This document shows, piece after piece, positions 1 through 64,000 of a stretch of DNA of 64,000 nt (position 1 is the first letter of the stretch; every line of letters begins with the position of its first letter). Under the pieces are notes generated by a model. That model was not told where the DNA came from. It made no database searches and was given only the letters and a program-made list of their open reading frames with translations. The translations under genes were made by a program, and so were the position numbers. The DNA lies in assembly GCF_001676615.1 (NCBI RefSeq), contig NZ_LYXZ01000043.1, positions 1 through 64,000 on the forward strand. The letters run 5' to 3'. The stretch comes from Labrys sp. WJW. GTDB lineage: Bacteria > Pseudomonadota > Alphaproteobacteria > Rhizobiales > Labraceae.

Positions 1-26
1 TGAGGTCGCGCCGCCCCTCATCCTTA

Positions 27-52
27 CCTTCTCCCCGTAAACGGGGCGAAGG
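27..52. repeat. short interspersed hairpin (CTTCTCCCCGT family)
   Basis: The arms CCTTCTCCCCGT and ACGGGGCGAAGG fold around a short AA loop, with one mismatch. Very similar hairpins, preceded as here by a CCCCTCATCC-like leader, are scattered through intergenic regions of many Rhizobiales genomes. This is a family resemblance from memory; copy number in this genome was not counted. Confidence 0.6.
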
Positions 53-170
53 GGTGGCCGGCCTCGCGCCTCTCGCCTTATCTTAGCGCCTATGGACGTC
101 CTCGTCCGCGCTCCCAGGAAGAGTCGGGCTCATACTTTATACGAGCCTGCATAAAGTGCGACTCACCAAT

Positions 171-262
171 TCCGTCATTGCGAGCGCAGCGGAGCAATCC
201 AGGAGCCGTAAACTCTATGCCTTCAAGCTCCTGGATTGCTCCGCTGCGCTCGCAATGACGGA
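171..262. repeat. 35-bp perfect inverted repeat, copy 1
   Basis: Arms at 171-205 and 228-262 are exact reverse complements separated by 22 bases. The arm core reads GTCATTGCGAGCGCAGCGGA. The same element occurs at 5654-5742 with two substitutions in one arm, each matched by the complementary change in the other arm. This looks like a REP or MITE-type intergenic element rather than a unique terminator. Confidence 0.8.
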
Positions 263-300
263 TCAGCCTTTACGCATCATGGCATTATGGTAGCCCCGCA

Positions 301-1281
301 TCACTCCTTCCTGGCGCCAAAGGCGTCGAGAGTATGCTCTGCGCTGGCAATGGTGGGAGTGGCGACCTCGCCGGAGTCGAGATAGAGAATGCGCCCTTCC
401 CGGGCCGGCTTGAGGAACTTGTCCCAGCCCGGCATGATCTTGTCGAGGCGGGCTCGGATCGCCGCTTCCGAGCGGTCCTTCTCGGCATAGCTGTTCATGA
501 TCACCAGAAGATCGGGATCGGCGCGGCCGAAGATCTCCGGGCTCAGCGGCGTGGCGAAGATCGAGCCGAGGCCTTTGCCGGCCCCCATGCCGTCCACCTT
601 GGCGGGATGATAGCCGAGATCCTCCAGGGCCTGAATCGCGCCCGAGATCTCACCGACCAAGTTGACCTGGTCATGCACGATGACGGCCATGTAAGTCCGC
701 TCCCGCTCGCTGGGCGGCAGCTTGGCCCTGAGGGCGGCGACACGGTCGAGATAGGCCTTTTTCCGCGCTGCGAATTCATCCTGCCGACCGAGAAGCCTGG
801 CCAGATCCTCCTCGACGCCGATGCCGCGCGTCCTGCCGGTACTGGCCTTTTGCAGATAGACCGGGGCAATAGCCGAGAGCTGACCGGCCTTGTCGACATC
901 GCGCTCCGTGCCGATGATCAGGTCGGGATCGAGCTTACGCACTTTTTCGAGATCGATCTGGCCGACCGCCCCGATGCCGGTCGGCTTGGGGCCTTTTTTC
1001 GCCAAGACCGTGTCGATGAAGTCGACGGCGGTGAGCATCCGCCCGTCGTCGGAGCGGCCATAGCTGCCCGTGACGTCGACGCCGAGGTCCAGAAGCGGCA
1101 GCCCCAGAAGCGGCTCATGCAGCACAATGATCCGTTTCGGATCCTGGGGAATGGTGACGGAACGCCCGGTATCGTCTGTCACCGCGCGGTCCCCTGCCAG
1201 TGCCGTCTGCGCGCCGGCCAAAGCCATCTGTGCCGCCAGCATGGCCGGGATCAAAACGGCCCATCGCATAGTGTTGCGCAT
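301..1281 (-). CDS. iron-siderophore ABC transporter substrate-binding protein
   Basis: Periplasmic binding protein of the FepB/FecB type (PF01497-like), 326 residues, expected to capture a ferric chelate and deliver it to the two FecCD permeases encoded just upstream. Residues 1 to about 30 form a Sec signal peptide ending near ALAG. The mature part starts with the family pattern VTDDTGRSVTIPQDPKRIIVL, with PDLIIGTE further on. It is the last gene of the four-gene minus-strand operon, 11 bases after the permease stop. The chelate cannot be deduced from sequence. Family assignment is strong; iron as substrate is inferred from family and partners. Confidence 0.85.
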   Translation of the reverse strand: MRNTMRWAVLIPAMLAAQMALAGAQTALAGDRAVTDDTGRSVTIPQDPKRIIVLHEPLLGLPLLDLGVDVTGSYGRSDDGRMLTAVDFIDTVLAKKGPKPTGIGAVGQIDLEKVRKLDPDLIIGTERDVDKAGQLSAIAPVYLQKASTGRTRGIGVEEDLARLLGRQDEFAARKKAYLDRVAALRAKLPPSERERTYMAVIVHDQVNLVGEISGAIQALEDLGYHPAKVDGMGAGKGLGSIFATPLSPEIFGRADPDLLVIMNSYAEKDRSEAAIRARLDKIMPGWDKFLKPAREGRILYLDSGEVATPTIASAEHTLDAFGARKE

Positions 1282-1292
1282 GGTCTTGCCTT

Positions 1293-2357
1293 TCAGTGTG
1301 TCCGAAACAGTTTGAGCGCCCTTAGGCGCAGGGAGAGGATGAAGAGCGGCACGCCGACCAAGGTGAGGCCCAGTCCGAGCGGCATGGCGAGCTCGCCGGC
1401 CACGGCCCTCGTCAGCCCGTCGGCCGCTATCACCAGGACCCCGCCCATCAGCCCGGCCAGGAAGAGCCTCGCCCGCGCCAGCGCGGGTGAGAGGAAGCCG
1501 ACCAGCTGAGGCGCCAGCACGCCCAGGAACATCAGCGGGCCCACGGCGGTGACGGCGGCTGCCCCCAGCAGCACGGCGAGCACGAGCACGATCGGCCGCG
1601 ACCAGCCGATCGGCTCGCCCAGCGCCATCGCCATCTCCTCGCCGAGCTCATAGGGGCCGAGGGCGTGCCCGGCCAGGAAGGAGGCGGGAAGGCTGAGCAG
1701 GAACCAGGGGGCCAACGCGGCGATCCCCGCCCAGCTCGCCTGGAACAGCGACCCCGCCAGCCAGCTCGACAGGGCGTAGGAGGTTTCGCTCGGCGTGTAG
1801 AGGATGAGCAGCGAGGCGATCGAGGACAGCACGGTCTCGATCGCGATGCCCATCAAGAGGATGGCGAGGCCGTTCGAACGCTCGCGCCCGACCAGGAAAA
1901 GCAGCGCCAGCGCCACGCCGAGCCCTCCCCCCAGCGCCGCCAGGGGAACCAGGGCCTTTGGCGCCGTCGGAGCATAGATCAGGAGCAGCATGATCATGAT
2001 CATCGAGCCCTGGCTGAGTCCCAGCAGCCCCGGATCGGCGAGAGGATTACGCGTGAGCGACTGCAGCATCGAGGCGGCCATCGCCACCAGCCAGCCGGCA
2101 AGAAAACCTGTGACAATGCGAGGCAGCCGGACATCCCACAAGGCATAGGCCTTGTCGGGATCGAGCGGCGCGGCGCCGAGGGCAGCGGCAAGGTCGCCCA
2201 GCCCGGCCTTGATCGATCCCGTGCCGAGCGACAGTGCCGTCAAGGCGATGGCAGCCAGGATCAGGAAGAAGCCGGCATAGAGATTGCCGAGCCGGATCTG
2301 CAGGCCGCCGGGCCAGCGCAGCACGGCCTTGCCGTCGACAGCCCGCGCCAGCCTCAC
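1293..2357 (-). CDS. iron chelate ABC transporter permease (FecCD family)
   Basis: Integral membrane permease, 354 residues from a GTG start, with roughly ten hydrophobic segments and the FecCD signature SLTRNPLADPGLLG near residue 85. I chose the GTG because it overlaps the stop of the upstream permease as GTGA; the longer open frame continues into unrelated sequence inside the previous gene. With the permease encoded at 2354-3367 it should form a heterodimeric channel in the inner membrane. An IS or frameshift is not seen. Substrate is a ferric chelate by family, not proven. Confidence 0.85.
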   Translation of the reverse strand: MRLARAVDGKAVLRWPGGLQIRLGNLYAGFFLILAAIALTALSLGTGSIKAGLGDLAAALGAAPLDPDKAYALWDVRLPRIVTGFLAGWLVAMAASMLQSLTRNPLADPGLLGLSQGSMIMIMLLLIYAPTAPKALVPLAALGGGLGVALALLFLVGRERSNGLAILLMGIAIETVLSSIASLLILYTPSETSYALSSWLAGSLFQASWAGIAALAPWFLLSLPASFLAGHALGPYELGEEMAMALGEPIGWSRPIVLVLAVLLGAAAVTAVGPLMFLGVLAPQLVGFLSPALARARLFLAGLMGGVLVIAADGLTRAVAGELAMPLGLGLTLVGVPLFILSLRLRALKLFRTH

Positions 2358-3367
2358 GACGGGCTCCTCGCGGCCGTGCCGAGATAATAGCGCCGGACGA
2401 TCATGGCGAAGACCACGCCGCCCATGAGGTCCATGAGCACGCCGGTGTGCAGGACATAGGGTTTGAAGGCCTCGCGCGCGGCAAGGTCCGCCAGCAAAGT
2501 GAGGCCTGCGCCGCAGACGGCGCAGGCCGGCAGGCCGAGCTTGAAGCCGCCGCCGACGAAGGGCCGGACCAGATGCGGCACCACCAGACCGACGAAGCCG
2601 ATCGGCCCGCAGATCGCCACGGCCGAGCCGGCGGCGAGCGCCACAGCCGTCAGGGCGAGGCGCGAAACCCTGATAACGTCGACGCCGAGCGACGTGGCCT
2701 TGCCGTCGCCGAGGGCGATCACAGTGAGCGGCCGGGCCAGCAATTGCAGCCCAACCAACCCGATCAGGCCGATCCACCAGAAGCGCAACAGGCGGTCGGC
2801 ATAGACATGGTTGATGTTGCCGCTCACCCAGCCGAGGAAATCCATGCGCCGGGCCGGATCGGAGAGCAGGAAGGCATTGGCTATGCCGATGAAGAACATC
2901 GAGACCAACGCACCGGCCAGGATGAGCGCCAGGCCGCGCGGATCATGCGACAGTCCGGCAAGCCGGGCCACCAGCAGGCTGGTGGCAAACCCGGCCAGGG
3001 CGCCGGCGAGGGCCGCAAAGCCCTGGGCATCGAGGCCGAAATCGAAAAGATAGGCGCCGGCGATGACGAAGGCCGTGGCGCCCGCATTGATCCCCAGGGT
3101 CGAGGGAGAAGCGAGCGGGTTGCGGGTCAATCCCTGCAGGACGAGGCCGCCGCAAGCCGTCGCTGCGCCTGCATAGATCGCGATCAGCGCCCGCGGCAGC
3201 CTCTGATAGATGACGACATAGTCGTCATAGCTCGCCGGCTCGAAGCGCAGGATGGCTCCGACCACCTCGGACAATGCAATGGCCTCGGCCCCCAGGCTCA
3301 GAGTGGCGACGAGGAGCGCAATGAGCGCCGCCAGCGCGGCGGCGAGAAACAGCCAGCGTCGGATCAT
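2354..3367 (-). CDS. iron chelate ABC transporter permease (FecCD family)
   Basis: Second FecCD-type permease, 337 residues, hydrophobic throughout, with the signature LQGLTRNPLASPSTLGINAG near residues 78-97 and the conserved GPIGFVGLVVPHLVR segment near residue 230. It overlaps the ATPase gene by four bases (ATGA) and the next permease by four bases, so the operon is probably translationally coupled. It supplies one half of the transmembrane pore. Confidence 0.88.
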   Translation of the reverse strand: MIRRWLFLAAALAALIALLVATLSLGAEAIALSEVVGAILRFEPASYDDYVVIYQRLPRALIAIYAGAATACGGLVLQGLTRNPLASPSTLGINAGATAFVIAGAYLFDFGLDAQGFAALAGALAGFATSLLVARLAGLSHDPRGLALILAGALVSMFFIGIANAFLLSDPARRMDFLGWVSGNINHVYADRLLRFWWIGLIGLVGLQLLARPLTVIALGDGKATSLGVDVIRVSRLALTAVALAAGSAVAICGPIGFVGLVVPHLVRPFVGGGFKLGLPACAVCGAGLTLLADLAAREAFKPYVLHTGVLMDLMGGVVFAMIVRRYYLGTAARSPS

Positions 3368-4167
3368 GCCGGAACCGGCTTTTCCGCTTGCGCGCGCGGC
3401 AGGCAGACAAGCCGGCCCTGCCTCTCGAAGATGTCGACGTCGAGATCGAACACCCGGCCGACATTGGCTGAGGTCATGACCTTCTCGATCGGTCCCTTGG
3501 CGATCACCTGCCCTCCATGCAGCATCACTGCCTCGTCCGCGAAGGTGGTCGCCAGATTGATGTCGTGCAGCACCATGACGACGGTCTTGCCCTGGTCGAG
3601 AGCAAGGTCCCGCACCAGCTCGAGCACGGCATATTGATATTTCAAGTCGAGATGGTTCACCGGCTCGTCCATCAAAATGATGGGGGTGTCCTGGGCCAGC
3701 ACCATGGCGATCCAGGCGCGTTGCCTTTGGCCGCCGGAAAGTGAGGTAAGCGGCCGATGCGCCATATCGGCAAGGCCCACTCTTTCGAGAGCCTGCTGGA
3801 ACAGCAGCCGGTCACGCGCGCTCGGGCCTGTGATCGCCGACGTGCGGGCATAGCCGGCCAGTTCGATCAGCTCGCCCAGCGTCATATAGTCGGGACAGTG
3901 GCTGTCCTGCGGCAGGTAGGCGATCTCGCGGGCGAGCGCCTTGCGCCCGATGGTCCGGATCGGCTGTCCCGCCAGGGTGATCTCGCCGGCCCCGACGGGC
4001 AGGAAGCCCATGATCGCCTTCAGCAGGGTCGATTTTCCGCACCCATTCGGTCCGATCAGGACATTCAGGCGTCCAGGCTCGAAATCGACCGACACGCCCC
4101 GCAAGACGGGCTGCCCGCCATAGCCGGCCACCACATTGTTCGTCCTGAGCACCGTGTAATCATCCAA
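3364..4167 (-). CDS. iron chelate ABC transporter ATP-binding protein
   Basis: ATPase of the FepC/FecE/FhuC family, 267 residues. Visible motifs are Walker A GPNGCGKST, Q-loop in YLPQDSHCP, signature LSGGQRQRAW, Walker B PIILMDEP and the switch histidine in VMVLHDINLA. It is the first gene of the minus-strand operon, so the order is ATPase, permease, permease, binding protein, which is unusual only in that the binding protein comes last. It energises uptake of the chelate at the inner face of the cytoplasmic membrane. Confidence 0.9.
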   Translation of the reverse strand: MDDYTVLRTNNVVAGYGGQPVLRGVSVDFEPGRLNVLIGPNGCGKSTLLKAIMGFLPVGAGEITLAGQPIRTIGRKALAREIAYLPQDSHCPDYMTLGELIELAGYARTSAITGPSARDRLLFQQALERVGLADMAHRPLTSLSGGQRQRAWIAMVLAQDTPIILMDEPVNHLDLKYQYAVLELVRDLALDQGKTVVMVLHDINLATTFADEAVMLHGGQVIAKGPIEKVMTSANVGRVFDLDVDIFERQGRLVCLPRAQAEKPVPA

Positions 4168-4286
4168 CGCAAATCACGCTTGAATACAGATTAAGTTACG
4201 GTAAATCATCACGCAATTCTAAAATTGAAATAGAGATACTTTAAAATAGTTCAATACTGCACCGATTGGAGGTCAAACAACAAGGT
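4168..4286. promoter_or_regulatory. divergent promoter region, iron transporter / monooxygenase
   Basis: This A+T-rich spacer separates the ATPase gene (minus) from the monooxygenase gene (plus). It contains the inverted repeat CAATTCTAAAATTG at 4214-4227, which resembles in A+T content, but does not match, known iron-responsive boxes of the group (Irr or RirA). A GGAGG sits at 4268-4272 ahead of the plus-strand start. No specific regulator can be named. Confidence 0.45.
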
Positions 4287-5603
4287 ATGGAAATCAAAAG
4301 AAGATTGCATATCGGGCTTTCTTTGGCTCCGACTTGGCTGAGTGGCGATGGTTGGCGGCGCTTAGACAGCGACATCGAGAATATTTACTCTGATGAATTC
4401 TATCTGGACATTGCCAAACGGGCTGAGGCGGCCAGGCTGGATTTCGTCTTCCGGCCCGACACGCTTTTCCTCGATCCCCATGCGCTCGAAACCGGCCCCG
4501 GCTTCGGCAGCCTCGATCCCACCATCCTGCTGGCGACCATGGCGCGCGAAACCAGCCATATCGGCCTGCTCACCACCATCTCCACCACCTTCAATTCGCC
4601 CTATGTGGTGGCGCGCCAGCTGCAATCCCTCAACTGGCTGAGCAAGGGCCGGGTCGGCTGGAACATCGTCACGGCACTGGACGGCAACGAGAATTTCGGC
4701 CTGCCGGCCATGCCCTCGGCCGGGGAACGCTATGAGCGTGCCGCCGAATTCACGCAAATCGTGCGCAGGCTCTGGGCGAGCTATCCGCAGGACGCCCTGA
4801 AGCAGGATCGCGAGAGCGGCCGCTATGCCGATTCAGCCCTCGTGCGGCCGATCGATCACGTGGGCGCCCGTTTCAGCGTCAAGGGGCCGCTCAATCTGCC
4901 GGCCTATGGCACATCCTCGATTCCGCTGATCCAGGCCGGCGCTTCGCCGACGGGTCGCGATTTCGCCGCTTCCGTCGCCGACGCGATCTTCGCCTCGACC
5001 CCCGACATGGCAGCCGCGCTGGAGTTGCGCAGCGATCTCAGGCAGCGCGCACTCGGCCATGGCCGCAGAGCCGACGACATTCGCGTGCTGCCGGGCCTCA
5101 GCCTCTATCTCGCTTCCAATCGGAGCGAGGCGCGGGCACTCTTTGCACAGACCCATGCCCGCGCCGATACGGGGCGCAGGTTCAAGGCCATCCGGGACAT
5201 GACGGGCCTCGACCTCTCGCACTGGCCTGACGACCGCCGCGTCACTGCGGCCGATCTGCCTGAGGTGACCCCGGCATTGCGCAGCCGCACCCATGCGGAA
5301 CTCCTGCTTCGCCTGATCCGCAACGAACAGCCGACGGTCACCGAACTCCTGACCCGACCCGAGGTGATCGGCTCGGCACATTGGCGCGTCATCGGAACGG
5401 CGCAGGACGCCGCCGGGCAGGTCCGGCAATGGGCGAGCGCCGGCGCGATCGACGGCTTCGTCATCCTGCCGGGCGGATCGGCCGAAGCGCTCCGGCTGGC
5501 CCTCGAGGATCTCGTGCCTCAGCTGACCGAGGCAGGGTTGTTTCGGCAGACGTATCGTGGATCGACTTTCGCCGATCATCTCAGGGACGATGGCGGCGCC
5601 TGA
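4287..5603 (+). CDS. FMN-dependent monooxygenase, NtaA/SnaA/DszA family
   Basis: Flavin-dependent (bacterial luciferase-like) monooxygenase of 438 residues that would use FMNH2 from a separate reductase and O2. Family marks are LDPTILLATMARET, THIGLL-like TSHIGLLTTISTTFNSPY near residue 100, and GWNIVTA near residue 130. The ATG at 4287 is preferred over the in-frame TTG at 4266, because the TTG overlaps the GGAGG ribosome-binding site. Relatives cleave nitrilotriacetate, EDTA, sulfones or sulfonates. Being divergent from a ferric-chelate importer suggests oxidation of the chelator, but this is inference. No reductase gene is adjacent. Confidence 0.8.
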   Translation: MEIKRRLHIGLSLAPTWLSGDGWRRLDSDIENIYSDEFYLDIAKRAEAARLDFVFRPDTLFLDPHALETGPGFGSLDPTILLATMARETSHIGLLTTISTTFNSPYVVARQLQSLNWLSKGRVGWNIVTALDGNENFGLPAMPSAGERYERAAEFTQIVRRLWASYPQDALKQDRESGRYADSALVRPIDHVGARFSVKGPLNLPAYGTSSIPLIQAGASPTGRDFAASVADAIFASTPDMAAALELRSDLRQRALGHGRRADDIRVLPGLSLYLASNRSEARALFAQTHARADTGRRFKAIRDMTGLDLSHWPDDRRVTAADLPEVTPALRSRTHAELLLRLIRNEQPTVTELLTRPEVIGSAHWRVIGTAQDAAGQVRQWASAGAIDGFVILPGGSAEALRLALEDLVPQLTEAGLFRQTYRGSTFADHLRDDGGA

Positions 5604-5653
5604 AGCTCGATATGCCGCAATACCAACGGTATTGATGCTTGACCGACCAAGCA

Positions 5654-5742
5654 GCGTCATTGCGAGCGTAGCGAAGCAATCCAGGACTTCTAGACGCGGT
5701 GGCCATGGCTCCTGGATTGCTTCGCTACGCTCGCAATGACGC
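5654..5742. repeat. 33-bp perfect inverted repeat, copy 2
   Basis: Arms at 5654-5686 and 5710-5742 are exact reverse complements with a 23-base spacer. The core reads GTCATTGCGAGCGTAGCGAA, differing from the copy at 171-262 at two positions, both compensated in the opposite arm. It lies between convergent genes, where it could also end transcription. Confidence 0.8.
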
Positions 5743-5780
5743 GTGAGTCAAACATCGTGGCGTTGGTATCAGCCATCGCC

Positions 5781-6161
5781 TCAGCCATATTGCGCCAGGC
5801 CGTGGCCGAGGGACCAGTTCACCTTGGCAACCTCGACGAGGCTGACGAAGACGTCTTCGGACCGAATGCCGGGATTCTCCGCAAGGCGCTCTGCGATCCG
5901 TCGGAACAAGGCCCTTTTCTGCGCCTCGCTACGCGTATTGCTTACGGTGAGCTGGATCAGCACGAGGTCGTCGCTGCGGGCAACGTCGAAATAGTGGGCG
6001 CCATAGCGGAAATTATCAGCCTCGTGCTCGGTGATGGTCATGAACTGATCGTCCTCGGGCACGTCGAAGGTCTCGCGCATGGCCTGGTAGAGGCCATCGA
6101 AGATTGCCTGGCGATAGGCTCGCGGCTTTCCGGCACGCATCGCGATGTGTGTAAGCGGCAT
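5781..6161 (-). CDS. tautomerase family protein
   Basis: Small protein of 126 residues resembling the 4-oxalocrotonate tautomerase/MIF-fold group, in particular the longer single-chain members. Proline follows the initiator methionine (MPLTHIAMRAG), the position of the catalytic N-terminal base after methionine removal. The body matches the family in tautomerase-like segments such as EDDQFMTITEHE and SEAQKRALFRRIAERL. It is divergent from a LysR regulator 86 bases away, which likely controls it. The physiological substrate is unknown. Confidence 0.8.
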   Translation of the reverse strand: MPLTHIAMRAGKPRAYRQAIFDGLYQAMRETFDVPEDDQFMTITEHEADNFRYGAHYFDVARSDDLVLIQLTVSNTRSEAQKRALFRRIAERLAENPGIRSEDVFVSLVEVAKVNWSLGHGLAQYG

Positions 6162-6212
6162 GGAGTTTCTCCTCTGTGATCGAATCGGAGCCTAGATGCT
6201 GCTCACTCATTT

Positions 6213-6237
6213 TGATATTCTATGAATATGCATATCA
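6213..6237. promoter_or_regulatory. candidate LysR operator (TGATAT-N13-ATATCA)
   Basis: An inverted repeat TGATAT..ATATCA spans the middle of the 86-base spacer between the tautomerase gene and its divergent LysR gene, with an inner ATTC-TAT-GAAT. Size, dyad and position fit a LysR-type T-N11-A site used for autoregulation and activation of the divergent gene. No footprint data are available. Confidence 0.5.
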
Positions 6238-6247
6238 GTAATAAGAG

Positions 6248-7111
6248 ATGGAAATGATAGAGCGACCGCTCGATCTCGATGCCGTCAGGGCTTTTGTGCA
6301 CATCGCCGACCTCGACAGCTTCACGCGGGCTGCCGAGGTCCTGCAGACGACGCAGGCCGCCGTCAGCCTGAAACTGAAGCGGCTGGAAGAAAGGCTCGGC
6401 TGCCGCCTCGTCGAGCGTACCCCCCGCTATGTACAGCTCTCACCCCAGGGCGCCGCCTTTCTCGAACCGGCCCGAGAACTCCTGGCCGGACATGAGCGTG
6501 CGCTCGCCGTCTTTGCGACCGCGCGCCAGCGTCTTACCATCGGCCTCAGCGATCATGTCGCCGGGCCCGACCTGCCGGCGCTGATCGCGCGCATGAACAC
6601 CCAGGACCCGCAGCTTCTGATCGAGATCCGCATCGGCTCCTCGGGAGACCTTTTGCAGAGCTTCGACCGGCGCGAGTTCGACAGTGTGATCGTGCGCCTC
6701 CATGCCGGCCGAAGCGATGGCGAGGTGATCGCCGAGGAGAAATTCGGCTGGTTTGCCGCACCCGACTGGCAGAAGCGGGCGGATGAACCCTTGCCCTTGG
6801 CGACGATGGCCGAACCCTGCGGCGTACGCGCGATGGCCGGCCGGCTGCTCGATGACGCTGGCCTGCCCTGGCGCGAGAGTTTCGTTGGCGGCGGGGTCGC
6901 CGCGGTGACGGCAGCGGTGATGGCCGGGCTCGGCATCGCTGCCCTGGCGCCGCGCATGCTGCCTCTCGGGGCCGTCGAGGTTGGCGCCAGGCTTGGCCTG
7001 CCCGAATTGCCGCGTCTGCCGGTGTTGCTGCATAGCCGGGTCAGGCATGAACGGCCGCGCCAGGCACTCGCCGCACTCGCGGCTGCCTTCCGTGCCGCCG
7101 TACGAGGATAG
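6248..7111 (+). CDS. LysR family transcriptional regulator
   Basis: DNA-binding regulator of 287 residues. The N-terminal winged helix-turn-helix (about residues 8-65) reads LDAVRAFVHIADLDSFTRAA and QAAVSLKLKRLEERLG; the rest is a LysR effector-binding domain. An alternative start is the ATG at 6254. It probably controls the divergent tautomerase gene across the dyad at 6213-6237. Effector unknown. Confidence 0.85.
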   Translation: MEMIERPLDLDAVRAFVHIADLDSFTRAAEVLQTTQAAVSLKLKRLEERLGCRLVERTPRYVQLSPQGAAFLEPARELLAGHERALAVFATARQRLTIGLSDHVAGPDLPALIARMNTQDPQLLIEIRIGSSGDLLQSFDRREFDSVIVRLHAGRSDGEVIAEEKFGWFAAPDWQKRADEPLPLATMAEPCGVRAMAGRLLDDAGLPWRESFVGGGVAAVTAAVMAGLGIAALAPRMLPLGAVEVGARLGLPELPRLPVLLHSRVRHERPRQALAALAAAFRAAVRG

Positions 7112-7280
7112 CCTTTCAATCATAAGAATTTTGTTTCGGAAACATATTCAATATATTGAAATATAATTATTATTCCTGTTTCATTGAACTACGCTCCTTG
7201 CGTCAGGCGCCCTTGCCTGCCCGGGCATGGCCTCGTCTTTCGTCGTGAAACGGTTGATCGTCTCAGCGCCCGCCTTTATC

Positions 7281-7298
7281 CCTCTTGTCGACAAGAGG
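7281..7298. promoter_or_regulatory. perfect 18-bp palindrome, GntR operator O1
   Basis: CCTCTTGTCGACAAGAGG is a perfect palindrome immediately before the start codon of the GntR regulator; its right end also forms the AGAGG ribosome-binding site. Binding here would block both transcription and ribosome access, giving tight autoregulation. The core TTGTCGACAA recurs at 8145-8154 ahead of the next gene. The TNGT..ACNA pattern fits FadR-subfamily operators. Confidence 0.7.
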
Positions 7299-7306
7299 AT
7301 TCTGAA

Positions 7307-8035
7307 ATGAAGAAGAAAGCAGCGGGTGGTGCGGCCATTGAGAGCAAGGGTGGCTCCGCGGAGCGCAAGCGTGGCTCCGGCGTGAAGATGGTCTATGACC
7401 TCCTGCGCGACGAGATCCTCGATCTGGTGCTGCCGCCGGGCAGCCCGATCGACGAAGTCCAATTGGCCGAGCGGTTCAAGATGTCGCGCACGCCGATCCG
7501 CGAAGCGCTGGTAAGGCTGGCGGGAGAAGGACTGATCGACACCCTTCCCAATCGCTCGACCATGGTATCGAGCATCGACTTCCTCAACATGTCGCCTTTT
7601 TTCGACGCCCTGGTGCTGATGTACCGGGTGACGACGAGGCTGGCGGCCGAGCATCACCGCGCCCAGGATCTCGAGGTGATCCGTGCCCAACAGGCCGAAT
7701 TCGCGGCAGCCGTCGCGGCCCAGGATGCTTTGGCGATGATTGCCACCAATGCTGCCTTCCACTCGACCATTGCCGAAGCCGGCCGCAATCCCTATTTCGC
7801 CGGCCTATTCAAACGGCTGCTCGACGAGGGCCGGCGCTTCCTGCGCCTCTATTACCAGTCCTTCGACGACCGGCTGCCGCAGCGCTTCGTCGACGAGCAT
7901 GAGGACATGATCGCGGCAATCGTGGCGCGCGACGTCGACCTTGCCGAAAAACTCGCCAAGATCCATGCCGAGCAGATCGTCGAGCAAATCCGCAAATTGC
8001 TGGTCCGCGACCGCCGGCTCGAGATCGCACTCTGA
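7307..8035 (+). CDS. GntR family regulator, FCD subfamily (hydroxyproline region)
   Basis: Regulator of 242 residues: a basic N-terminus, a GntR winged helix (about residues 25-90, with MSRTPIREALVRLAGEGLI) and a C-terminal FCD effector domain rich in conserved acidic and histidine residues (NAAFHSTIAEAG). I chose the ATG at 7307, which has an AGAGG site 8 bases upstream, over the in-frame ATG at 7184, which encodes an unlikely extension. Neighbouring catabolic genes suggest it senses a hydroxyproline intermediate. Operators at 7281-7298 and 8134-8154 support control of itself and the downstream deaminase gene. Confidence 0.85.
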   Translation: MKKKAAGGAAIESKGGSAERKRGSGVKMVYDLLRDEILDLVLPPGSPIDEVQLAERFKMSRTPIREALVRLAGEGLIDTLPNRSTMVSSIDFLNMSPFFDALVLMYRVTTRLAAEHHRAQDLEVIRAQQAEFAAAVAAQDALAMIATNAAFHSTIAEAGRNPYFAGLFKRLLDEGRRFLRLYYQSFDDRLPQRFVDEHEDMIAAIVARDVDLAEKLAKIHAEQIVEQIRKLLVRDRRLEIAL

Positions 8036-8133
8036 AGCGCCGTCGTCGGAGCCAGGCCATAACGGGTAAAGAGGCTTTGAAACAACGCGTTAGAGCGAAG
8101 ATCGTGACGCTGTAACCTATTTCGTCACGCCAC

Positions 8134-8154
8134 TTGTCGATTTCTTGTCGACAA
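8134..8154. promoter_or_regulatory. GntR operator O2 upstream of the DapA-family gene
   Basis: TTGTCGACAA at 8145-8154 repeats the core of the palindrome at 7281-7298, and a half site TTGTCGA lies at 8134-8140, in phase by one helical turn (11 bases). It is about 100 bases before the DapA-family start codon, a normal operator distance. This ties the regulator to that gene. Confidence 0.65.
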
Positions 8155-8252
8155 ATAAAATACAAAAGCGTATGAAGGTGCCGACGATAGGAATCGGCAC
8201 CCGTGCAGGACTGCGATCAAGCCTATCCCCCAGGCCAACAGAGGAGCTCGAA

Positions 8253-9215
8253 ATGAAGGCCAAGATTTTCTCCGGTGTCATTCCTGCGCTGATGACCCCG
8301 TGCAAGGCGGACCGCAGCCCGGATTTCGAGGCCCTCGTGCGCAAGGGCAAGCAGCTCATCGCCGACGGCATGTCGGCCGTGGTCTATTGCGGCTCGATGG
8401 GTGACTGGCCCCTTCTCACCGATGCCCAGCGCATGGAAGGCGTCGAGCGCCTGGTCAAGGCCGGCGTCCCGGTGATCGTCGGCACCGGCGCAGTCAATAC
8501 CGCTTCGGCGGTGGCCCATGCCGCCCACGCCCAGAAGGTCGGCGCCCAGGGTTTGATGGTGATCCCGCGCGTCCTGTCACGCGGTTCGGTCGTCGCGGCC
8601 CAGAAGCAGCATTTCAAGGCCATCCTCACCGCCGCCCCCGATCTGCCGGCCGTGATCTACAACAGCCCCTATTACGGCTTTGCCACGCGCGCCGACCTCT
8701 TCTTCGCCCTGCGCGCCGAGCACCCCAACCTGGTCGGCTTCAAGGAATTCGGTGGCCCGGCCGACATGCGCTATGCGGCGGAAAACATCACCAGCCGCGA
8801 CGACGGCGTCTCGCTGATGATCGGCGTCGATACCGCGGTGTTCCACGGCTTCGTCAATTGCGGCGCCACCGGTGCGATCACCGGCATCGGCAATGTCCTG
8901 CCCAAGGAAGTGATCCATCTGTGCAAGCTGTCCGAGGCCGCTGCTGCCGGCGACGTCGACGCCCGCCAGCGCGCACAGGAACTGGAGCAGGCTTTGGCCG
9001 TGCTCTCCTCCTTCGATGAAGGGCCAGACCTCGTCCTCTTCTTCAAGCACATGATGGTGGTGAAGGGCGACAAGGAATACACCCTCAACTTCAACGAGAC
9101 CGACGTGCTCTCCGACAGCCAGCGCGGCTATGCCGAGACCCAGCTCAAGCTGTTCGACACCTGGTATGCGCAGTGGAGCCGCCTCCCCGGCGCCGTGCAG
9201 AAATGCGCCGCCTGA
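8253..9215 (+). CDS. DapA-family lyase, probable pyrroline-4-hydroxy-2-carboxylate deaminase
   Basis: Class I aldolase-type protein of 320 residues in the dihydrodipicolinate synthase family. Schiff-base Lys164 lies in VGFKEFGG and the partner tyrosine, Tyr136, in AVIYNSPYYG. In hydroxyproline catabolism a member of this family (LhpC/HypD) deaminates and dehydrates the cyclic imine to 2-oxoglutarate semialdehyde, and the next dehydrogenase gene encodes exactly the following step. Start at 8253 has GAGGAG ahead; the longer frame from 8145 would begin inside the operator. Family certain; exact substrate inferred from neighbours. Confidence 0.82.
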   Translation: MKAKIFSGVIPALMTPCKADRSPDFEALVRKGKQLIADGMSAVVYCGSMGDWPLLTDAQRMEGVERLVKAGVPVIVGTGAVNTASAVAHAAHAQKVGAQGLMVIPRVLSRGSVVAAQKQHFKAILTAAPDLPAVIYNSPYYGFATRADLFFALRAEHPNLVGFKEFGGPADMRYAAENITSRDDGVSLMIGVDTAVFHGFVNCGATGAITGIGNVLPKEVIHLCKLSEAAAAGDVDARQRAQELEQALAVLSSFDEGPDLVLFFKHMMVVKGDKEYTLNFNETDVLSDSQRGYAETQLKLFDTWYAQWSRLPGAVQKCAA

Positions 9216-9239
9216 CGGCCTTGTAAGACTGCCGAACCG

Positions 9240-9268
9240 AAAGGGCCCTCCGGATCAGGAGGGCCTTT
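9240..9268 (+). terminator. hairpin terminator after the DapA-family gene
   Basis: AAAGGGCCCTC and GAGGGCCTTT pair with a one-base bulge around a short loop, ending in TTT, 25 bases after the stop codon. This fits a Rho-independent terminator, although the trailing T run is short. Confidence 0.7.
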
Positions 9269-9402
9269 GCATTTGTGGGGGCTATCGCGATCCATCTTCC
9301 CAGGCAGATATGTCTACCTGGGATAGCGGGAGAGTCGATTTCCCAAAGGCTGGCCTGTGATGACCAGGCTACATAATGTTTGACCGACTGAAGACATGTG
9401 TC

Positions 9403-9487
9403 CCTGGGACCGCCAGCATCCTGCTGGCTCTTTGACACATTGCGCTTGCTAGAAACAAAGAGCCAGCAGGATGCTGGCAGTCCCAGG
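9403..9487. repeat. 32-bp inverted repeat between convergent genes
   Basis: Arms 9403-9434 and 9456-9487 are reverse complements except for one position, with a 21-base spacer. The arm includes GCCAGCATCCTGCTGGCTC, itself partly palindromic. The right end TCCCAGGAAGAG also occurs near position 114, so it belongs to a repeat family of this genome. It could act as a bidirectional terminator for the convergent deaminase and Ldh2-type genes. Confidence 0.7.
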
Positions 9488-9498
9488 AAGAGTTGGCT

Positions 9499-10536
9499 TC
9501 AATCCACCGCAGCCAGGCCGAGGGCCAAGAGCCGGTCGAGCTGTTCGACTTCCGTACCGCTGAGGACGATGCCTTCCGCCTGCGACTTGGCTCGTGCCGC
9601 AAAGCGACGCTGGGACGGCAACCTGGCGCCCTGCCCGACGATCGCCTCGAACAAGGTCTCGGCACGGGCAAAGGGATCACCGGGCCGCCCCGCAGCGAAT
9701 TTCTCGGGCGAGAAGGCCAGGATCAGTTCGCCATGCGCCGGCGCCAGGGTCGTGGTGCCCAGGGCTTCCAACGCTTCGGGGCTGGTGAGATCCCCGATCA
9801 TGATGCCGGCCAGCAATTCGACCATCGTGCCGATCGCCGAGCCCTTGTGGCCGCCGAAGGGCAGCATGGCGCCGGCGAGGGCGGCTACCGGATCCGTCGT
9901 CGGCCTGCCCTCGGCGTCGATCGCCCAGCCCTCGGGCAACGGCTTGCCGGCCCGCCGGTGCAGTTCGATCTCGCCGCGCGCCGCGACGGAGGTGGCGAAG
10001 TCGAACACATAGGGCGGCTTGCCCTGACGCGGCCAGCCGAAGCCGAAGGGGTTGGTGCCGAGCAAGGGCTTGTTGCCGCCGGTGGGCGCCACGGCCGAAT
10101 AGCTGGGGCACATTACGAGGGCAGCGAGGCCCTGCTCCGTCACGGCCTCCACCTCAGGCCAGAGCGCCGAGAAGTGGGTGCAATCATTGATCACCAGCGC
10201 GGCCAGGCCATAGGTGCGGGCGCGCTCGACCAGGAGGGGCAGGCCGAGCTCGAAGGCCGGATTGGCAAAGCCTCCCTTGGCATTGACCTTGACGACGGCG
10301 GAGGCGTCCTCTGCCGACAGAACCGGCTCAGCGTCGGGGCGGACCTTGCCGGCCTTCACCGTGCGCAAGGCGCCCTCGATACGATAGATGCCATGTGATT
10401 TGCAGGCATCGCGCTCGCCCGCAACGATCACGCGCGTCACGGCTCCGGCCTGGTCGGCATTGAAGCCGGCCTTGCGGAAGATCGCCTCCACCTGCTCGCT
10501 CAGTTCCTTCGTCGTCAAAAGACGGCTGTCTGTCAT
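9499..10536 (-). CDS. Ldh2/malate dehydrogenase-family reductase, probable pyrroline-2-carboxylate reductase
   Basis: NAD(P)H-dependent oxidoreductase of 345 residues in the malate/L-lactate/ureidoglycolate dehydrogenase (Ldh2) family. Residues SHGIYRIEGAL near 46-56, NDCTHFSALWP, GTNPFGFGWP and GGHKGSAIGTMVELLAG are family landmarks. Members such as DpkA/LhpD reduce delta1-pyrroline-2-carboxylate to L-proline, the step after trans- or cis-3-hydroxyproline dehydration, and dehydratase candidates are encoded nearby. It is divergent from the semialdehyde dehydrogenase gene. A different 2-keto acid substrate is possible. Confidence 0.75.
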   Translation of the reverse strand: MTDSRLLTTKELSEQVEAIFRKAGFNADQAGAVTRVIVAGERDACKSHGIYRIEGALRTVKAGKVRPDAEPVLSAEDASAVVKVNAKGGFANPAFELGLPLLVERARTYGLAALVINDCTHFSALWPEVEAVTEQGLAALVMCPSYSAVAPTGGNKPLLGTNPFGFGWPRQGKPPYVFDFATSVAARGEIELHRRAGKPLPEGWAIDAEGRPTTDPVAALAGAMLPFGGHKGSAIGTMVELLAGIMIGDLTSPEALEALGTTTLAPAHGELILAFSPEKFAAGRPGDPFARAETLFEAIVGQGARLPSQRRFAARAKSQAEGIVLSGTEVEQLDRLLALGLAAVD

Positions 10537-10599
10537 GGCATGCCTTTCCCGGTCATCTGCGTGGCTGTCGATATCACGGCTTGATGATTAAAATACATA

Positions 10600-10621
10600 G
10601 TGTATACACAGAATCGACAAG
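10600..10621. promoter_or_regulatory. candidate GntR-type operator between divergent catabolic genes
   Basis: The perfect palindrome GTGTATACAC at 10600-10609 is followed by TCGACAAG at 10614-10621, which equals one half of the operator core found at 7281-7298. It sits between the divergent Ldh2-type and aldehyde dehydrogenase genes and could serve both. Confidence 0.4.
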
Positions 10622-10677
10622 CTCGTTTCAAAATTCGCGCTCGCACGACCCCGCTACAGTGATGGAAGGAATGGCAT

Positions 10678-12195
10678 ATGGGTTTCACTCCCACAGGCAA
10701 GCATCTTGTCGCAGGTGACTGGGTCGAGGGCGAAGGCTTCTTCGCATCGGCCCCCGCCCATGGGCCGGCCCACCAGTTTTCGATCGGCACGAGCGCGCTG
10801 GTGGATCGGGCCTGCGAAGCGGCGGAGGAAGCATTCTGGCATTTCGGCTATGCCAAGCGTTGGGAGCGCGCCGCCTTTCTGCGTGTTCTCGCCGACGAGA
10901 TCGAGGCTCGAGGCGAGGCGATCACCGAGATCGGCAGCCAGGAAACCGGTCTGCCCGTCGCGCGCCTGCAGGGGGAACGCGCCCGCACCACCGGCCAGTT
11001 CCGGCTCTTTGCCGATCATATCGAGTTGGGCGGTTATCTCGACCGCCGCGTGGATATGGCCTTGCCCGATCGCCAGCCGGCGCCGCGGCCCGAGATCCGC
11101 ATGATGCAGCGCCCCATTGGCCCGGTCGCGGTGTTCGGTGCCTCCAACTTCCCCCTCGCCTTCTCGACCGCCGGCGGCGATACCGCCGCCGCGCTTGCGG
11201 CCGGCTGCCCCGTGGTAGTCAAGGGGCATTCGGCCCATCCGGGAACGGGCGAGATCGTGGCCGAAGCGGTCAACGCCGCCATCCGCCGGAGTGGTATGCA
11301 TCCGGGTGTGTTCTCCCTGATCCAGGGCAATAGTCGCGAGATCGGCCAGGCCATCGTACAGCACCCCCTGATCAAGGCCGTCGGCTTCACCGGCTCGCTC
11401 GCCGGCGGCCGGGCGCTCTTTGATCTGTGCGCAGCCCGCCCCGAACCAATCCCCTTCTTTGGCGAGCTCGGATCGGTCAATCCGATGTTCCTGCTGCCCG
11501 AAGCGCTCAAGGCACGGCCCGAGGCCCTCGGCCAGGGTTGGGCGGCATCCCTCACGATGGGGGCCGGCCAGTTCTGCACCAATCCCGGCATCGCCATCGT
11601 AATCGACGGGCCCGATGCCGACCGCTTCACCGCCGCCGCCAGCGAGGCTCTTGGCAAAGTATCGCCGCAGGCCATGCTGTCGGACGGCATTGCCCGCTCG
11701 TATCATGAAGGCCAGGCCGGCATGACCGCACGCAATGCCGTGCGCGCCCTGCTGGCGACGCCGATGTCCGGTCGCGAAGCCTCGCCCAGCCTGTTCGAAA
11801 CCTCGAGCGAGCGCTTTGTCGCCGACCACGCGCTCGGCGAGGAGGTATTCGGGCCGCTTGGCCTCGTGGTGCGGGCATCGTCCCAGGAAGACATGGAGCG
11901 ATTGGCCCGCGCCTTCGTGGGGCAGTTGACCGCGACCATTCACATGGAACCAGCGGATCTCGCCGCCGCGCGCCGCCTGCTGCCCATCCTCGAGCGCAAG
12001 GCCGGGCGCGTGCTCGTCAACGGCTTTCCGACCGGCGTCGAGGTCGTCGATGCCATGGTGCATGGCGGCCCCTATCCGGCCTCGACCAATTTCGGTGCGA
12101 CCAGCGTCGGCACCCTGTCGATCCGGCGTTTCCTGCGGCCGGTGGCCTATCAGAACCTGCCCCAGGGCTTGTTGCCGGACGATCTGGACAGCTGA
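10678..12195 (+). CDS. 2-oxoglutarate semialdehyde dehydrogenase (aldehyde dehydrogenase family)
   Basis: NAD(P)+-dependent aldehyde dehydrogenase of 505 residues. Catalytic Cys300 sits in GAGQFCTNPGI and the general base Glu263 in FGELGSVNPM; the cofactor fold includes VFGASNFPLAFSTAGGD and GFTGSLAGG. The SVNPM and FCTNPG segments are typical of the ketoglutarate-semialdehyde dehydrogenase group. It would oxidise 2-oxoglutarate semialdehyde to 2-oxoglutarate, the last step of 4-hydroxyproline breakdown. GGAAGGA at 10664-10670 is the ribosome-binding site. Confidence 0.85.
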   Translation: MGFTPTGKHLVAGDWVEGEGFFASAPAHGPAHQFSIGTSALVDRACEAAEEAFWHFGYAKRWERAAFLRVLADEIEARGEAITEIGSQETGLPVARLQGERARTTGQFRLFADHIELGGYLDRRVDMALPDRQPAPRPEIRMMQRPIGPVAVFGASNFPLAFSTAGGDTAAALAAGCPVVVKGHSAHPGTGEIVAEAVNAAIRRSGMHPGVFSLIQGNSREIGQAIVQHPLIKAVGFTGSLAGGRALFDLCAARPEPIPFFGELGSVNPMFLLPEALKARPEALGQGWAASLTMGAGQFCTNPGIAIVIDGPDADRFTAAASEALGKVSPQAMLSDGIARSYHEGQAGMTARNAVRALLATPMSGREASPSLFETSSERFVADHALGEEVFGPLGLVVRASSQEDMERLARAFVGQLTATIHMEPADLAAARRLLPILERKAGRVLVNGFPTGVEVVDAMVHGGPYPASTNFGATSVGTLSIRRFLRPVAYQNLPQGLLPDDLDS

Positions 12196-12429
12196 GGTAA
12201 TCCGTCCGCGCTCTGATCGTCTCCGAATGAGAGCATCCATCATCCCCGGCACGGCCGAAGACCGTGACCCTCTCCGCTCGCCAGGATGAGAGCGTTGCCG
12301 GAATAATTTATGCCCACACATAAAATTCTTTTTGTATTCATGTTGTATTTTTAGTTGATTTCGCACGTGAAACCGCAATAGTGGCTCCGCCGTGAAAAAC
12401 ACGAGCCAATGCAAAGAGAGAGCGTGAGA

Positions 12430-13236
12430 ATGAGGAAATCGGTCGCCGCCTTCGGCCTCATGGCCGCCATCGCCATGGTCAGCCCCGCAAAGGCGGACAA
12501 GCTGGACGACATCATCGCTTCGGGAACGCTACGCTGCGCCGTCGTGCTCGACTTTCCGCCCATGGGCGCGCGCGACGCCAACAACAATCCGATCGGCTTC
12601 GACGTCGATTACTGCAACGATCTGGCCAAGGCCCTCGGCGTGAAGGCCGAGATCGTCGAGACCCCCTTCCCCGAGCGTATTCCGGCCCTGATGTCCGGCC
12701 GTGTCGATGTCGGCGTCGCCTCGACCTCCGACACGCTGGAGCGCGCCAAGACCGTCGGCATGACCATCCCCTATTTCGCCTTCGAGATGGCGGTGACGGC
12801 CAATGAGAAGTCGGGCGTCAAATCCTTCGATGACATGAAGGGCAAGGTCGTTGGCGCCACTGCCGGCACCTATGAAGCCATCGCGCTGGAAAAGCAGGTC
12901 AAGGCCTGGGGTTCCGGCGAGTTCCGTCCCTACCAGACCCAGGCAGACGTCTTCCTCGCCCTCAGCCAGGGCCAGCTCGACGCCACCGTCTCGACCTCCA
13001 CGGTCGCGCAGGCCAATGTGAAGACCGGCAAGTTCGCCGGCATCGCCGTGGTCGGCAAGGCGCCCTTCGACATCGACTATGTGTCGCTGTTCACCAATCG
13101 CGAGGAATACGGCCTGATCAACTATCTCAACCTGTTCATCAACCAGCAGGTTCGCACCGGCCGCTATGCCGAACTCTACAAGAAGTGGGTGGACGAGAAC
13201 GTTCCCAATCTCACCGTCAACGGCTCCTATCGCTGA
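12430..13236 (+). CDS. polar amino-acid ABC transporter substrate-binding protein
   Basis: Periplasmic binding protein, 268 residues, of the lysine/arginine/ornithine or glutamine family (SBP_bac_3). A signal peptide of about 22 residues ends in PAKA, and the mature chain begins DKLDDIIASGTLRCAV. The ATG at 12430 gives a normal signal peptide; the ATG at 12409 would add seven residues. As the first gene of the transporter and hydroxyproline enzyme operon it probably binds hydroxyproline or a related imino acid, which is inference from context. Confidence 0.83.
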   Translation: MRKSVAAFGLMAAIAMVSPAKADKLDDIIASGTLRCAVVLDFPPMGARDANNNPIGFDVDYCNDLAKALGVKAEIVETPFPERIPALMSGRVDVGVASTSDTLERAKTVGMTIPYFAFEMAVTANEKSGVKSFDDMKGKVVGATAGTYEAIALEKQVKAWGSGEFRPYQTQADVFLALSQGQLDATVSTSTVAQANVKTGKFAGIAVVGKAPFDIDYVSLFTNREEYGLINYLNLFINQQVRTGRYAELYKKWVDENVPNLTVNGSYR

Positions 13237-13241
13237 TCTGA

Positions 13242-13304
13242 CCGTTTCACCGGCGGCGCGCTGGCAACCCACGCGCCGCCGATCCTGCTCGAGAGGTGAA
13301 ACGG
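13242..13304 (+). promoter_or_regulatory. nested mRNA hairpin covering the permease ribosome-binding site
   Basis: An outer stem pairs CCGTTTCACC (13242-13251) with GGTGAAACGG (13295-13304), and an inner stem pairs CGGCGGCGCG (13251-13260) with CGCGCCGCCG (13272-13281), all perfect. The outer right arm contains the AGGTGA ribosome-binding site of the permease that starts at 13306. The structure can protect the binding-protein message and lower permease translation. Confidence 0.7.
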
Positions 13305-13305
13305 C

Positions 13306-13971
13306 ATGTTCAAATATGCCTTCCATTGGAACCAGGCCCTGAAGGCGCTGCCGCAGCTCCTTGACGGCGCCCTGGTCACGCTGCAGATCGCGCTCCTGTC
13401 GATGGCGATCGGCCTCGCCATCGCCATCCTCCTCACTCTGTTCCGCCTGTCCGGCAACCGCCTGCTCGGCGGCTTCGCCACGGCCTGGGTCGAGGTGGCG
13501 CGCAACACGCCGGCGCTGTTCCAGATCTACATGGCGCATTTCGGCCTCGGTAATTTCGGCCTCCACCTGACGCCCTTCGCCGCGCTGCTCGCCGGCATCG
13601 CCTTCAACAATGCCGGCTATCTGGCCGAGAATTTCCGCGGTGCCCTCAAGGCCATTCCGGACACGCAGGCCCGCGCCGGCCGCTCGCTCGGCATGACCTC
13701 GCTGCAAGCCTTCCGGATGATCGTCGTGCCGCAAATGCTGCGCGTCGCCTTCCTGCCCGCCACCAACCAGATGGTCTGGGCCATCCTGATGACCTCGCTC
13801 GGCGTCACCGTGGGCATGAACACGGACCTTGCCGGCGTCACGCAGGAGCTGAACGCCCGTTCCTTCCGCACCTTCGAATTCTTCGCGCTGGCCGCGGTGA
13901 TCTACTATTTGATCGCCAAGGCCATCACTCTGGCAGCCCGGGCGGTCGCCTGGCGCATGTTCCGCTATTGA
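13306..13971 (+). CDS. polar amino-acid ABC transporter permease
   Basis: Inner-membrane permease of the HisM/GlnP type, 221 residues, with about five hydrophobic segments. The binding-protein-dependent (EAA-like) loop is seen around DTQARAGRSLGMTSLQAFRM. It pairs with the permease encoded next. The two genes follow the binding protein and precede the ATPase in one operon. Confidence 0.87.
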   Translation: MFKYAFHWNQALKALPQLLDGALVTLQIALLSMAIGLAIAILLTLFRLSGNRLLGGFATAWVEVARNTPALFQIYMAHFGLGNFGLHLTPFAALLAGIAFNNAGYLAENFRGALKAIPDTQARAGRSLGMTSLQAFRMIVVPQMLRVAFLPATNQMVWAILMTSLGVTVGMNTDLAGVTQELNARSFRTFEFFALAAVIYYLIAKAITLAARAVAWRMFRY

Positions 13972-13982
13972 GAGGGCTGATC

Positions 13983-14636
13983 ATGTTCAACACCGCCCTC
14001 ACCTGGAGCGACCTCGCCTTCCTCGCCCAAGGCGCCGGCATGACGCTGGCGGTCACCGCAGTCTCGGTTGCTGCCGGCACCATCCTCGGCATCCTCTTCG
14101 GCGTGATCCGTGTCCAGCTCGGCCCCTATTGGTCGGTGCCGCTGACCTTCCTGCTCGACATCTTCCGCTCGGTGCCGCTGCTGATCCAGCTCGTGCTGGC
14201 CAATGCCTTCCAGTCGATCGCGCGGCTGGGCTGGCCGCCCTTCACCACTTCCTGCGTGGTGCTGAGCCTGTATACGGCCGCCTACTGCACCGAGATCGTG
14301 CGCGGCGGCATCGGCTCGGTCCCGGCGACCACCCGCCGGGCGGCGCGTTCGCTTGGCATGAGCTGGTGGCAGGACATGCGCTACATCGTGGCGCCGCTGG
14401 CCATACGCGTCTCGCTGCCCTCCTGGATCGGCCTGACGCTCGGCGTCATGAAGGATTCCGCTCTCGTGCTCTGGCTCGGCCTGATCGAGCTCCTGCGCGC
14501 CTCGCAGATCCTGGTCACCCGCCTGCAAGAACCCCTGTTCATCCTGATGATCTGCGGCGCGATCTACTTCCTCATCAGCTTTCCCATCGCCCGGCTGGGC
14601 GGCTATCTCGAAAGACGGTGGTCCCCCAATGATTGA
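13983..14636 (+). CDS. polar amino-acid ABC transporter permease
   Basis: Second HisQ/GlnP-type permease, 217 residues, with five hydrophobic segments and the loop VPATTRRAARSLGMSWWQDM near residues 115-135. The ATG at 13983 has AGAGGG ahead of it. A TTG at 13968 overlaps the preceding stop and would add five residues. The 3' end overlaps the ATPase start by eight bases, indicating coupling. Confidence 0.87.
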   Translation: MFNTALTWSDLAFLAQGAGMTLAVTAVSVAAGTILGILFGVIRVQLGPYWSVPLTFLLDIFRSVPLLIQLVLANAFQSIARLGWPPFTTSCVVLSLYTAAYCTEIVRGGIGSVPATTRRAARSLGMSWWQDMRYIVAPLAIRVSLPSWIGLTLGVMKDSALVLWLGLIELLRASQILVTRLQEPLFILMICGAIYFLISFPIARLGGYLERRWSPND

Positions 14637-15351
14637 GATCCAGAACGTCCGCAAATCCTTCGCCGCTCTCGAAGTGCTGAAGGGCATCAACCTCACCGTC
14701 GACAAGGGCGAGGTGGTCAGCATCATCGGCGGATCCGGCTCGGGCAAGTCGACGCTTCTCACCTGCATCAACGGGCTGGAACCGATCAATGCGGGCCGGA
14801 TCACCATCGACGGCACCGAGGTCCACGCCAAGAGCACCGACCTCAACAGGCTGCGCCGGAAGGTCGGCATCGTCTTCCAGCAATGGAACGCCTTCCCGCA
14901 TCTGACCGTGCTGGAAAACGTCATGCTCGCCCCGCGCAAGGTGCTCGGCATGGCCAAGGCCAAGGCCGAGGAAATCGCGGTCAAGCAGCTCAGCCATGTC
15001 GGGCTGGCCGAGAAGCTTTCGGTCTATCCCACCCGCATGTCCGGCGGCCAGCAGCAGCGCATGGCGATCGCCCGCGCCCTTGCGATGTCGCCCGAATATA
15101 TGCTGTTTGACGAGGTGACATCAGCACTCGACCCGATGCTCGTCGGCGAAGTGCTCGATACACTCAAGATGCTGGCCGAAGAGGGCATGACGATGATCTG
15201 CGTCACCCATGAAATGGCGTTCGCCCGCGACGTCTCCAACCGGGTGGCATTCTTCCACCAGGGCGTGATGGCCGAGATCGGTACGCCGGACCAGCTCTTC
15301 GGCGCGCCGCAAAATCCCGAAACCCAGAAATTCCTGGCGAGCGTGCGGTGA
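14629..15351 (+). CDS. polar amino-acid ABC transporter ATP-binding protein
   Basis: ATPase of 240 residues in the GlnQ/HisP family. Motifs are Walker A GGSGSGKST, Q-loop in IVFQQWNAFPH, signature MSGGQQQRMAIARAL, Walker B YMLFDEVTSALDP and the switch histidine in MICVTHEM. It energises the importer encoded at 12430-14636. The stop overlaps the FAD dehydrogenase start (GTGA), placing transporter and enzymes in one operon. Confidence 0.9.
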   Translation: MIEIQNVRKSFAALEVLKGINLTVDKGEVVSIIGGSGSGKSTLLTCINGLEPINAGRITIDGTEVHAKSTDLNRLRRKVGIVFQQWNAFPHLTVLENVMLAPRKVLGMAKAKAEEIAVKQLSHVGLAEKLSVYPTRMSGGQQQRMAIARALAMSPEYMLFDEVTSALDPMLVGEVLDTLKMLAEEGMTMICVTHEMAFARDVSNRVAFFHQGVMAEIGTPDQLFGAPQNPETQKFLASVR

Positions 15352-16592
15352 GTTCCGATCTCGATGTCATCGTCATCGGCGCCGGCGTGGTGGGCCTTTC
15401 TTCCGCCATCGCCGCCAAGGCGCGCGGGCTGTCGGTCGCGGTGCTGGACCGGGAGGGCCCGGCCGCCGGGGCTTCCGCCGGCAATGCGGGGGCTTTCGCC
15501 TTCACCGACATCCTGCCGCTCGCCTCGCCCGGTATCCTGAAGAAGGCGCCGAAATGGCTGCTGGATCCGCTCGGCCCCCTGAGCGTGCCGCCGGCCTATG
15601 CCCTGAAGATCGCCCCCTGGATGTTCCGCTTCTGGCGGGCCTGTTCGGCCTCGCGCGTCGCCCATTCGACCGCCGCCCAGACTGCCCTGATGGATCTCTC
15701 CAAGGCGGAACTCGAGCCCTTCCTCACCCGGACCGCCACGCTGCCGATGCTGCGCAAGGAAGGCAATCTGCAAGTCTATGAAAGCAAGGCGGAGCTCGAG
15801 GCCTCGTTGCCGGGCTGGGCGGCCCGCCAGGCGCACGGCATCGAATTCAGCCATCTCGATGCCGCCGGCATGGCCGCGATCCAGCCGGGGCTCGCCCCGC
15901 GCTTCACCCATGGCACCTTCACGCCCGGCTGGTATTCCATCGCCGACCCCAAGCTCTATACCCTGGCACTGGCCGACCATCTGCGCGCAAATGGCGGGCA
16001 AATCGAACAAGCCGAAGTCAAGGCGCTGCGGCCCGTCGAAAACGGCGTCGAGATCCTCGGCGCGGACGGCAGCGTGCGGCGGGCCGCCCAGGTCGTGCTT
16101 GCGGCGGGCGCCTTCTCGCACCGGATCAGCAGGACCATCGGCGAGGCCATCCCGCTCGAAACCGAGCGCGGCTACAACACCACTTTGCCGCCCGGCGCCC
16201 TCGACCTCAACACCCAGATCACCTTCGGCGGGCATGGCTTCGTCGTCTCTCGTTTGTCGACCGGCATCCGCGTCGGCGGCGCCGTGGAACTCGGCGGGTT
16301 GGAGCTCAAGCCGAATTTCCGTCGCTCGGCAGCCATGCTCAAGAAGGCGCAGGCCTTCCTGCCAGGCCTCAAGCCGGAAGGCGGCGTGCAATGGATGGGG
16401 TTCCGTCCCTCCCTGCCGGACAGCCTGCCCGCCATCGGCCGTTCCAGCGCGACGCCGCGTGTGATCCACGCCTTCGGCCACGGCCATCTCGGCCTGACCC
16501 AGTCGGCCGGGACGGCGCGCATCGTCGCCGATCTCCTGACCGGCCATAAGCCCGCCATCGATATCACTTCTTTCTCGCCTCAGCGTTTCTGA
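15348..16592 (+). CDS. FAD-dependent D-amino acid dehydrogenase (DadA-like), probable D-hydroxyproline dehydrogenase
   Basis: FAD oxidoreductase of the DAO family, 414 residues, starting at a GTG that overlaps the ATPase stop. The N-terminal dinucleotide fold reads VIVIGAGVVGLSSAIAAKARG. The C-terminal part carries GYNTTLP and HAFGHGHLGLTQSAGTA, as in DadA. In bacterial hydroxyproline catabolism such an enzyme oxidises cis-4-hydroxy-D-proline to the cyclic imine. The epimerase that makes this substrate is encoded next. Substrate is inferred from the operon. Confidence 0.82.
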   Translation: MSSDLDVIVIGAGVVGLSSAIAAKARGLSVAVLDREGPAAGASAGNAGAFAFTDILPLASPGILKKAPKWLLDPLGPLSVPPAYALKIAPWMFRFWRACSASRVAHSTAAQTALMDLSKAELEPFLTRTATLPMLRKEGNLQVYESKAELEASLPGWAARQAHGIEFSHLDAAGMAAIQPGLAPRFTHGTFTPGWYSIADPKLYTLALADHLRANGGQIEQAEVKALRPVENGVEILGADGSVRRAAQVVLAAGAFSHRISRTIGEAIPLETERGYNTTLPPGALDLNTQITFGGHGFVVSRLSTGIRVGGAVELGGLELKPNFRRSAAMLKKAQAFLPGLKPEGGVQWMGFRPSLPDSLPAIGRSSATPRVIHAFGHGHLGLTQSAGTARIVADLLTGHKPAIDITSFSPQRF

Positions 16593-16607
16593 CGAAAAGG
16601 TCCTGCC

Positions 16608-17609
16608 ATGGCCAACCATACGTTCTCATGCATCGACGGCCACACCTGCGGCAATCCCGTCCGCCTGGTCTCGGGCGGCGGCCCGCTTCTCAAAGGCGCG
16701 ACCATGCTGGAAAAGCGCGCCCATTTCCTGCGAGAATTTGACTGGATCCGCACCGGACTGATGTATGAGCCGCGCGGCCACGACATGATGTCGGGCTCGA
16801 TCCTCTATCCGCCGACCCGGCCCGATTGCGACGTCGCCGTGCTGTTCATCGAGACCTCCGGCTGCCTGCCGATGTGCGGCCACGGCACCATCGGCACCAT
16901 CACCATGGGCATCGAGCACGGCCTGATCACGCCGCGCGAACCGGGCAAGCTCTCGATCGATGCCCCCGCCGGCAAGGTCGACATCACCTACGCCCAAGAA
17001 GGCCGCTTTGTCGAGGAAGTGCGTCTCACCAACGTGCCCGGTTTCCTCCATGCCGAGGGCCTGACCGCCGAGGTCGAGGGCCTGGGCGAGATCGTGGTCG
17101 ACGTCGCCTATGGCGGCAATTTCTACGCCATCGTCGAGCCGCAGAAGAATTTCCGCGACATGGCCGACCATACCGCTGGCGAACTGGTGGGCTGGAGCCC
17201 GAAGCTGCGCGCGGCGCTGAACGCCAAATACGAATTCGTCCACCCCGAGCACCCTGAGATCCAGGGCCTCAGCCACATCCAGTGGACGGGCAAGCCCACG
17301 CAGGCAGGCGCGCATGCCCGCAACGCCGTGTTCTATGGCGAGAAGGCGATCGACCGTTCCCCCTGCGGCACCGGCACCTCCGCGCGCATGGCGCAGCTCG
17401 CCGCCAAGGGCAAGCTCAAGGGCGGCGACGAATTCGTGCATGAATCGATCATCGGTTCGCTGTTCAAGGGCCGGGTCGAGGCGGCGGCCAAGGTCGCCGG
17501 CCGCGACGCCATCATCCCCTCCATCGCGGGTTGGGCACGCATGACCGGCATCAACACCATCTTCATCGATGACCGCGACCCCTTCGCCCATGGTTTCGTG
17601 GTCAAGTGA
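16608..17609 (+). CDS. 4-hydroxyproline 2-epimerase (proline racemase family, Cys/Cys)
   Basis: Proline-racemase fold enzyme of 333 residues. Both catalytic cysteines are present: Cys90 in PMCGHGTIG and Cys253 in [10 protein letters not shown]. This pair abstracts and returns the alpha proton, converting trans-4-hydroxy-L-proline to cis-4-hydroxy-D-proline (LhpA/HypE activity). Neighbouring genes for a D-amino acid dehydrogenase, deaminase and semialdehyde dehydrogenase favour 4-hydroxyproline over proline as substrate. GAAAAGG precedes the start. Confidence 0.87.
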
Positions 17610-17626
17610 GCCGGTTTCCTGGTGAA

Positions 17627-19318
17627 ATGAGCACCTCCCCTTCCGCGCACAATATCCTGGCGGGCACCGCCCACGGGCCCGTCATCATCAGCCAGGAAGC
17701 GCTCAGCTTCTGGGGTGGGGTCGATCCCGCCACCGGCCGCGTGATCGACGTGCACCACCCCCTGCACGGGACCTGTCTGACGGGCGGCATCCTGATGATG
17801 CCGTCCAGCCGGGGCTCCTGCACGGGTTCGGGCGTGCTGCTCGACCTGGTCCTCAACGGGAGGGCACCGGCGGCGCTGGTGTTCTGCGAACCCGAGGACG
17901 TGCTGACCCTGGGCGCCCTGATCGCAGCCGAGCTCTTCGGCAAGCCCTTGCCCGTGCTGCGCCTGGCGCCGGAGGCTTTTGCAGCCTTGGCACAGGCGAA
18001 GTCCGCGCGGATCAGCGAGACGGGCATTGAGGCCGATGGCCTTTCCTTGCCTCTCGCACCTCCTGCCACCGCCAGGCTCGACCTCACCGAGGCCGACCGC
18101 GCCATGCTGGATGGACGGGATGGGCCGGCGGTGCAGCAGGCCATGCGCATCATCTGCGCCATGGCGGCCCAGCAGGGCGCACAGAGGCTGGTCGACGTCA
18201 CCCAGGGCCATATCGACGGCTGCATCTATGCCAGCCCGGCCAACCTGACCTTTGCCGAAAAGATGGCCGAGATGGGAGCGCGCGTCCGCGTGCCCACCAC
18301 CATGAACGCCATTTCGGTCGACCGCACCCATTGGCAGGAGCAGGGCGTGCCGCCCTCCTTCGGCGCACCAGCCGCACGCCTCGCCGACGCCTATGTCCGC
18401 ATGGGCTGCCGGCCGACCTTCACCTGTTCGCCCTATCTGCTCGACAGCACCCCCCGTGCCGGCGAAGCCATCGCCTGGGCCGAATCCAATGCGGTGATCT
18501 TCGCCAATACCGTGCTCGGCGCGCGGACGGCCAAGCATCCCGACTTCCTCGACCTCTGCATCGCGGTGACGGGGCGGGCGCCGCTGTCGGGCGTCTATCT
18601 CGATCAGCACCGCCGAGCCCGCCGCATCATCAACGTCGAACTCCCCGACCAGGTGGACGATGCCTTCTGGCCGTTGATCGGCTATCTCACCGGCCGCGCC
18701 GCGCCCGAGCGCATCCCGCTCCTGCGCGGCCTGGCGTCGGCCCGTCCTTCGCGGGACGATCTCAAGGCGCTCTGCGCCGCCTTCGGCACCACCTCGGCCG
18801 CACCGATGCTGCATGTCGAAGGGGTCACGCCGGAGGCTGGGAGCGCCGTGGCCGATGGCGCCGACGCTGTCGTCATCACGCGCGCCGACATGGCCGCCGC
18901 CTGGCAGCGCCTCAACGAGGGGCCGGAACAGGTGGAACTCGTCGCCATCGGCAGCCCGCACGCTTCGCTCGACGAATGCCGTAACCTTGCCGAGGTGCTG
19001 GCAGGCCGCCAGCGCCGTGCGGATGTTGCCGTCATCGTCACCGCCGGGCAGCAGGTCATCGACCAAGCGCAGAGCGACGGCACCCTCGCGCGCCTGCAGG
19101 ACAGCGGCGTGCAGGTCCTGCCGGATCTGTGCTGGTGCTCGATTTCCGAGCCGGTCTTTCCGACACGGACCCGTGCCGTGATGACGAATTCCGGCAAATA
19201 CGCCCATTACGGCCCCGGCCTGTCCGGCCGCGCCGTGCGCCTGGGCAGCCTTGCCGATTGCGTGACTGCGGCCCTGACCGGCCACGCCCCCCAACGTCTG
19301 CCGAACTGGCTTTCCTGA
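17627..19318 (+). CDS. fused aconitase-X family dehydratase, probable cis-3-hydroxy-L-proline dehydratase
   Basis: Single chain of 563 residues joining the small aconitase-X domain (DUF126-like, about residues 1-130, with [20 protein letters not shown]) to the large catalytic domain (DUF521-like, about 150-563, with [20 protein letters not shown] and [12 protein letters not shown]). Fused members of this family were reported to dehydrate cis-3-hydroxy-L-proline to delta1-pyrroline-2-carboxylate and to carry an iron-sulfur centre. The start is uncertain: ATG at 17627 is used here, while a GTG at 17606 overlaps the epimerase stop and adds seven residues. Confidence 0.78.
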
Positions 19319-19328
19319 GGACCCTTCC

Positions 19329-20357
19329 ATGCGCAGCACGAAAACCATTCACGTGATTTCGGCCCATGCCGAGGGCGAGGTCGGCGACGTCATCGTCGGC
19401 GGCGTCACCCCACCGCCCGGCGACACCATCTGGGAACAGAGCCGCTGGATCGCCCGGGACCAGACCCTGCGCAATTTCGTGCTGAACGAACCGCGCGGCG
19501 GCGTGTTCCGCCACGTCAACCTGCTGGTGCCGCCCAAGCACCCGGAAGCCGATGCCGCCTTCATCATCATGGAGCCGGAGGACACCCCGCCGATGTCCGG
19601 CTCCAACTCGATCTGCGTGTCCACCGTGCTGCTCGACAGCGGCATCCTGCCGATGCATGAGCCGGTGACGGAGATCACACTGGAGGCTCCCGGCGGGCTC
19701 GTCCGCGTCCGCGCGGAGTGCCGGAACGGCAAGGCCGAGCGTATTTTCGTACGCAATCTCGCGAGCTTCGCAGACAAACTTGATGCGAAGCTTGAAGTCG
19801 AAGGACTGGGTACGCTCACCGTCGACACCGCCTATGGCGGCGACAGTTTCGTCATCGTCGATGCGGCCGCCTTGGGCTTTTCGCTCAAGCCCGACGAGGC
19901 CCACGACATCGCCACGCTCGGCGTCAAGATCACCAATGCGGCCAACGCGGCGCTCGGCTTCCATCACCCCGAAAATCCCGACTGGCGACATTTTTCCTTC
20001 TGCCTGTTCGCCGGCGCCGTCGAACGCACGGCCGAGGGCCTTCGCGCCGGAGCCGCGGTGGCGATCCAGCCGGGCAAGGTCGATCGTTCGCCGACGGGAA
20101 CGGCCCTGTCGGCCCGCATGGCCGTGCTGCATGCCCGCGGGCAGATGACCATGGAAGACAACCTGACAGCGGTGTCGGTGATCGGCTCGACCTTCAGGGG
20201 CCGCATCGTCGGCATCGTCGAGGTCGGCGGCCGCCCGGCTGTGCTGCCCGAGATTTCGGGTCGCGCCTGGATCACCGGCACCCACCAGCACATGCTCGAT
20301 CCCTCCGACCCCTGGCCCGAAGGCTATAAGCTGAGCGATACCTGGGGCGCGCGCTGA
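19329..20357 (+). CDS. proline racemase-family protein with Ser/Thr in place of both catalytic cysteines
   Basis: Proline-racemase fold protein of 342 residues. Alignment by eye puts Ser90 (PPMSGSN) and Thr256 (DRSPTGTA) where racemases and 4-hydroxyproline epimerase have cysteines. A Thr at the second position is the mark of trans-3-hydroxy-L-proline dehydratases, which keep the first Cys; here that is Ser as well. It probably handles a 3-hydroxyproline isomer or a related imino acid, but could be inactive or act on another substrate. TGAGGA precedes the start, 10 bases after the dehydratase stop. Confidence 0.75.
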
Positions 20358-20460
20358 GAGGCGTGCCGCCGCAAGTCGTCGGTGCCGTCATTGACCCGAA
20401 ACCTGCCGTCTCTATCATCGGGAATCGATAGTGATTTTCGAAGAAACGAGCACTGTGGCA

Positions 20461-21762
20461 ATGACGGCCGACGGACCACCAGTTCCTTCCAAGCGGCCTC
20501 CACAGCCCTCCGAAGCCGGCAAGAAGGAGCAAGACCCGGCGGCCAAAGGGGGAGGGCCAGGCGACGCTTCGCCGCTCGAAGTCTTCGGCGTCTTCCTCAA
20601 GCTCGGACTGACCTCTTTCGGCGGGCCGATTGCCCATCTCGGCTATTTCCGTGACGAATTGGTCGTGCGCCGCCGCTGGATCGGCGAGGCCGGCTATGCC
20701 GATCTCGTGGCACTCTGCCAATTTCTGCCTGGCCCCGCCTCCAGCCAGGTCAGCTTCTGCCTGGGCGTCCTGCGGGGCGGCGGCCTGCTCGGCGGTCTTG
20801 CGGCCTGGCTTGCCTTCACCCTACCCTCGGCCATCATCCTCACCGCCTTTGCCCTCGGCGCATCGGCGCTGGCCGGTCCCCTGGCGGCAGGCATGCTCCA
20901 CGGCCTGAAACTGGTGGCGGTCGCCGTCGTCGCCCAGGCGATCTGGGGCATGGCTAGAACCCTCACGCCGGACAGGGAACGCGTCGCCATTGCCTTGGCG
21001 GCTGTCCTCCTCACCGCCCTGACGGCAGGCTGGTTCAACCAGATCGGCGCCATCGCGATCGGTGCGCTCGCCGGGCTCTGGCTCTGTCGCACCGGAAAAA
21101 GCGTCCCCGTCGGGCGCCTCGGCTTTGCGGTATCGCGGCGCAAGGGCATCCTCGCCCTGGTTCTGTTCGCGGCCTGCTTCCTCCTTCCCGCCTTGCTCGC
21201 GGGTATGGTCGGCCGGGATACCGCCTTCTCCGGCGCAATGACGCTGTTCGATGCCTTCTACCGTTCGGGAGCGCTGGTCTTCGGCGGCGGCCATGTCGTC
21301 CTGCCGCTGCTGCAGGCGGAGGTGGTGGCACCAGGCTGGGTCGGCAACGAGGCTTTTCTTGCCGGCTATGGCCTGGCCCAGGCGGTACCGGGGCCACTCT
21401 TCACCTTCGCCGCCTATCTCGGCGCCGTCATGACACCCACGCCGAACGGCATTGCGGGCGCGCTGATCGCATTGGTTGCCGTCTTCGCACCGGGCCTCCT
21501 GCTGGTCTATGGCATGCTGCCCTTCTGGGACACGCTGCGGTCGCGTCCTGCGGCACAGGCCGCCATGCGTGGGGCCAATGCCGCGGTCGTCGGCATCCTC
21601 GCTGCGGCCCTCTATACCCCCGTCTGGACCAGCGCGGTCCTTTCGCCGCGGGACTTTGCGCTCGCGCTGACCGGCTTCCTGTTGCTCACGGTCTGGAAAA
21701 TACCACCCTGGATCGTCGTCGCCTTGCTGTCGGCGGGCGGCGCATTGATTGCCTTGGCCTGA
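20461..21762 (+). CDS. chrA: chromate transporter, CHR family (long form)
   Basis: Membrane protein of 433 residues with two tandem CHR domains, marked by LTSFGGPIAHLGYFRDE and then LVFGGGHVVLPLLQ, and about ten hydrophobic segments. Family members export chromate or related oxyanions with protons or sulfate gradients. The start is uncertain: a GTG at 20431 would add ten residues and neither has a clear ribosome-binding site. It follows the hydroxyproline genes by about 100 bases, with no functional link visible. Confidence 0.83.
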   Translation: MTADGPPVPSKRPPQPSEAGKKEQDPAAKGGGPGDASPLEVFGVFLKLGLTSFGGPIAHLGYFRDELVVRRRWIGEAGYADLVALCQFLPGPASSQVSFCLGVLRGGGLLGGLAAWLAFTLPSAIILTAFALGASALAGPLAAGMLHGLKLVAVAVVAQAIWGMARTLTPDRERVAIALAAVLLTALTAGWFNQIGAIAIGALAGLWLCRTGKSVPVGRLGFAVSRRKGILALVLFAACFLLPALLAGMVGRDTAFSGAMTLFDAFYRSGALVFGGGHVVLPLLQAEVVAPGWVGNEAFLAGYGLAQAVPGPLFTFAAYLGAVMTPTPNGIAGALIALVAVFAPGLLLVYGMLPFWDTLRSRPAAQAAMRGANAAVVGILAAALYTPVWTSAVLSPRDFALALTGFLLLTVWKIPPWIVVALLSAGGALIALA

Positions 21763-22074
21763 TCCATCCCACCCGAACCGCCTGTCCACCTGGCGAGCAA
21801 TAGCGCGACGAAGCAACCAGCCACTGGCCGATTCATCGAGCGCTGCCTCCCTTCTTGACTCCCCCCAACAGAGGCGGCGCCCTACGGCGGCAAGGCCTCT
21901 GAACTTGCGCATGCTTTGAGAGATGAAATGATTTTATAGTATATTTGTAGAATTTGTCCGCGCAAATGTGATCGGCCGACTGATATCTGCAATTGTAATT
22001 CACCCCCGCGAGGTGTTTTATTGAGGAAAGAGCGGATTAGTCCGCCGCAACAATCCGGCGCAGAGGGGCAGGCG
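21763..22074. other. spacer with A+T-rich promoter zone before the GntR gene
   Basis: No gene is supported here. The right two thirds (about 21915-22020) are clearly A+T-rich, including TTTTATAGTATATTTG, and likely hold the promoter of the GntR gene. A TTG at 22021 opens its frame, but the ATG at 22075 with GGGGCAGG ahead is the better start. Confidence 0.5.
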
Positions 22075-22806
22075 ATGACATCGGCCCTCGATTTGTTCAA
22101 AGCCGTCAAGCTGGATACAGGCCTGTCCGAGACATTCCAGGTCCATGAACTGTTGCGCAACGCCATCATCGCCATGGTGCTGGCCCCCGGGGAACCAATC
22201 CAGGAAGAGGAGATCTGCGCCCGGCTTTCGATACCGCGCCCACCTTTACGCGATGCCATCCTGCAATTGGCAAGCGAACGTTTCGTCGTCATCGAGCCGG
22301 ACGGCCGAACTCTCGTCGCCGCGATCGACATCGGCGAAGTGCTCACTGGTCAGATCGTCCGGGAAACCTTCGAGGTCCGGATAACCCGCCTTGCGGCTCG
22401 ACACTTCGTCCCAGCCTGGGCCAGGGATTTCGAGCATTGCCTGTCGCTGCAGGGCGAAGCCGCCAGACGGCACGATACCGATGAATTCTTCGCTCTCGAC
22501 AACGCCTTCCACAAGCTGATCTGCGAAATCTCCGGCGTCAGCAACAGCTGGCGCATCCTCCGTGTCGCGACAGGACAGCTCGATCGCGTCAGGCGGCTCG
22601 CCTTTGCCTTCGAGAACAGTTTCGATGTCGTGATGGCCGAGCATGACGCGATCTACCAAGGCTTGAGAACCAGAAGCGAACAGGCCAGCGTCACCGCCCT
22701 CCAATTCCAGCTCGACAGCCTGTTCGAAAACCTCCGCCTGCTGCGAAAGCAGCATCCGGATGTGTTTGCCGATTACGGGGACATCAATTTCGACATGATC
22801 CGATAG
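22075..22806 (+). CDS. GntR family regulator (FCD type) upstream of sulfite reductase genes
   Basis: Regulator of 243 residues with a winged helix at about residues 20-80 (QEEEICARLSIPRPPLRDAILQLASERFV) and an FCD-type C-terminal ligand domain (ALDNAFHKLICEISG). It lies in the same direction as the CysJ-like and CysI-like genes that follow after about 220 bases. The palindrome at 22909-22924 between them is a candidate binding site. GntR control of sulfite reductase genes is not a pattern I recognise; most systems use CysB-type regulators. Confidence 0.82.
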   Translation: MTSALDLFKAVKLDTGLSETFQVHELLRNAIIAMVLAPGEPIQEEEICARLSIPRPPLRDAILQLASERFVVIEPDGRTLVAAIDIGEVLTGQIVRETFEVRITRLAARHFVPAWARDFEHCLSLQGEAARRHDTDEFFALDNAFHKLICEISGVSNSWRILRVATGQLDRVRRLAFAFENSFDVVMAEHDAIYQGLRTRSEQASVTALQFQLDSLFENLRLLRKQHPDVFADYGDINFDMIR

Positions 22807-22908
22807 GCGCGACGCTCCGATTGGGCTTGGCTCGCTGGACCACCAGGCTCCTCCCCGCGATCTGAATTTAAGTGCATGAAATTTGGATTTATTTGGTAAG
22901 AAAATGCG

Positions 22909-22924
22909 TTTGTATGCATTCAAA
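22909..22924. promoter_or_regulatory. candidate GntR operator upstream of cysJI-like genes
   Basis: TTTGTATGCATTCAAA is a near-perfect dyad centred on ATGCAT, overlapped by a wider AATGC..GCATT repeat at 22903-22920. It lies in the A+T-rich spacer about 100 bases before the flavoprotein start, and its size fits an FCD-type GntR site. Confidence 0.45.
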
Positions 22925-23026
22925 TCAAATGCCAGGATTGTTTCGGTGATCAAAAAAATCACATCTAATATTTGTTGATTGGTGCTGCCGTCCATGTGGC
23001 AGGCCTCCCTCTGGGATAGACCCGCC

Positions 23027-24841
23027 ATGAGCGTGACCGAATTCCGCGGCCCCGGACTGACCGAAAGCCAGTGGCAGCAGATCCAGGTACTGGCCACGAC
23101 ACTCGACAACCGCCAGCTGCAGTGGCTGAGCGGCTTCTTTGCGGGGATCGAGTTCAAGGCCGGCGACTGGGGAACGCACGCCCCTCTCCTGCCAACGCAG
23201 CAGGAAATCGCGTCGAGCCGCCAGCTCACCATCCTCTATGGCAGCGAAACCGGCAACAGTGCCGCCCTCGCTGCGAGCCTGGCCGAGCGCGCCCGGTCCG
23301 AAGGCCTCTCGCCCCAGCTGTTCGACATGGCCGACTACAAGCTGCGCGGCTTGAAGGACGAGCAGGACCTCCTTCTGATCGCCAGCACCTATGGCGAAGG
23401 AGACCCTCCGCAGCCGGCGGCGAATTTCTTCGAATTCGTCGAAAGCCGCAAGGCGCCCAGGCTGGCAGGGCTGCGCTTTGCGGTGCTGGCGCTCGGCGAT
23501 TCCACCTATGAGCGCTACTGCGAGGCAGGCAAGCGGCTCGACCGGCGTTTCGAGGAACTCGGTGCCATCAGGCTGCTGCCGCGTGTCGACTGCGATGTCG
23601 ACTATGACGAACCGGCTTCGGCCTGGATGACGAGTGTGCTCGGCCATATTGCCAAGCCGGCCTCTACGGCAGTTCCCCCCTCGGTAGCGGCGAAACCGCA
23701 CGCCATCGCCGGTTTCGACAAGCGGCATCCCTTCGCCGCGCGTATCCTCGACAACCTCGTCCTCAGCGGGCGCGGTTCCTCCAAGCAGACCCGCCATGTC
23801 GAAATCTCGCTGGAAGGCTCCGGACTGGCCTATGAGCCGGGGGATTGCCTGGGCCTGATGCCGAGCAACGATCCAGCCTTGGTCGAGGCGGTCATCGGCG
23901 AACTCGGCTATGACGCCGCGGCCACGGTCACCGTGCAGGACAGGCCCCTTCGGATCCAGGAGGCCCTTGCCCGACATTTCGAAATCACCGCCCTCACCCC
24001 GCGTTTCATCGAGCATTGGGCTGAAATTACCGGTGCCGATGTCCTGAGGCACCTCTGTGATCCCGCCTCGGTCGAAGATCGGGCTGCCTTCATGCGCGGG
24101 CACCATATTCTCGATGCGATCCGCCGCTTTCCTGCCAGAGGCCTTGACCCTCAGGCCCTGATCGCCGGCTTGAGACCCCTGCAGCCCCGGCTCTATTCCA
24201 TCGCCTCGAGCCTCGCCTCCGCGCCGGACGAAGCCCATCTGACGGTTTCCACCGTCCGCTACGAGCTGGCAGGCGAGCCCCGCTCCGGCGTTGCGTCCGG
24301 GCACCTGGCCGATCGCGCCCGGCCCGACGAGGCGCTGCCCGTCTATATCCACGCCAATCCGCATTTCCGCCTGCCGGGCGACGACGTGCCCATCATCATG
24401 GTCGGCGCCGGCACCGGCGTGGCGCCCTACCGGGCCTTCATGCAGGAGCGCGAGGCACGAGGCGCCGGCGGACGCAGCTGGCTGGTGTTCGGCGAGCGCA
24501 ATTTCCGCACCGACTTCCTCTACCAGAGCGAATGGCTGGCCATGCTGTCCGCCGGGGTGCTGACCCGCATGGACGTTGCCTTTTCCCGCGACGGCCGGCG
24601 CGAGGGCCATGACAAGGTCTATGTCCAGCACCGGCTGAAGGAACAGGCGCGTGAGGTCTTCGCCTGGCTGGAGGAAGGCGCCTGCTTCTATGTCTGCGGC
24701 GATGCCAGCCACATGGCACCCGACGTGCACCAGGCCCTGCGCTCGATCATCGCCACGCAAGGCGGCCTCGGCGCGGATGCCACCGACGATTATCTGCAGC
24801 GCCTGCAGCGCGAGCACCGCTACCAACGCGACGTCTATTGA
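23027..24841 (+). CDS. cysJ: sulfite reductase flavoprotein alpha component (CysJ-like)
   Basis: Diflavin reductase of 604 residues: flavodoxin-like FMN domain (YGSETGN at 71-77), FAD-binding domain (RLYSIASSLASAP) and NADPH-binding domain (MVGAGTGVAPYRAFMQER). It passes electrons from NADPH through FAD and FMN to the hemoprotein encoded next. The final residues HRYQRDVY are the usual CysJ C-terminus. Start at ATG 23027 is chosen because upstream residues do not match the family; the in-frame TTG at 22979 is weaker. Cytosolic, assimilatory sulfur metabolism. Confidence 0.88.
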   Translation: MSVTEFRGPGLTESQWQQIQVLATTLDNRQLQWLSGFFAGIEFKAGDWGTHAPLLPTQQEIASSRQLTILYGSETGNSAALAASLAERARSEGLSPQLFDMADYKLRGLKDEQDLLLIASTYGEGDPPQPAANFFEFVESRKAPRLAGLRFAVLALGDSTYERYCEAGKRLDRRFEELGAIRLLPRVDCDVDYDEPASAWMTSVLGHIAKPASTAVPPSVAAKPHAIAGFDKRHPFAARILDNLVLSGRGSSKQTRHVEISLEGSGLAYEPGDCLGLMPSNDPALVEAVIGELGYDAAATVTVQDRPLRIQEALARHFEITALTPRFIEHWAEITGADVLRHLCDPASVEDRAAFMRGHHILDAIRRFPARGLDPQALIAGLRPLQPRLYSIASSLASAPDEAHLTVSTVRYELAGEPRSGVASGHLADRARPDEALPVYIHANPHFRLPGDDVPIIMVGAGTGVAPYRAFMQEREARGAGGRSWLVFGERNFRTDFLYQSEWLAMLSAGVLTRMDVAFSRDGRREGHDKVYVQHRLKEQAREVFAWLEEGACFYVCGDASHMAPDVHQALRSIIATQGGLGADATDDYLQRLQREHRYQRDVY

Positions 24842-24848
24842 GGCCGCC

Positions 24849-26582
24849 ATGACCGATCTCCTCGCCCCCACCGACCGCAGCCGCGACCTGTCGCAACCTT
24901 TGGAAAAGCTCGGCCCCGACGAAACCCTGAAGGCGCAGAGCGACCAGCTGCGCGGCACTGTCAAGACCAGCCTGCTCGACCGGCTGACCGGCTCGGTCAC
25001 GCCCACCGACACCAAGCTGATGAAGTTCCACGGCATCTACCAGCAGGATGACCGCGACCTGCGCGACGAGCGCCGCCGCCAGAAGCTGGAGCCGGCCTAT
25101 CAGTTCATGGCGCGGGTACGCCTGCCCGGGGGCGTGTGCACGCCGGCGCAATGGCTCAAGCTCGACGAGCTGGCGCGGGCCTATGGCGGGGAGACGCTGC
25201 GGCTGACCACGCGCCAGACCTTCCAGTTCCACTGGCTGCTCAAGCACGACCTCAAGGCGACTCTCCAGGGCCTGCACGAGGTGCTGCTCGATACGATCGC
25301 GGCCTGCGGCGACGATTCACGCGGGGTGATGGCCTCGGTGAACCCGCATCTGTCGGCCTTGCATGCCGAGGTCTACCGGCACGCCCGGCAGGCCAGCGAC
25401 CATGCCATTCCCCGCATGCGGGCCTATCACGAGATCTGGTATGGCGAGGAGCGCGTGGCCTCCTCCGAGCCGGAGGAGCCCCTCTATGGCCGGACCTATT
25501 TGCCGCGCAAATTCAAGATCGGCTTCGCCATTCCCCCGGTCAACGACATCGACGTCTATGCGCAGGACCTTGGTTTCATTGCCATTGCCGAACAGGGACG
25601 CCTGGCCGGGTTCAACGTCGCCATCGGCGGCGGCATGGGCCGCACCGACCAGGCGCCGGCGACCTATCCGCGCCTTGCCGACGTGATCGGCTTCGTGAAG
25701 GCCGACAAGGTGCTGGCGGTCTGCGATGCCGTGATGGGCCTCCAGCGCGATTACGGCGACCGCAAGGACCGCTCGCATGCGCGCTTCAAATACACGATCG
25801 ACGACCGCGGGCTCGACTGGATCACGGCCGAGATCGAGCGACGGCTCGGCTTCGGCCTGCAGCCGGCCCGCGCCTTCGACTTTGCCTCCAATGGCGATGC
25901 GCTGGGCTGGCAGGTGGGCGAGGACGGCCGCCATCACCTCACCTTGTTCATCGAGAATGGCCGCATCGCCAACCATCCTGGCCGGGCCCTGATGGACTTC
26001 CTGCGCGCGGTGGCGCGGGTGCATGGCGGCAGCTTCCGTCTCACGCCCAACCAGAACCTCGTCATCGCCGAGATCGCGCCGAATAGCAAAGCCGGCATCG
26101 AGACGCTGCTCGCCGAATATGGGCTGGGCACCAGCAAGGGCGAGAGCGGGCTGCGGCTCAACTCGATGGCCTGCGTGGCCTTGCCGACCTGCGGTCTCGC
26201 TATGGCCGAAAGCGAACGTTATCTGCCCCACCTTCTCGACAAGCTGGAGGAGATCCTGCGCCACCACGGTCTTGCGGAAGAGCCGATCACCATCCGCATG
26301 AGCGGCTGCCCCAATGGCTGCTCGCGCCCCTATATTGCCGAGATCGGTCTCACCGGCCGGGCGCCGGGCAAATACAACCTCTATCTCGGCGGCGGCTTCC
26401 ACGGGCAGCGGCTGAACAAGATGCATCTCGAAAATGTCGGCGAGGCCGCCATTCTCGCGGCCCTCGACAAGACACTCGGCCATTTCGCCAGGGAACGGCA
26501 TCAGGGCGAACGCTTCGGCGATTTCGTCATCCGCGCCGGCTATGTGCGCGAGGTCAAGGCCGGACGCGATTTCAACAGCTGA
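24849..26582 (+). CDS. cysI: sulfite reductase hemoprotein beta component (CysI-like)
   Basis: Siroheme and 4Fe-4S enzyme of 577 residues. The cluster ligands are Cys442 and Cys448 (CVALPTC) and Cys487 and Cys491 (CPNGC), the canonical C-x5-C plus C-x3-C arrangement. The N-terminus DLSQPLEKLGPDETLK and the segment RLTTRQTFQFH match assimilatory NADPH-sulfite reductases. It starts seven bases after the flavoprotein stop; the longer open frame from 24651 begins inside the previous gene and is rejected. It reduces sulfite to sulfide in the cytosol. Confidence 0.9.
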   Translation: MTDLLAPTDRSRDLSQPLEKLGPDETLKAQSDQLRGTVKTSLLDRLTGSVTPTDTKLMKFHGIYQQDDRDLRDERRRQKLEPAYQFMARVRLPGGVCTPAQWLKLDELARAYGGETLRLTTRQTFQFHWLLKHDLKATLQGLHEVLLDTIAACGDDSRGVMASVNPHLSALHAEVYRHARQASDHAIPRMRAYHEIWYGEERVASSEPEEPLYGRTYLPRKFKIGFAIPPVNDIDVYAQDLGFIAIAEQGRLAGFNVAIGGGMGRTDQAPATYPRLADVIGFVKADKVLAVCDAVMGLQRDYGDRKDRSHARFKYTIDDRGLDWITAEIERRLGFGLQPARAFDFASNGDALGWQVGEDGRHHLTLFIENGRIANHPGRALMDFLRAVARVHGGSFRLTPNQNLVIAEIAPNSKAGIETLLAEYGLGTSKGESGLRLNSMACVALPTCGLAMAESERYLPHLLDKLEEILRHHGLAEEPITIRMSGCPNGCSRPYIAEIGLTGRAPGKYNLYLGGGFHGQRLNKMHLENVGEAAILAALDKTLGHFARERHQGERFGDFVIRAGYVREVKAGRDFNS

Positions 26583-26619
26583 GGCCGCACCATTCCCCAA
26601 TTTCAAGAAGGAGAGCACC

Positions 26620-27252
26620 ATGTCGATCCAGCTTGGCCAGATCGCCCCCAATTTCATCCAGAGCAGCACGGAAGGGCGTATCAGCTTCCATGACTGGCTG
26701 GGCGAGTCCTGGGGTGTCCTGTTCAGCCATCCTCGCAATTTCACGCCGGTCTGCACCACCGAACTCGGCGAGGTCGCCCGCCTCAAGCCTGAATGGGACA
26801 GGCGCAACGTCAAGGTGCTCGGCCTGTCGGTCGATCCGCTGGACGCCCACGCCGCCTGGGGCAAGGATATCGCGGCGACGCAGGGCCATGCCCTCAATTT
26901 CCCGCTGATCGCCGACGCGGACGGCGCCGTGGCGCATCTCTACGGCATGATCCACCCCGAGGCCGACGCCAATGTCACCGTGCGCGCCGTGTTCGTGATC
27001 GACCCGGCCAGGAAGGTAAGGCTGGTCCTGACCTATCCTCCGAGCGCCGGGCGCAACTTCGCCGAGATCCTGCGCGCCATCGACAGCCTGCAGCTTACCG
27101 ACGCCCAGAAGGTCTCCACCCCGGTCAATTGGGAACCCGGCCAGCCGGTGATCATTTCGCCAAGCCTCAGTGACGAAGCGGCCCGCGAGCGCTTTCCGCA
27201 GGGCTGGACCACGCTGACCCCCTACCTGCGCGTGGTGCAGCTGGAAGCCTGA
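26620..27252 (+). CDS. 1-Cys peroxiredoxin (Prx6 family)
   Basis: Thiol peroxidase of 210 residues. The peroxidatic Cys45 is in NFTPVCTTELGEVARL, no resolving cysteine is evident, and the extended C-terminal domain (TPVNWEPGQPVIISP) is that of the Prx6 group. AAGGAG precedes the ATG at 26620; the open frame from 26434 is an artefact inside cysI. As the third gene of the sulfite reductase operon it may protect the oxygen-sensitive reductase or be co-induced with sulfur stress, which is inference. Confidence 0.88.
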   Translation: MSIQLGQIAPNFIQSSTEGRISFHDWLGESWGVLFSHPRNFTPVCTTELGEVARLKPEWDRRNVKVLGLSVDPLDAHAAWGKDIAATQGHALNFPLIADADGAVAHLYGMIHPEADANVTVRAVFVIDPARKVRLVLTYPPSAGRNFAEILRAIDSLQLTDAQKVSTPVNWEPGQPVIISPSLSDEAARERFPQGWTTLTPYLRVVQLEA

Positions 27253-27279
27253 CGAATTGGGAATTGTCCAGGCGGCGGG

Positions 27280-28002
27280 TCATGCTCCATGCAACCCGCC
27301 GACCCCGAGCAGCCGCTCGATCACCTCCGGCTGCTCGGAGAGCATGGCCGAGGCGCCGGACCAGGCGATGCGGCCCCGCTCCAGAATGACGACATGATCG
27401 GCAAAGTCGATCGCGGTCTGGATGCGCTGCTCGACCAGTAGGATAGTCATCTCGCCCCCGGCGGCGAGGCGCGAGAATACGGCCATCAACTCCTCGCAAA
27501 TGACGGGGGCCAGGCCTTCCAGCGGCTCGTCGAGCAGCAGCAGCGTAGGCTTGCCCAGGATGGTGCGGGCCGTGGTGAGCATCTGCTGCTCGCCTCCCGA
27601 GAGCTGCGAGCCGAGATTCCTGCGGCGCTCCTCGAGGCGCGGAAACATCGCATAGGCTTCCTCGATCGCCTGTCGCCCCCGGTTCTTGAGCCCGACGAAG
27701 AGGTTCTCCTCCACCGTCAGCGAGGCGAAGATGCAGCGGGCCTGCGGGACATAGCCGAGGCCCTGGCGGGCACGCGCGGCGCTGTCGAGCGGGCCGATAT
27801 CCTTGCCTCCGAGCTGCAGCGTGCCGCCATAGCGCCGCGTCTGGCCGGCGATGGTCGCGAGCAGCGTCGTCTTGCCCATGCCGTTGCGACCGAGCACGGC
27901 CAGGCGCCCAGCGGCGGGAACGGAGAAGGAAATGTTCTCCAGCACGCGGGTCGGGCCATAACCGGCGCTGAGGTCGCTGATTTCAAGCGGCGTCGCGGTC
28001 AT
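27280..28002 (-). CDS. branched-chain-type ABC transporter ATP-binding protein (LivF family)
   Basis: ATPase of 240 residues: Walker A GRNGMGKTT, signature LSGGEQQMLTTARTI, Walker B LLLLDEPLEGLAP. It is the last gene of a five-gene minus-strand operon (binding protein, two permeases, two ATPases) of the hydrophobic amino acid family. It overlaps the LivG-type gene by four bases. Substrate is not shown by sequence; the upstream pobA/pca genes make an aromatic acid possible. Confidence 0.88.
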   Translation of the reverse strand: MTATPLEISDLSAGYGPTRVLENISFSVPAAGRLAVLGRNGMGKTTLLATIAGQTRRYGGTLQLGGKDIGPLDSAARARQGLGYVPQARCIFASLTVEENLFVGLKNRGRQAIEEAYAMFPRLEERRRNLGSQLSGGEQQMLTTARTILGKPTLLLLDEPLEGLAPVICEELMAVFSRLAAGGEMTILLVEQRIQTAIDFADHVVILERGRIAWSGASAMLSEQPEVIERLLGVGGLHGA

Positions 28003-28763
28003 GCTGACTGCTTCTCCTGGGCATAGTTTCCAAGATAGGCCTGGCGGACCCGGGCATCCTTCGTCACGTTCTCGGGAGAACCATCGAAGATGATGGCACC
28101 GGCGGCGAGCACGATGACGCGCTTGGCGAAGCGGAAGACCAGGTCCATGTCGTGCTCGATCATCAGCACGGCGAGATCGGGCGGCAGGCCGGCGAGCGCC
28201 GCCTCGATGCGGGGGGTGTCGCTTTGCGGCACGCCGGCGGCCGGCTCGTCGAGCAGGAGAACCTTGGGTTTGAGCGCCAGAGCCAGCGCAATCTCGAGCA
28301 GGCGTTGCTGGCCATAGGCGATCTCGGCCACCGGGCGGCTGGCAATAGCTGTGAGGCCGAGCGTGGCGAGCAATTCCTCAACCTCGGCCATGATGTCCGG
28401 CTTCGCGCGGTAATGGCCGAAGAAGCGGCCGGCGCGGCCCGTTCTTTGCAGCACGGCGAGCGCCAGATGCTCCTGCGGCGTCATGTCGGGAAAGAGCCGG
28501 GTGACCTGGAAGGAGCGCACGAGGCCCCGGCGGACCCGCGCCGTCGGCCCAAGCCCGGTGACGTCCCTGCCGGCGAGCATCACCGTGCCGGAATTGGGCA
28601 CGAGGTGGCCGGTGACCAGATTGACGAAGGTTGTCTTGCCGGCACCGTTCGGGCCGATCAGGGCGACACGGTCGCCGGTATTCAAGGTGATCGACAGGCC
28701 CTGCGTCACCGCAAGGCCGCCGAAGGATTTCTTCAGATCGAGGGTCTGGAAGACCGCGCTCAT
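27999..28763 (-). CDS. branched-chain-type ABC transporter ATP-binding protein (LivG family)
   Basis: ATPase of 254 residues with Walker A GPNGAGKTT, a Q-loop region around RSFQVTRLF, and Walker B VLLLDEPAAGV. The signature segment is degenerate: instead of LSGGQQ it reads IAYGQQRLLEIALAL, a variation common in LivG-type subunits. The ATG at 28763 overlaps the preceding permease stop as ATGA; the longer frame to 29252 is out of frame with that gene and rejected. Confidence 0.87.
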   Translation of the reverse strand: MSAVFQTLDLKKSFGGLAVTQGLSITLNTGDRVALIGPNGAGKTTFVNLVTGHLVPNSGTVMLAGRDVTGLGPTARVRRGLVRSFQVTRLFPDMTPQEHLALAVLQRTGRAGRFFGHYRAKPDIMAEVEELLATLGLTAIASRPVAEIAYGQQRLLEIALALALKPKVLLLDEPAAGVPQSDTPRIEAALAGLPPDLAVLMIEHDMDLVFRFAKRVIVLAAGAIIFDGSPENVTKDARVRQAYLGNYAQEKQSA

Positions 28764-29770
28764 CCGTGCCTCCCCTTGAAACGGGCAAGCAGCATGGCCG
28801 CCGAGCCGTAGAGGCCACGCGGCGCGAACAGCACGACTGCGATCAGCAAGGCGCCGACAATGGTGAGCCAATGGAACGGATTGGCTGCCGAAACGAAATC
28901 CTCGAAGCCCATGAAGGCAATGGTGCCGACGAGCGCCCCATAGAGCGAACCGGTGCCGCCGAGCACGAGCATGACCAGGGCCTCGGCCGAGAGGGTGAAG
29001 CTCAGGCTGTCGAGGCCGACGACCTGGGTGGAAAGGGCGTTGAGCCCGCCGCCCAGGCCGGCCACGGCGCCGGAGATCACATACATCTTCAAAAGCGTGC
29101 CCTGCACCGAGGCGCCCATGGCGCGGACGCGGACAGGGTCCTGCCGGATACCGCGGCAGAGCATGCCGAAGGGCGAGCGCACCACGAGCCTGAGCAGGAC
29201 AAAGACGATGACGAGAAGGGCGACGCCCAGGCCATAGGCGGTACGCCCCCACAGATCGAACTCGAACAGGCCAAAGACGGGATCGGGGGCGATGCCCGAC
29301 AACCCGTCGCTGCCGCCCGTATAGGCCGAGGCCTTGTTTGCAACCTCATGGAAGAGATGGACGACCGCAATCGACAGCACCAATTGTGCGAGCCCGTGCC
29401 CGCGCAGGATTACCGCCCCCGAGACCAGGCCGGCAAGCGCGCCGCCCGCGGCCGAGATGGCGAGCATCGCCAAGGGATCGGTGACGTTCCACTGCACGGC
29501 AGCCATGCCCGCGGCATAGGCGCCGGCACCATACAAGGCTGCATGCCCCAGTGTGGCGATACCACAAAAGCCGGTGACGAGATCGAGCGAAAGCACGAGC
29601 AGCGCCACCGCCAGGATGCGGGTCAGCAGGGCCAGGTTGTCCGGAAAGAGGGCATAGCCGATGGCGGCGAAGGCCAGGATGGCCGCAAGGCCGGCCAGGT
29701 CGCGCCTCAGCCAGCTGGTTTGCGGCATCTCTCCCCGGCCGGCCATAGGTTTGTTCTCCGTCATCTCCAT
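28760..29770 (-). CDS. branched-chain-type ABC transporter permease (LivM family)
   Basis: Inner-membrane permease of 336 residues with about ten hydrophobic segments and the LivM landmarks TGFCGIATLGHAALYGAGAY and SPFGMLCRGIRQDPVRVRAMG. It starts directly after the LivH-type stop codon with no gap. It forms the pore together with the LivH-type subunit. Confidence 0.88.
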   Translation of the reverse strand: MEMTENKPMAGRGEMPQTSWLRRDLAGLAAILAFAAIGYALFPDNLALLTRILAVALLVLSLDLVTGFCGIATLGHAALYGAGAYAAGMAAVQWNVTDPLAMLAISAAGGALAGLVSGAVILRGHGLAQLVLSIAVVHLFHEVANKASAYTGGSDGLSGIAPDPVFGLFEFDLWGRTAYGLGVALLVIVFVLLRLVVRSPFGMLCRGIRQDPVRVRAMGASVQGTLLKMYVISGAVAGLGGGLNALSTQVVGLDSLSFTLSAEALVMLVLGGTGSLYGALVGTIAFMGFEDFVSAANPFHWLTIVGALLIAVVLFAPRGLYGSAAMLLARFKGRHG

Positions 29771-30649
29771 CTAGGCGCTCCTGCCCATCAGGCCGCGCGG
29801 GAAGACGCAGACGATGGCGATCACGGCAAGATAGAAGAAGAATTCGCCATATTCAGGCAGGAGATAGCGGCCGGCGGTGTCCACCAGGCCCAGTACCAGG
29901 CAGGCCAGCAAGGCGCCGGGGATCGAGCCCGCCCCGCCGACGCAGACCACGACCAGGAAGGTCACCATGTAGCGCAGGGCATAGTAGGGCTCGATCGGCA
30001 GGAGTTCGGCCCCGACAATGCCCCCAAAAGCTGCAAGGCCGACGGCGATCGCGAAACTGACGGCGTAGACGGTCCCGGTGCGCACGCCCAGCGAAGCAGC
30101 CATGGCGGCATTGTCCACCGCGGCGCGCAGTTTGATGCCGAAACCGGTTTTCTCGATGAGATACCAAAGGGCCAGGGCGACACCCAGGCCGCAGGCGATG
30201 GCGAACAATTTATGCGCGGCGATGGAGCGAAAGCCGAGATCCGCCGGCCCCCTCAGCATCTCCGGCAAGGGGATGGTCTTGAGTGTGGGGCCGAAGACGT
30301 AATTGGCTATACCGATGACGCAGAAGGTGATGCCGATGGTCATCAGCACCTGGGTAAGTTCGGGTGCACCATAGAGACGGCGGTAGAGCAGGCGCTCCAG
30401 GGGAAGGGCGATCACCACCGTGCCGGCAATGGCCAGCATGATGGCCAGGGCATATCCCAGGCCAAGCGATTGGGCGGCGTAGGAAGCGATATAGCCGCCG
30501 ATCATGGCGAAGGCCCCGTGGGCAAGGTTGATCACCCGCATCAGCCCCATGGTCACGGACAGTCCGATGGAAATGACGAACAGCACCATGCCATAGGCAA
30601 GGGCATCGATACCCACGCTGAGAACGGTTTGCATGGCCTGATCCAACAT
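29771..30649 (-). CDS. branched-chain-type ABC transporter permease (LivH family)
   Basis: Inner-membrane permease of 292 residues. The N-terminus holds the family pattern GLMRVINLAHGAFAMIGGYI, followed by several hydrophobic segments. It follows the binding-protein gene by about 145 bases that contain two inverted repeats, and precedes the LivM-type gene without a gap. Confidence 0.88.
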   Translation of the reverse strand: MLDQAMQTVLSVGIDALAYGMVLFVISIGLSVTMGLMRVINLAHGAFAMIGGYIASYAAQSLGLGYALAIMLAIAGTVVIALPLERLLYRRLYGAPELTQVLMTIGITFCVIGIANYVFGPTLKTIPLPEMLRGPADLGFRSIAAHKLFAIACGLGVALALWYLIEKTGFGIKLRAAVDNAAMAASLGVRTGTVYAVSFAIAVGLAAFGGIVGAELLPIEPYYALRYMVTFLVVVCVGGAGSIPGALLACLVLGLVDTAGRYLLPEYGEFFFYLAVIAIVCVFPRGLMGRSA

Positions 30650-30705
30650 CAGAGGAAGGATGATTTTTTCAAATCTTCATTCACTCTATCTTCTTTTCCT
30701 AATGT

Positions 30706-30779
30706 ATTTTCTGAATTGAACCCAGGCTCTTTCCAGAAAATGCCCTCGCCCAAACGCCTCCGGGCACCTCATCGAGGGC
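30706..30779 (-). promoter_or_regulatory. two hairpins between binding-protein and permease genes
   Basis: Inverted repeats ATTTTCTG/CAGAAAAT (30706-30713, 30734-30741) and GCCCTCG/CGAGGGC (30742-30748, 30773-30779) lie just after the binding-protein stop. Such structures often stabilise the abundant binding-protein message or attenuate the distal genes. Confidence 0.5.
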
Positions 30780-30795
30780 GCGCGGTGCGCGGCTG

Positions 30796-31983
30796 CTATT
30801 TCGAAGCAGCAAGGCCGGGATCGCCCTGCTTCTCGAAGGTGGCGATTTCCTTGTTGTAGTAGCTGCCATCCTCGGCCTTCGCGACCTCGCGCAGATAGAT
30901 GTTCTGCGTGATGTGGCGGCTTTCAGGGTCAATCGAGACAGGTCCGCGCGGGCTCTCCCAGGCCAGGCCCTTGACGGCATCCACGGCCTTCTGGGCGTCC
31001 TGCTTGCCACCCGTCGCCTCGATCATCTTGTAGATGACATGCATGCCGTCATAGGCCCCGACGGCGGGAAAGGACAATTCGCCCGGGTTGCCGATGGCCT
31101 TTCGCGCAGCCTCGACGAATTTCTTGTTCTCGGCCGAGTCATGCGAGACGGCATAGTGGAAGGTGGTCAGCAGGCCCTCCGCCGCCTGGCCAAGCGCCGG
31201 CAGGTCCGACTCCTGGGTGAGGTCTCCGGGCGCGAGCAGCTTCACGCCCGCCTTGGCCAGGCCATTCTCGTTATAAGCCTTGACGAAGCCGAGCGTGGTC
31301 GGCCCTGACGGCAGGAAGGCGAACAGGGTATCGGCACCGGAATCCTTCACCCTCTGCATGATCGGACTGAAATCGTTGGTCGACAGGGGCATGCGGATCG
31401 TGCCGACGACTTCGCCGCCCACACCGGCGAAGCTGGTCTTGAAAGCGTTCTCGGCATCAACGCCGGGACCGTAGTCGCTCACCACCGTGATCGCCTTCCT
31501 GGCGCCGCGCTCCTTGGCGACCTTGGCCATCGGCGCTGAGGTCTGCCAGGTGGTGAAGGAGGTGCGCACCACGAGCGGGCTCTTGGTCACGATGGCTGAT
31601 GTCGCCGCATTCATCACCACGAGCGGCACATTGGCCTGCTTCAGCAGCGGCGTCACAGCCATGGCATCCGGCGTGAAATAGAAGCCGGCGAGATACTGGA
31701 CGCGTTCTTTCACAACGAGTTCCTGGGCCAGCGCCTTGGACTGCGCAGGATCGGCCTGGGGCACGTCGCGATAGATGATCTGGATGTCGTCGCTGCCGGC
31801 CTTGCTGCCATGCAGGGCCTGGTAGGCGTCGATGCCGGCCTTGAAATTCTTGCCCTGGATGGCGAAGGGCCCCGAGAACGGACCGATGACGCCGATCTTG
31901 ATGGTCTCAGCCAGGGCGCTGCCGGACAGCATGACGATCGCCAGGGTAGCGAGAACGGATTTGGCGAGAACGGGTTTTTTCAT
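30796..31983 (-). CDS. branched-chain-type ABC transporter substrate-binding protein
   Basis: Periplasmic binding protein (LivJ/LivK family, Peripla_BP_6), 395 residues. The signal peptide MKKPVLAKSVLATLAIVMLS ends near ALA, and the mature chain begins ETIKIGVIGPFSGPFAIQGK. The ATG at 31983 is preceded by GGAGG; an in-frame TTG at 31995 overlaps that site and is rejected. Relatives bind amino acids, amides, urea or aromatic acids. Being encoded directly after pobA on the same strand hints at an aromatic ligand but does not show it. Confidence 0.87.
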   Translation of the reverse strand: MKKPVLAKSVLATLAIVMLSGSALAETIKIGVIGPFSGPFAIQGKNFKAGIDAYQALHGSKAGSDDIQIIYRDVPQADPAQSKALAQELVVKERVQYLAGFYFTPDAMAVTPLLKQANVPLVVMNAATSAIVTKSPLVVRTSFTTWQTSAPMAKVAKERGARKAITVVSDYGPGVDAENAFKTSFAGVGGEVVGTIRMPLSTNDFSPIMQRVKDSGADTLFAFLPSGPTTLGFVKAYNENGLAKAGVKLLAPGDLTQESDLPALGQAAEGLLTTFHYAVSHDSAENKKFVEAARKAIGNPGELSFPAVGAYDGMHVIYKMIEATGGKQDAQKAVDAVKGLAWESPRGPVSIDPESRHITQNIYLREVAKAEDGSYYNKEIATFEKQGDPGLAASK

Positions 31984-32285
31984 CGTTTCCTCCAAAGGCC
32001 GGAACCGGCACCTCTCAGGCGCGCCGATCGCAGGCTTTGCTTATTGATCAAATGTGCCGTGATAATTGGTAATGTAAAATGAAAACAAATGCTCGAAACA
32101 TAACCTACAGGATATGTGACGAGCCTGAGGCTAGGGATTCGCCCGTGAGCAATCGGATCGAGTTAGCCAGACCGTTGTCATTGCCGTGCTTGTCCCGGCA
32201 ATCCAATCCGTTCCCGACAACGAACACATGACCGCTGGATGCCCGGGTCAAGCTCGGGCATGACAAAGGCGGCGCTGCCGTGATT
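31984..32285. other. spacer upstream of the Liv-type operon, with a degenerate repeat
   Basis: No gene is supported. The left part (about 32040-32110) is A+T-rich and likely holds the promoter of the minus-strand transporter operon. The right part is an interspersed repeat listed at 32176-32265, lying just after the pobA stop codon. Confidence 0.5.
32176..32265. repeat. degenerate interspersed inverted repeat downstream of pobA
   Basis: Arms at 32176-32205 (TGTCATTGCCGTGCTTGTCC..) and 32236-32265 (..CAAGCTCGGGCATGACA) are imperfect reverse complements, roughly four in five positions pairing. Similar elements ending in GGTCAAGCCCGGGCATGACA are common between genes in Rhizobiales. It could also serve as a pobA terminator. 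Confidence 0.6.
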
Positions 32286-33467
<1,182 letters not shown>

Positions 33468-33539
33468 TCATCGCCGCGAGTTCCATGCCATCGGCAGGCC
33501 CGGGTCGGTTTTCGTTCCATTCCTGCTTCGGGATCGCGA

Positions 33540-34604
33540 CTATCCGTCGGCGAGCACACCGATACTGTCGATCTGGGTGGCGAGTTCACCCGCCAGCCGC
33601 AGCGACGCCGCGGCCGCCACAGCCATCTGCGGCAAAAGCAGCCATTCCAATGTCCACGCCGCGCCTGAGCGTTCCTGTTCGTGCAGCAAAGCCTGATGCA
33701 TGCCGGCAAGCTGCGTGGCGTTGAAGCGTGCGAGCGTGACCAGCACCTCCGCCGCCACTGGATTTTGCTTGTGCGGCATGGCAGAGGATCCCCCGCCTGC
33801 GGACAAGCCAATCTCGCCGCCGTCCTGGGCCATCAGGGCGACATCCTGGCCGAACTTGCCGAGGCTTCCCGTGATCAGCGACAGCAGATTGGCGAAATCG
33901 GCGAGTCGGTCGCGCTGGCTGTGCCATTGCGGGGCGTCCCCGAGGCCGAGGCGAGCCGCGAGCCCAGCCCGGACGGCAGCAGCCTTGGCCCCGAGCTTGT
34001 CCAGCGTGCCGGCAGCCCCGCCAAATTGCACCACGAGAAGGCCCGGCCGCATGGCTTCGAGCCGCTTCCTATGCCGTTCCAGCGGCTCGTGCCAGCTGCG
34101 GACCCTGTCGGCGACCGTGATGGCAATCGCCGCCTGCATGCGCGTTCGGCCCATCAGTCGGCGGCTTCCGAACCGATGCTCCAGTCCCGCCAGTGCCGTG
34201 ATCACCTCTTCCAGCAGGTCATCCAAGCGCTTCGCCGCCACAGCCAACCTCAGCACCAGCGCCGTATCGATGACGTCCTGGCTGGTCGCACCGAAATGCA
34301 CCCTAGCGTCATGGGGAGCGCCGACGGCAACCCGCAATTGGCGCACGAGTTCGGGCACGACAACACCGTCGCGTGCGACGCCGACCCTAAGCGCGGCGAT
34401 GTCCGGCGTGAAAGACGCCAGCGATGCCGTTATCGCTCTGGCCGCGTCGGCCTCGATCACGCCCTCCTCCGCCTCGGCCTCGGCAAGCGCACGCTCGAAA
34501 GCGAGCATCGCCGCCATCTCCGCTTCAAGCGAGAAAAGACCCGCGGTTTCCTCGTCGCCCAGCAGGGCGGACAGATAGGGATGGTCGAAGGGTGAGACTG
34601 TCAT
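33540..34604 (-). CDS. pcaB: 3-carboxy-cis,cis-muconate cycloisomerase
   Basis: Enzyme of the fumarase/aspartase superfamily, 354 residues, with the signature GGGSSAMPHKQNPV. It lactonises 3-carboxy-cis,cis-muconate to 4-carboxymuconolactone. It starts three bases after the pcaG stop in the operon pcaDCHGB. It is at the short end of the family (many members are about 350-450 residues). Confidence 0.92.
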   Translation of the reverse strand: MTVSPFDHPYLSALLGDEETAGLFSLEAEMAAMLAFERALAEAEAEEGVIEADAARAITASLASFTPDIAALRVGVARDGVVVPELVRQLRVAVGAPHDARVHFGATSQDVIDTALVLRLAVAAKRLDDLLEEVITALAGLEHRFGSRRLMGRTRMQAAIAITVADRVRSWHEPLERHRKRLEAMRPGLLVVQFGGAAGTLDKLGAKAAAVRAGLAARLGLGDAPQWHSQRDRLADFANLLSLITGSLGKFGQDVALMAQDGGEIGLSAGGGSSAMPHKQNPVAAEVLVTLARFNATQLAGMHQALLHEQERSGAAWTLEWLLLPQMAVAAAASLRLAGELATQIDSIGVLADG

Positions 34605-34607
34605 GGT

Positions 34608-35221
34608 TCAGATATCGAAGAATACCGTTTCCCGCTCACCCTGCAGATTGATGTCGAAGACATAGGCATCCCCTTTCCGGGCGGCGACGAGCGTGGCGAC
34701 ACGCTGGCGATGCTCGATCCGCGCAAGCACCGGGTCCTCCCCGTTCGCCGCTTCCTCGTCGGCGAAATACATGCGCGTGTGCAGGCCGAGATTGATGCCG
34801 CGGGCGACGATCCAGAAGGTGATGTGCGGGGCCATCAGCCGGCCGTCCTTGAACGGCACCCGGCCGGGCTTGACCGTCTCGAACAGGCATTCGCCCGTTT
34901 CCATATCGGTCGCCTTGCGGCCCCAGCCGGTAAAATTGGGATCGGCGGTGCCGCGCCGTTCCGACGGCGAATTGTAGAGACCCGCATGGTCGGCCTGCCA
35001 GATCTCGACCAGCGCATCCCTGAGCGGCGTCCCGGTGCCGTCGAGGACGCGCACGCGCACGCCGATGCGCTCACCCTTGGTGCCGGCATTGACCATGGCG
35101 TCGCCGAGGTCACGGTCGTAAACGCCCGTTATCTCCGCAAAATTCGGCGTCAGCCCGATATGGACATAGGGACCGGCGGTCTGCGAGGGACTTTCCTTGA
35201 GGCGGTTGAGAGCCTGAACCA

Positions 35222-35222
<1 letters not shown>
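34608..35222 (-). CDS. pcaG: protocatechuate 3,4-dioxygenase alpha subunit
   Basis: Alpha subunit of 204 residues, starting MVQALNRLKESPSQTAGPYVHIG. It has the dioxygenase beta-sandwich segments EIWQADHAGLYNSP and PHITFWIVARGINLGLHTRMYF but lacks the iron ligand set of the beta subunit, as expected. Start and pcaH stop overlap as TGATG, so translation is coupled. With PcaH it cleaves protocatechuate to 3-carboxy-cis,cis-muconate. Confidence 0.92.
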
Positions 35223-36380
<1,158 letters not shown>

Positions 36381-36387
36381 GGCAGGC

Positions 36388-37185
36388 TCACTCCGATGGC
36401 AGGCGTGCGAGAAACTGGGTGATGAGGGCAACGAGCATGGCGGGCTGCTCGATGCAGGGAATATGGCCGGCGCCGGCGATGACCTCGAATTGAGAGCCGG
36501 GAATGATCCTGGCCATCGAGCGCACCAGCGCCGGTGGCGTCGAACCGTCCTGATCGCCGACAATGCAAAGTGTGGGAACGGCGATCGCCTCGGCGGCCCT
36601 GGTATAGTCGGCATCGCGTATCGCCGCGCAGGTCGCGGCATAACCCGCCACGGACTGACGGGCGAGCATGGTACGGCAACCGTCCAGCTCCGGCTTGCGC
36701 TCGGCATGGAAATGCGGCGTGAACCACAATTTCATTACTGCATCGGCAATCGCGGCGATCCCGTCCTTCTGAACGGTGGCAATCCGGCTGTTCCAACCAT
36801 CGGCGGTACCGATCTTGTGCGCCGTATCGCACAGTATCAGCCCCCTGACGATCTCCGGCCGCTGGCTGGCGAGGCCGAGCGCGATCAGGCCACCGACCGA
36901 AAGGCCGCACAGTACCACGTCCTCGATGCCGAGATGGTCGATGAGGCCGAGGAGATCGTCGACATGATCCTCGATCGCATAGGGGGTTGGGCCGAGATCG
37001 GACAACCCATGGCCGCGCTTGTCGTAGGCGAGCGTGGCGACCGAGCCACCGAGCGCGCCGATCACCTCGTTCCAGATGCGCAGATCCGTGCCGAGCGAAT
37101 TGATGAAGACGAGGTGGCTCCTGTCCCGCCCAGCTGGTCTGTGGTCGAAATGCAGCGTGATGCCGCCGATGGAAATGAACTTCAC
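36388..37185 (-). CDS. pcaD: 3-oxoadipate enol-lactonase
   Basis: Alpha/beta hydrolase of 265 residues with nucleophile Ser96 in CGLSVGG, acid region GDQDGSTPP and a C-terminal histidine in GAGHIPCIEQP. It hydrolyses the enol-lactone to 3-oxoadipate. First gene of pcaDCHGB and divergent from pcaQ; the PcaQ box at 37254-37269 lies about 70 bases upstream. A second pcaD-like gene is at 53186-54034. Confidence 0.93.
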   Translation of the reverse strand: MKFISIGGITLHFDHRPAGRDRSHLVFINSLGTDLRIWNEVIGALGGSVATLAYDKRGHGLSDLGPTPYAIEDHVDDLLGLIDHLGIEDVVLCGLSVGGLIALGLASQRPEIVRGLILCDTAHKIGTADGWNSRIATVQKDGIAAIADAVMKLWFTPHFHAERKPELDGCRTMLARQSVAGYAATCAAIRDADYTRAAEAIAVPTLCIVGDQDGSTPPALVRSMARIIPGSQFEVIAGAGHIPCIEQPAMLVALITQFLARLPSE

Positions 37186-37253
37186 GGCCGTCTCCTCTCC
37201 ACGAAGATGGATGACACTATTGGTTTGGTAAAATCATATTTTCTAGCGTTCTC

Positions 37254-37269
37254 TTAACTGCTGGGTTAT
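37254..37269 (-). promoter_or_regulatory. PcaQ-binding site
   Basis: On the minus strand the sequence reads ATAACC-CAGC-AGTTAA, differing at one base from the consensus ATAACC-N4-GGTTAA that I recall for PcaQ of Sinorhizobium and Agrobacterium. It sits in the 92-base spacer between pcaD and pcaQ, just before the pcaQ start codon, as expected for an activator of pcaDCHGB that also controls itself. Confidence 0.75.
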
Positions 37270-37277
37270 GGATCGCC

Positions 37278-38195
37278 ATGATCGACAGCCGTGTCAAGTT
37301 TCGCCATCTCCAGACGTTCCTGGAGGTCGCCCGCCAGAAAAGCGTGGTGAAGGCAGCCGGCGTGCTGCATGTCAGCCAGCCAGCGGTGACCAAGACGATC
37401 CGCGAACTCGAGGAGGCGTTGGGCGTCAGCGTGTTCGAGCGGGACGGCCGCGGCATCAGGATGACCCGGACCGGCGAAGTGTTCATGCAGCATGCCGGCC
37501 TCGCCGTCAGCGCCCTCAGGCAAGGGATCGACTCCGTCGCGCTCGCCGGCGCCAAGGTCGGGCCGCCCCTTCGCATCGGCGCATTGCCGACGGTCTCGGC
37601 CCATATCATGCCGCTCGCCATGCAGTTCTTCCTCAAGGAGGATACCGGCGTCACCGTCAAGATCGTGACCGGGGAAAACAGTGTTCTCCTGGAGCAGTTG
37701 CGTATCGGTGAACTCGACCTCGTGGTCGGGCGCCTGGCGGCGCCGGACAAGATGACCGGCTTTTTCTTCGAGCACCTTTATTCGGAACAGGTCGTGTTCG
37801 TGGTACGCCCCGGACATCCGCTCCTCGACAGCGGCGGCAACCTGTTTGAGCAGATGAGCGCCTATCCCGTGCTGATGCCGACGCGCGGCTCCGTCATCCG
37901 CCCCTTCGTGGAGCGCATCTTCATCGCCAACGGCATCGCGTCCGTTCCCACGGAAATCGAAACGGTGTCAGACTCCTTCGGCCGAGCCTTCGTGCGCCAG
38001 AGCGATGCGATCTGGGTCATCTCGCACGGTGTGGTCAGCAACGACATCGAGGAGGCCACCCTCAGAACCCTGCCTATCGAGACCAGCGATACGAAGGGAC
38101 CCGTCGGCCTGACCATGCGCACCGACATGGTCGCCCAGCCTGCCTTTGCCATTCTGCTCAGGACCATCCGCGAGGCGGCCGGGAAGCTCGGCTGA
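37278..38195 (+). CDS. pcaQ: LysR family activator of the protocatechuate operon
   Basis: Regulator of 305 residues with an N-terminal winged helix (KFRHLQTFLEVARQKSVVKA, then SQPAVTKTIRELEEALG) and a LysR effector domain. Position, divergence from pcaDCHGB and the adjacent PcaQ box identify it. The known PcaQ co-inducer is the 3-carboxy-muconate or 4-carboxymuconolactone level compounds of the pathway; that is family knowledge. Confidence 0.9.
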   Translation: MIDSRVKFRHLQTFLEVARQKSVVKAAGVLHVSQPAVTKTIRELEEALGVSVFERDGRGIRMTRTGEVFMQHAGLAVSALRQGIDSVALAGAKVGPPLRIGALPTVSAHIMPLAMQFFLKEDTGVTVKIVTGENSVLLEQLRIGELDLVVGRLAAPDKMTGFFFEHLYSEQVVFVVRPGHPLLDSGGNLFEQMSAYPVLMPTRGSVIRPFVERIFIANGIASVPTEIETVSDSFGRAFVRQSDAIWVISHGVVSNDIEEATLRTLPIETSDTKGPVGLTMRTDMVAQPAFAILLRTIREAAGKLG

Positions 38196-38215
38196 AGGCC
38201 GTCGTGGCCGGATGA

Positions 38216-38470
38216 CTATTCGTCTTTGTCCTGACCATCCTCATCGGCCTTGCGGCGTTCGATCACCGCCTGCACCTGCGTGAAGTCGGCGGGGGCCATC
38301 GACAGTCCCTCGATCTTATCGCTTCCGAGCTGGTTGACGGTTGCCCTCAGCTCTCTCACCGGCACGACCTGCACATCGCCGCCACGCAGCATGATCGCCA
38401 CTGTTCCCGGCTCGACCAGATCGCTGGCCACAATGCCGAGACCGTCCAACAAGATTACCTCACCGGTCAC
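38216..38470 (-). CDS. hypothetical protein
   Basis: Small acidic protein of 84 residues that I do not recognise. The N-terminal half is hydrophobic and beta-rich (MTGEVILLDGLGIVASDLVE), and the C-terminus is highly charged (ERRKADEDGQDKDE). No signal peptide or membrane segment. The GTG at 38470 has AGGGGAG eight bases upstream; a GTG at 38491 would add seven residues. It is convergent with pcaQ. Coding status is supported by the ribosome-binding site and composition only. Confidence 0.5.
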   Translation of the reverse strand: MTGEVILLDGLGIVASDLVEPGTVAIMLRGGDVQVVPVRELRATVNQLGSDKIEGLSMAPADFTQVQAVIERRKADEDGQDKDE

Positions 38471-38909
38471 GCAGCACTCTCCCCTAAGCACCTTCCCCCG
38501 ACCGAACCACCTGGGCGATCGAGAGGAATCTGCAAGATACCAGACATCTTCAGGATTTCCCGGCGAGGCCCATCCGCGGGATTCGCAGGGAAACCCTACC
38601 TAGTCTCTCCATGCAGGTACCATAGGGGGATCGGGAGAGTGCACCAACCTTTTAAGGCGGTCGTCTCGTGCGAGTTGCCCGAACAAGCAAGATCGTCGCA
38701 GCGACGATGGCCGCAAGATTGGCGCAGGATGGAGGGCCTACCTCACCCAAAAGCGTCTGCGATTCGAAGGGGTCACGGGAATCCGTGAGGGCGCGCCGAA
38801 ACAAAGGGCCGGCGCCAAAGTGCGTTCTTACAAACCACGCCTTGCTCCATCCCCTTGTTTCGACACATTTTCTTGATCGAAAAGCCGGCCGGCTTTTCTG
38901 GAAAACGCC
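38471..38909. other. spacer between a small unknown gene and mucR
   Basis: No gene is convincing. A plus-strand frame of 81 codons from a GTG at 38668 exists but has low-complexity, arginine-rich translation and overlaps the repeat at its end. The stretch 38490-38660 may hold the promoter of the small minus-strand gene. The repeat at 38866-38908 closes the region. Confidence 0.45.
38866..38908 (-). repeat. GCGTTTTC-type repeat and probable mucR terminator
   Basis: A perfect 18-bp palindrome AAAAGCCGGCCGGCTTTT (38880-38897) is flanked by TTTTC and GAAAACGC arms. On the mucR strand the hairpin ends in TTTT and lies about ten bases after the stop codon. The outer frame matches the element at 52108-52151, showing one repeat family. 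Confidence 0.7.
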
Positions 38910-39371
38910 TTAGGCGTTGCCCTTCTTGGCCCTGCCGCGCGCAGTGCGAACCGGGGCTTTCTCCTTGGTCTGCCGGCCTTGCTGCCCCAGGCCGAGTTCC
39001 TTGGCCAACCGTGAGCGGTGGGCCGAGTAATTCGGCGCCACCATGGGATAGTCGGCAGGCAGTCCCCATTTTTCCCGGTATTGCTCCGGCGTCATGTCAT
39101 AGGCGCTGCGCAGGTGCCGGCTCAGCGACTTGAACTTGCGTCCGTCCTCCAGGCATATGACATAGTCGGGCGTGACGGACTTCTTGATCGGCACCGCCGG
39201 CGTTGCCGCAACGACGGGTTCGATTGGCCTTCCAGTATTCAGATCGCTCAACCGTCCATGTACCGATCTGATGAGTTCGGAAAGGGACGAAGAGGAGACC
39301 TGATTATTCGCTACATAGGCAGAGACGATATCGACCGTGAGGTCGACCAGTTTCGTGTCAGCTTCAAGCAC
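38910..39371 (-). CDS. mucR: MucR/Ros family transcriptional regulator
   Basis: Regulator of 153 residues with the conserved C-terminal half SRHLRSAYDMTPEQYREKWG and DYPMVAPNYSAHRS of MucR. In the zinc-finger segment VICLEDGRKFKSLSRHLRS the second ligand cysteine is Asp and the usual second histidine is absent, so zinc binding by the classical set is unlikely. Such zinc-free members are known in Mesorhizobium. It starts at a GTG; no in-frame ATG is available. MucR proteins control exopolysaccharide, motility and cell-cycle genes through A+T-rich sites. Confidence 0.88.
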   Translation of the reverse strand: MLEADTKLVDLTVDIVSAYVANNQVSSSSLSELIRSVHGRLSDLNTGRPIEPVVAATPAVPIKKSVTPDYVICLEDGRKFKSLSRHLRSAYDMTPEQYREKWGLPADYPMVAPNYSAHRSRLAKELGLGQQGRQTKEKAPVRTARGRAKKGNA

Positions 39372-39808
39372 GTTGAGCCACTTTCATTGTTGTGTTGATT
39401 TCAAAGTGAGTGAAGTTTTCTTAGTGACCGCAGCGTTGTGGACCCTATTGCCGCGGTGAGTCTGTGACACTCAAGCAAATTTCCACCCATGTAAAGCCGT
39501 GGCGGGCAAGTCTTTGAGCCTGTCCTCAGGCAACACCGATAATGCTGGCGATTTGACCGGCTCGGCCTTCGGCCATCACGCATAAGACTGTCGATATGCT
39601 TAAGAAAAAGGCAGTCGTTCTTTTTCCTGGAGTGAGGTGGTTTGACCTTGAGCTGCCCATTGGCGGGCGCCACGCGCCTTTCGTCTGCCGCAGCGAAGAC
39701 CCAGGCCAGCCTCACAGTTGCCAGGAATAGCCGCCGTTATGACAGCCTGACGATTGAACGGCTTCAAGAAAGTCGTCAATATCATCCTCCGATCTGGAGA
39801 GTTCACCA
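39372..39808. other. spacer upstream of mucR and the secreted-protein gene
   Basis: This 437-base divergent region holds no gene that I can support; a minus-strand frame at 39401-39715 lacks family features. It likely carries promoters for mucR (minus) and the gene at 39809 (plus). MucR commonly represses itself at such sites, but no specific box is evident to me. Confidence 0.45.
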
Positions 39809-40309
39809 ATGAGGATTGCCTTCGCCTTGTCTTGCGCTGGCCTGATCGCCTGCTTGGGCACTGCCCCGGCCTGGGCCGATGGTGCCAGTTGCAGCGACAT
39901 CAAGCGCGCATTGGTCTCCGCAAATATGGACTTGATGCGCATCGAGCGAGGACCGCTGCCGGTCGCGCCGGTGCAGGCCGCCTTGGTGATCGGCCAGATG
40001 TCAGCCCTCACCCAGCTTACCCGGCTTGCCTGCGACGAGGAGGATGCTCGCCAGATCGCGAAGGTCGTTGGGGTTCGCCTGCGTGGCCTGCAGGCCATGC
40101 TGCCGATCGGTTCCGCTCCTACCGAGGGAGCGCAGGCTCCGGAAGCCCCTGCCGAGACGGCGGAAGCCCCGGAAAACCCACCGACGCCACCGCCGGCGCC
40201 GCCCAGCGAAGCCCGTCGACAGGCCACCCGAAAGCCAGCGAGTGCCGTCGGCTGCCATCGCGTCTATTATACGAGGGATGGCCATCGCTATTGGCGCTGC
40301 CAGCGCTGA
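39809..40309 (+). CDS. secreted protein with Pro/Ala/Glu-rich linker, unknown function
   Basis: Protein of 166 residues. Residues 1 to about 23 form a signal peptide ending in APAWA. A helical domain (about 24-105) with Cys28 and Cys74 follows, then a linker of Pro, Ala and Glu (about 107-138), and a short aromatic and basic tail (VYYTRDGHRYWRCQR). Two cysteines in each end domain suggest disulfides in the periplasm. GGAGAG precedes the start. I do not recognise a named family. It is convergent with the L,D-transpeptidase-like gene, 16 bases apart. Confidence 0.7.
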   Translation: MRIAFALSCAGLIACLGTAPAWADGASCSDIKRALVSANMDLMRIERGPLPVAPVQAALVIGQMSALTQLTRLACDEEDARQIAKVVGVRLRGLQAMLPIGSAPTEGAQAPEAPAETAEAPENPPTPPPAPPSEARRQATRKPASAVGCHRVYYTRDGHRYWRCQR

Positions 40310-40325
40310 GCGCAAGCAATCGCGC

Positions 40326-41417
40326 TTATTCGCTGCCTTCGCAGATCGGGGTTGGCCGCGGCGGCGGGGCGGGATGGTCGAGCTTGTACTGAGCCAAGAC
40401 CGGCTCCAGGGTTTGTCTCGACCAATATTTGGGGGCACCGATCTCCCTCAGGCAGGCAGCGTTCCAATAGAGGCCAGCCCGGGCGGGCGACTGACCGGCT
40501 GCCACCGCGCGCGCGACATTGCTGACGTCGGCGGCTTCGGGATAGATGTAGAGCGTGGTCGGATAGTCCTTCACCATGGACAGGATCTGCTTCACATCCC
40601 CGAGCGACCAGCTGGTGCAGCCATTGCTGCGGCCGCCGGCATAGTCCACCAGCTTCCCAAAGGGAACATAACCATCCTGGTTCGCATAGGGGCTGCTCGG
40701 AGCCTTGCGCAGGCACACGCCCTTCAGGGCGACGGCGGCATGGCCGCCAATCGCGCGCTGGCGGGCATTGGCGGTCTCGCCCACGCCATCGAACTGGATG
40801 AAGGATCGCAGGAATGCCGCATCCTGGTTCGCCGCTACGCGATAATAGCCCTTGAAAGAGGTTTTGGTTTCGGCCGTCACATAGGAACCGCCGGTCGTCA
40901 GTTCCGAATCCTGCGCATTGCCGAAATGCCTGGCGCAGCGTCGCCCATTGGCGAAGTCCGCTACGCCTCTCAGATTGCGGCCGCCGCCATGCCCGGCTGA
41001 AATGGCCCGGAAGGTATGCTGGGATTCGCAGATGATGTAGAAGCGCCCGCCCGAACTGCCGGGATCGTTGGGCCGCGTCGCATCCATGGCGAAGTAGCAG
41101 GGGTTGCTGACGGCTCCCTGGCTCGCCTTCTGGATATAGAGCGCACGGGCTCTTTGCAGGACCGGCAAGGCGATCTGTCCCTGCCCCTCGCCGACATAGC
41201 TCATCAGCCAGGAGGGAATGCCGGCCGCCAGAGCCTCGCTCGATCCACCGCCGATGGCGGCACCGAAGCACAGGCAGGCGATACCCACGCCTTTCGCCAG
41301 CCTGGATTTCGGCTGCAGCAAGCCTGACAGCCTTCCAAAGCGGGTCCCAAAGGCTCCGGTGGTCTCCATTCCACGGGTGCGAGGGGTCGCCTTGAGCATA
41401 TGCGCCAACCGAGCCAT
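40326..41417 (-). CDS. murein L,D-transpeptidase catalytic domain-like secreted protein
   Basis: Protein of 363 residues resembling the murein L,D-transpeptidase catalytic-domain family (PF13645-like), with the putative nucleophile cysteine in GGRSNGCTSW. An N-terminal basic stretch of about 35 residues precedes a hydrophobic segment (GVGIACLCFGAAIGG) that ends near ALA, a long signal peptide or anchor. The ATG at 41417 follows AGAGGA; a frame extending to 41519 is not supported. Expected to act on peptidoglycan in the periplasm, cross-linking or modifying peptide stems. Confidence 0.72.
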   Translation of the reverse strand: MARLAHMLKATPRTRGMETTGAFGTRFGRLSGLLQPKSRLAKGVGIACLCFGAAIGGGSSEALAAGIPSWLMSYVGEGQGQIALPVLQRARALYIQKASQGAVSNPCYFAMDATRPNDPGSSGGRFYIICESQHTFRAISAGHGGGRNLRGVADFANGRRCARHFGNAQDSELTTGGSYVTAETKTSFKGYYRVAANQDAAFLRSFIQFDGVGETANARQRAIGGHAAVALKGVCLRKAPSSPYANQDGYVPFGKLVDYAGGRSNGCTSWSLGDVKQILSMVKDYPTTLYIYPEAADVSNVARAVAAGQSPARAGLYWNAACLREIGAPKYWSRQTLEPVLAQYKLDHPAPPPRPTPICEGSE

Positions 41418-41631
41418 CGTGAGTTCTTTCCTCTTTTCGCCGAACCGGCCCGCGAAGAAGGCACAGCACCAGGCGATGCGAAGACCAGGCGAGCACGGCC
41501 GCAATCGGCATGGCGTCACGCTAGCCTGGAAGCGTTACGTTTCCTTTACTCACCTTGCATGTCGGTAGAGGACGGCAAATTGATGGAGAGCCGTTCTCCC
41601 TGCTAAAAGCGGCACCGTGGCGACGACGACC

Positions 41632-41841
41632 TCAGCAAAGCTTCAACGCGCCTGCTTTCGAGCTGCCCGTCTTGCGATCGATGACGAGTTCGAAACTCAC
41701 CTTTTGCCCCTCCCGCAACTCGTCGAGGCCAGAAAGCGTCACGGCGCTGATGTGGACGAAGATATCCCGGCTGCCATTGTCCGGCGCGATGAAGCCGTAT
41801 CCCTTGGCGGGATCGAACCATTTGACAGTACCAGTGCTCAT
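41632..41841 (-). CDS. cold-shock domain protein
   Basis: Single cold-shock domain of 69 residues, with RNP1 KGYGFI and RNP2 IFVHIS. It starts [28 protein letters not shown] lies seven to eight bases ahead. It binds single-stranded nucleic acid and acts as an RNA chaperone. Frames extending further upstream are rejected because the family start is clear. Confidence 0.92.
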
Positions 41842-42223
41842 GCTGAGCCTCCCCCAAGAGGCTTCAATCCCGGCTTTCGGCACCCGATGCGGATTCCAAC
41901 TTCTGCCAAAGACACCAAGGCCCCCGGAAACGCCGTTCGTTGGGATTGCGTACAATGTCTTCGGCAAGCCACCGGCAGGCTATTCCGGATGGCACAGACA
42001 AATGGTTCGCTGCCTCTGCTTCATTCAGAAAGAGCCCGACGTTTTGACCGCCGGGCAAGGTCGTGTCTTAGGACCTGTCACCCGCCAGCTCCTCCTAAGG
42101 CAGGCGCTGGCAGTATCTCGATTTTCGCACGACCTCGTGATTTCGCCGTGACAACATGCCTTCGGGACGGCGGGCTCGAGCACGACGACACAACCGGGTA
42201 ATACGAGATGCATGCGCTCGATT
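41842..42223. other. long spacer upstream of the cold-shock gene
   Basis: No gene is supported between the AraC-type gene end and the cold-shock start. A long 5' leader is common for cold-shock genes and could fill part of this stretch, but I see no clear conserved cold box. Confidence 0.45.
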
Positions 42224-43204
42224 TCAGGCTGCCGGGAAAGCCTCCTTGGCGCTCGCGCTTTCACGCTCTCCCTGATACCGTCGGGCGTAATGGGCCGGCG
42301 GCAGGCCGACATGCCGGGTGAAGGCAACGCTGAACGTGCTCGCCGAACTATAGCCCACCCGCTCGGCAATCTCGGCAATACCGCCCTGCCCGCTTCGCAA
42401 TTGGCGCTTGGCTAGGGCCATGCGCCAGGACAGCAGATATTCCATCGGCGAGACACCGACCACATGCCGGAACCGTTCGAAAAAGGCTGATCGGGACAGG
42501 GCTGCCGCCTGCGCCAATAGCGCCACCGTCCATGGCCGGGCCGGATCTTCGTGCATGCGCCGGATCACCGGCGCGAGGCGCCCATCGGCAAGACCGCACA
42601 GGAGGCCGGGGGAAGCGGTGGTCCGAGCTGACGACCGCAGCGCCTCGATGAGAAGGACCTCCAGCAGGCGTGCCAAGACGACCTCACGCGCGGGTCGCAG
42701 CCCGCGTGACTCCTCGCCGACCAGTTTCACCAGGGTGGCGAGCCGGTTTTCGCCACGCACATGGACGAGCTGCGGCAGCAGTGAAACCAGCAGGGCCGCG
42801 TCCGGCGAAGCGAAGTGGCAATAGCCGACCAGCAGCACGACGTCCGGCAGTCCGTCGGGATAGCCGAGCCTGAATTCATCGTCACCCAGGGCAACCGGCA
42901 TGCTGTCAGCGGCATCAGAGGCCATCGGAGCCGGGCTGGACATAACGAAACCATGGGCCGCGGGGATCAGCACAAAATCGCCCGCTCGCAACATGATCGG
43001 TTCATGCCCATCGGCTGCGAGGCTGCATGTCCCCTCGAGAACCACGCAGTAGAACGGCCGGCCGGCCTCGGTGCGGCGCACGCGCCAGGGCCCCGCCGCA
43101 CCCACGATTTTCGAAAAGCGGGCTTCTGGCTGGAGCAGCGTGACGATGTCGGCGAGCGGATCGGTCAAATCTGGACTTATGCGAATGAAATTTGGACTTC
43201 TCAT
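42224..43204 (-). CDS. AraC family transcriptional regulator with cupin sensor
   Basis: Regulator of 326 residues: an N-terminal cupin-like domain (about residues 20-190, with FYCVVLEGTCSLAADGHEP) of the AraC_binding/cupin_6 type and a C-terminal double helix-turn-helix (VVGVSPMEYLLSWRMALAKRQL and IAERVGYSSASTFSVAFTRH). It is divergent from the short-chain dehydrogenase gene across 64 bases and likely regulates it, a common pairing. Confidence 0.87.
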   Translation of the reverse strand: MRSPNFIRISPDLTDPLADIVTLLQPEARFSKIVGAAGPWRVRRTEAGRPFYCVVLEGTCSLAADGHEPIMLRAGDFVLIPAAHGFVMSSPAPMASDAADSMPVALGDDEFRLGYPDGLPDVVLLVGYCHFASPDAALLVSLLPQLVHVRGENRLATLVKLVGEESRGLRPAREVVLARLLEVLLIEALRSSARTTASPGLLCGLADGRLAPVIRRMHEDPARPWTVALLAQAAALSRSAFFERFRHVVGVSPMEYLLSWRMALAKRQLRSGQGGIAEIAERVGYSSASTFSVAFTRHVGLPPAHYARRYQGERESASAKEAFPAA

Positions 43205-43268
43205 TGTAGCAAGTCCGGCCGTGATGATCTAGCCTCCCGGCTTCACCAACCTCATCCGTGGAAACCCG

Positions 43269-44012
43269 ATGAAAACCGTCCTGATTACCGGATGCTCGTC
43301 CGGATTCGGCCTCGAAACGGCCCGCTATTTCCTCGACCGTGGCTGGAAGGTCATTGCCACGATGCGCACACCAAGCGAGGAGATCTTGCCCCGCTCCGAG
43401 CATGTGCGCCTGCTGGGCCTCGACGTTACCGATCCCCGTAGTATCAGCCGGGCCGTGGAAGCCGCGGGACCGGTCGACGTCCTGGTCAACAATGCCGGTA
43501 TCGGCGTGCTGAACGCCCTCGAAGGCACGTCGATGGCTGACATCCGCGAGGTCTTCGAGACCAACACGCTCGGCACCATCGCAATGACACAGGCCCTGTT
43601 GCCCCAGTTCCGGCAGCACCGGACCGGCGTCATCGTGAATGTCACTTCGAGCGTGACCTACACGCCACTTCCGCTGCTTGCCGTCTATAGCGCCAGCAAG
43701 GCGGCGGTAAATGCCTTCACTCAATCGCTGGCACTCGAACTCGCTCCCTTCGACGTGCGCGTTCGCCTGGTGCTGCCCGGACGGGCTCCGGAGACCCGTT
43801 TCGGCGAAAATGCGCGAGCCCGCATGAAGGAAGGCATTCCCGAAGCCTATGCCAGCCTGGCACAGCAGGTCTTCGCCGAATGGGGAGAGGCAACAGCGAC
43901 GACGAAGGCACAGGACGTTACAGAAGCGGTGTGGCGCGCGGCAACCGACCCGTTTTGCCCCCAGCGCCTCGCCGCCGGCGCCGATGCCGTGGCACTGGCC
44001 GGAACGAACTGA
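43269..44012 (+). CDS. short-chain dehydrogenase/reductase
   Basis: Classical SDR of 247 residues: cofactor motif TGCSSGFG, NNAG at about residue 76, catalytic Ser in NVTSSVTY and YSASK with the catalytic Tyr and Lys. The proline-glycine turn after the active site reads PGRAPETRF where PG is followed by the usual T/S-rich loop. NAD(P)-dependent oxidation or reduction of an unknown alcohol or ketone. Controlled probably by the divergent AraC gene. Confidence 0.87.
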   Translation: MKTVLITGCSSGFGLETARYFLDRGWKVIATMRTPSEEILPRSEHVRLLGLDVTDPRSISRAVEAAGPVDVLVNNAGIGVLNALEGTSMADIREVFETNTLGTIAMTQALLPQFRQHRTGVIVNVTSSVTYTPLPLLAVYSASKAAVNAFTQSLALELAPFDVRVRLVLPGRAPETRFGENARARMKEGIPEAYASLAQQVFAEWGEATATTKAQDVTEAVWRAATDPFCPQRLAAGADAVALAGTN

Positions 44013-44314
44013 ACCGCAGCAGCGCTCGTCCAGCGTTTCATCCCGGCAGCGATGGCGTGTTCTCCCTGGGATCAGACCTCAGTCTATGTCTCTCGGTGAG
44101 GCAGAATAAAACGGTAATATTCTGCTTCAAATTGATAGAATGCCGATAGATTTCTTTCTAACGAAACGTCATCCACCTAAAAACAAACAGAACATCGGGC
44201 ATTTTTCACGCTCCGGCACCGATCGGGCTTGATCAATTCTGCGACTGGGCCGTAGATCGGTCTTGGGTATGATCGTCATTTCCAAGCCATTCACGTGTTT
44301 GCGGGGGATGTTTC
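44013..44314. other. spacer before the HlyD-type gene
   Basis: No gene is supported in these 302 bases. The middle (about 44095-44210) is A+T-rich and likely contains the promoter for the HlyD/permease operon. Confidence 0.5.
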
Positions 44315-45313
44315 GTGGCGGCTGACTCCAAGGGACGTACAGTTTTCCGGTCGATCATCGGCGGGGGCGCTCTCGTCGCGCTGGGGGCGATACTGTGGTT
44401 CGCCACACGCCCTCCCCCGCTTGTCGTGCAAGGCGAAGTCACCGCCAACCGGGTCGACATCAGCTCCCGGGTGGCGGGCCGCATCGCCAAGCTGGCGGTC
44501 GACGTCGGAGACAATGTCAAGCAAGGCGATGTGATCGCCCAATTGGAGAGCCCCCAGCTCGATACCGGCCTGCTGGCGGCCAGGGCAGCCTTCAACGTCG
44601 CCAAGGCCGATTTCGAACGCGTCAACAGCACGCGGGCCGAGACGATAGACGCCCGTCGGGCCGATCTCGCCGCAGCCAAGGCCGACGTCGTGCTCTACCA
44701 GGAAGTCTCCAATCGCCAGGCCGCACTGGTGCGGAGCGGCAACACCCCCCAGCAGCGCGTCGATGAGGCCACGCGCAATCTCGAGGCGGCGACGCGCAAG
44801 CAGGAAGCCGCCGAAGCGCAGCTGCGGTTGGCGGAAAAGGGTGCGAGTGACGAGGAAAAGGCCCTGTCGGCCGCCCAGGTCAAGCAGGCCGAAGCCAGCC
44901 TCGGCCAACGCGAAGCCGATGTGACCGAGCTGACCATCAAGGCCCCGATTTCCGGACAGGTGACCACGCGGGTCGCCGAGCTCGGCGAGAATTTCAGCTC
45001 CGGCGCGCCCATCTATTCGCTCATCAACCTCGACGATCCCTGGTTCACCTTCAACCTGCGTGAGGACCTGCTGGCCGGGCTCAAGGTCGGCGACAAATTT
45101 GATGTCACCATCCCTGCGTTAGGTGCCAAGCCGGTAGCCGTCCGCGTCACGACCATCAACGTGCAGGGCCAGTTCGCGACATGGCGGGCAACCCGGGCGA
45201 CCGGTGACTTCGACCTGCGCACCTTCGAGGTCCGGGCCAAACCGGTCGATCGTCTGGAAGGATTGAGGCCGGGCATGAGCGTCATCGCGGCCTGGAACCG
45301 GCAAGGCCATTGA
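44315..45313 (+). CDS. HlyD-type periplasmic adaptor (membrane fusion protein)
   Basis: Adaptor of 332 residues starting at a GTG with GGGGGA upstream. It has one N-terminal membrane anchor (IIGGGALVALGAILWFA), a barrel-sandwich half motif (GRIAKLAVDVGDNVKQGDVIAQLES), a long coiled-coil hairpin (about residues 80-195) and the returning lipoyl half (LTIKAPISGQVTTRVAELGE). It would link inner-membrane permeases to an outer-membrane channel. It is first in a three-gene operon with two ABC-2 permeases. Confidence 0.87.
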   Translation: MAADSKGRTVFRSIIGGGALVALGAILWFATRPPPLVVQGEVTANRVDISSRVAGRIAKLAVDVGDNVKQGDVIAQLESPQLDTGLLAARAAFNVAKADFERVNSTRAETIDARRADLAAAKADVVLYQEVSNRQAALVRSGNTPQQRVDEATRNLEAATRKQEAAEAQLRLAEKGASDEEKALSAAQVKQAEASLGQREADVTELTIKAPISGQVTTRVAELGENFSSGAPIYSLINLDDPWFTFNLREDLLAGLKVGDKFDVTIPALGAKPVAVRVTTINVQGQFATWRATRATGDFDLRTFEVRAKPVDRLEGLRPGMSVIAAWNRQGH

Positions 45314-45314
45314 C

Positions 45315-46535
45315 ATGAAGGGCGCTGGCCGCATCACAGCCGGCTTCTGGCTGGTGTTCTGCCGGGAATTCGCCTGGCTGCGCCACCGTCCCTTCCTGTT
45401 GTGCCTGACCACGCTCGTGCCGCTGATCCTGATCGCCGTGCTGTCGGTGACGTTCAGCGCGGGCCTGGTGACGCGCCTGCCGATCGCGGTGCTCGACCTC
45501 GACGGCAGCGACCTGTCGCGCCAGGTCATCCGGACCGTCGATGCCACGCCGGACAGCGCCGTGACCCTCCGCGTCGCGGATCTCGGCGAGGGCAAGCGGG
45601 CCATCCAGTCCGGCTCGATCTATGGCTTGCTGATGCTGCCCAAGAACCTGGAACGCGACGTCTTCGCCGGACGCCAGCCCCAGGTGGTGTTCTTCTACAA
45701 CAATCAGCTGATGACGGCCGGCAGTCTTGCCGCCCGCGGCGTCAACAATGCGGTGCCCGCTGTCGAGGGGGCGGTGCGTGTGTCGCTGCGAACCAGCCGG
45801 GGCATGCTGATGGCAGCGGCGCAGCAGGCCGTCACGCCGATCCCCGTGCAGACCCAGGCCCTGTTCAATCCCACCCTGAACTACGCGCATTTCCTGCTCG
45901 CCAGCATCATGCCGGCCGTATTGCAGATCGTGATCGTACTGTCCTCGGTCTATGCCGCCGGGCTCGATACCGAGACACGCCATCGCCTGCGTGTCCTGCG
46001 CCGACTGGGGAATGGGCTGTGGCCGGCCCTGGCCGGCAAGATGCTGCCCTATACGCTGATCTTCCTGGGCGTGCTCGGCCTTGGCGACGCCATCCTGTTC
46101 GGCCTTCTCGGCCTGCCCCTGCGCGGCAATCCCTTCCTGCTCCTCGCCGCAGGCACGCTCTATATTCTGGCCTGCCAGTTCTACGGCCTGGTGCTGACCT
46201 TGTTCATCAAGCCGGTCACCTCCGCCATCAGCCTGGCGACACTGATCGTTTCCCCTGCCTTCGGTTATATGGGGATCGGCTTCCCGCGCCTGGGCATGAA
46301 CGCCTTCGCCACTTGGTGGAGCGCCGGGCTACCGGGAACCTGGTATCTCACCGCCCGCATCGACCAGACGCTGCGGGGCACGCCGCCGGACCTGTCGCTT
46401 CATCCCATCCTGATCCTGCTGGCCTTCGTCATCGGCCTGGGGCTGTTGGCCGGCTTCAGGCTGGAGCTCATGCGCCGGCATACGCTGGCTGAAAAGCGCG
46501 CCGCTTCGTCGGCGCGGGCGGAGGCGCGGGCATGA
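45315..46535 (+). CDS. ABC-2 type permease
   Basis: Membrane protein of 406 residues of the YhhJ/YbhR-like ABC-2 permease group: one N-terminal segment (PFLLCLTTLVPLILIAVLSV), a large periplasmic domain (LPIAVLDLDGSDLSRQVIR onward), then five to six C-terminal segments. Its start follows the adaptor stop by one base. Normally it works as a dimer with an ATPase subunit; no such gene is found in this operon. Confidence 0.85.
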   Translation: MKGAGRITAGFWLVFCREFAWLRHRPFLLCLTTLVPLILIAVLSVTFSAGLVTRLPIAVLDLDGSDLSRQVIRTVDATPDSAVTLRVADLGEGKRAIQSGSIYGLLMLPKNLERDVFAGRQPQVVFFYNNQLMTAGSLAARGVNNAVPAVEGAVRVSLRTSRGMLMAAAQQAVTPIPVQTQALFNPTLNYAHFLLASIMPAVLQIVIVLSSVYAAGLDTETRHRLRVLRRLGNGLWPALAGKMLPYTLIFLGVLGLGDAILFGLLGLPLRGNPFLLLAAGTLYILACQFYGLVLTLFIKPVTSAISLATLIVSPAFGYMGIGFPRLGMNAFATWWSAGLPGTWYLTARIDQTLRGTPPDLSLHPILILLAFVIGLGLLAGFRLELMRRHTLAEKRAASSARAEARA

Positions 46536-47698
46536 GTGGCATCCTCAAGGCCTACCGGCACGAACTGGGGCGCATCTTCGCCCTCAAGGCGATCTTTTCG
46601 ACCCTGTTCGTCGCTGCCCTGATCTATGCGGTCTACTATCCGCAACCCTATCGCAACGAGGCCCTGCGCGATGTGCCGGTCGCGGTGGTGGATCTCGATG
46701 GCACCACGGCCAGCCGCGAGCTGGCGCGGCGCCTCGATGCTTCCTCGGATGTCGCCGTGGCGATGGCCCTGCCCGATCTTGCGACCGCCGAGCGCGAAGT
46801 CTTCAAACGCACCTTGTCCGGCGCCGTGGTGATCCCGCTCCATTTCGAGCGTGACCTCCTACATGGCCGCGCCTCGCCGATTTCCCTCTATTCCGATGCC
46901 AGCTATTTCCTGATCAACACGCGTGTCGCCGGCGCGGTGAATACGGTTGCCCGCGCCTATGGCGCGGAAGTCGAGACGGCCCGCCTGATCGGGCTCGGCA
47001 TCGACCCGGCCGTCGCGGCCTCGGCCACCAGCCCGATGCCCCTCGTCTCCATCCCCCTGTTCAATCCCCAGGGCGGCTATGCCACCTATGTGCTGCCGGG
47101 CGCCTTCACCATCATCATGCAGCAGACCCTGCTGATCGCCGTCTGCCTGCTCGCCACCATCGCCGGCATGCCGGGTGTCGCCGGACAGAGCGTGCCCGAT
47201 GTCGGAGCGACCGCCACCGTCCTCGGCAAGCTTGCAGCCTATCTGACCGTGGCCGTGTTGCTCGTGCCGTTCTATTTCATCGTCCTCCCCTATTTCTACA
47301 ACATTCCCAGGCTAGGGGCCCTCGGCACCATCGCGCTCCTCGCCCTGCCCTTCGTACTGTCGGTCAGCGCGCTCGGCATGGTGATCGGGCTGACATTGCG
47401 CTCGCCCCTGACCGTACAGCTCACGGCCGCTGCGCTCGGCCTGCCGCTCTTCTTCCTCTCCGGCTTTTCCTGGCCGATCGAGGCCGTTCCACCCGCACTC
47501 CGCGCGGTGGCGCAACTCATTCCCGGCAGCATCGCCATCACCGGCATGACCCAGGTGGTCGAGATGGGGGCCTCGATCGACGATGTCAGGATGCAGTTCC
47601 TCGGCCTGTGGGCGCTCGCCATCGGCTACACCCTGTTCGCCATCCTGCTCGAATGGCGCCGGCAGCGACGCCAGGCTGCTCGATCTGCCCTCGCCTGA
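46532..47698 (+). CDS. ABC-2 type permease
   Basis: Second ABC-2 permease, 388 residues, with the same plan as the preceding one: N-terminal segment (AIFSTLFVAALIYAVYYPQP), periplasmic domain (VPVAVVDLDGTTASRELARR) and C-terminal membrane segments. It overlaps the previous gene by four bases (ATGA). The two probably form a heterodimeric export pore. Confidence 0.85.
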   Translation: MSGILKAYRHELGRIFALKAIFSTLFVAALIYAVYYPQPYRNEALRDVPVAVVDLDGTTASRELARRLDASSDVAVAMALPDLATAEREVFKRTLSGAVVIPLHFERDLLHGRASPISLYSDASYFLINTRVAGAVNTVARAYGAEVETARLIGLGIDPAVAASATSPMPLVSIPLFNPQGGYATYVLPGAFTIIMQQTLLIAVCLLATIAGMPGVAGQSVPDVGATATVLGKLAAYLTVAVLLVPFYFIVLPYFYNIPRLGALGTIALLALPFVLSVSALGMVIGLTLRSPLTVQLTAAALGLPLFFLSGFSWPIEAVPPALRAVAQLIPGSIAITGMTQVVEMGASIDDVRMQFLGLWALAIGYTLFAILLEWRRQRRQAARSALA

Positions 47699-47703
47699 GT
47701 TCT

Positions 47704-48540
47704 TCAGGCGCCGAGCTTGTCGGCCAGCTCGGTGAAGCTGCCGGCATGGACGTCGAACCAGGGCTCGGCCGTGATGTCCGGCCGGGCATCCGGCCCGAAT
47801 TCCTGCGGCCGCGCGACGAAGGCGGTCCGCATACCGAAAGCCTTGGCGGCCTTGAGGTCGTATTTGTGGCAGGCGACCATCATGATCTGGTCGGGCCGGT
47901 AGCCGAGATAGTCGACGGCGAGCTGATAAACGGCCGGGGCAGGCTTGTAGCTGCGTGCCAGCTCCGCCGTCAGCACCGCATCGAAGGGCAGGCCGGCATG
48001 CCTGACCACGGCGACCACCGCGGCCATGCCGGCATTCGACAAGGTCGAGGTCACGAATTTCCGCCCGAGCCGGCCGAGCCCTGCAGCACTGTCGGGCCAG
48101 GCATCGAGCCTCGTCCAGACCTGGTTGAGCTCGTCCCGCTCCGCAACCGAAAAACGCGCCGACAAGGCATGGCGTTCCAGGAGAACGTCGAGTGCCTGCC
48201 GATAGATCGCGTCCACCCGGATCCAGGGCCGCTGTCCGGCGATGACCTCGTCGAGCGTGCGACGGTAGAGATCGCGCCATTCGGCCGACAGGCGTGCCCA
48301 GTCCGCCTCGATGCCCTTGGCACGGTTGAGATGCTCGCCCAGGCGCAGGATGGGCTGGTAGAAATCGACGCAGGTTCCCTGCACGTCGAAGGTCAGTGCC
48401 CTCACACCCTTCAGAGTTTCAGCCGCCACCGCATCCTTCCCGTCCTGTCCCGCTATCAGCGCCGTCGCTCCCGCGGCAGCGCCGATCAGAATATCTCGGC
48501 GATTCATTCGAGTCGAAAGCCCCGGCAATGTCATGACCAT
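47704..48540 (-). CDS. HAD-superfamily haloacid dehalogenase type II with an export-like N-terminus
   Basis: HAD hydrolase of up to 278 residues. The nucleophile Asp lies in TFDVQGTCVD, followed by a Thr/Ser motif in TSTLSNAG and the Lys in SYKPAPAVY, the pattern of L-2-haloacid dehalogenases. The N-terminus carries MNRRDILIGAAAGATALIAG, a twin-arginine-like signal, unusual for this normally cytosolic family. Possible starts are ATGs at 48540, 48534 and 48507. It is convergent with the permease gene and follows the tartrate dehydrogenase-type gene by 11 bases. Confidence 0.78.
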   Translation of the reverse strand: MVMTLPGLSTRMNRRDILIGAAAGATALIAGQDGKDAVAAETLKGVRALTFDVQGTCVDFYQPILRLGEHLNRAKGIEADWARLSAEWRDLYRRTLDEVIAGQRPWIRVDAIYRQALDVLLERHALSARFSVAERDELNQVWTRLDAWPDSAAGLGRLGRKFVTSTLSNAGMAAVVAVVRHAGLPFDAVLTAELARSYKPAPAVYQLAVDYLGYRPDQIMMVACHKYDLKAAKAFGMRTAFVARPQEFGPDARPDITAEPWFDVHAGSFTELADKLGA

Positions 48541-48551
48541 CCCCGGATCAC

Positions 48552-49625
48552 TCAGACGTTGGACGAATGGATCGCGTCGATCACGGCATCGGTCACGTCC
48601 CGGGTGGTGGCCGTGCCGCCGACATCGGGCGTCAGGATACCGGCGCCCGTCACCCTCTCCACCGCCCGCATCAGCCTGGCGGAGGCTTCCGCCTCCCCGA
48701 GATGGTCGAGCATCTGGGCGGCCGTCCAGAACGTCGCCACGGGATTGGCGATGCCCTTGCCGGTGATGTCGAACGCCGAGCCGTGGATCGGCTCGAACAT
48801 CGAGGGAAAGCGCCGCTCCGGATCGATGTTGCCCGTCGGCGCCACGCCGAGGCTGCCGGCAAGCGCGCCGGCGAGGTCGGAGAGAATATCGGCATGGAGA
48901 TTGGTGGCGACGATGGTGTCGAGGCTCCTGGGATTGAGCGTCATGCGCACCGTCATGGCGTCGACCAGCATCTTGTCCCAGGTCACGTCCGGAAATTCCT
49001 CGGCGACCTCGGCGGCGATCTCGTCCCACATCACCATGCCGTGGCGCTGCGCATTCGACTTGGTGACCACCGTCAGGAACTTGCGCGGACGCGATTGGGC
49101 CAGCCCGAAGGCATAGCGCATGATGCGGGTGACGCCGACCCGGGTGAAGATCGCCACCTCCGTGCCGACCTCCTCGGGAAGCCCACGGTGGGCGCGGCCG
49201 CCATGTCCGGAATATTCGCCTTCCGAGTTCTCGCGCACGATCACCCAGTCGAGATCGCCCGGCCCGCAATGACGCAGGGGCGAGGTGATGCCCGGCAGGA
49301 TCTTCGTGGGCCGGACATTGGCATATTGGTCGAAGCCTTGGCAGATCGGCAGGCGCAGCCCCCACAGCGTGATGTGGTCGGGGACATCGGGCGCGCCGAC
49401 TGCGCCGAAATAGATCGCGTCGAATTTCTTGAGCTTCGACAGCCCGTCGGCCGGCATCATGACGCCATGCTTCTTGTAATAGTCCGAACCCCAGTCGAAA
49501 TTCTCGATATGGAACTTCAACCCGCCATCCCGCCTCGCGAGGGCTGCCAGCACCGTGGTACCGGCTGCGATGACTTCGGGACCGATACCGTCGGCGGGAA
49601 TGGCTGCGATGGAATATTCGCGCAT
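48552..49625 (-). CDS. tartrate dehydrogenase/isopropylmalate dehydrogenase family enzyme
   Basis: Decarboxylating dehydrogenase of 357 residues, length and start (IAAIPADGIGPEVIAAG) typical of TtuC-type tartrate dehydrogenases. Conserved segments are NVRPTKILPG, VIVRENSEGEYSG, TKSNAQRHGM and the metal site NLHADILSDLAGAL. It oxidises tartrate or D-malate with NAD+ and a divalent metal. The adjacent MFS transporter and LysR gene support a tartrate-type uptake and use module. Confidence 0.85.
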   Translation of the reverse strand: MREYSIAAIPADGIGPEVIAAGTTVLAALARRDGGLKFHIENFDWGSDYYKKHGVMMPADGLSKLKKFDAIYFGAVGAPDVPDHITLWGLRLPICQGFDQYANVRPTKILPGITSPLRHCGPGDLDWVIVRENSEGEYSGHGGRAHRGLPEEVGTEVAIFTRVGVTRIMRYAFGLAQSRPRKFLTVVTKSNAQRHGMVMWDEIAAEVAEEFPDVTWDKMLVDAMTVRMTLNPRSLDTIVATNLHADILSDLAGALAGSLGVAPTGNIDPERRFPSMFEPIHGSAFDITGKGIANPVATFWTAAQMLDHLGEAEASARLMRAVERVTGAGILTPDVGGTATTRDVTDAVIDAIHSSNV

Positions 49626-49653
49626 CGTCTATGCTCCAGGAGGAAAAGGGGAA

Positions 49654-50961
49654 TTACAGGTGCTGGCGAGCAGCATTGGCGGTGCCGGCGGCCACGGCAG
49701 CGGAACGGGCGAGGACCAGCGTCAGCACGGCCGACAGCACCAGAAGACCGGCGACGAAATAGAGCCCACCCGCAAATCCGCCCGTCACGTCCTTGATCCA
49801 ACCGATCATCGAGGGGCCGACGAAGCCGCCGAGATTGCCGATCGAGTTGATGGTGGCGATGCCGGCGGCCGCGGCGGGGCCGGACAGGAACAGGGTCGGC
49901 ATGCTCCATAGCGGCGGCTTCGAACAACTGATGCCAATATTGACCAAGGTCAGGGCGATCAGGACAGTGACCACCCCGCTGGCACTGGAAGCGAAGACAA
50001 GGCCCCCCGCCGCCAGCAGGCAGGCGAAGACGACGTGCCAGGTGCGCTCGCCGCTTCGGTCGGAATGACGAGCCCAGAATATCATGGCGATGACCGCCAT
50101 CACGGCCGGAATGGCATTGAGAAAACCGACCTGTAGCGATGTGAGGCCGAATTCCTTGATGATCTGGGGCGCCCAGATGCCAAGCGTATACAGGCCCGCG
50201 GAAGTGCCGAAATAGACCAGGGCGAGGGCGAGGACGCGGATATCGGCCAGGCCCGACCAGATGCTGTGGTTGGCCCTGGCGCCCTTGGCCTTCTGTTCGT
50301 CCGCCATTGTCCCGACCAGCCAGGCGCGCTCCTCCTCCGTCAGCCATTTCGCCTTTTCGGGGCGATCGGTGAGATAGAACAGCACGACGATGCCGAAGAC
50401 CAGCGCCGGCGCGGCCTCGATCAGGAACATCCACTGCCATCCGGCCAGGCCCAACAGCCCATGCATTTCCATGAGCGCTCCTGAGATCGGCGACCCCAGC
50501 GCCGTGGATAGGGGAGCTGCCGCCATGAAGATCGCCGTAACCGCGGCGCGGCGGCGCGCGGGAAACCAGAAGCTAAGATAGAGGATGATGCCGGGGAAGA
50601 AGCCGGCTTCGGCAACGCCGAGCAGGAAACGCAGAATGTAGAAACCCGTCACACCCTGCACGAACGCCATCAGGCCGGAAATGAGGCCCCAGGTGATCAT
50701 CACCCGTGCGATCCAGATGCGAGCGCCAACCTTGTCGAGGATCAGGTTGGACGGCACCTCGAACAGAAAATAGCCAAGGAAGAAGATACCGGCTCCCAAG
50801 CCGAATACAGTCGAGGAGAAGCCTAGATCCTTGTTCATCTCCAACGCGGCAAAACCGATATTCACGCGATCGAGGAACGCGATGAAGTAAAGCAGCATGA
50901 TGAAGGGCACGATGCGCCATGAAATCTTGCGTAAGACACGCCTTCCCAGCTCGTCTGCCAC
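49654..50961 (-). CDS. MFS transporter, anion:cation symporter family (tartrate-type)
   Basis: Membrane protein of 435 residues with about 12 hydrophobic segments, of the ACS family. The segment [20 protein letters not shown] and the N-terminal [20 protein letters not shown] are typical. It likely imports a dicarboxylate such as tartrate for the dehydrogenase encoded next. Gene order on the minus strand is transporter, dehydrogenase, HAD hydrolase. Confidence 0.85.
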
Positions 50962-51052
50962 GATAATTTCCTCCCGATTTTTGTATGGAACGCGTCTGCT
51001 GCGCTTGTTCGTTGTTTTTCTGCGCAGACGCGCTGGACTGCAATGCAGCCAA

Positions 51053-51077
51053 GATTATATAATTTACTTATATAATC
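51053..51077. promoter_or_regulatory. perfect inverted repeat in the MFS/LysR divergent spacer
   Basis: GATTATATAA and TTATATAATC flank a five-base spacer (10-bp perfect arms). It lies two bases before the AGGAGGAG site of the LysR gene, so binding there would repress that gene while leaving room to act on the divergent transporter promoter. Candidate LysR site. Confidence 0.55.
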
Positions 51078-51088
51078 AGGAGGAGATC

Positions 51089-52003
51089 ATGGACCTCGGC
51101 CAACTCCGCTGTTTCGTCGTCGTGGCGGAGGAACTGCATTTCGGCCGGGCCGCCCAAAAGCTCGGCATGCTGCCGGCATCACTGGGCCGACATATCAGGC
51201 TTCTGGAGGAATCGCTGGGCACGCAATTGCTGCTGCGCACGACGCGCAATGTCGGCCTGACCGGCGAGGGCGCACTACTCCTGCCCCAGGCGCGCCAACT
51301 CCTGGAGCAATCCGACGACATCGTGGCGCGCTTCAGGGCCATGGGCGGCAACTCGGCCAAGCCGTTGAGGATCGGCGCGATCGACAGCGCCGCCGCCGGC
51401 CTGCTGCCGATGCTGCTCCAGGATCTCCGAACGGCTCATCCGGACATGACGACCCAGCTCATCGAGGACAAGACCATCCGGCTCCTGCCACGCTTGCTGT
51501 CCGGTCGCATCGATCTCGCCTTCATCCGCCCGCCCGATGCGATCGACCCTCACATCAAGACGCTCCGGCTGTTTCACGAAACTGCGGTGGTGGCCATGTC
51601 CATTCATCATCGCCTGGCGGAGCGGACCAATGTCGCGGTCCATGAACTCGTGGACGAACCGCTCATCGTGCCGGAACGGCGGTCACGCCCCCACAGCCAC
51701 GACCTCACCATCAAGCTGTTCACCGAGGCTGGCCTACAGGCCAGGATCGCGCAATTGGCGGACGAGAAGCAGACCATCGTCAACCTCGTGGCCGCCCGGA
51801 TCGGTATCGCCATCGTGCCGCAATGGACCGCCCGCCTGGCGGTCAGCGGCGTCATCTTCGTGCCGCTCGCCGTCGAGCCGGGCGCGATGACCAACAGGCT
51901 GCCGCTTTCAGCTGCCTGGCTGAAGGGCGTGCGCGATCCGGCCAGGGACAGGGTCCTGGAGATCCTGAACCGCAATCTGTCACGATATGAGGAAGCCGCC
52001 TGA
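51089..52003 (+). CDS. LysR family transcriptional regulator
   Basis: Regulator of 304 residues: winged helix at about residues 1-60 ([20 protein letters not shown]) and LysR effector domain. The ATG at 51089 is preceded by AGGAGGAG; longer open frames are rejected. It is divergent from the MFS gene and probably governs the tartrate-type operon. Confidence 0.86.
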
Positions 52004-52050
52004 GGCGTCGGAAATTTGATGGAACCATCAAGAAGTGAGCATGGCCGCTT

Positions 52051-52093
52051 CTAGAGAAAAATGACTTTTCGCCGAATCGTCATTTTTCTCTAG
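52051..52093. terminator. bidirectional terminator between convergent LysR genes
   Basis: CTAGAGAAAAATGAC (52051-52065) and GTCATTTTTCTCTAG (52079-52093) are perfect reverse complements with a 13-base loop. A-rich and T-rich sides on both strands suit termination in both directions. Confidence 0.6.
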
Positions 52094-52107
52094 CCATTTA
52101 TTGTGAC

Positions 52108-52151
52108 GCGTTTTCTTGATCGAAAAGTCTATCAACTTTTCTCGAAAACGC
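52108..52151. repeat. GCGTTTTC/GAAAACGC interspersed repeat, overlapping a gene end
   Basis: Outer arms GCGTTTTC (52108-52115) and GAAAACGC (52144-52151) and inner arms AAAAGT/ACTTTT (52123-52128, 52135-52140) fold into a hairpin. The same outer frame occurs at 38866-38908. Elements of this type, ending GAAAACGC/GCGTTTTC, are frequent in Rhizobiales. It covers the last codons and stop of the LysR gene. Confidence 0.7.
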
Positions 52152-53061
52152 TCCAGTCCGCCCACAGCGCCGGGGCATGGACGCGAATATAGTCCCAGAG
52201 ACGATTGGCGACGGGTCCATGCGGGCGATCCCGGCGCCGCGCAGCGACCAGTTCGGTTTCGATACCCGGAAAGGCGTTTCCGGCGATGGAAACAAGGCGT
52301 CCATCGCGCAGCTCCTGTTCGATCATGAAGCGCGGCAGGTGTCCCCAGGCCATGCCGCGGATGATGACCTCCTTCTTCATCGCGTGATCGGCGACGGTGC
52401 ATTGCGGCGCGCCTTCCAAGACGTAGAAGCTCGCCTTCGCCGCCGACCGGGCAGTATCGCGGATGATGCATTGGGTGAGGCCGCGCATTTGGTCCGGCGA
52501 GATCCGGCGGGTGAGAGCGAACGGCAAGAACCCCGGCGCCACCACCGGCACGAACGATATTTTGCCCAGATCGATCCACTCCAGGTGGGGATCGGCCTTT
52601 TCGACCCAATGCAGGATCAGGTCGGCCCCGTCCTCCAAAAGCCGTTCCGACGGGCCGCCAATCGTCTCGAAATGCAGGTCGAGCCGTGTCTGCGGACATT
52701 GGGCGAAGAAGCCGCCCAACAAATGCAGGCCTTCATGCAGGGGGCAGGTATCGCCGAGGATGACGCGCAGATGCGTCTCCTCGCCCATGGCAAGTTGGCG
52801 GGCATGCACCTGCAATCCCTCCATCTCGCCGAGCAGAGACTGGGCCTTGCGATGGAACGAGCGGCCGGCCTCGGTCAGGGATACGCGATAGCCGCTGCGA
52901 TCGAGCAGAAGGACGCCGAGATTGGCCTCCAGCTTGGCGATCGCCGCAAATATCGCCGCATGGGAGCGATTGAGCAGGGCGGCCGCGGCCTGGAAGCCGC
53001 CTTCGCGGGCCACCGCATCGAAGCACTGGATTTCCTGGAGCGTAAAGGCATACATTGTCAA
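52132..53061 (-). CDS. LysR family transcriptional regulator
   Basis: Regulator of 309 residues: winged helix near residues 6-65 (TLQEIQCFDAVAREGGFQAA, then NRSHAAIFAAIAKLEANLG) and effector domain. It is divergent from a second enol-lactonase gene across a spacer with the dyad at 53067-53083. The last residues VFEKS are encoded by an interspersed repeat, so the original C-terminus may have been altered by its insertion. Confidence 0.85.
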   Translation of the reverse strand: MTMYAFTLQEIQCFDAVAREGGFQAAAALLNRSHAAIFAAIAKLEANLGVLLLDRSGYRVSLTEAGRSFHRKAQSLLGEMEGLQVHARQLAMGEETHLRVILGDTCPLHEGLHLLGGFFAQCPQTRLDLHFETIGGPSERLLEDGADLILHWVEKADPHLEWIDLGKISFVPVVAPGFLPFALTRRISPDQMRGLTQCIIRDTARSAAKASFYVLEGAPQCTVADHAMKKEVIIRGMAWGHLPRFMIEQELRDGRLVSIAGNAFPGIETELVAARRRDRPHGPVANRLWDYIRVHAPALWADWSVFEKS

Positions 53062-53066
53062 CTTTT

Positions 53067-53083
53067 ATTACAATGATCGTAAT
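53067..53083. promoter_or_regulatory. candidate LysR dyad ATTAC-N7-GTAAT
   Basis: The inverted repeat ATTAC..GTAAT lies five bases upstream of the LysR start in the A+T-rich spacer shared with the divergent enol-lactonase gene. Dyad size fits a LysR T-N11-A type site. Confidence 0.45.
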
Positions 53084-53185
53084 ATCTTTTCAATTTTTAT
53101 CGAAATTTCTCGACCCTATTTTCGAGACGTCGCCTCGATCCCGGCGGTAGCGCCGGGACAAGCGAGGCATGAGAAGGTGCATATC

Positions 53186-54034
53186 ATGACCAATACCATC
53201 GCCCGCCTGGCTACGCTCGATCGCGAACAGCCGGCAACCCCATCGTTCTTCACCAGCGGAGACGGCGTCAGGATCGCCTACACGATAGACGGCCCGAAAG
53301 ACCGCCCGACGCTCATCCTGTCCAATTCCATCGGCACGACCCTGCACATGTGGGATCTGCAAATCCCCCAATTGTCACAGCATTTCCAGGTCGTTCGCTA
53401 TGATTTCCGCGGCCACGGCGCCTCGGACGTTCCAGCCGGCGCCTATTCCGACGGCCGGCTCGGCCGCGACGTGCTGGAGTTGATGAATTGGCTCGGGATC
53501 GCGCGCGCCCATTTCCTGGGCCTGTCCTTGGGCGGCTTCGTCGGCCAGTGGCTTGCCATTCATGCCCCGGAGCGCATCGAGCGCCTGATCCTCAGCAACA
53601 CGGCCGCCCATCTCGGGCCCGCAGCCTATTTCGACGAGGCCATCGCCGCCGTGCTCGCCGCGCCGGATATGACGCAGACCGCGGAAACCTTCCTCGGCAA
53701 CTGGTTCCCGAAGGCCATGATCGCAGCGAACGGGCCGGCCATCCGGACCTTCCGGGAGATGCTGCTGAACACGCCGCGCCAGGGTCTTGCCGGCAATTGG
53801 GCGGCCGTACGCGACGCCGACCTGCGCCGCACCATTGCCCTGATCGCCGCCCCCACTCTGGTCATCGCCGGCGAATTCGATACGGTCACCTCGCTCGGCA
53901 AGAGCGAGGAGATCGCCGCTACCATTCCCGGCGCCCGGCTGAAGGTGCTGCCCGCTGTTCACCTCAGCAATATCGAGTTCCCACAGGAATTCTTAGCGGA
54001 AGTGCTGTCGTTCCTGCAGGTGGATCCGACCTGA
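53186..54034 (+). CDS. 3-oxoadipate enol-lactonase-like hydrolase (second pcaD)
   Basis: Alpha/beta hydrolase of 282 residues closely resembling PcaD, with SNSIGTTLHMWDLQI, nucleophile Ser114 in LGLSLGG and a conserved Asp in AGEFDTVT. Unlike the copy at 36388-37185 it is linked to a LysR and to pcaIJF. A histidine follows near the C-terminus (PAVHLSNIEFP), in place of the usual GAGH motif. Start ATG 53186 has GAGAAGG ahead; upstream frame starts lie in the divergent gene. A different lactone substrate is possible. Confidence 0.78.
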   Translation: MTNTIARLATLDREQPATPSFFTSGDGVRIAYTIDGPKDRPTLILSNSIGTTLHMWDLQIPQLSQHFQVVRYDFRGHGASDVPAGAYSDGRLGRDVLELMNWLGIARAHFLGLSLGGFVGQWLAIHAPERIERLILSNTAAHLGPAAYFDEAIAAVLAAPDMTQTAETFLGNWFPKAMIAANGPAIRTFREMLLNTPRQGLAGNWAAVRDADLRRTIALIAAPTLVIAGEFDTVTSLGKSEEIAATIPGARLKVLPAVHLSNIEFPQEFLAEVLSFLQVDPT

Positions 54035-54134
54035 TCACCCTGGCAATCACGCATCCGTTACGGCCACGCCCCGTACAGGGTGTGGCCGTAAACAGCGCAG
54101 AGCGGATGGTGGGCAGGGATTGGGTAATCGGACC

Positions 54135-55334
54135 TCAAACGCGCTCGAGCGCGATGGCGATGCCCTGCCCCACCCCGATGCACATGGTGGAAAGCGAGCG
54201 CCTGCCTCCCTTGCCCGCCAGTTCCAGCGCCGCCGTTCCGGCGATGCGGGCACCGGACATGCCGAGCGGATGACCGAGTGCGATGGCGCCGCCATTGGGG
54301 TTCACGCGCGGATCGTCATCGGCAACGCCTAGCTGGCGCAGGGTCGCAAGTCCTTGTGCGGCAAAGGCTTCGTTCAGTTCGATCACATCGAAATCGCCTT
54401 GCGCCAGCCCCAGCCGTGCCATCAGCTTTTGCGACGCTGGCGCCGGGCCGATGCCCATGATCCGCGGCGGCACGCCGGCCATCGCGCCGCCCAGGACGCG
54501 GGCGATCGGGGTCAGGCCCTGGATCTTGGCCGCCGCTTCCGAGGCCAGGATCAAGGCGGCGGCGCCGTCATTCACCCCGGAGGCGTTGCCCGCCGTGACC
54601 GAGCCGCCTTCGAACAGCGGCTTGAGCCTGGCGAGTGCCTCGGCCGTGGTGGCGCGGGGATGCTCGTCGCGCTCCACCACCACAGGATCGCCCTTGCGCT
54701 GCGGGATCGTGACCGCCACGATTTCCTGGGCCAGCCGCCCATTGACCTGCGCGGCGGCGGCTTTCTGCTGCGAGGCCAGCGCCATGGCGTCCTGCGCCTC
54801 GCGGGACACACCGAAATCATCGGCGACGTTCTGGCCGGTCTGCGGCATTGAATCGGTGCCATAGGCCTTGTGCATCGCCGGATTGACGAAGCGCCAGCCG
54901 ATGGTGGTGTCGTGGATCTCGGCATGGCGCGAAAAGGCGCTGTCCGCCTTGGGCATGACGAAGGGCGCGCGCGACATGGATTCGACGCCGCCGGCGATCA
55001 TCAGGTCGGCCTCGCCGGCCTTGATGGCCCGGGCTGCGGCCAGGACCGCATCCATGCCTGAGCCACAGAGCCGGTTGATGGTGGTGCCTGAGACGCCGAC
55101 CGGAAGTCCAGCCAGCAGGAGCGACATGCGGGCGACGTTGCGATTGTCTTCTCCCGCCTGGTTGGCGCAGCCGAAGATGACGTCATCGACATCCTGCCAG
55201 TCCACGCCGGGATTGCGCGCCACCAGCGCCTTCAGCGGCACGGCACCGAGGTCGTCGGCCCGGACCGGCGCCAGCGCACCGCCGAAACGACCGATCGGCG
55301 TGCGGATATAGTCGCAGATGAAAACCTCGGTCAT
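54135..55334 (-). CDS. pcaF: 3-oxoadipyl-CoA thiolase
   Basis: Thiolase of 399 residues with acyl-enzyme Cys90 in NRLCGSGMDA, the histidine in GGAIALGHPLG and the second Cys in STMCIGVGQG. It cleaves 3-oxoadipyl-CoA to succinyl-CoA and acetyl-CoA. The start at 55334 is two bases from the pcaJ stop. Context in pcaIJF makes PcaF the likely member rather than a general acetyl-CoA acyltransferase. Confidence 0.9.
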   Translation of the reverse strand: MTEVFICDYIRTPIGRFGGALAPVRADDLGAVPLKALVARNPGVDWQDVDDVIFGCANQAGEDNRNVARMSLLLAGLPVGVSGTTINRLCGSGMDAVLAAARAIKAGEADLMIAGGVESMSRAPFVMPKADSAFSRHAEIHDTTIGWRFVNPAMHKAYGTDSMPQTGQNVADDFGVSREAQDAMALASQQKAAAAQVNGRLAQEIVAVTIPQRKGDPVVVERDEHPRATTAEALARLKPLFEGGSVTAGNASGVNDGAAALILASEAAAKIQGLTPIARVLGGAMAGVPPRIMGIGPAPASQKLMARLGLAQGDFDVIELNEAFAAQGLATLRQLGVADDDPRVNPNGGAIALGHPLGMSGARIAGTAALELAGKGGRRSLSTMCIGVGQGIAIALERV

Positions 55335-55335
55335 G

Positions 55336-56004
55336 TCACAACTCCGGAACGACGAGATCGGCAACCGGACCGGGAACGTGGAGCCTTGCCCCCGTCACGG
55401 CCTGCAATGCGTCGATGGAAAGCGATGGGAGTTTCTCGCGCAGCACGAACCGGCCGCCTTCGATGTCGATCACGGCCAGGCTGGTATAGACCCGGGTGAC
55501 GCAGCCCACCCCGGTCAACGGCAGGGTGCAGCGTTCGAGCAGCTTGGGCTGGCCGTCCTTGGTGACGTGGTCGGTGATGACGGCAACGCGCTTGGCACCG
55601 TGCACCAGGTCCATGGCACCACCGACGGCGGGCACGCCCTTCGGCCCGGTGGACCAGTTGGCGAGGTCACCGGTCTGGGCCACCTGATAGGCACCGAGGA
55701 TCGCCACGTCGAGATGGCCGCCGCGCACCATGGCGAAACTGTCGGCATGGTGGAAGAAGGCGGCGCCGGGCTTCAGCGTCACTGCCTTCTTGCCCGCGTT
55801 GATCAGGTCCCAGTCCTCTTCGCCCTCTGCCGGGCTCTCGCCGAAATTCAGGATGCCGTTCTCGGTGTGGAAGATCGCCTCTCGCCCGGCGGGCTGATAC
55901 TGGGCCACCTTTTCCGGCAAGCCGATGCCGAGATTGACATAGGCACCGTCGGCGATGTCCTGCGCCGCGCGCCATGCGATCTGGTTGCTCGACAATCTGC
56001 TCAT
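55336..56004 (-). CDS. pcaJ: 3-oxoadipate CoA-transferase subunit B
   Basis: CoA-transferase beta chain of 222 residues. The catalytic glutamate is Glu48 in FHTENGILNFG. It transfers CoA from succinyl-CoA to 3-oxoadipate together with PcaI. The start at 56004 abuts pcaI; one base separates the genes. Confidence 0.9.
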   Translation of the reverse strand: MSRLSSNQIAWRAAQDIADGAYVNLGIGLPEKVAQYQPAGREAIFHTENGILNFGESPAEGEEDWDLINAGKKAVTLKPGAAFFHHADSFAMVRGGHLDVAILGAYQVAQTGDLANWSTGPKGVPAVGGAMDLVHGAKRVAVITDHVTKDGQPKLLERCTLPLTGVGCVTRVYTSLAVIDIEGGRFVLREKLPSLSIDALQAVTGARLHVPGPVADLVVPEL

Positions 56005-56005
56005 C

Positions 56006-56737
56006 TCAGGCCTCCAGCGGGTAGGCGGCATTGGCGCGGTTCAGGTCTTCTTCCTGACGCGGATGCGGGACTTCGACGACTTTCTGGACGAAGATGCCGG
56101 GTGTCACCACGGCCTCGGGGTCGATCTCGCCCGCGGCTACGATGCGGCTGGCCTGCACGATGGTCACGGCGGCCGCCATGCACATCAGCGGGTTGAAGTT
56201 CCGCGCCGCCATCCGATAGGTCAAATTGCCGTAGGGATCGGCGAGTTCGGCCTTTACCAGCGCGACATCGGCCTTGAGCCAGCGCTCGCGCACATAGGAA
56301 CGCCCGTCGAACGCCTCCACCGGCTTGCCCGCCGCCAGATCGGTGCCGAAGCTGGTCGGCGTATAGAAGGCGGGGATGCCCGCCCCGCCGGCACGGATGC
56401 GTTCGGCCAGCGTGCCCTGCGGCACCAGCTCCAGCTCGATCTTGCCGGCCAGGTAGAGCTCGGTGAACACCACCGGATCGGCCGAGCGCGGAAAGGAGCA
56501 GATCAGCTTGCGTACCATGCCCGCTTCGATCAGCGCGGCGAGGCCGACATGCCCGTTGCCGGCATTGTTGTTCACCACCGTCAAGTCCTTGGGATGTCCC
56601 GTGGCGCGATAGCGGTCGATCAGGGCGTGGATCAGCTCGATCGGCGATCCCGCGCCACCAAACCCCCCGATCATCACGGTCATTCCGTCCCCGATAGGCG
56701 CTACCGCGCCGGCGAGGTTCGCGACTGTCTTGTCCAT
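56006..56737 (-). CDS. pcaI: 3-oxoadipate CoA-transferase subunit A
   Basis: CoA-transferase alpha chain of 243 residues, with the family motif GGFGGAGSP near residue 24. First gene of pcaIJF. The ATG at 56737 is preferred; a GTG at 56761 would add eight residues. Promoter and operator lie in the 137-base spacer to the divergent IclR gene, which holds the 25-bp inverted repeat. Confidence 0.9.
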   Translation of the reverse strand: MDKTVANLAGAVAPIGDGMTVMIGGFGGAGSPIELIHALIDRYRATGHPKDLTVVNNNAGNGHVGLAALIEAGMVRKLICSFPRSADPVVFTELYLAGKIELELVPQGTLAERIRAGGAGIPAFYTPTSFGTDLAAGKPVEAFDGRSYVRERWLKADVALVKAELADPYGNLTYRMAARNFNPLMCMAAAVTIVQASRIVAAGEIDPEAVVTPGIFVQKVVEVPHPRQEEDLNRANAAYPLEA

Positions 56738-56811
56738 CTCAATCCATCCAAGTGGAGGCACCGTGGCCTGAACGCGATCTCGAGGCGCACAATTAGGCGC
56801 AACGACTTCTT

Positions 56812-56874
56812 CCGTAAATCCAGTTTGTGCGATATGCTATATTTGTTTACATATCGCACAAACTGGATTTACGG
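56812..56874. promoter_or_regulatory. perfect 25-bp inverted repeat abutting the pcaR start codon
   Basis: Arms at 56812-56836 and 56850-56874 are exact reverse complements with a 13-base A+T-rich spacer (CTATATTTGTTTA). The right arm ends at the base before the ATG. The spacer contains TATATT, suitable as a -10 element. It is a strong operator candidate for the IclR protein, in reach of the pcaIJF promoter; as RNA it would bury the translation start. Confidence 0.75.
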
Positions 56875-57633
56875 ATGACCATCAGCGAGCGCGACATCAT
56901 GGGTGGCCTGGCCAAGGGGCTGGCGGTGATCGAGACCTTCACTGCCGAACGCCCGCGCCAGTCCATCTCCGAAGTCTCGGCCGCCTCGGGACTGGACCGG
57001 GCGACGGCGCGACGTTGCCTGCTGACGCTCGCACACCAGGGCTATGCCGACTACGACGGCAAGTTCTTCACCCTGACCCCTCGCGTCCTCAGGCTCGGCA
57101 CGGCCTGCCTTGCGACCATGCCCTTGCCGCAGATCGTGCAGCCGATGCTGGACAGGCTGTCGGAGGAGATCGGCGAAAGCTCTTCGGTCTCCATTCTCGA
57201 CGGCGGCGAGATCGTCTATGTCGCCCGCGCCGCGCAGAAGAAGGTGATGTCGGTAGTGCTGATGCCTGGCTCGCGCCTGCCGGCCTATTGCACGTCGATG
57301 GGTCGGGTCCTGCTCGCCGGGCTGCCGGAACCGGATGCCCGCGCCATTCTGGGCACCGACACGCTGCCTGCTCGCACCTCACGTACCTTGACCGACCCCA
57401 AGGCGATCATCGCCGAGTTGTCGCAGGTCAGGGCCCAGGGCTATGCCGCCATCGACCAGGAGGTCGAGGAGGGCTTGCGCTCGGTCGCAGTGCCGCTCCT
57501 GAATGCCCGCGGTCGGGTGATCGCGGCGCTGAACACCGGTCTGCCGGCTTCCGGCCCGGTAGCGGATCTGACCGGACGCTATCTGCCGGCCCTGCTAGCC
57601 GTGCAGGAGCAACTGAGGCCGATCCTGCGATAA
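56875..57633 (+). CDS. pcaR: IclR family regulator of pcaIJF (PcaR/PobR type)
   Basis: Regulator of 252 residues: IclR winged helix (MGGLAKGLAVIETFTAERPRQ, SEVSAASGLDRATARRCLLT) and C-terminal IclR ligand domain (AYCTSMGRVLLAGLPEPDAR, GYAAIDQEVEEGLRSVAVPL). Divergence from pcaIJF identifies it as PcaR type, which activates these genes in response to 3-oxoadipate in relatives. The start ATG has no evident ribosome-binding site because the repeat arm occupies that place; an alternative ATG lies at 56899. Confidence 0.87.
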   Translation: MTISERDIMGGLAKGLAVIETFTAERPRQSISEVSAASGLDRATARRCLLTLAHQGYADYDGKFFTLTPRVLRLGTACLATMPLPQIVQPMLDRLSEEIGESSSVSILDGGEIVYVARAAQKKVMSVVLMPGSRLPAYCTSMGRVLLAGLPEPDARAILGTDTLPARTSRTLTDPKAIIAELSQVRAQGYAAIDQEVEEGLRSVAVPLLNARGRVIAALNTGLPASGPVADLTGRYLPALLAVQEQLRPILR

Positions 57634-57649
57634 GGGGCTGGTGACGCGC

Positions 57650-58372
57650 TCAGATCTCGAGCAAAGCGTAGGGTCGTCCCGTCGGCTTTTCGATATGGGC
57701 CGCCACGTTATAGACGGGTGCGCCTCGCGACGTCTTGCCCTGATAGGCCCCGCGATGGGCATGGCCGTGAACGACCGCGCTGACCTCGAAGCGGTCGATG
57801 GTCTCGGCAAGCCTGGAGGAGCCCAGGAAAGGATAGATTTCGAGCGGCTCTCCCAGCACCGTCTCCACGATGGGGGCGTAGTGCAGCACCACCACCGCCC
57901 GATCGGCGCGAACCTGCCGCATGGCATTTTCCAGGCGCATCGCCTGATCGATGCCCTCGGCCACCATGGCCTTGATGGCGGGTTCGCCGAACGAACTCAG
58001 CATGAAGCGGCCGAAGCCACCTGCAAATCCCTTCACGCCGACGAAGCCGACTCCCTCGATCTCGACATGCTGGCCATCGAGCAGATGTACCTTCGCTGCC
58101 TCCAGGATCGCAGCCAGCTTGTCCGCTTCGCCTGCCTCATAGTCGTGATTGCCCAGCACGGCGACCACCGGAATGCTGCAGGCGGCGAGGTCGGCGGCAA
58201 GATGTTCGGCCTGTTTCGGCTTGCCGAGATCGGTGAGATCCCCGGCCAGCACCAGCACATCGGCCGCCTCCGAAATCTCCTTGAAGAGATCGCGATAGGA
58301 GTCTACCGGCGTGTCCTTGACATGCAGGTCGGCCAGGGCCGCCACCGTGATGGCCTTTGGCTTGTCATTCAT
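57650..58372 (-). CDS. metallophosphoesterase family protein
   Basis: Calcineurin-like phosphoesterase of 240 residues with all metal motifs: ALADLHV, AGDLTDLG, GNHDYE, HYAPI and GHAHRG. Two-metal hydrolase of a phosphomonoester or diester. Start ATG 58372 overlaps the nucleotidyltransferase stop by eight bases, so both are probably made together. Substrate unknown. Confidence 0.87.
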   Translation of the reverse strand: MNDKPKAITVAALADLHVKDTPVDSYRDLFKEISEAADVLVLAGDLTDLGKPKQAEHLAADLAACSIPVVAVLGNHDYEAGEADKLAAILEAAKVHLLDGQHVEIEGVGFVGVKGFAGGFGRFMLSSFGEPAIKAMVAEGIDQAMRLENAMRQVRADRAVVVLHYAPIVETVLGEPLEIYPFLGSSRLAETIDRFEVSAVVHGHAHRGAYQGKTSRGAPVYNVAAHIEKPTGRPYALLEI

Positions 58373-59198
58373 CGCTTCTGCGTCCCTTGGAAGAGCGGCG
58401 GTCCCCCTCCCCGCCGACATCGGCAAATCCCCATTCCTTGACGTCGATCTCGAAGTCTATGCGTGAATACATGCGCCCCCGGCAGATCTTCATCTGCGGC
58501 GGCGGCAATTGCCGCTGTGCGCCAAGCCGGTCGAGCAGTTCCGTCAGCAGCCAGGCCGGAACGACGTCGCGCTCTGATGGATAGATCCAGCGGAAGTTGA
58601 GCAGATGCATCAGGAGCACCTCCCAATGCACCTCCATATGCGCAAGCAGGCGCTGCCAGTCGATCTGCCCATGCGTCTTGAGGATGAGATGGACCACGTC
58701 GGCCCCGTCATAACGATGACGCATCTGCACGAAACATTTGGACCAGATGAGGTCGGTCGGCCCGACGATGCCGACCTTGCAGTCGTAAAGATGAATCTTG
58801 CGGCCCTGTTCGAACCAATCGTCTCCCACCGGCATCGTACCGTTCGGCGAGGCAAAAATGACGTCGAAGAACTTCTTGCCCTTGAAAACCTTGCCGAGCC
58901 AGCGATCATCCTCGATCTCGACGGCGTAGTTCTCGGCCTGGAAATAGGCGAGCAGGCGCTGGGCATCGCCCGCCTTGCAGAAGATATCCAGGTCCTTGGT
59001 CAGGCGGGTGATGCCGGTATAGGCGCTGACGGCGAAGGTACCGGCCACCAGAAACGGAACATCGCACGCACACAGGTCCTGGATGGCCTGTTGCACGAAG
59101 CCCTCCGCTTCATCGTCGTGCAGCAAGGGCTCGGCCATGGCCTGCATCAAATGCGACCGCTTCGCCTTGGCTGCCTGTTTCTTGCCGCTCGTCGCCAT
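58365..59198 (-). CDS. nucleotidyltransferase-fold protein, unknown substrate
   Basis: Protein of 277 residues with the polymerase-beta-type motif GTFAVSAYTGITRLTKDLDIF (Gly, then D-x-D at the end) near residues 53-73, and a third acidic position in KKFFDVIF near residue 113. The N-terminus is lysine-rich and the C-terminus carries charged residues (GGEGDRRSSKGRRSDE). Members of this group include minor nucleotidyltransferases and toxins; which this is cannot be told. It is paired and overlapping with the metallophosphoesterase gene. Confidence 0.75.
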   Translation of the reverse strand: MATSGKKQAAKAKRSHLMQAMAEPLLHDDEAEGFVQQAIQDLCACDVPFLVAGTFAVSAYTGITRLTKDLDIFCKAGDAQRLLAYFQAENYAVEIEDDRWLGKVFKGKKFFDVIFASPNGTMPVGDDWFEQGRKIHLYDCKVGIVGPTDLIWSKCFVQMRHRYDGADVVHLILKTHGQIDWQRLLAHMEVHWEVLLMHLLNFRWIYPSERDVVPAWLLTELLDRLGAQRQLPPPQMKICRGRMYSRIDFEIDVKEWGFADVGGEGDRRSSKGRRSDE

Positions 59199-59339
59199 TC
59201 CTACCGCCCTTGCCTGCCGTGACGGGCAGGTCGTCCCTGTTGGAACCGATGTTGAGGAACTTGGTTCCGAAGCACCCTCGCCTTGCGCGTGTGCCCGGTC
59301 GCGCAGCGGCCTTGGCCGTCATGGGGATTTCAGGGAGGC

Positions 59340-60824
59340 TCACGACCTCGGCCGCAGCCGGTCCATGCAGTTGCGGGTGAGCGCTACCCCCGGCGCGATG
59401 CTGCTACGGTGGATCGAAGAATAGCCCATGCGAAAGAACCGGCAGGGCCCCTCGTTCCTGGCAAAGAAGGGCGAGCCCGCCTCGATCAGCACGCCATCTT
59501 CTTTAAGATCCGTCATCAGCCGGTCGGCATCCAGGCCGTCGGGGCCGGCGATCCAGAAGGAGCTGCCGCCGAAGGCAGCGGAACCGGCGATCACCAGGCC
59601 CTGCTCCCTGAGCGCCTCCGCCATCACGATGTGACGCCCGTGATAGGCGCCGCGCATACGGTGCACGAGGGCATCGTAATGTCCCAGCCCGAGAAAATAG
59701 GCGACGGTGCGCTGCAAATGGCCGGCCGGATGGCGCAGCATGAGGGCGCGCAAGGCTCGCGCCTCCCGGATGAACGCCGCCGGCGCGACCAGATAGCCGA
59801 GCCGCAGCCCCGGAAACAGCGATTTGGAGAAACTGCCAACATAGAGGACCCGTCCGCTGCGATCGAAAGCCTTGAGCGCCGGCGAAGGCGGGGCCAGGAA
59901 GCTCATCTCGAACTCGTAGTCGTCCTCGACGATCATGAAATCCTTCCTGGCCGCCGCTTCGAGCAAGGCGACGCGCCGCTCGACGGGCATGGTCGCTCCC
60001 GTCGGACAATGATGGCTCGGCGTCACGAAGACGGCGTCCACCTGCTCGGGCAGCGCGTCGGGCGGCAGCCCCTCCCCGTCAACGTCGATGGCGGTGACGT
60101 CAGCCCCGCTCAACTGCAGGGAGGCGCTCATGTCGGGATGACACGGATTTTCGCACACCGCCCGTGAACCTCGGCCTAGCAGGAGCTGAATGACGATCCA
60201 CAAGGCGTTCTGGGCGCCCACGGTCACCAGGATCTCGTCCGGGGCGGCGCGGATGCCGCGGCTGGGCAGCGTTCGCGAGCAGATATAGTCGACGAGCCGG
60301 GCGTCGTCGGCGGCGGCGAAATCGCCGGCCATCAGCTCGAAATCCTCGCGGGCCAGGGCACGCCGCGCGCAGTCGCGCCAGGCATTGAGATCGAACAGGG
60401 AGCTGTCCATCTGGCCGTATAGGAAGGGATAGGGATAGCGCCGCCAATCGAGCGGCTTGCGGATCTGCTTGGCGACGATGAAGCTCGAGCGCAATTTGGC
60501 GCTCCAGTCGATCCGCTCCGCCTCGATCGAAGGCGTGGCGATCTCCAGCGTGTTGAAGGGCGGGTTGTCGGCAATGCGATAGGCGCTGCGGCTCGAGGCC
60601 TGGATGTAGCCCTGCGATGCCAGTTCCTGATAGGCGAGCGTCACCGTGATCCGGGAAATGGTGAGATAGGCGGCGAGCTTGCGCGTCGAAGGCAGATGCA
60701 GGCCAGGGCGCACGCGCCCCGCCAGGATGGAGGAGACCACGGTCTCGCGGATCTGGGCCTGGAGCCCGATCCGGCTCGCCTTGTCGACGAAGAAAATCGT
60801 CTCCGAAACCGTCGTCTGGCTCAT
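59340..60824 (-). CDS. tauR: MocR-type GntR/aminotransferase regulator of taurine genes
   Basis: Protein of 494 residues: N-terminal GntR winged helix (LHLPSTRKLAAYLTISRITV) and a fold-type I aminotransferase domain with the PLP region VEDDYEFEMSF and the lysine in VGSFSKSLFPGLRLGY. This architecture and the divergent tauABC genes identify TauR, an activator of taurine use in Rhodobacter. The ATG at 60824 has AGGGA upstream. Direct repeats at 60891-60922 match its proposed sites. Confidence 0.87.
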   Translation of the reverse strand: MSQTTVSETIFFVDKASRIGLQAQIRETVVSSILAGRVRPGLHLPSTRKLAAYLTISRITVTLAYQELASQGYIQASSRSAYRIADNPPFNTLEIATPSIEAERIDWSAKLRSSFIVAKQIRKPLDWRRYPYPFLYGQMDSSLFDLNAWRDCARRALAREDFELMAGDFAAADDARLVDYICSRTLPSRGIRAAPDEILVTVGAQNALWIVIQLLLGRGSRAVCENPCHPDMSASLQLSGADVTAIDVDGEGLPPDALPEQVDAVFVTPSHHCPTGATMPVERRVALLEAAARKDFMIVEDDYEFEMSFLAPPSPALKAFDRSGRVLYVGSFSKSLFPGLRLGYLVAPAAFIREARALRALMLRHPAGHLQRTVAYFLGLGHYDALVHRMRGAYHGRHIVMAEALREQGLVIAGSAAFGGSSFWIAGPDGLDADRLMTDLKEDGVLIEAGSPFFARNEGPCRFFRMGYSSIHRSSIAPGVALTRNCMDRLRPRS

Positions 60825-60890
60825 CCAGCCCATCCCTGACACGTTTTTCCGGAGCGGCGATGGCGTGCGGGCGCGCCTTGCTCCGGCAAA

Positions 60891-60922
60891 CTGGACTCAT
60901 TCAACTTGCCAACTGGCTCTAA
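60891..60922. promoter_or_regulatory. tandem TauR boxes
   Basis: CTGGACTCAT (60891-60900) and CTGGCTCTAA (60913-60922) are direct repeats exactly 22 bases apart, two helical turns. Both resemble the CTGGACYTAA direct repeats that I recall as TauR sites in Rhodobacter. They lie in the divergent tauR/tauA spacer. Confidence 0.65.
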
Positions 60923-60988
60923 GGCAACAGGCCAGCGTGATTTATCCCTTAAGCCAATAAGACCGGGTCTGATGACACCGGTGAAAAT

Positions 60989-61028
60989 CCGGCGAAAACA
61001 GCCGGTGGCACCGGGATCCCCGGTTGCC
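60989..61028 (+). promoter_or_regulatory. structured 5' leader of tauA
   Basis: Two adjacent hairpins, CCGGC-GAAAACA-GCCGG (60989-61005) and GGCACCGGG with CCCGGTTGCC (61007-61028), lie directly before the tauA ribosome-binding site. The segment ACCGGTGAAAATCCGGC resembles a fragment of a cobalamin riboswitch core, but no B12 box is visible. It may be only a leader structure. Confidence 0.45.
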
Positions 61029-61049
61029 GCAAGCCAAAGGGGAATGATC

Positions 61050-62060
61050 ATGCAACTGGTCAAGCGTATGGCCGGCGCCGTGACGGTGGCCGCCGGTCTC
61101 TTCAGTGCCGCCTTCGCCCATGCCGAAACCAATCTCGTCGTGGGCTACCAGCAGATCGTCGGCCCATTCGTGACGGCGATCGCCGATGGCCGCTTCGATG
61201 CCGCTGCCAAGGAGGCCGGCTACAAGATCGACTGGCGCCAGTTCAGCTCGGCCGGCGACATCACCACCGCTTTGGCCTCGGGCGACGTGCCGATCGGGGT
61301 CATCGGCTCCACCGGCACCGCCGCTGCCGCCACCCGAGGGGTCGACCTGCAGCTGTTCTGGATCCTCGACAATATCGGCAAGTCCGAAGCGCTGGTGGCG
61401 CGCGAGGGCTCCGGCATCACCAAGCCGGAGGACCTGAAGGGCAAGAAGGTCGCCGTTCCCTTCGTCTCGACCTCCCACTTCCATCTGCTCGTCGGCATGA
61501 AGCAGGTCTGGAAGATCGACCCGCGCGAGGTCAACATCCTCAACCTCAAGCCGCCGCAGATCGTCGCCGCCTGGCAGCGCGGCGACATCGATGCCGCCTA
61601 TGTCTGGCCCCCGGCTTTGTCGGAAATCTTGAAATCGGGCAAAGTGATCGCCGATTCCGAAGGCATCGGCGCCGCCAGCGTCCCGACCTTCGACGGCCTC
61701 GTGGTCGCCAAGGGCTGGGCAGAAGAGAATCCCAAGCTGATGGCCGCCTTCACCAAGGTCCTGGCGCAGGCCTATGCCGACTACAACGCCAACAAGGCGG
61801 CCTGGACGGCTGACTCGCCGCAGGTCCGCGGCATCGTCAAGCTGATCGGCGGCGACGGCCCCAGCACGGTGGAGGCCCTGAAGCTGCTCTCCTTCCCCAA
61901 CGCAGCCGAACAGACTTCGGATAGCTGGCTCGGCGGCGGCGCGGTGCGCGCCCTCAACGCAAGTGCGAAATTCCTGGTCGAGCAGAAACAGATCAGCAAG
62001 TCGCTCGACGACTACGCGCCCTATGTGAATGCAAGCTTTGCCCAGAGCGCGGCCAAATAG
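61050..62060 (+). CDS. tauA: taurine ABC transporter substrate-binding protein
   Basis: Periplasmic binding protein of 336 residues of the TauA/SsuA family. Signal peptide about 26 residues ending AFAHA, then ETNLVVGYQQIVGPFVTAIAD. The segments SSAGDITTALASGDVPIG and VIGSTGTAAAATRG are typical. AAAGGGGA precedes the ATG at 61050; the ATG at 61044 is alternative. Divergent from tauR and followed by tauBC, so taurine is the likely ligand. Confidence 0.88.
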   Translation: MQLVKRMAGAVTVAAGLFSAAFAHAETNLVVGYQQIVGPFVTAIADGRFDAAAKEAGYKIDWRQFSSAGDITTALASGDVPIGVIGSTGTAAAATRGVDLQLFWILDNIGKSEALVAREGSGITKPEDLKGKKVAVPFVSTSHFHLLVGMKQVWKIDPREVNILNLKPPQIVAAWQRGDIDAAYVWPPALSEILKSGKVIADSEGIGAASVPTFDGLVVAKGWAEENPKLMAAFTKVLAQAYADYNANKAAWTADSPQVRGIVKLIGGDGPSTVEALKLLSFPNAAEQTSDSWLGGGAVRALNASAKFLVEQKQISKSLDDYAPYVNASFAQSAAK

Positions 62061-62094
62061 AACGCCCCTTCGACACACCGCCCACACCGTCGAT

Positions 62095-62120
62095 CGCCCG
62101 CGCAGCACTTGCTGCGGGCG
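62095..62120 (+). promoter_or_regulatory. strong hairpin between tauA and tauB
   Basis: CGCCCGCGCAGCA (62095-62107) pairs with TGCTGCGGGCG (62110-62120) around a two-base loop. Placed just after the binding-protein gene, it can protect that message and limit read-through into tauBC, a known arrangement in ABC operons. Confidence 0.6.
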
Positions 62121-62173
62121 GCCGACAGGACGTCCAACGCGCCCCGTGACCGAGGTGCAGGGAGGCATTCATT

Positions 62174-62980
62174 ATGGAAACGCTTAGTGTCAAGAACGTC
62201 AGCCTGACATATCCGGGCCTCTATTCAGACCAGGCCGTCATCGCCCTCAAGGGCGTCAATCTCAGCATCAACAGCGGCGATTTCGTCGTCGCCCTCGGCG
62301 CATCGGGCTGCGGCAAGACCACATTGCTGAACATCATGGCCGGTTTCATGGCGCCGTCCGACGGCGAGATCTCGCTCGGGAACAATCGGATCAACGGTCC
62401 GGGCGCCGACCGGGGCGTGGTGTTCCAAAAGCACGCGCTGCTACCTTGGCTCAACGTGATCGACAACACCGAGTTCGGCCTCAAGCTTCGCGGCGTCGAC
62501 AAGACCAAGCGGCGCGAGCTCGCCGCCAAGAACCTGGCGCTGGTCGGACTGCAGGACTTCCACCGCCACATGATCTACCACCTGTCGGGCGGCATGCAGC
62601 AGCGCGTGGGCATCGCCAGGGCCCTGACCTGCGACCCGGCCATGCTCTTGATGGACGAACCGATGGCGGCGCTCGATGCGCTAACCCGCGAGACCATCCA
62701 GGAATTGCTGCTCAAGGTCTGGCAGCTCACCAACAAGATGTTCTTCTTCATCACCCACAGCGTCGAGGAAGCGCTGTTCCTGGGTTCGCGGCTGATCGTG
62801 ATGTCACCGCGCCCCGGCCGCATCACCCATACCTACGAACTCGATTTCAATCGCCAGTTCCTCGCGGAGGGTAACGCCCGTGCCATCAAGTCCAGCCCCC
62901 AGTTCATCAGGATGCGCGAAGAAATACTCGGCATCATCTATGGCGACGAGCGCGCCAATCCGGAGGCAGCCCATGCTTGA
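62174..62980 (+). CDS. tauB: taurine ABC transporter ATP-binding protein
   Basis: ATPase of 268 residues: Walker A GASGCGKTT, signature LSGGMQQRVGIARAL, Walker B MLLMDEPMAALDA and the switch histidine in FITHSVEEA. It drives taurine uptake with TauA and TauC. The 3' end overlaps tauC by eight bases. Confidence 0.9.
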   Translation: METLSVKNVSLTYPGLYSDQAVIALKGVNLSINSGDFVVALGASGCGKTTLLNIMAGFMAPSDGEISLGNNRINGPGADRGVVFQKHALLPWLNVIDNTEFGLKLRGVDKTKRRELAAKNLALVGLQDFHRHMIYHLSGGMQQRVGIARALTCDPAMLLMDEPMAALDALTRETIQELLLKVWQLTNKMFFFITHSVEEALFLGSRLIVMSPRPGRITHTYELDFNRQFLAEGNARAIKSSPQFIRMREEILGIIYGDERANPEAAHA

Positions 62981-63800
62981 GGGTGTCCTGAAGGCGCGGC
63001 CCGTCCAGCCCGGCAAGATCTTCGGCGCGCCCGGCGACGGCAGCAGCGGCCTGATCAGCCTGGCCACCGCCATCGTCCTGATCGCCCTGTGGTTCCTTGT
63101 CACCGAGACGGGCTGGGTCAAGCCCCTGTTCCTGCCCTCCCCGGTGGCGGTCTGGGACAAGTTCGTGCTGGCGCTCACCGACGGCGTCTCCAACTCGACC
63201 CTGGCCGAGCACACCATGGCGAGCCTCGGGCGCGTCGTCGGCGCCTTCCTGCTTGCCCTGGTGACGGCCGTGCCGATCGGCATCCTGATGGGGGTCAACC
63301 GCTTCGTGCGCGGGCTCTTCGACCCGATCATCGAGTTCTACCGCCCATTGCCGCCGCTCGCCTATCTGCCGCTGATCATCATCTGGCTCGGCATCGGCGA
63401 GTTCCCGAAAGTGTTCCTGATCTACCTGGCGATCTTCGCGCCGATGGCCATCGCAGCACGGGCCGGCGTGCGCTCGGTCTCCACCGAACAGGTCCATGCG
63501 GCCTATGCGATGGGCGGCACGCGCGGCCAGGTCATCAGCCAGGTCATCCTCAAGGCCGCCCTGCCAGAGATCTTCACCGGCATGCGCATCGGCATCGGCG
63601 TCGGCTGGACCACGCTCGTCGCCGCCGAAATGGTCGCCGCCAATCGGGGCCTCGGCTTCATGGTCCTCAACGCGGCCGAAAATCTCGAAAGCGACACCGT
63701 GATCATGGGCATCTTCATCATCGGCATCTTCGCCTTCGCCTTCGACCTCCTGATCCGCTACCTCGAAAAGGCGCTCATCCCCTGGAAGGGCAAGATCTGA
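62973..63800 (+). CDS. tauC: taurine ABC transporter permease
   Basis: Inner-membrane permease of 275 residues, with about six hydrophobic segments and the TauC/SsuC loop segments LAYLPLIIIWLGIGEFPKVF and AAYAMGGTRGQVISQVILKA. The ATG at 62973 is inside the end of tauB; a frame from 62880 is rejected. Confidence 0.9.
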   Translation: MLEGVLKARPVQPGKIFGAPGDGSSGLISLATAIVLIALWFLVTETGWVKPLFLPSPVAVWDKFVLALTDGVSNSTLAEHTMASLGRVVGAFLLALVTAVPIGILMGVNRFVRGLFDPIIEFYRPLPPLAYLPLIIIWLGIGEFPKVFLIYLAIFAPMAIAARAGVRSVSTEQVHAAYAMGGTRGQVISQVILKAALPEIFTGMRIGIGVGWTTLVAAEMVAANRGLGFMVLNAAENLESDTVIMGIFIIGIFAFAFDLLIRYLEKALIPWKGKI

Positions 63801-63960
63801 CGACGGCGCAAGCGCACTTCGTGGTGGCCGCCCCGGGCTGACCGCCCGACGCCGGCGCCACACGGCACCAACCTTGAGAACAAGACCAATTGGCCGGCCT
63901 GCCCGGCCGACGGCGAAGCCTTGCCCAAAGGGCTCGCGCGAAAGACATGAGGAAACTGAA

Positions 63961-64000
63961 ATGTCGATGTCCCCAGACGATCTTGCCCGCCTCTTCGATG
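63961..64000 (+). CDS. start of an unidentified gene, cut by the right edge
   Basis: An ATG at 63961 is preceded by GAGGAAACTG, a good ribosome-binding site, about 160 bases after tauC. Only 13 residues are visible (MSMSPDDLARLFD), too few to assign a family. By position it may be a taurine-degradation gene such as a taurine dehydrogenase, aminotransferase or dioxygenase, but this is only expectation. Confidence 0.5.
   Translation, partial: MSMSPDDLARLFD

Follow-up and report, generated by a model that had tools for sequence, protein, structure and literature searches.

The first genes of the 64,000-nucleotide stretch of Labrys sp. WJW DNA analysed here (the window) raise the question of why an FMN-dependent monooxygenase should be encoded divergently from a FecCD-type importer, and what such an enzyme would act on. 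A preliminary description had proposed that the pair takes up an iron chelate and oxidises its ligand, with chelators such as NTA and EDTA in mind. This idea appears right in outline, with a catecholate siderophore rather than an NTA- or EDTA-like chelate as the probable ligand.

The importer operon and the divergent monooxygenase

The importer is encoded on the minus strand by a tightly packed operon (301–4167) with the SBP-FecCD-FecCD-FecE gene order of an importer, the ATPase and permease genes overlapping by 4 bases and the remaining gaps being 2 and 11 bases. A Peripla_BP_2 protein, two FecCD permeases, and an ATPase are thus combined in a single operon, as in FecCD-type importers, and Pfam and NCBIfam bear out every part of the complete four-gene system described (Table 1). 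FecE is the top NCBIfam match of the ATPase, at 239.3 bits and under the cutoff of 375. Permease A is 95% identical to its counterpart in locus L001 over the whole 352 aa, this second permease (1293–2351) being the 352-aa product and not the whole 494-aa open frame. The model of the binding protein (pLDDT 79.3) lies nearest, among solved chains, to FitE (Z 23.0), followed by FepB, ViuP, and HtsA (Z ~19–20), and a ferric siderophore is supported as the substrate of the importer.

On the opposite strand, the monooxygenase scores 363.7 bits against the NCBIfam NtaA/DmoA model TIGR03860 (cutoff 279.7), confirming an FMN monooxygenase of the NtaA family divergent from the importer. An alternative TTG start at 4266 would give a protein of 445 aa, however the ATG at 4287 is favoured because GGAGG lies just 5′ of it and the alignment of relatives begins there. 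Among the 18 Bac_luciferase matches in the genome, this monooxygenase is the sole one within 60 kb of any of the 24 FecCD matches.

Table 1. Features at the start of the window
Feature	Position	Strand	Remarks
Palindromic repeat element	171..262	.	36-base arms; flanks the five genes on the left, close to the contig end
Periplasmic siderophore-binding protein	301..1281	-	326 aa; signal peptide by eye; Peripla_BP_2 48 bits
FecCD permease A	1293..2351	-	352 aa; TTG start; FecCD 211.5 bits (Pfam)
FecCD permease B	2354..3367	-	337 aa; FecCD 241.3 bits (Pfam)
ABC ATPase	3364..4167	-	267 aa; TTG start; ABC_tran 115.2 bits
Divergent promoter region	4168..4286	.	includes GCAATTC, common to other importer type I loci
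FMN-dependent LLM monooxygenase, siderophore-locus clade	4287..5603	+	438 aa; TIGR03860
Palindromic element, second copy	5654..5742	.	33-base arms; right flank of the five genes

The locus as the probable end of a siderophore cluster

Base 1 of contig C81 is also the first base of the window. The reported absence of an adjacent TonB receptor is correct for the window but not for the locus, with positions 1–14569 of contig C80 and 288–5605 of the window placed 65 bases apart in the close relative G175, and a receptor orthologue (C80:5267–7360) lying ~7 kb past the importer. The missing receptor is therefore a contig-edge artefact, its gene residing on the abutting contig C80. In Labrys, gcvT-H-P and sdaA are located between the receptor and the importer. 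A ferric-siderophore reductase (SIP, ViuB-related) is encoded near the receptor, and the absence of an adjacent flavin reductase gene holds, with no Flavin_Reduct genes on C80, C81, or C97 and 8 elsewhere in the genome.

Across C97, C80, and C81 lie genes for EntC, EntE, EntB, and EntA, a VibH-like amide synthase, Cy-Cy-A and T-C NRPS parts, SIP, the receptor, the importer, and the monooxygenase. EntC scores 315.8 bits against TIGR00543 (cutoff 224.75), the DHB-AMP ligase EntE (C97:1125–2705) 864.8 bits against TIGR02275 (cutoff 723.55), and EntA 366.6 bits against NF006074 (cutoff 312; scored on the G175 copy, the gene being truncated at the start of C80), whilst EntB-ArCP carries Isochorismatase and PP-binding domains (Pfam). 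The best PDB match of the amide synthase is VibH (1l5a, 8.8e-69). The Cy-Cy-A protein has DxxxxDxxS motifs at 137 and 609 and Cy-domain structures among its matches, and by Pfam architecture the Cy-Cy-A and T-C parts are two separate proteins, presumably VibF split in two. The product predicted from these genes is a 2,3-dihydroxybenzoate (DHB) siderophore of the vibriobactin/agrobactin type, and the five window genes would form the distal end of this putative catecholate cluster.

An aminopolycarboxylate ligand (NTA, EDTA, or rhizobactin-like), as suggested by the family name of the monooxygenase, is not supported, given the DHB cluster and the FepB-type partner importer described below. The earlier proposal of iron-chelate uptake thus finds support as regards a ferric-siderophore importer but not as regards an NTA/EDTA-like ligand.

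Fold and active site of the monooxygenase

The fold of the monooxygenase matches those of BdsA (5xkc, Z 42.2), CmoJ/YtnJ (Z 41.5), 3sdo (Z 41.0), EmoA (5dqp, Z 38.6), and RutA (5wan, Z 31.3), with CmoJ/MoxC (YtnJ) also the best full-length PDB sequence relative (292.5 bits with the profile of alignment A1). As the closest solved relatives use unrelated substrates, the fold is uninformative on substrate. The enzyme could be a general LLM enzyme for scavenging sulfur or other compounds, placed beside an importer by happenstance, in line with CmoJ/YtnJ and BdsA/DszA being its nearest solved relatives. However, the clusters contain no recognisable sulfur gene, and across 38 loci the enzyme stays linked to one receptor family and to importers of two non-orthologous types, which makes such a coincidence very unlikely.

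RutA, a member of the same superfamily, cleaves an amide by flavin-N5-peroxide-type chemistry, according to the accessible portion of PMC7662398. Six O2-pocket residues of DszA are described in the accessible portion of PMC11134501, and of these F56, T106, N135, A228, and F246 align with F55, T97, N126, A217, and F235 of the monooxygenase, all five invariant across the 19 sequences of alignment A1, whilst the sixth, Phe12, is not kept in the monooxygenase alignment.

The pocket bears on the proposal that the monooxygenase is a flavin-dependent ferric-siderophore reductase, passing electrons from FMNH2 to iron and leaving the ligand unoxygenated. Ferric chelates are reduced by free reduced flavins, and SIP is found in 8 of the 38 stretches, so that another reductase would often be needed. 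The O2-pocket residues, kept in 19/19 aligned sequences, would nevertheless be superfluous in a pure reductase, and Labrys also has SIP, leaving this role decidedly improbable.

Conservation across loci

Our set of 38 loci comprises the window, L001–L032, L057, L058, L061, L062, and L070, the last chosen for its T-C NRPS protein and hence a biased draw; L055 and L056 are extensions of L001, identical over 10,321 bases, and L059, L060, and L063 repeat L010, L006, and L002. Flanks are mostly 8–15 kb (shorter on one side in L007, L011, and L016), "absent" meaning absent from the fetched stretch, and locus counts include near kin (L008/L009/L016, L012/L015, L005/L006, and L027/L028/L029) and are not counts of independent events.

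The pairing on which the original idea depended is conserved, with a FecCD importer adjoining the monooxygenase orthologue in 35 of the 38 loci, far beyond chance, and one TonB receptor family present in 30 of 38 (the window counted as positive via contig C80). In L057 (G244) the monooxygenase is present with no importer within 9 kb, whilst in Shinella L027 and L029 there is a 4-base overlap between its gene and that of the importer ATPase. Monooxygenases of siderophore loci form a clade with tree support of 100/100, ranging over Alphaproteobacteria, Marinobacter, and in part Paenibacillus. Paracoccus denitrificans HAMBI_2443 holds two copies, one within a parabactin-type cluster (L070) and disrupted by a deletion that shows in comparison with L030, the second intact and accompanied by a type II importer (L026).

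Two non-orthologous importer types, I and II, accompany the monooxygenase, the type II binding protein being a FepB equivalog (378.8 bits, cutoff 205). The types are intermixed on the monooxygenase tree, whose well supported branches require a minimum of 3 changes, a count read from tree labels rather than from a reconciled history. From this tree 3 of 44 rows were excluded (L023 for its interrupted frames, L059 because it duplicates L010, and L016 because a contig end truncates it), and the exact placement of the long branches L030 and L067 is unsure. The intermixing suggests that the enzyme follows the ligand and not one importer.

Intergenic regions were compared in 12 of 15 type I loci, L001, L006, and L021 being excluded as near-copies of other rows. 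GCAATTC occurs in 5 of these 12 representative regions and was matched by 0 of 500 shuffles, and the L005 and L011 regions contain the perfect palindrome CTTCTGCA-T-TGCAGAAG. A search of the window promoter region for RirA, Irr, and Fur boxes found no known iron box. The RirA-type TGA-N9-TCA is absent from all 12 regions, and the TTTAGAA half-site, present once in the window region, occurs in 1 of 12 loci, no commoner than in shuffles.

Uptake and use, or synthesis

The NRPS genes of Labrys raise the alternative of a biosynthetic role, the monooxygenase tailoring the siderophore, for instance by oxidation of the oxazoline or the polyamine or by hydroxylation of the product. Vibriobactin-type NRPS parts share the stretch in 8 of the 38 loci, window included, and some LLM enzymes of the family are biosynthetic (7e36, of the streptoseomycin pathway). 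The majority of loci are, however, uptake-only, and where the importer is of type II, the monooxygenase is coupled to genes for the importer or the receptor instead of to NRPS genes. Furthermore, 20 of 32 plasmid records with a T-C NRPS protein are without such a monooxygenase at E ≤ 1e-80 (19 plasmid records have the monooxygenase, 9 of them used for context, L071 uncounted).

The DHB-AMP ligase (E ≤ 1e-100) is found in 1 of 11 genomes with a type II importer, and overall in 9 of 30 genomes, 7 over cutoff, or in 8 of 27 distinct genomes once repeats (G285=G681, G270=G685, and G402=G677) are merged. Likewise, 1 of the 11 genomes with importer type II has full-length Fes (>200 bits), and 5 full-length homologues occur among 28 genomes. 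The monooxygenase loci themselves showed no Fes gene, and a search of the Labrys genome for full-length Fes gave a best, partial match of 45.8 bits (cutoff 222). As 10 of 11 type II genomes lack the ligase, and 10 of 11 lack full-length Fes, the enzyme appears to serve uptake and use of siderophores, and a part in their synthesis is unlikely.

Use might also mean nutrition, with the ligand or fragments of it degraded by the monooxygenase to supply carbon or nitrogen and not iron. This would fit an IclR regulator, weakly similar to PcaR/PcaU, in 21 of the 38 loci, the benzoate/catechol genes adjoining the cluster of Paracoccus sp. MA, and the position of gcvT-H-P and sdaA in Labrys. Siderophores are nevertheless scarce as nutrients and the import machinery is of the high-affinity iron type, whilst the IclR gene is absent from the Labrys and Marinobacter loci (L017, L019) and no further conserved ligand-catabolic gene was seen in the loci, so that we regard a nutritional role as improbable.

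Proposed role

We favour, with a probability of roughly 0.6, a cytoplasmic oxygenase acting on the catecholate ligand after its import and encoded at the distal end of a catecholate cluster. The receptor and FecCD importer would carry the ferric catecholate into the cytoplasm, where SIP, the monooxygenase, or both may free the iron, with FMNH2 for the monooxygenase supplied either by SIP or by a reductase whose gene lies elsewhere. The iron carrier is probably broken or altered inside the cell by the monooxygenase, which would attack the ligand with O2. We infer both this oxidation and the bond attacked, the most plausible target being the 2,3-dihydroxybenzamide part common to the two implied ligands, polyamine-catecholates and, via the FepB-type importer, enterobactin-like siderophores. 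Since a SIP reductase is already present in its own cluster, iron release in Labrys does not obviously require the monooxygenase; in Fes-less genomes the enzyme may take a Fes-like role, destroying or weakening the chelator after import.

More tentatively, and by analogy with RutA and its substrate uracil, the monooxygenase might be an FMNH2/O2-dependent "siderophore oxygenase", using flavin-N5-peroxide chemistry to cleave the imported ligand at its amide or dihydroxybenzoyl part. The backbones on which Fes acts are esters. Such an oxygenase would provide a third iron-release route for catecholate siderophores, beside hydrolysis (Fes) and reduction (SIP), and a siderophore counterpart of heme oxygenase, with substrates including amide-backbone siderophores closed to Fes and enterobactin-like ones from other bacteria. 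Oxidative attack on the ligand is not among the established means by which cells use siderophore iron. A siderophore-linked LLM monooxygenase is not described in the titles and abstracts of the open-licence literature searched, although it may be in print elsewhere, and the term "monooxygenase" does not occur in the accessible portions of PMC9409073, PMC9399729, PMC13251462, PMC8822346, PMC4145622, and PMC5739047.

The clade tracks catecholate uptake loci even in genomes making no DHB siderophore, and could explain the use of foreign siderophores by bacteria that do not produce them. It offers a named, testable candidate for the disassembly of amide-backbone catecholates (agrobactin, parabactin, and vibriobactin) after import, and a likely function for proteins annotated merely as NtaA/DmoA family monooxygenases.

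Comparison with known systems

The vibriobactin vib/viu and agrobactin/parabactin clusters share with the Labrys cluster the same 2,3-DHB genes, a VibH-like amide synthase, and Cy-Cy-A and T-C parts, and are also alike in their ViuB-related SIP, FecCD importer, and TonB receptor. The difference, in the case of vib/viu, is that an FMN monooxygenase divergent from the importer, as in Labrys, is not known from the Vibrio loci; it was found in none of the Vibrio plasmid records with a T-C protein (E ≤ 1e-80). The Fep/Fes enterobactin system resembles the type II loci in the FepB equivalog binding protein of the importer beside the monooxygenase, however these loci have the monooxygenase in place of Fes.

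Amongst the flavin enzymes, NtaA and EmoA share the TIGR03860 family and fold at 29–31% identity, but in Labrys a FecCD importer and a catecholate cluster accompany the monooxygenase instead of an NtaB/EmoB-type flavin reductase gene. CmoJ/MoxC (YtnJ), at ~30% identity, belongs to the context of sulfur compounds and has no FecCD importer of the siderophore kind. The flavin-N5-peroxide oxygenases RutA and DszA/BdsA are alike in fold and O2-pocket residues, and it is its siderophore-locus context that sets the Labrys monooxygenase apart from them.

Locus organisation and the neighbouring contigs

A dedicated flavin monooxygenase belongs to this catecholate-siderophore locus; no described role for the enzyme in such loci was found in the open-licence literature searched. 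A preliminary description had proposed uptake of an iron chelate and possible oxidation of its ligand, pointing to related monooxygenases that break down chelators such as NTA and EDTA; import of a ferric chelate and conservation of the gene pair hold, and the ligand is probably oxidised, but the surrounding cluster indicates a catecholate. The five genes are as then described, with the importer genes spaced by 11, 2 and -4 bases and the divergent FMN monooxygenase exceeding the NtaA/DmoA family cutoff (363.7 versus 279.7 bits). Contig C81 belongs to a draft genome of 7.63 Mb, and its first 64,000 bases make up the window. Among named relatives Labrys sp. KNU-23 is nearest, its importer and monooxygenase proteins being 88–95% identical.

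The apparent lack of a TonB receptor is a contig-edge effect: contig C81 itself, and with it the window, begins only 300 bases past the binding-protein gene. Searched with a receptor sequence, this genome gave a single orthologue, on contig C80 (53% identity). In G175, a contiguous relative identical to the KNU-23 locus across 10,321 bases, C80 and the window map consecutively (C80 1-14569 to 18855-33438; window 288-5605 to 33503-38799), so that C80 ends where the window starts. At its opposite end, C80 is continued by contig C97. Arranged as in G175, the three contigs have the predicted layout of a vibriobactin/agrobactin-type catecholate cluster (table). Of the loci examined, only those of Labrys have glycine cleavage and L-serine ammonia-lyase genes inside the siderophore cluster, between receptor and importer.

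Features of the C97-C80-C81 stretch in the gene order of G175, and of the adjoining part of the window
Feature	Position	Strand	Evidence
NRPS, 1500 aa			condensation-type and adenylation domains; heterocyclisation motifs DxxxxDxxS at 137 and 609
Condensation protein, 488 aa			best PDB match VibH (1l5a, 8.8e-69)
Isochorismate synthase			TIGR00543 315.8, cutoff 224.75
DHB-AMP ligase			864.8, cutoff 723.55
Isochorismatase with carrier domain
DHB dehydrogenase			NF006074 366.6, cutoff 312, scored on G175 copy
SIP reductase			PDB matches 4yhb and, lower down, ViuB
Carrier protein, then T-C protein of 1013 aa
TonB receptor, then LysR regulator	receptor C80:5267-7360
gcvT-gcvH-gcvP, sdaA	C80 (L054) 8502-14568		gcvH by eye
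Palindromic repeat element	window 171-262
Binding protein	window 301-1281	minus
FecCD permease	window 1293-2351	minus
FecCD permease	window 2354-3367	minus
FecE-like ATPase	window 3364-4167	minus
FMN monooxygenase, 438 aa	window 4287 (ATG) to 5603	plus
Palindromic repeat element	window 5654-5742
Tautomerase_2 gene, then LrhA-like LysR regulator	window 5781-7111	minus; plus
Amino-acid-type ABC importer among catabolism-like genes	window 8145-20357		translations alone

The two palindromic elements, whose arms are nearly alike, bracket the five genes exactly, and both lie outside the blocks aligning to G175. The genome has 18 occurrences of their arm pattern; they are a REP-like family that may have caused the contig break. 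Part of the DNA carrying the Tautomerase_2 and LysR genes, in which no iron link was seen, aligns to G175. The genes further along suggest, by their translations, hydroxyproline-type catabolism, resembling those for dihydrodipicolinate synthase, proline racemase and D-amino-acid oxidase.

Conservation of the importer and monooxygenase

Genome contigs scanned with only the monooxygenase as query yielded 23 relatives and plasmid records a further 19, nine of which were taken into context; with loci added by genome search and one Paracoccus denitrificans locus, and duplicates merged, 38 loci were compared. A FecCD importer is present in 35, and none was seen in the fetched stretches of two Paenibacillus loci and of L057, where the monooxygenase is present. 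The importer is orthologous to that of the window in 17 loci (type I), while 18 carry a second importer (type II), whose permeases and ATPase are about 30–40% identical to type I and whose binding protein is of another kind; the single example tested exceeds the FepB model cutoff (378.8 versus 205). One receptor family occurs in 30/38 loci (12/17 type I, 18/18 type II), its most divergent copies being two from Marinobacter (33–34%). An IclR regulator accompanies 21 of the 38 loci, and a siderophore-interacting (SIP) reductase eight. Where spacing was read in type II loci, the monooxygenase lies downstream of the ATPase or receptor on the same strand, with a 4-base overlap in L027 and L029. In Paenibacillus the genes after it encode a pyridine-nucleotide reductase and a siderophore-type binding protein (profile annotation in L020 only, stretch 9372-11449); the L020 reductase, a thioredoxin-reductase/FNR-like flavoprotein, may be the electron donor of the monooxygenase.

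Chance linkage was considered against the 18 Bac_luciferase and 24 FecCD matches in the window's genome, among which the next-closest same-contig pair is 64.6 kb apart. A 41-protein tree places the 35 from the loci in one clade (100/100), separate from six paralogues of the window's genome. When scored against the window protein, no paralogue exceeds 199 bits and no clade member falls below 341. Importer labels are intermixed within the clade, with at least three changes forced for each. The patchy distribution of the gene (8/297 genomes of the order, own included; 2/5 of the genus; 2/385 in a class draw) fits horizontal spread.

A probable role in import and use of the siderophore

A biosynthetic role for the monooxygenase is unlikely. 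DHB-AMP ligase was found in 9/30 monooxygenase-bearing genomes at E<=1e-100, seven over cutoff (8/27 with three repeated genome handles dropped), and in 1/11 type II genomes (that of L012, 707.9 bits, below cutoff). Twenty of the 32 T-C-bearing plasmid records, from Vibrio, Acinetobacter, Rhodovulum and E. coli, lack the monooxygenase at E<=1e-80 (30 of the 32 listed). The sparse ligase and these plasmids together indicate that the enzyme accompanies siderophore uptake and utilisation. Full-length homologues of the enterobactin esterase Fes (> 200 bits) occur in 5/28 genomes, four of importer type I (G679, G685, G688, G696) and G692, the sole carrier among 11 type II genomes; the window's genome has none. 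Where a FepB-type importer occurs but Fes does not, something else may be needed to open the ligand; the monooxygenase is the constant candidate.

Some evidence, the importer-less L057 included, cuts the other way. Given the SIP reductase in the same Labrys cluster, iron could be released independently of the monooxygenase. P. denitrificans PD1222 produces parabactin, brucebactin and enterobactin, more under iron limitation (PMC13251462); in P. denitrificans HAMBI_2443, a short deletion breaks the monooxygenase gene of the parabactin-type cluster (L070 15600-17100, compared with L030), while the copy beside the type II importer is intact. Paracoccus sp. MA (L030) keeps the open frame (413 aa). 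No known iron box was recognised in 12 type I intergenic regions, five of which share a GCAATTC element and five TA(T/A)ACTA, neither count being reached in 500 shuffles. In L005, L006 and L011, a perfect 17-base palindrome, CTTCTGCATTGCAGAAG, lies 5' of the monooxygenase beside the shared TATACTAT element, and looks like the operator of some regulator.

Structure, proposed chemistry and comparison with known systems

The monooxygenase model (pLDDT 83.8, pTM 0.84) resembles BdsA, CmoJ/YtnJ, NTA monooxygenase, riboflavin lyase and EmoA (Z 38–42), and RutA (Z 31). DszA has six described O2-pocket residues (PMC11134501), five of which align here (F55, T97, N126, A217, and F235; DszA row 5tlc) and are invariant in 19 sequences, as read by eye. 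Amide cleavage by RutA proceeds via a flavin-N5-peroxide, a class to which DszA and HcbA1 are also assigned (PMC7662398). Given the kept pocket and this class chemistry, it is chemically reasonable that an oxygenase would attack the siderophore at its dihydroxybenzamide part; the imported ligand is probably oxidised by the monooxygenase, which would attack that part of the catecholate. The binding-protein model is nearest FitE (Z 23.0), followed by HtsA, FepB, and ViuP (Z 18.7–19.9, tied), a predicted fold that points to a siderophore, not to which one. The cluster itself suggests a vibriobactin/agrobactin-type catecholate as its product, with the functions of VibF divided between two proteins in Labrys.

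Follow-up and report, generated by a model that had tools for sequence, protein, structure and literature searches.

The window, the whole 64,000-nucleotide stretch of Labrys sp. WJW contig NZ_LYXZ01000043.1 that was analysed, includes the genes pcaI, pcaJ and pcaF (56737-54135, minus strand) divergent from pcaR, with the core of a putative operator in the pcaI-pcaR intergenic region (Table 1). The pcaR product is a regulator of the PcaR/PcaU/PobR family, scoring 329.1 bits against TIGR02431 over residues 5-251 where the curated cut-off is 284.75. Translation of pcaR likely begins at the ATG at 56875. This codon was preferred over the conserved ATG at 56899 because residues 5-8 (E-R-D-x), ahead of the conserved Met9 in the E-R-D-x-M-G-G stretch, are kept in PcaR relatives, through synonymous codons across 78 loci, and because TIGR02431 itself begins at residue 5.

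Table 1. Genes, repeat arms, operator boxes and candidate promoters between pcaF and pcaR, in window coordinates.
Feature	Position	Strand	Remarks
pcaF, 3-oxoadipyl-CoA thiolase	54135..55337	-	
pcaJ, 3-oxoadipate CoA-transferase subunit B	55336..56031	-	
pcaI, 3-oxoadipate CoA-transferase subunit A	56006..56737	-	
Candidate pcaIJF promoter	56791..56818	-	Putative -35 TTTACG (56818-56813), 16 nt, -10 CTAATT (56796-56791)
Left arm of perfect 26-bp inverted repeat	56811..56836		TCCGTAAATCCAGTTTGTGCGATATG
Outer left tract	56811..56823		TCCGTAAATCCAG; ancestral by comparison, same in sister G003; probable template of the right tract
Operator box 1	56824..56834	+	TTTGTGCGATA; half-site in the orientation of box 2; kept in 78/86 relatives
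Candidate pcaR promoter	56825..56853	+	Putative -35 TTGTGC (56825-56830), 17 nt, -10 TACATA (56848-56853); weak match
Operator box 2	56842..56850	+	TTTGTTTAC (TTTGTT); half-site beginning within the spacer of the first-pass annotation
Right arm of perfect 26-bp inverted repeat	56850..56875		Ends in the A of the pcaR ATG
Operator box 3	56852..56862	-	TATCGCACAAA; inverted half-site
Outer right tract	56863..56875		CTGGATTTACGGA; derived by comparison, reverse-complement copy of 56811-56823
pcaR, IclR family, TIGR02431	56875..57633	+	252 aa

The first-pass annotation had described a perfect 25-bp inverted repeat ending one base before the pcaR ATG. The arms are exact, complementary and separated by 13 nt (56837-56849, CTATATTTGTTTA) as described and do adjoin the start codon, but they are 26 bp long and the right arm takes in the A of 56875-56877. 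With one mismatch tolerated the arms reach 29 nt. The chance of 26-bp arms is 4^-26 per position and spacing, which is negligible, and the repeat was found at a single location in the 7.63-Mb assembly. A mobile element or REP end was rejected, as the repeat has this single location and shows no relation to the REP-like elements of the window (171-262 and 5654-5742). Inverted repeats of at least 24 bp in the window and 380 kb of the same genome comprised only the pcaR repeat and REP-like elements (CATTGCGAGC...GCAATCC or CATTGCGAGC...GCAATCCAGG). A terminator was looked for and not found. The long perfect inverted repeats at 171-262 and 5654-5742 have 36- and 33-bp arms and belong to one REP-like family (CGTCATTGCGAGCGnAGCGnAGCAATCCAGGA), with more members at G000:C1 129919-129994 and 343678-343741. 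A perfect 23-bp inverted repeat with a 21-nt spacer (GCCAGCATCCTGCTGGCTCTTTG) at 9412-9478 may be a terminator or belong to a different class of repeat.

The upstream regions of 86 PcaR-related loci, taken from genome contigs and the genus, were read for comparison. The core site at 56824-56862 was found upstream of pcaR in 78 of the 86, as an exact or near match to TTTGTGCGATA - 17 nt - TATCGCACAAA, and the gap between boxes 1 and 3 was exactly 17 nt in 77 of the 78 and 18 nt, by alignment, in the remaining one, sister genome G003. Inside the gap the TTTGTT columns were almost invariant (1.5-2.0 bits over 77 relatives), and the TTTGTGCG-TAT, TTTGTT and CGC-C columns of the core-site alignment mostly carried 1.5-2.0 bits. 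The sequence containing TATATT between the arms had been noted as a spacer, yet most of box 2 falls inside it. Boxes 2 and 3 together form the palindrome TTTGTT-N9-CACAAA (TTTGTTTACATATCGCACAAA, 56842-56862), a pair related to TTTGTTCG...CGMACAMA, and box 1 is a half-site in direct orientation outside this palindrome at fixed spacing to box 3. The site lies between the regulator gene and its target pca genes in the window and upstream of pcaR in the 78 loci. Box 3 is separated from the start codon by a median of 12 nt across loci and by 12 nt here too, so an operator this near the ATG is usual among PcaR-related loci.

Sites of PcaU and PobR have three boxes, namely a palindrome and a direct half-site, with the PcaU motif given as TTTGTTCGATWATCGMACAMA (PMC8222616). 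The arrangement in the window is like that of the PcaU operator of Acinetobacter baylyi (half-site TTTGTTCG), where a palindromic pair with an external direct half-site is located upstream of the pca genes beside the regulator (PMC8222616), although the window has TTTGTGCG, TTTGTTTA and inverted TTTGTGCGATA as half-sites and its flanks have grown to a 26-bp perfect dyad. Regulator family and targets are also shared with the Pseudomonas putida PcaR operator (WWWRKTCGATWATCGSAYRRW), where the gene arrangement differs and where PcaR binds over the -35 and -10 elements according to Guo and Houghton (1999), as cited in PMC8222616. From this likeness we infer that the core at 56824-56862 is a three-box IclR operator of the PcaU/PcaR type and the putative PcaR site. 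Judged by its distribution over the loci compared, it is a widely conserved and ordinary PcaR-type site of an already known kind.

Candidate promoters were placed on both strands around the core. The TTGTGC hexamer, which lies in box 1, was present in 72 of 78 loci and similar A/T-rich hexamers occupied the -10 position at other loci; transcription of pcaR is predicted to start at about 56860-56862, 7-9 nt past TACATA. On the minus strand the best TTGACG-like hexamer was located 4-5 nt outside box 1 in 71 of 78 loci (TTTACG here) and was followed at 16-17 nt by a CTAWNN-like -10. A sigma-70 consensus scan reported neither the pcaR nor the pcaIJF promoter, and both were thus assigned solely from conservation and spacing. 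The core overlaps the candidate pcaR promoter and abuts the candidate pcaIJF -35. PcaR bound to the core would cover both the -35 and the -10 element of the pcaR promoter, giving autorepression, and would sit just upstream of the pcaIJF -35, from where it could activate with beta-ketoadipate. Repression of pcaR by its own product and activation of pcaIJF would both fit this geometry, and in Agrobacterium pcaIJF is reported to be activated by PcaR with beta-ketoadipate as the inducer (PMC12288460).

Comparing the repeat across related species, a check the first-pass annotation had put forward, gave a different result for the outer arms. The outer flanks are 13/13 contiguous complement in the window, while in the 77 other loci they paired at chance level (average 3.6 of 14, chance 3.5) and never over more than 3 contiguous bases, even as the columns of boxes 1, 2 and 3 stayed nearly invariant. 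The operator reading itself was upheld by the TIGR02431 assignment, the divergent pcaIJF genes and the core found across the loci, but not for the whole dyad: the conserved elements are the three half-sites within 56824-56862, and this is the only one of the genomes examined in which the outer 13 bp of the two arms are symmetric. Perfect symmetry along the entire length, together with the ability of IclR proteins to bind tandem sites as tetramers (PMC8222616), would suit a full 25-26-bp dyad selected as an operator with PcaR touching the outer arms; given outer arms at chance elsewhere and their lack of symmetry in G003, whose PcaR is 94% identical, we give this reading very little credence.

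Differences between the two outer flanks pointed to the direction of change. The left flank (TTCCGTAAATCCAG), which carries the pcaI -35-like TTTACG, was 14/14 identical in G003 and moderately conserved across the comparison set, and outgroup G001 kept TTCCGT..ATC on the left with no copy on the right. At the place of the right tract, G003 has GGAGCTCCG (Shine-Dalgarno, AAGGAG), its right flank being AAGGAGCTCCG-ATG / CGCACAAGGAGCTCCG-ATG and that of the window CGCACAAACTGGATTTACGG-ATG. The DNA around the repeat aligns to G003 at about 91.6%, so the change in the right flank appears to be a local event. By this comparison, in which the ancestral state is taken from one close sister (G003) and more distant relatives, the outer left tract is the older copy and the right tract is new. 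The perfection of the outer arms is most likely confined to this lineage and their contact with the ATG an accident of it rather than operator design. To our knowledge no extended dyad is known for the Pseudomonas putida PcaR operator.

Taken together, these alignments make it probable that the core is a three-box PcaR operator and that its right flank was perfected by a single quasipalindrome template switch from the left flank. An imperfect inverted repeat appears to have been present in the ancestor, as G003 has 12-bp arms and boxes 1 and 3 are symmetric in relatives. This pre-existing quasipalindrome, about 12 bp long, would have come from the box 1 and box 3 half-sites. On the lineage leading to this genome the new strand may have folded back on it during replication, copied about 13 nt more from the left flank and rejoined the normal template at the pcaR start codon. 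The outcome would be a right flank that is the perfect complement of the left, 26-bp arms and a weaker Shine-Dalgarno. All of the new right-flank bases would be explained, because one left-flank copy primed by the existing 12-bp hairpin would provide them, and the right tract is indeed an exact contiguous complement of the ancestral arm, whose left tract is the same in G003. Template switches at quasipalindromes that perfect imperfect inverted repeats have been measured in E. coli (PMC7202029). The proposed event resembles that of the lacZ QP reporters described there in that an imperfect inverted repeat would have been made perfect, putatively in a single event, and differs in that it is deduced by comparison, spans a tract of about 13 nt and affects an operator and ribosome-binding site, not a reporter.

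The same right flank might have arisen stepwise, from an ancestral AAACTGGAG leader to AAACTGGATTTACGG by substitutions and a small insertion, through chance or selection for symmetry. Since AAACTGGAG is the Shine-Dalgarno region in some relatives (e.g. L029, L035), some of the symmetry may be old, and the ACTGGA of the right tract could have existed before the event; about 7 nt (TTTACGG) would then be left to copy. The remaining 7-8 matching bases would have a chance of about 10^-4 to 10^-5 per locus, and with runs as short as those of the 77 other loci stepwise drift is very unlikely. A hairpin-copy error of the assembly or library, the true chromosome having a sister-like Shine-Dalgarno, was considered since the sequence comes from one draft assembly (140 contigs, 6% contamination) with no second strain seen, and inverted copies can arise in vitro beside a hairpin. 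At the ATG the copy returns to normal sequence, with the frame intact and neighbouring sequence not duplicated, so such an artefact would need two switches in most reads and was judged highly improbable.

The ribosome-binding site was affected by the change in the right flank. The Shine-Dalgarno duplex was -7.5 kcal/mol in G003 (AAGGAG) versus -3.1 kcal/mol in the window, which ranked 67th of 78 against a median of -6.1 kcal/mol for the set, other loci being weak too. The statement that no separate ribosome-binding site was left is nearly right, as the 3-bp GGA that persists falls within the right arm. A hairpin hiding the start codon had also been proposed, but it would form only on an upstream transcript: RNA from 56806 had a predicted fold of -48.8 kcal/mol (z -9.5) whose stem takes in the start region. 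RNA from 56860 or 56863 had little structure (z +1.5 to +1.8), transcripts beginning at 56836 or later were less structured than shuffles, and the leader predicted from the candidate promoter in the operator would have no such hairpin. The pcaR mRNA leader would be short, at about 13-15 nt, and unstructured; with the candidate promoter within the operator, the hairpin would not normally form in the mRNA. Translation of pcaR would be expected to continue from ATG 56875 on such a leader. The upstream fold could instead point to an RNA attenuator tuning translation by hiding the pcaR start, but the long stem was kept in no other locus of the set, an upstream start would fall where the pcaI promoter is placed and pcaR has its promoter-like elements inside the operator, and an attenuator is therefore a slight prospect at best.

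It is conceivable, though we consider it unlikely, that the proposed template switch was not neutral and that, by putting a copy of the pcaI -35 flank in place of the Shine-Dalgarno, it gave this lineage a new setting of PcaR synthesis. If this were true, a natural single replication error at the operator of a regulator would have altered both DNA symmetry and translation, and template switches could in general be concentrated at regulator operators that adjoin start codons. The locus illustrates that a perfect palindrome can mislead, as the half of each arm that extends beyond the half-sites is most likely a scar left by recent copying and no operator. Such a scar would be a sharp natural case of quasipalindrome correction at a regulatory site. 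The core operator would in turn be a clean family-wide PcaR site, usable for predicting pcaIJF control in many Alphaproteobacteria.

Other observations concerned the distribution of these sites. PcaR relatives at L013, L023, L054, L081 and L082 had no recognisable three-box site upstream, including L013 and L054 (Rhodobacter/Pararhodobacter) where PcaR is 73-77% identical. Between pcaI and the operator, about 13 nt (AGTGGAGGCACCG) at 56747-56760 are missing in G003. A genome search found no second three-box match elsewhere in the genome. At L118:3586-3605 (G000:C1:479585-479604) there is a related half-site pair of the PcaR type (TTCGTTCGAATATCGCACAA) with a second dyad after it. The pair lies upstream of a gene resembling those of FAD-dependent dehydrogenases, and a pcaR paralogue of 60% identity (L118:4620-5387, minus strand) is nearby.
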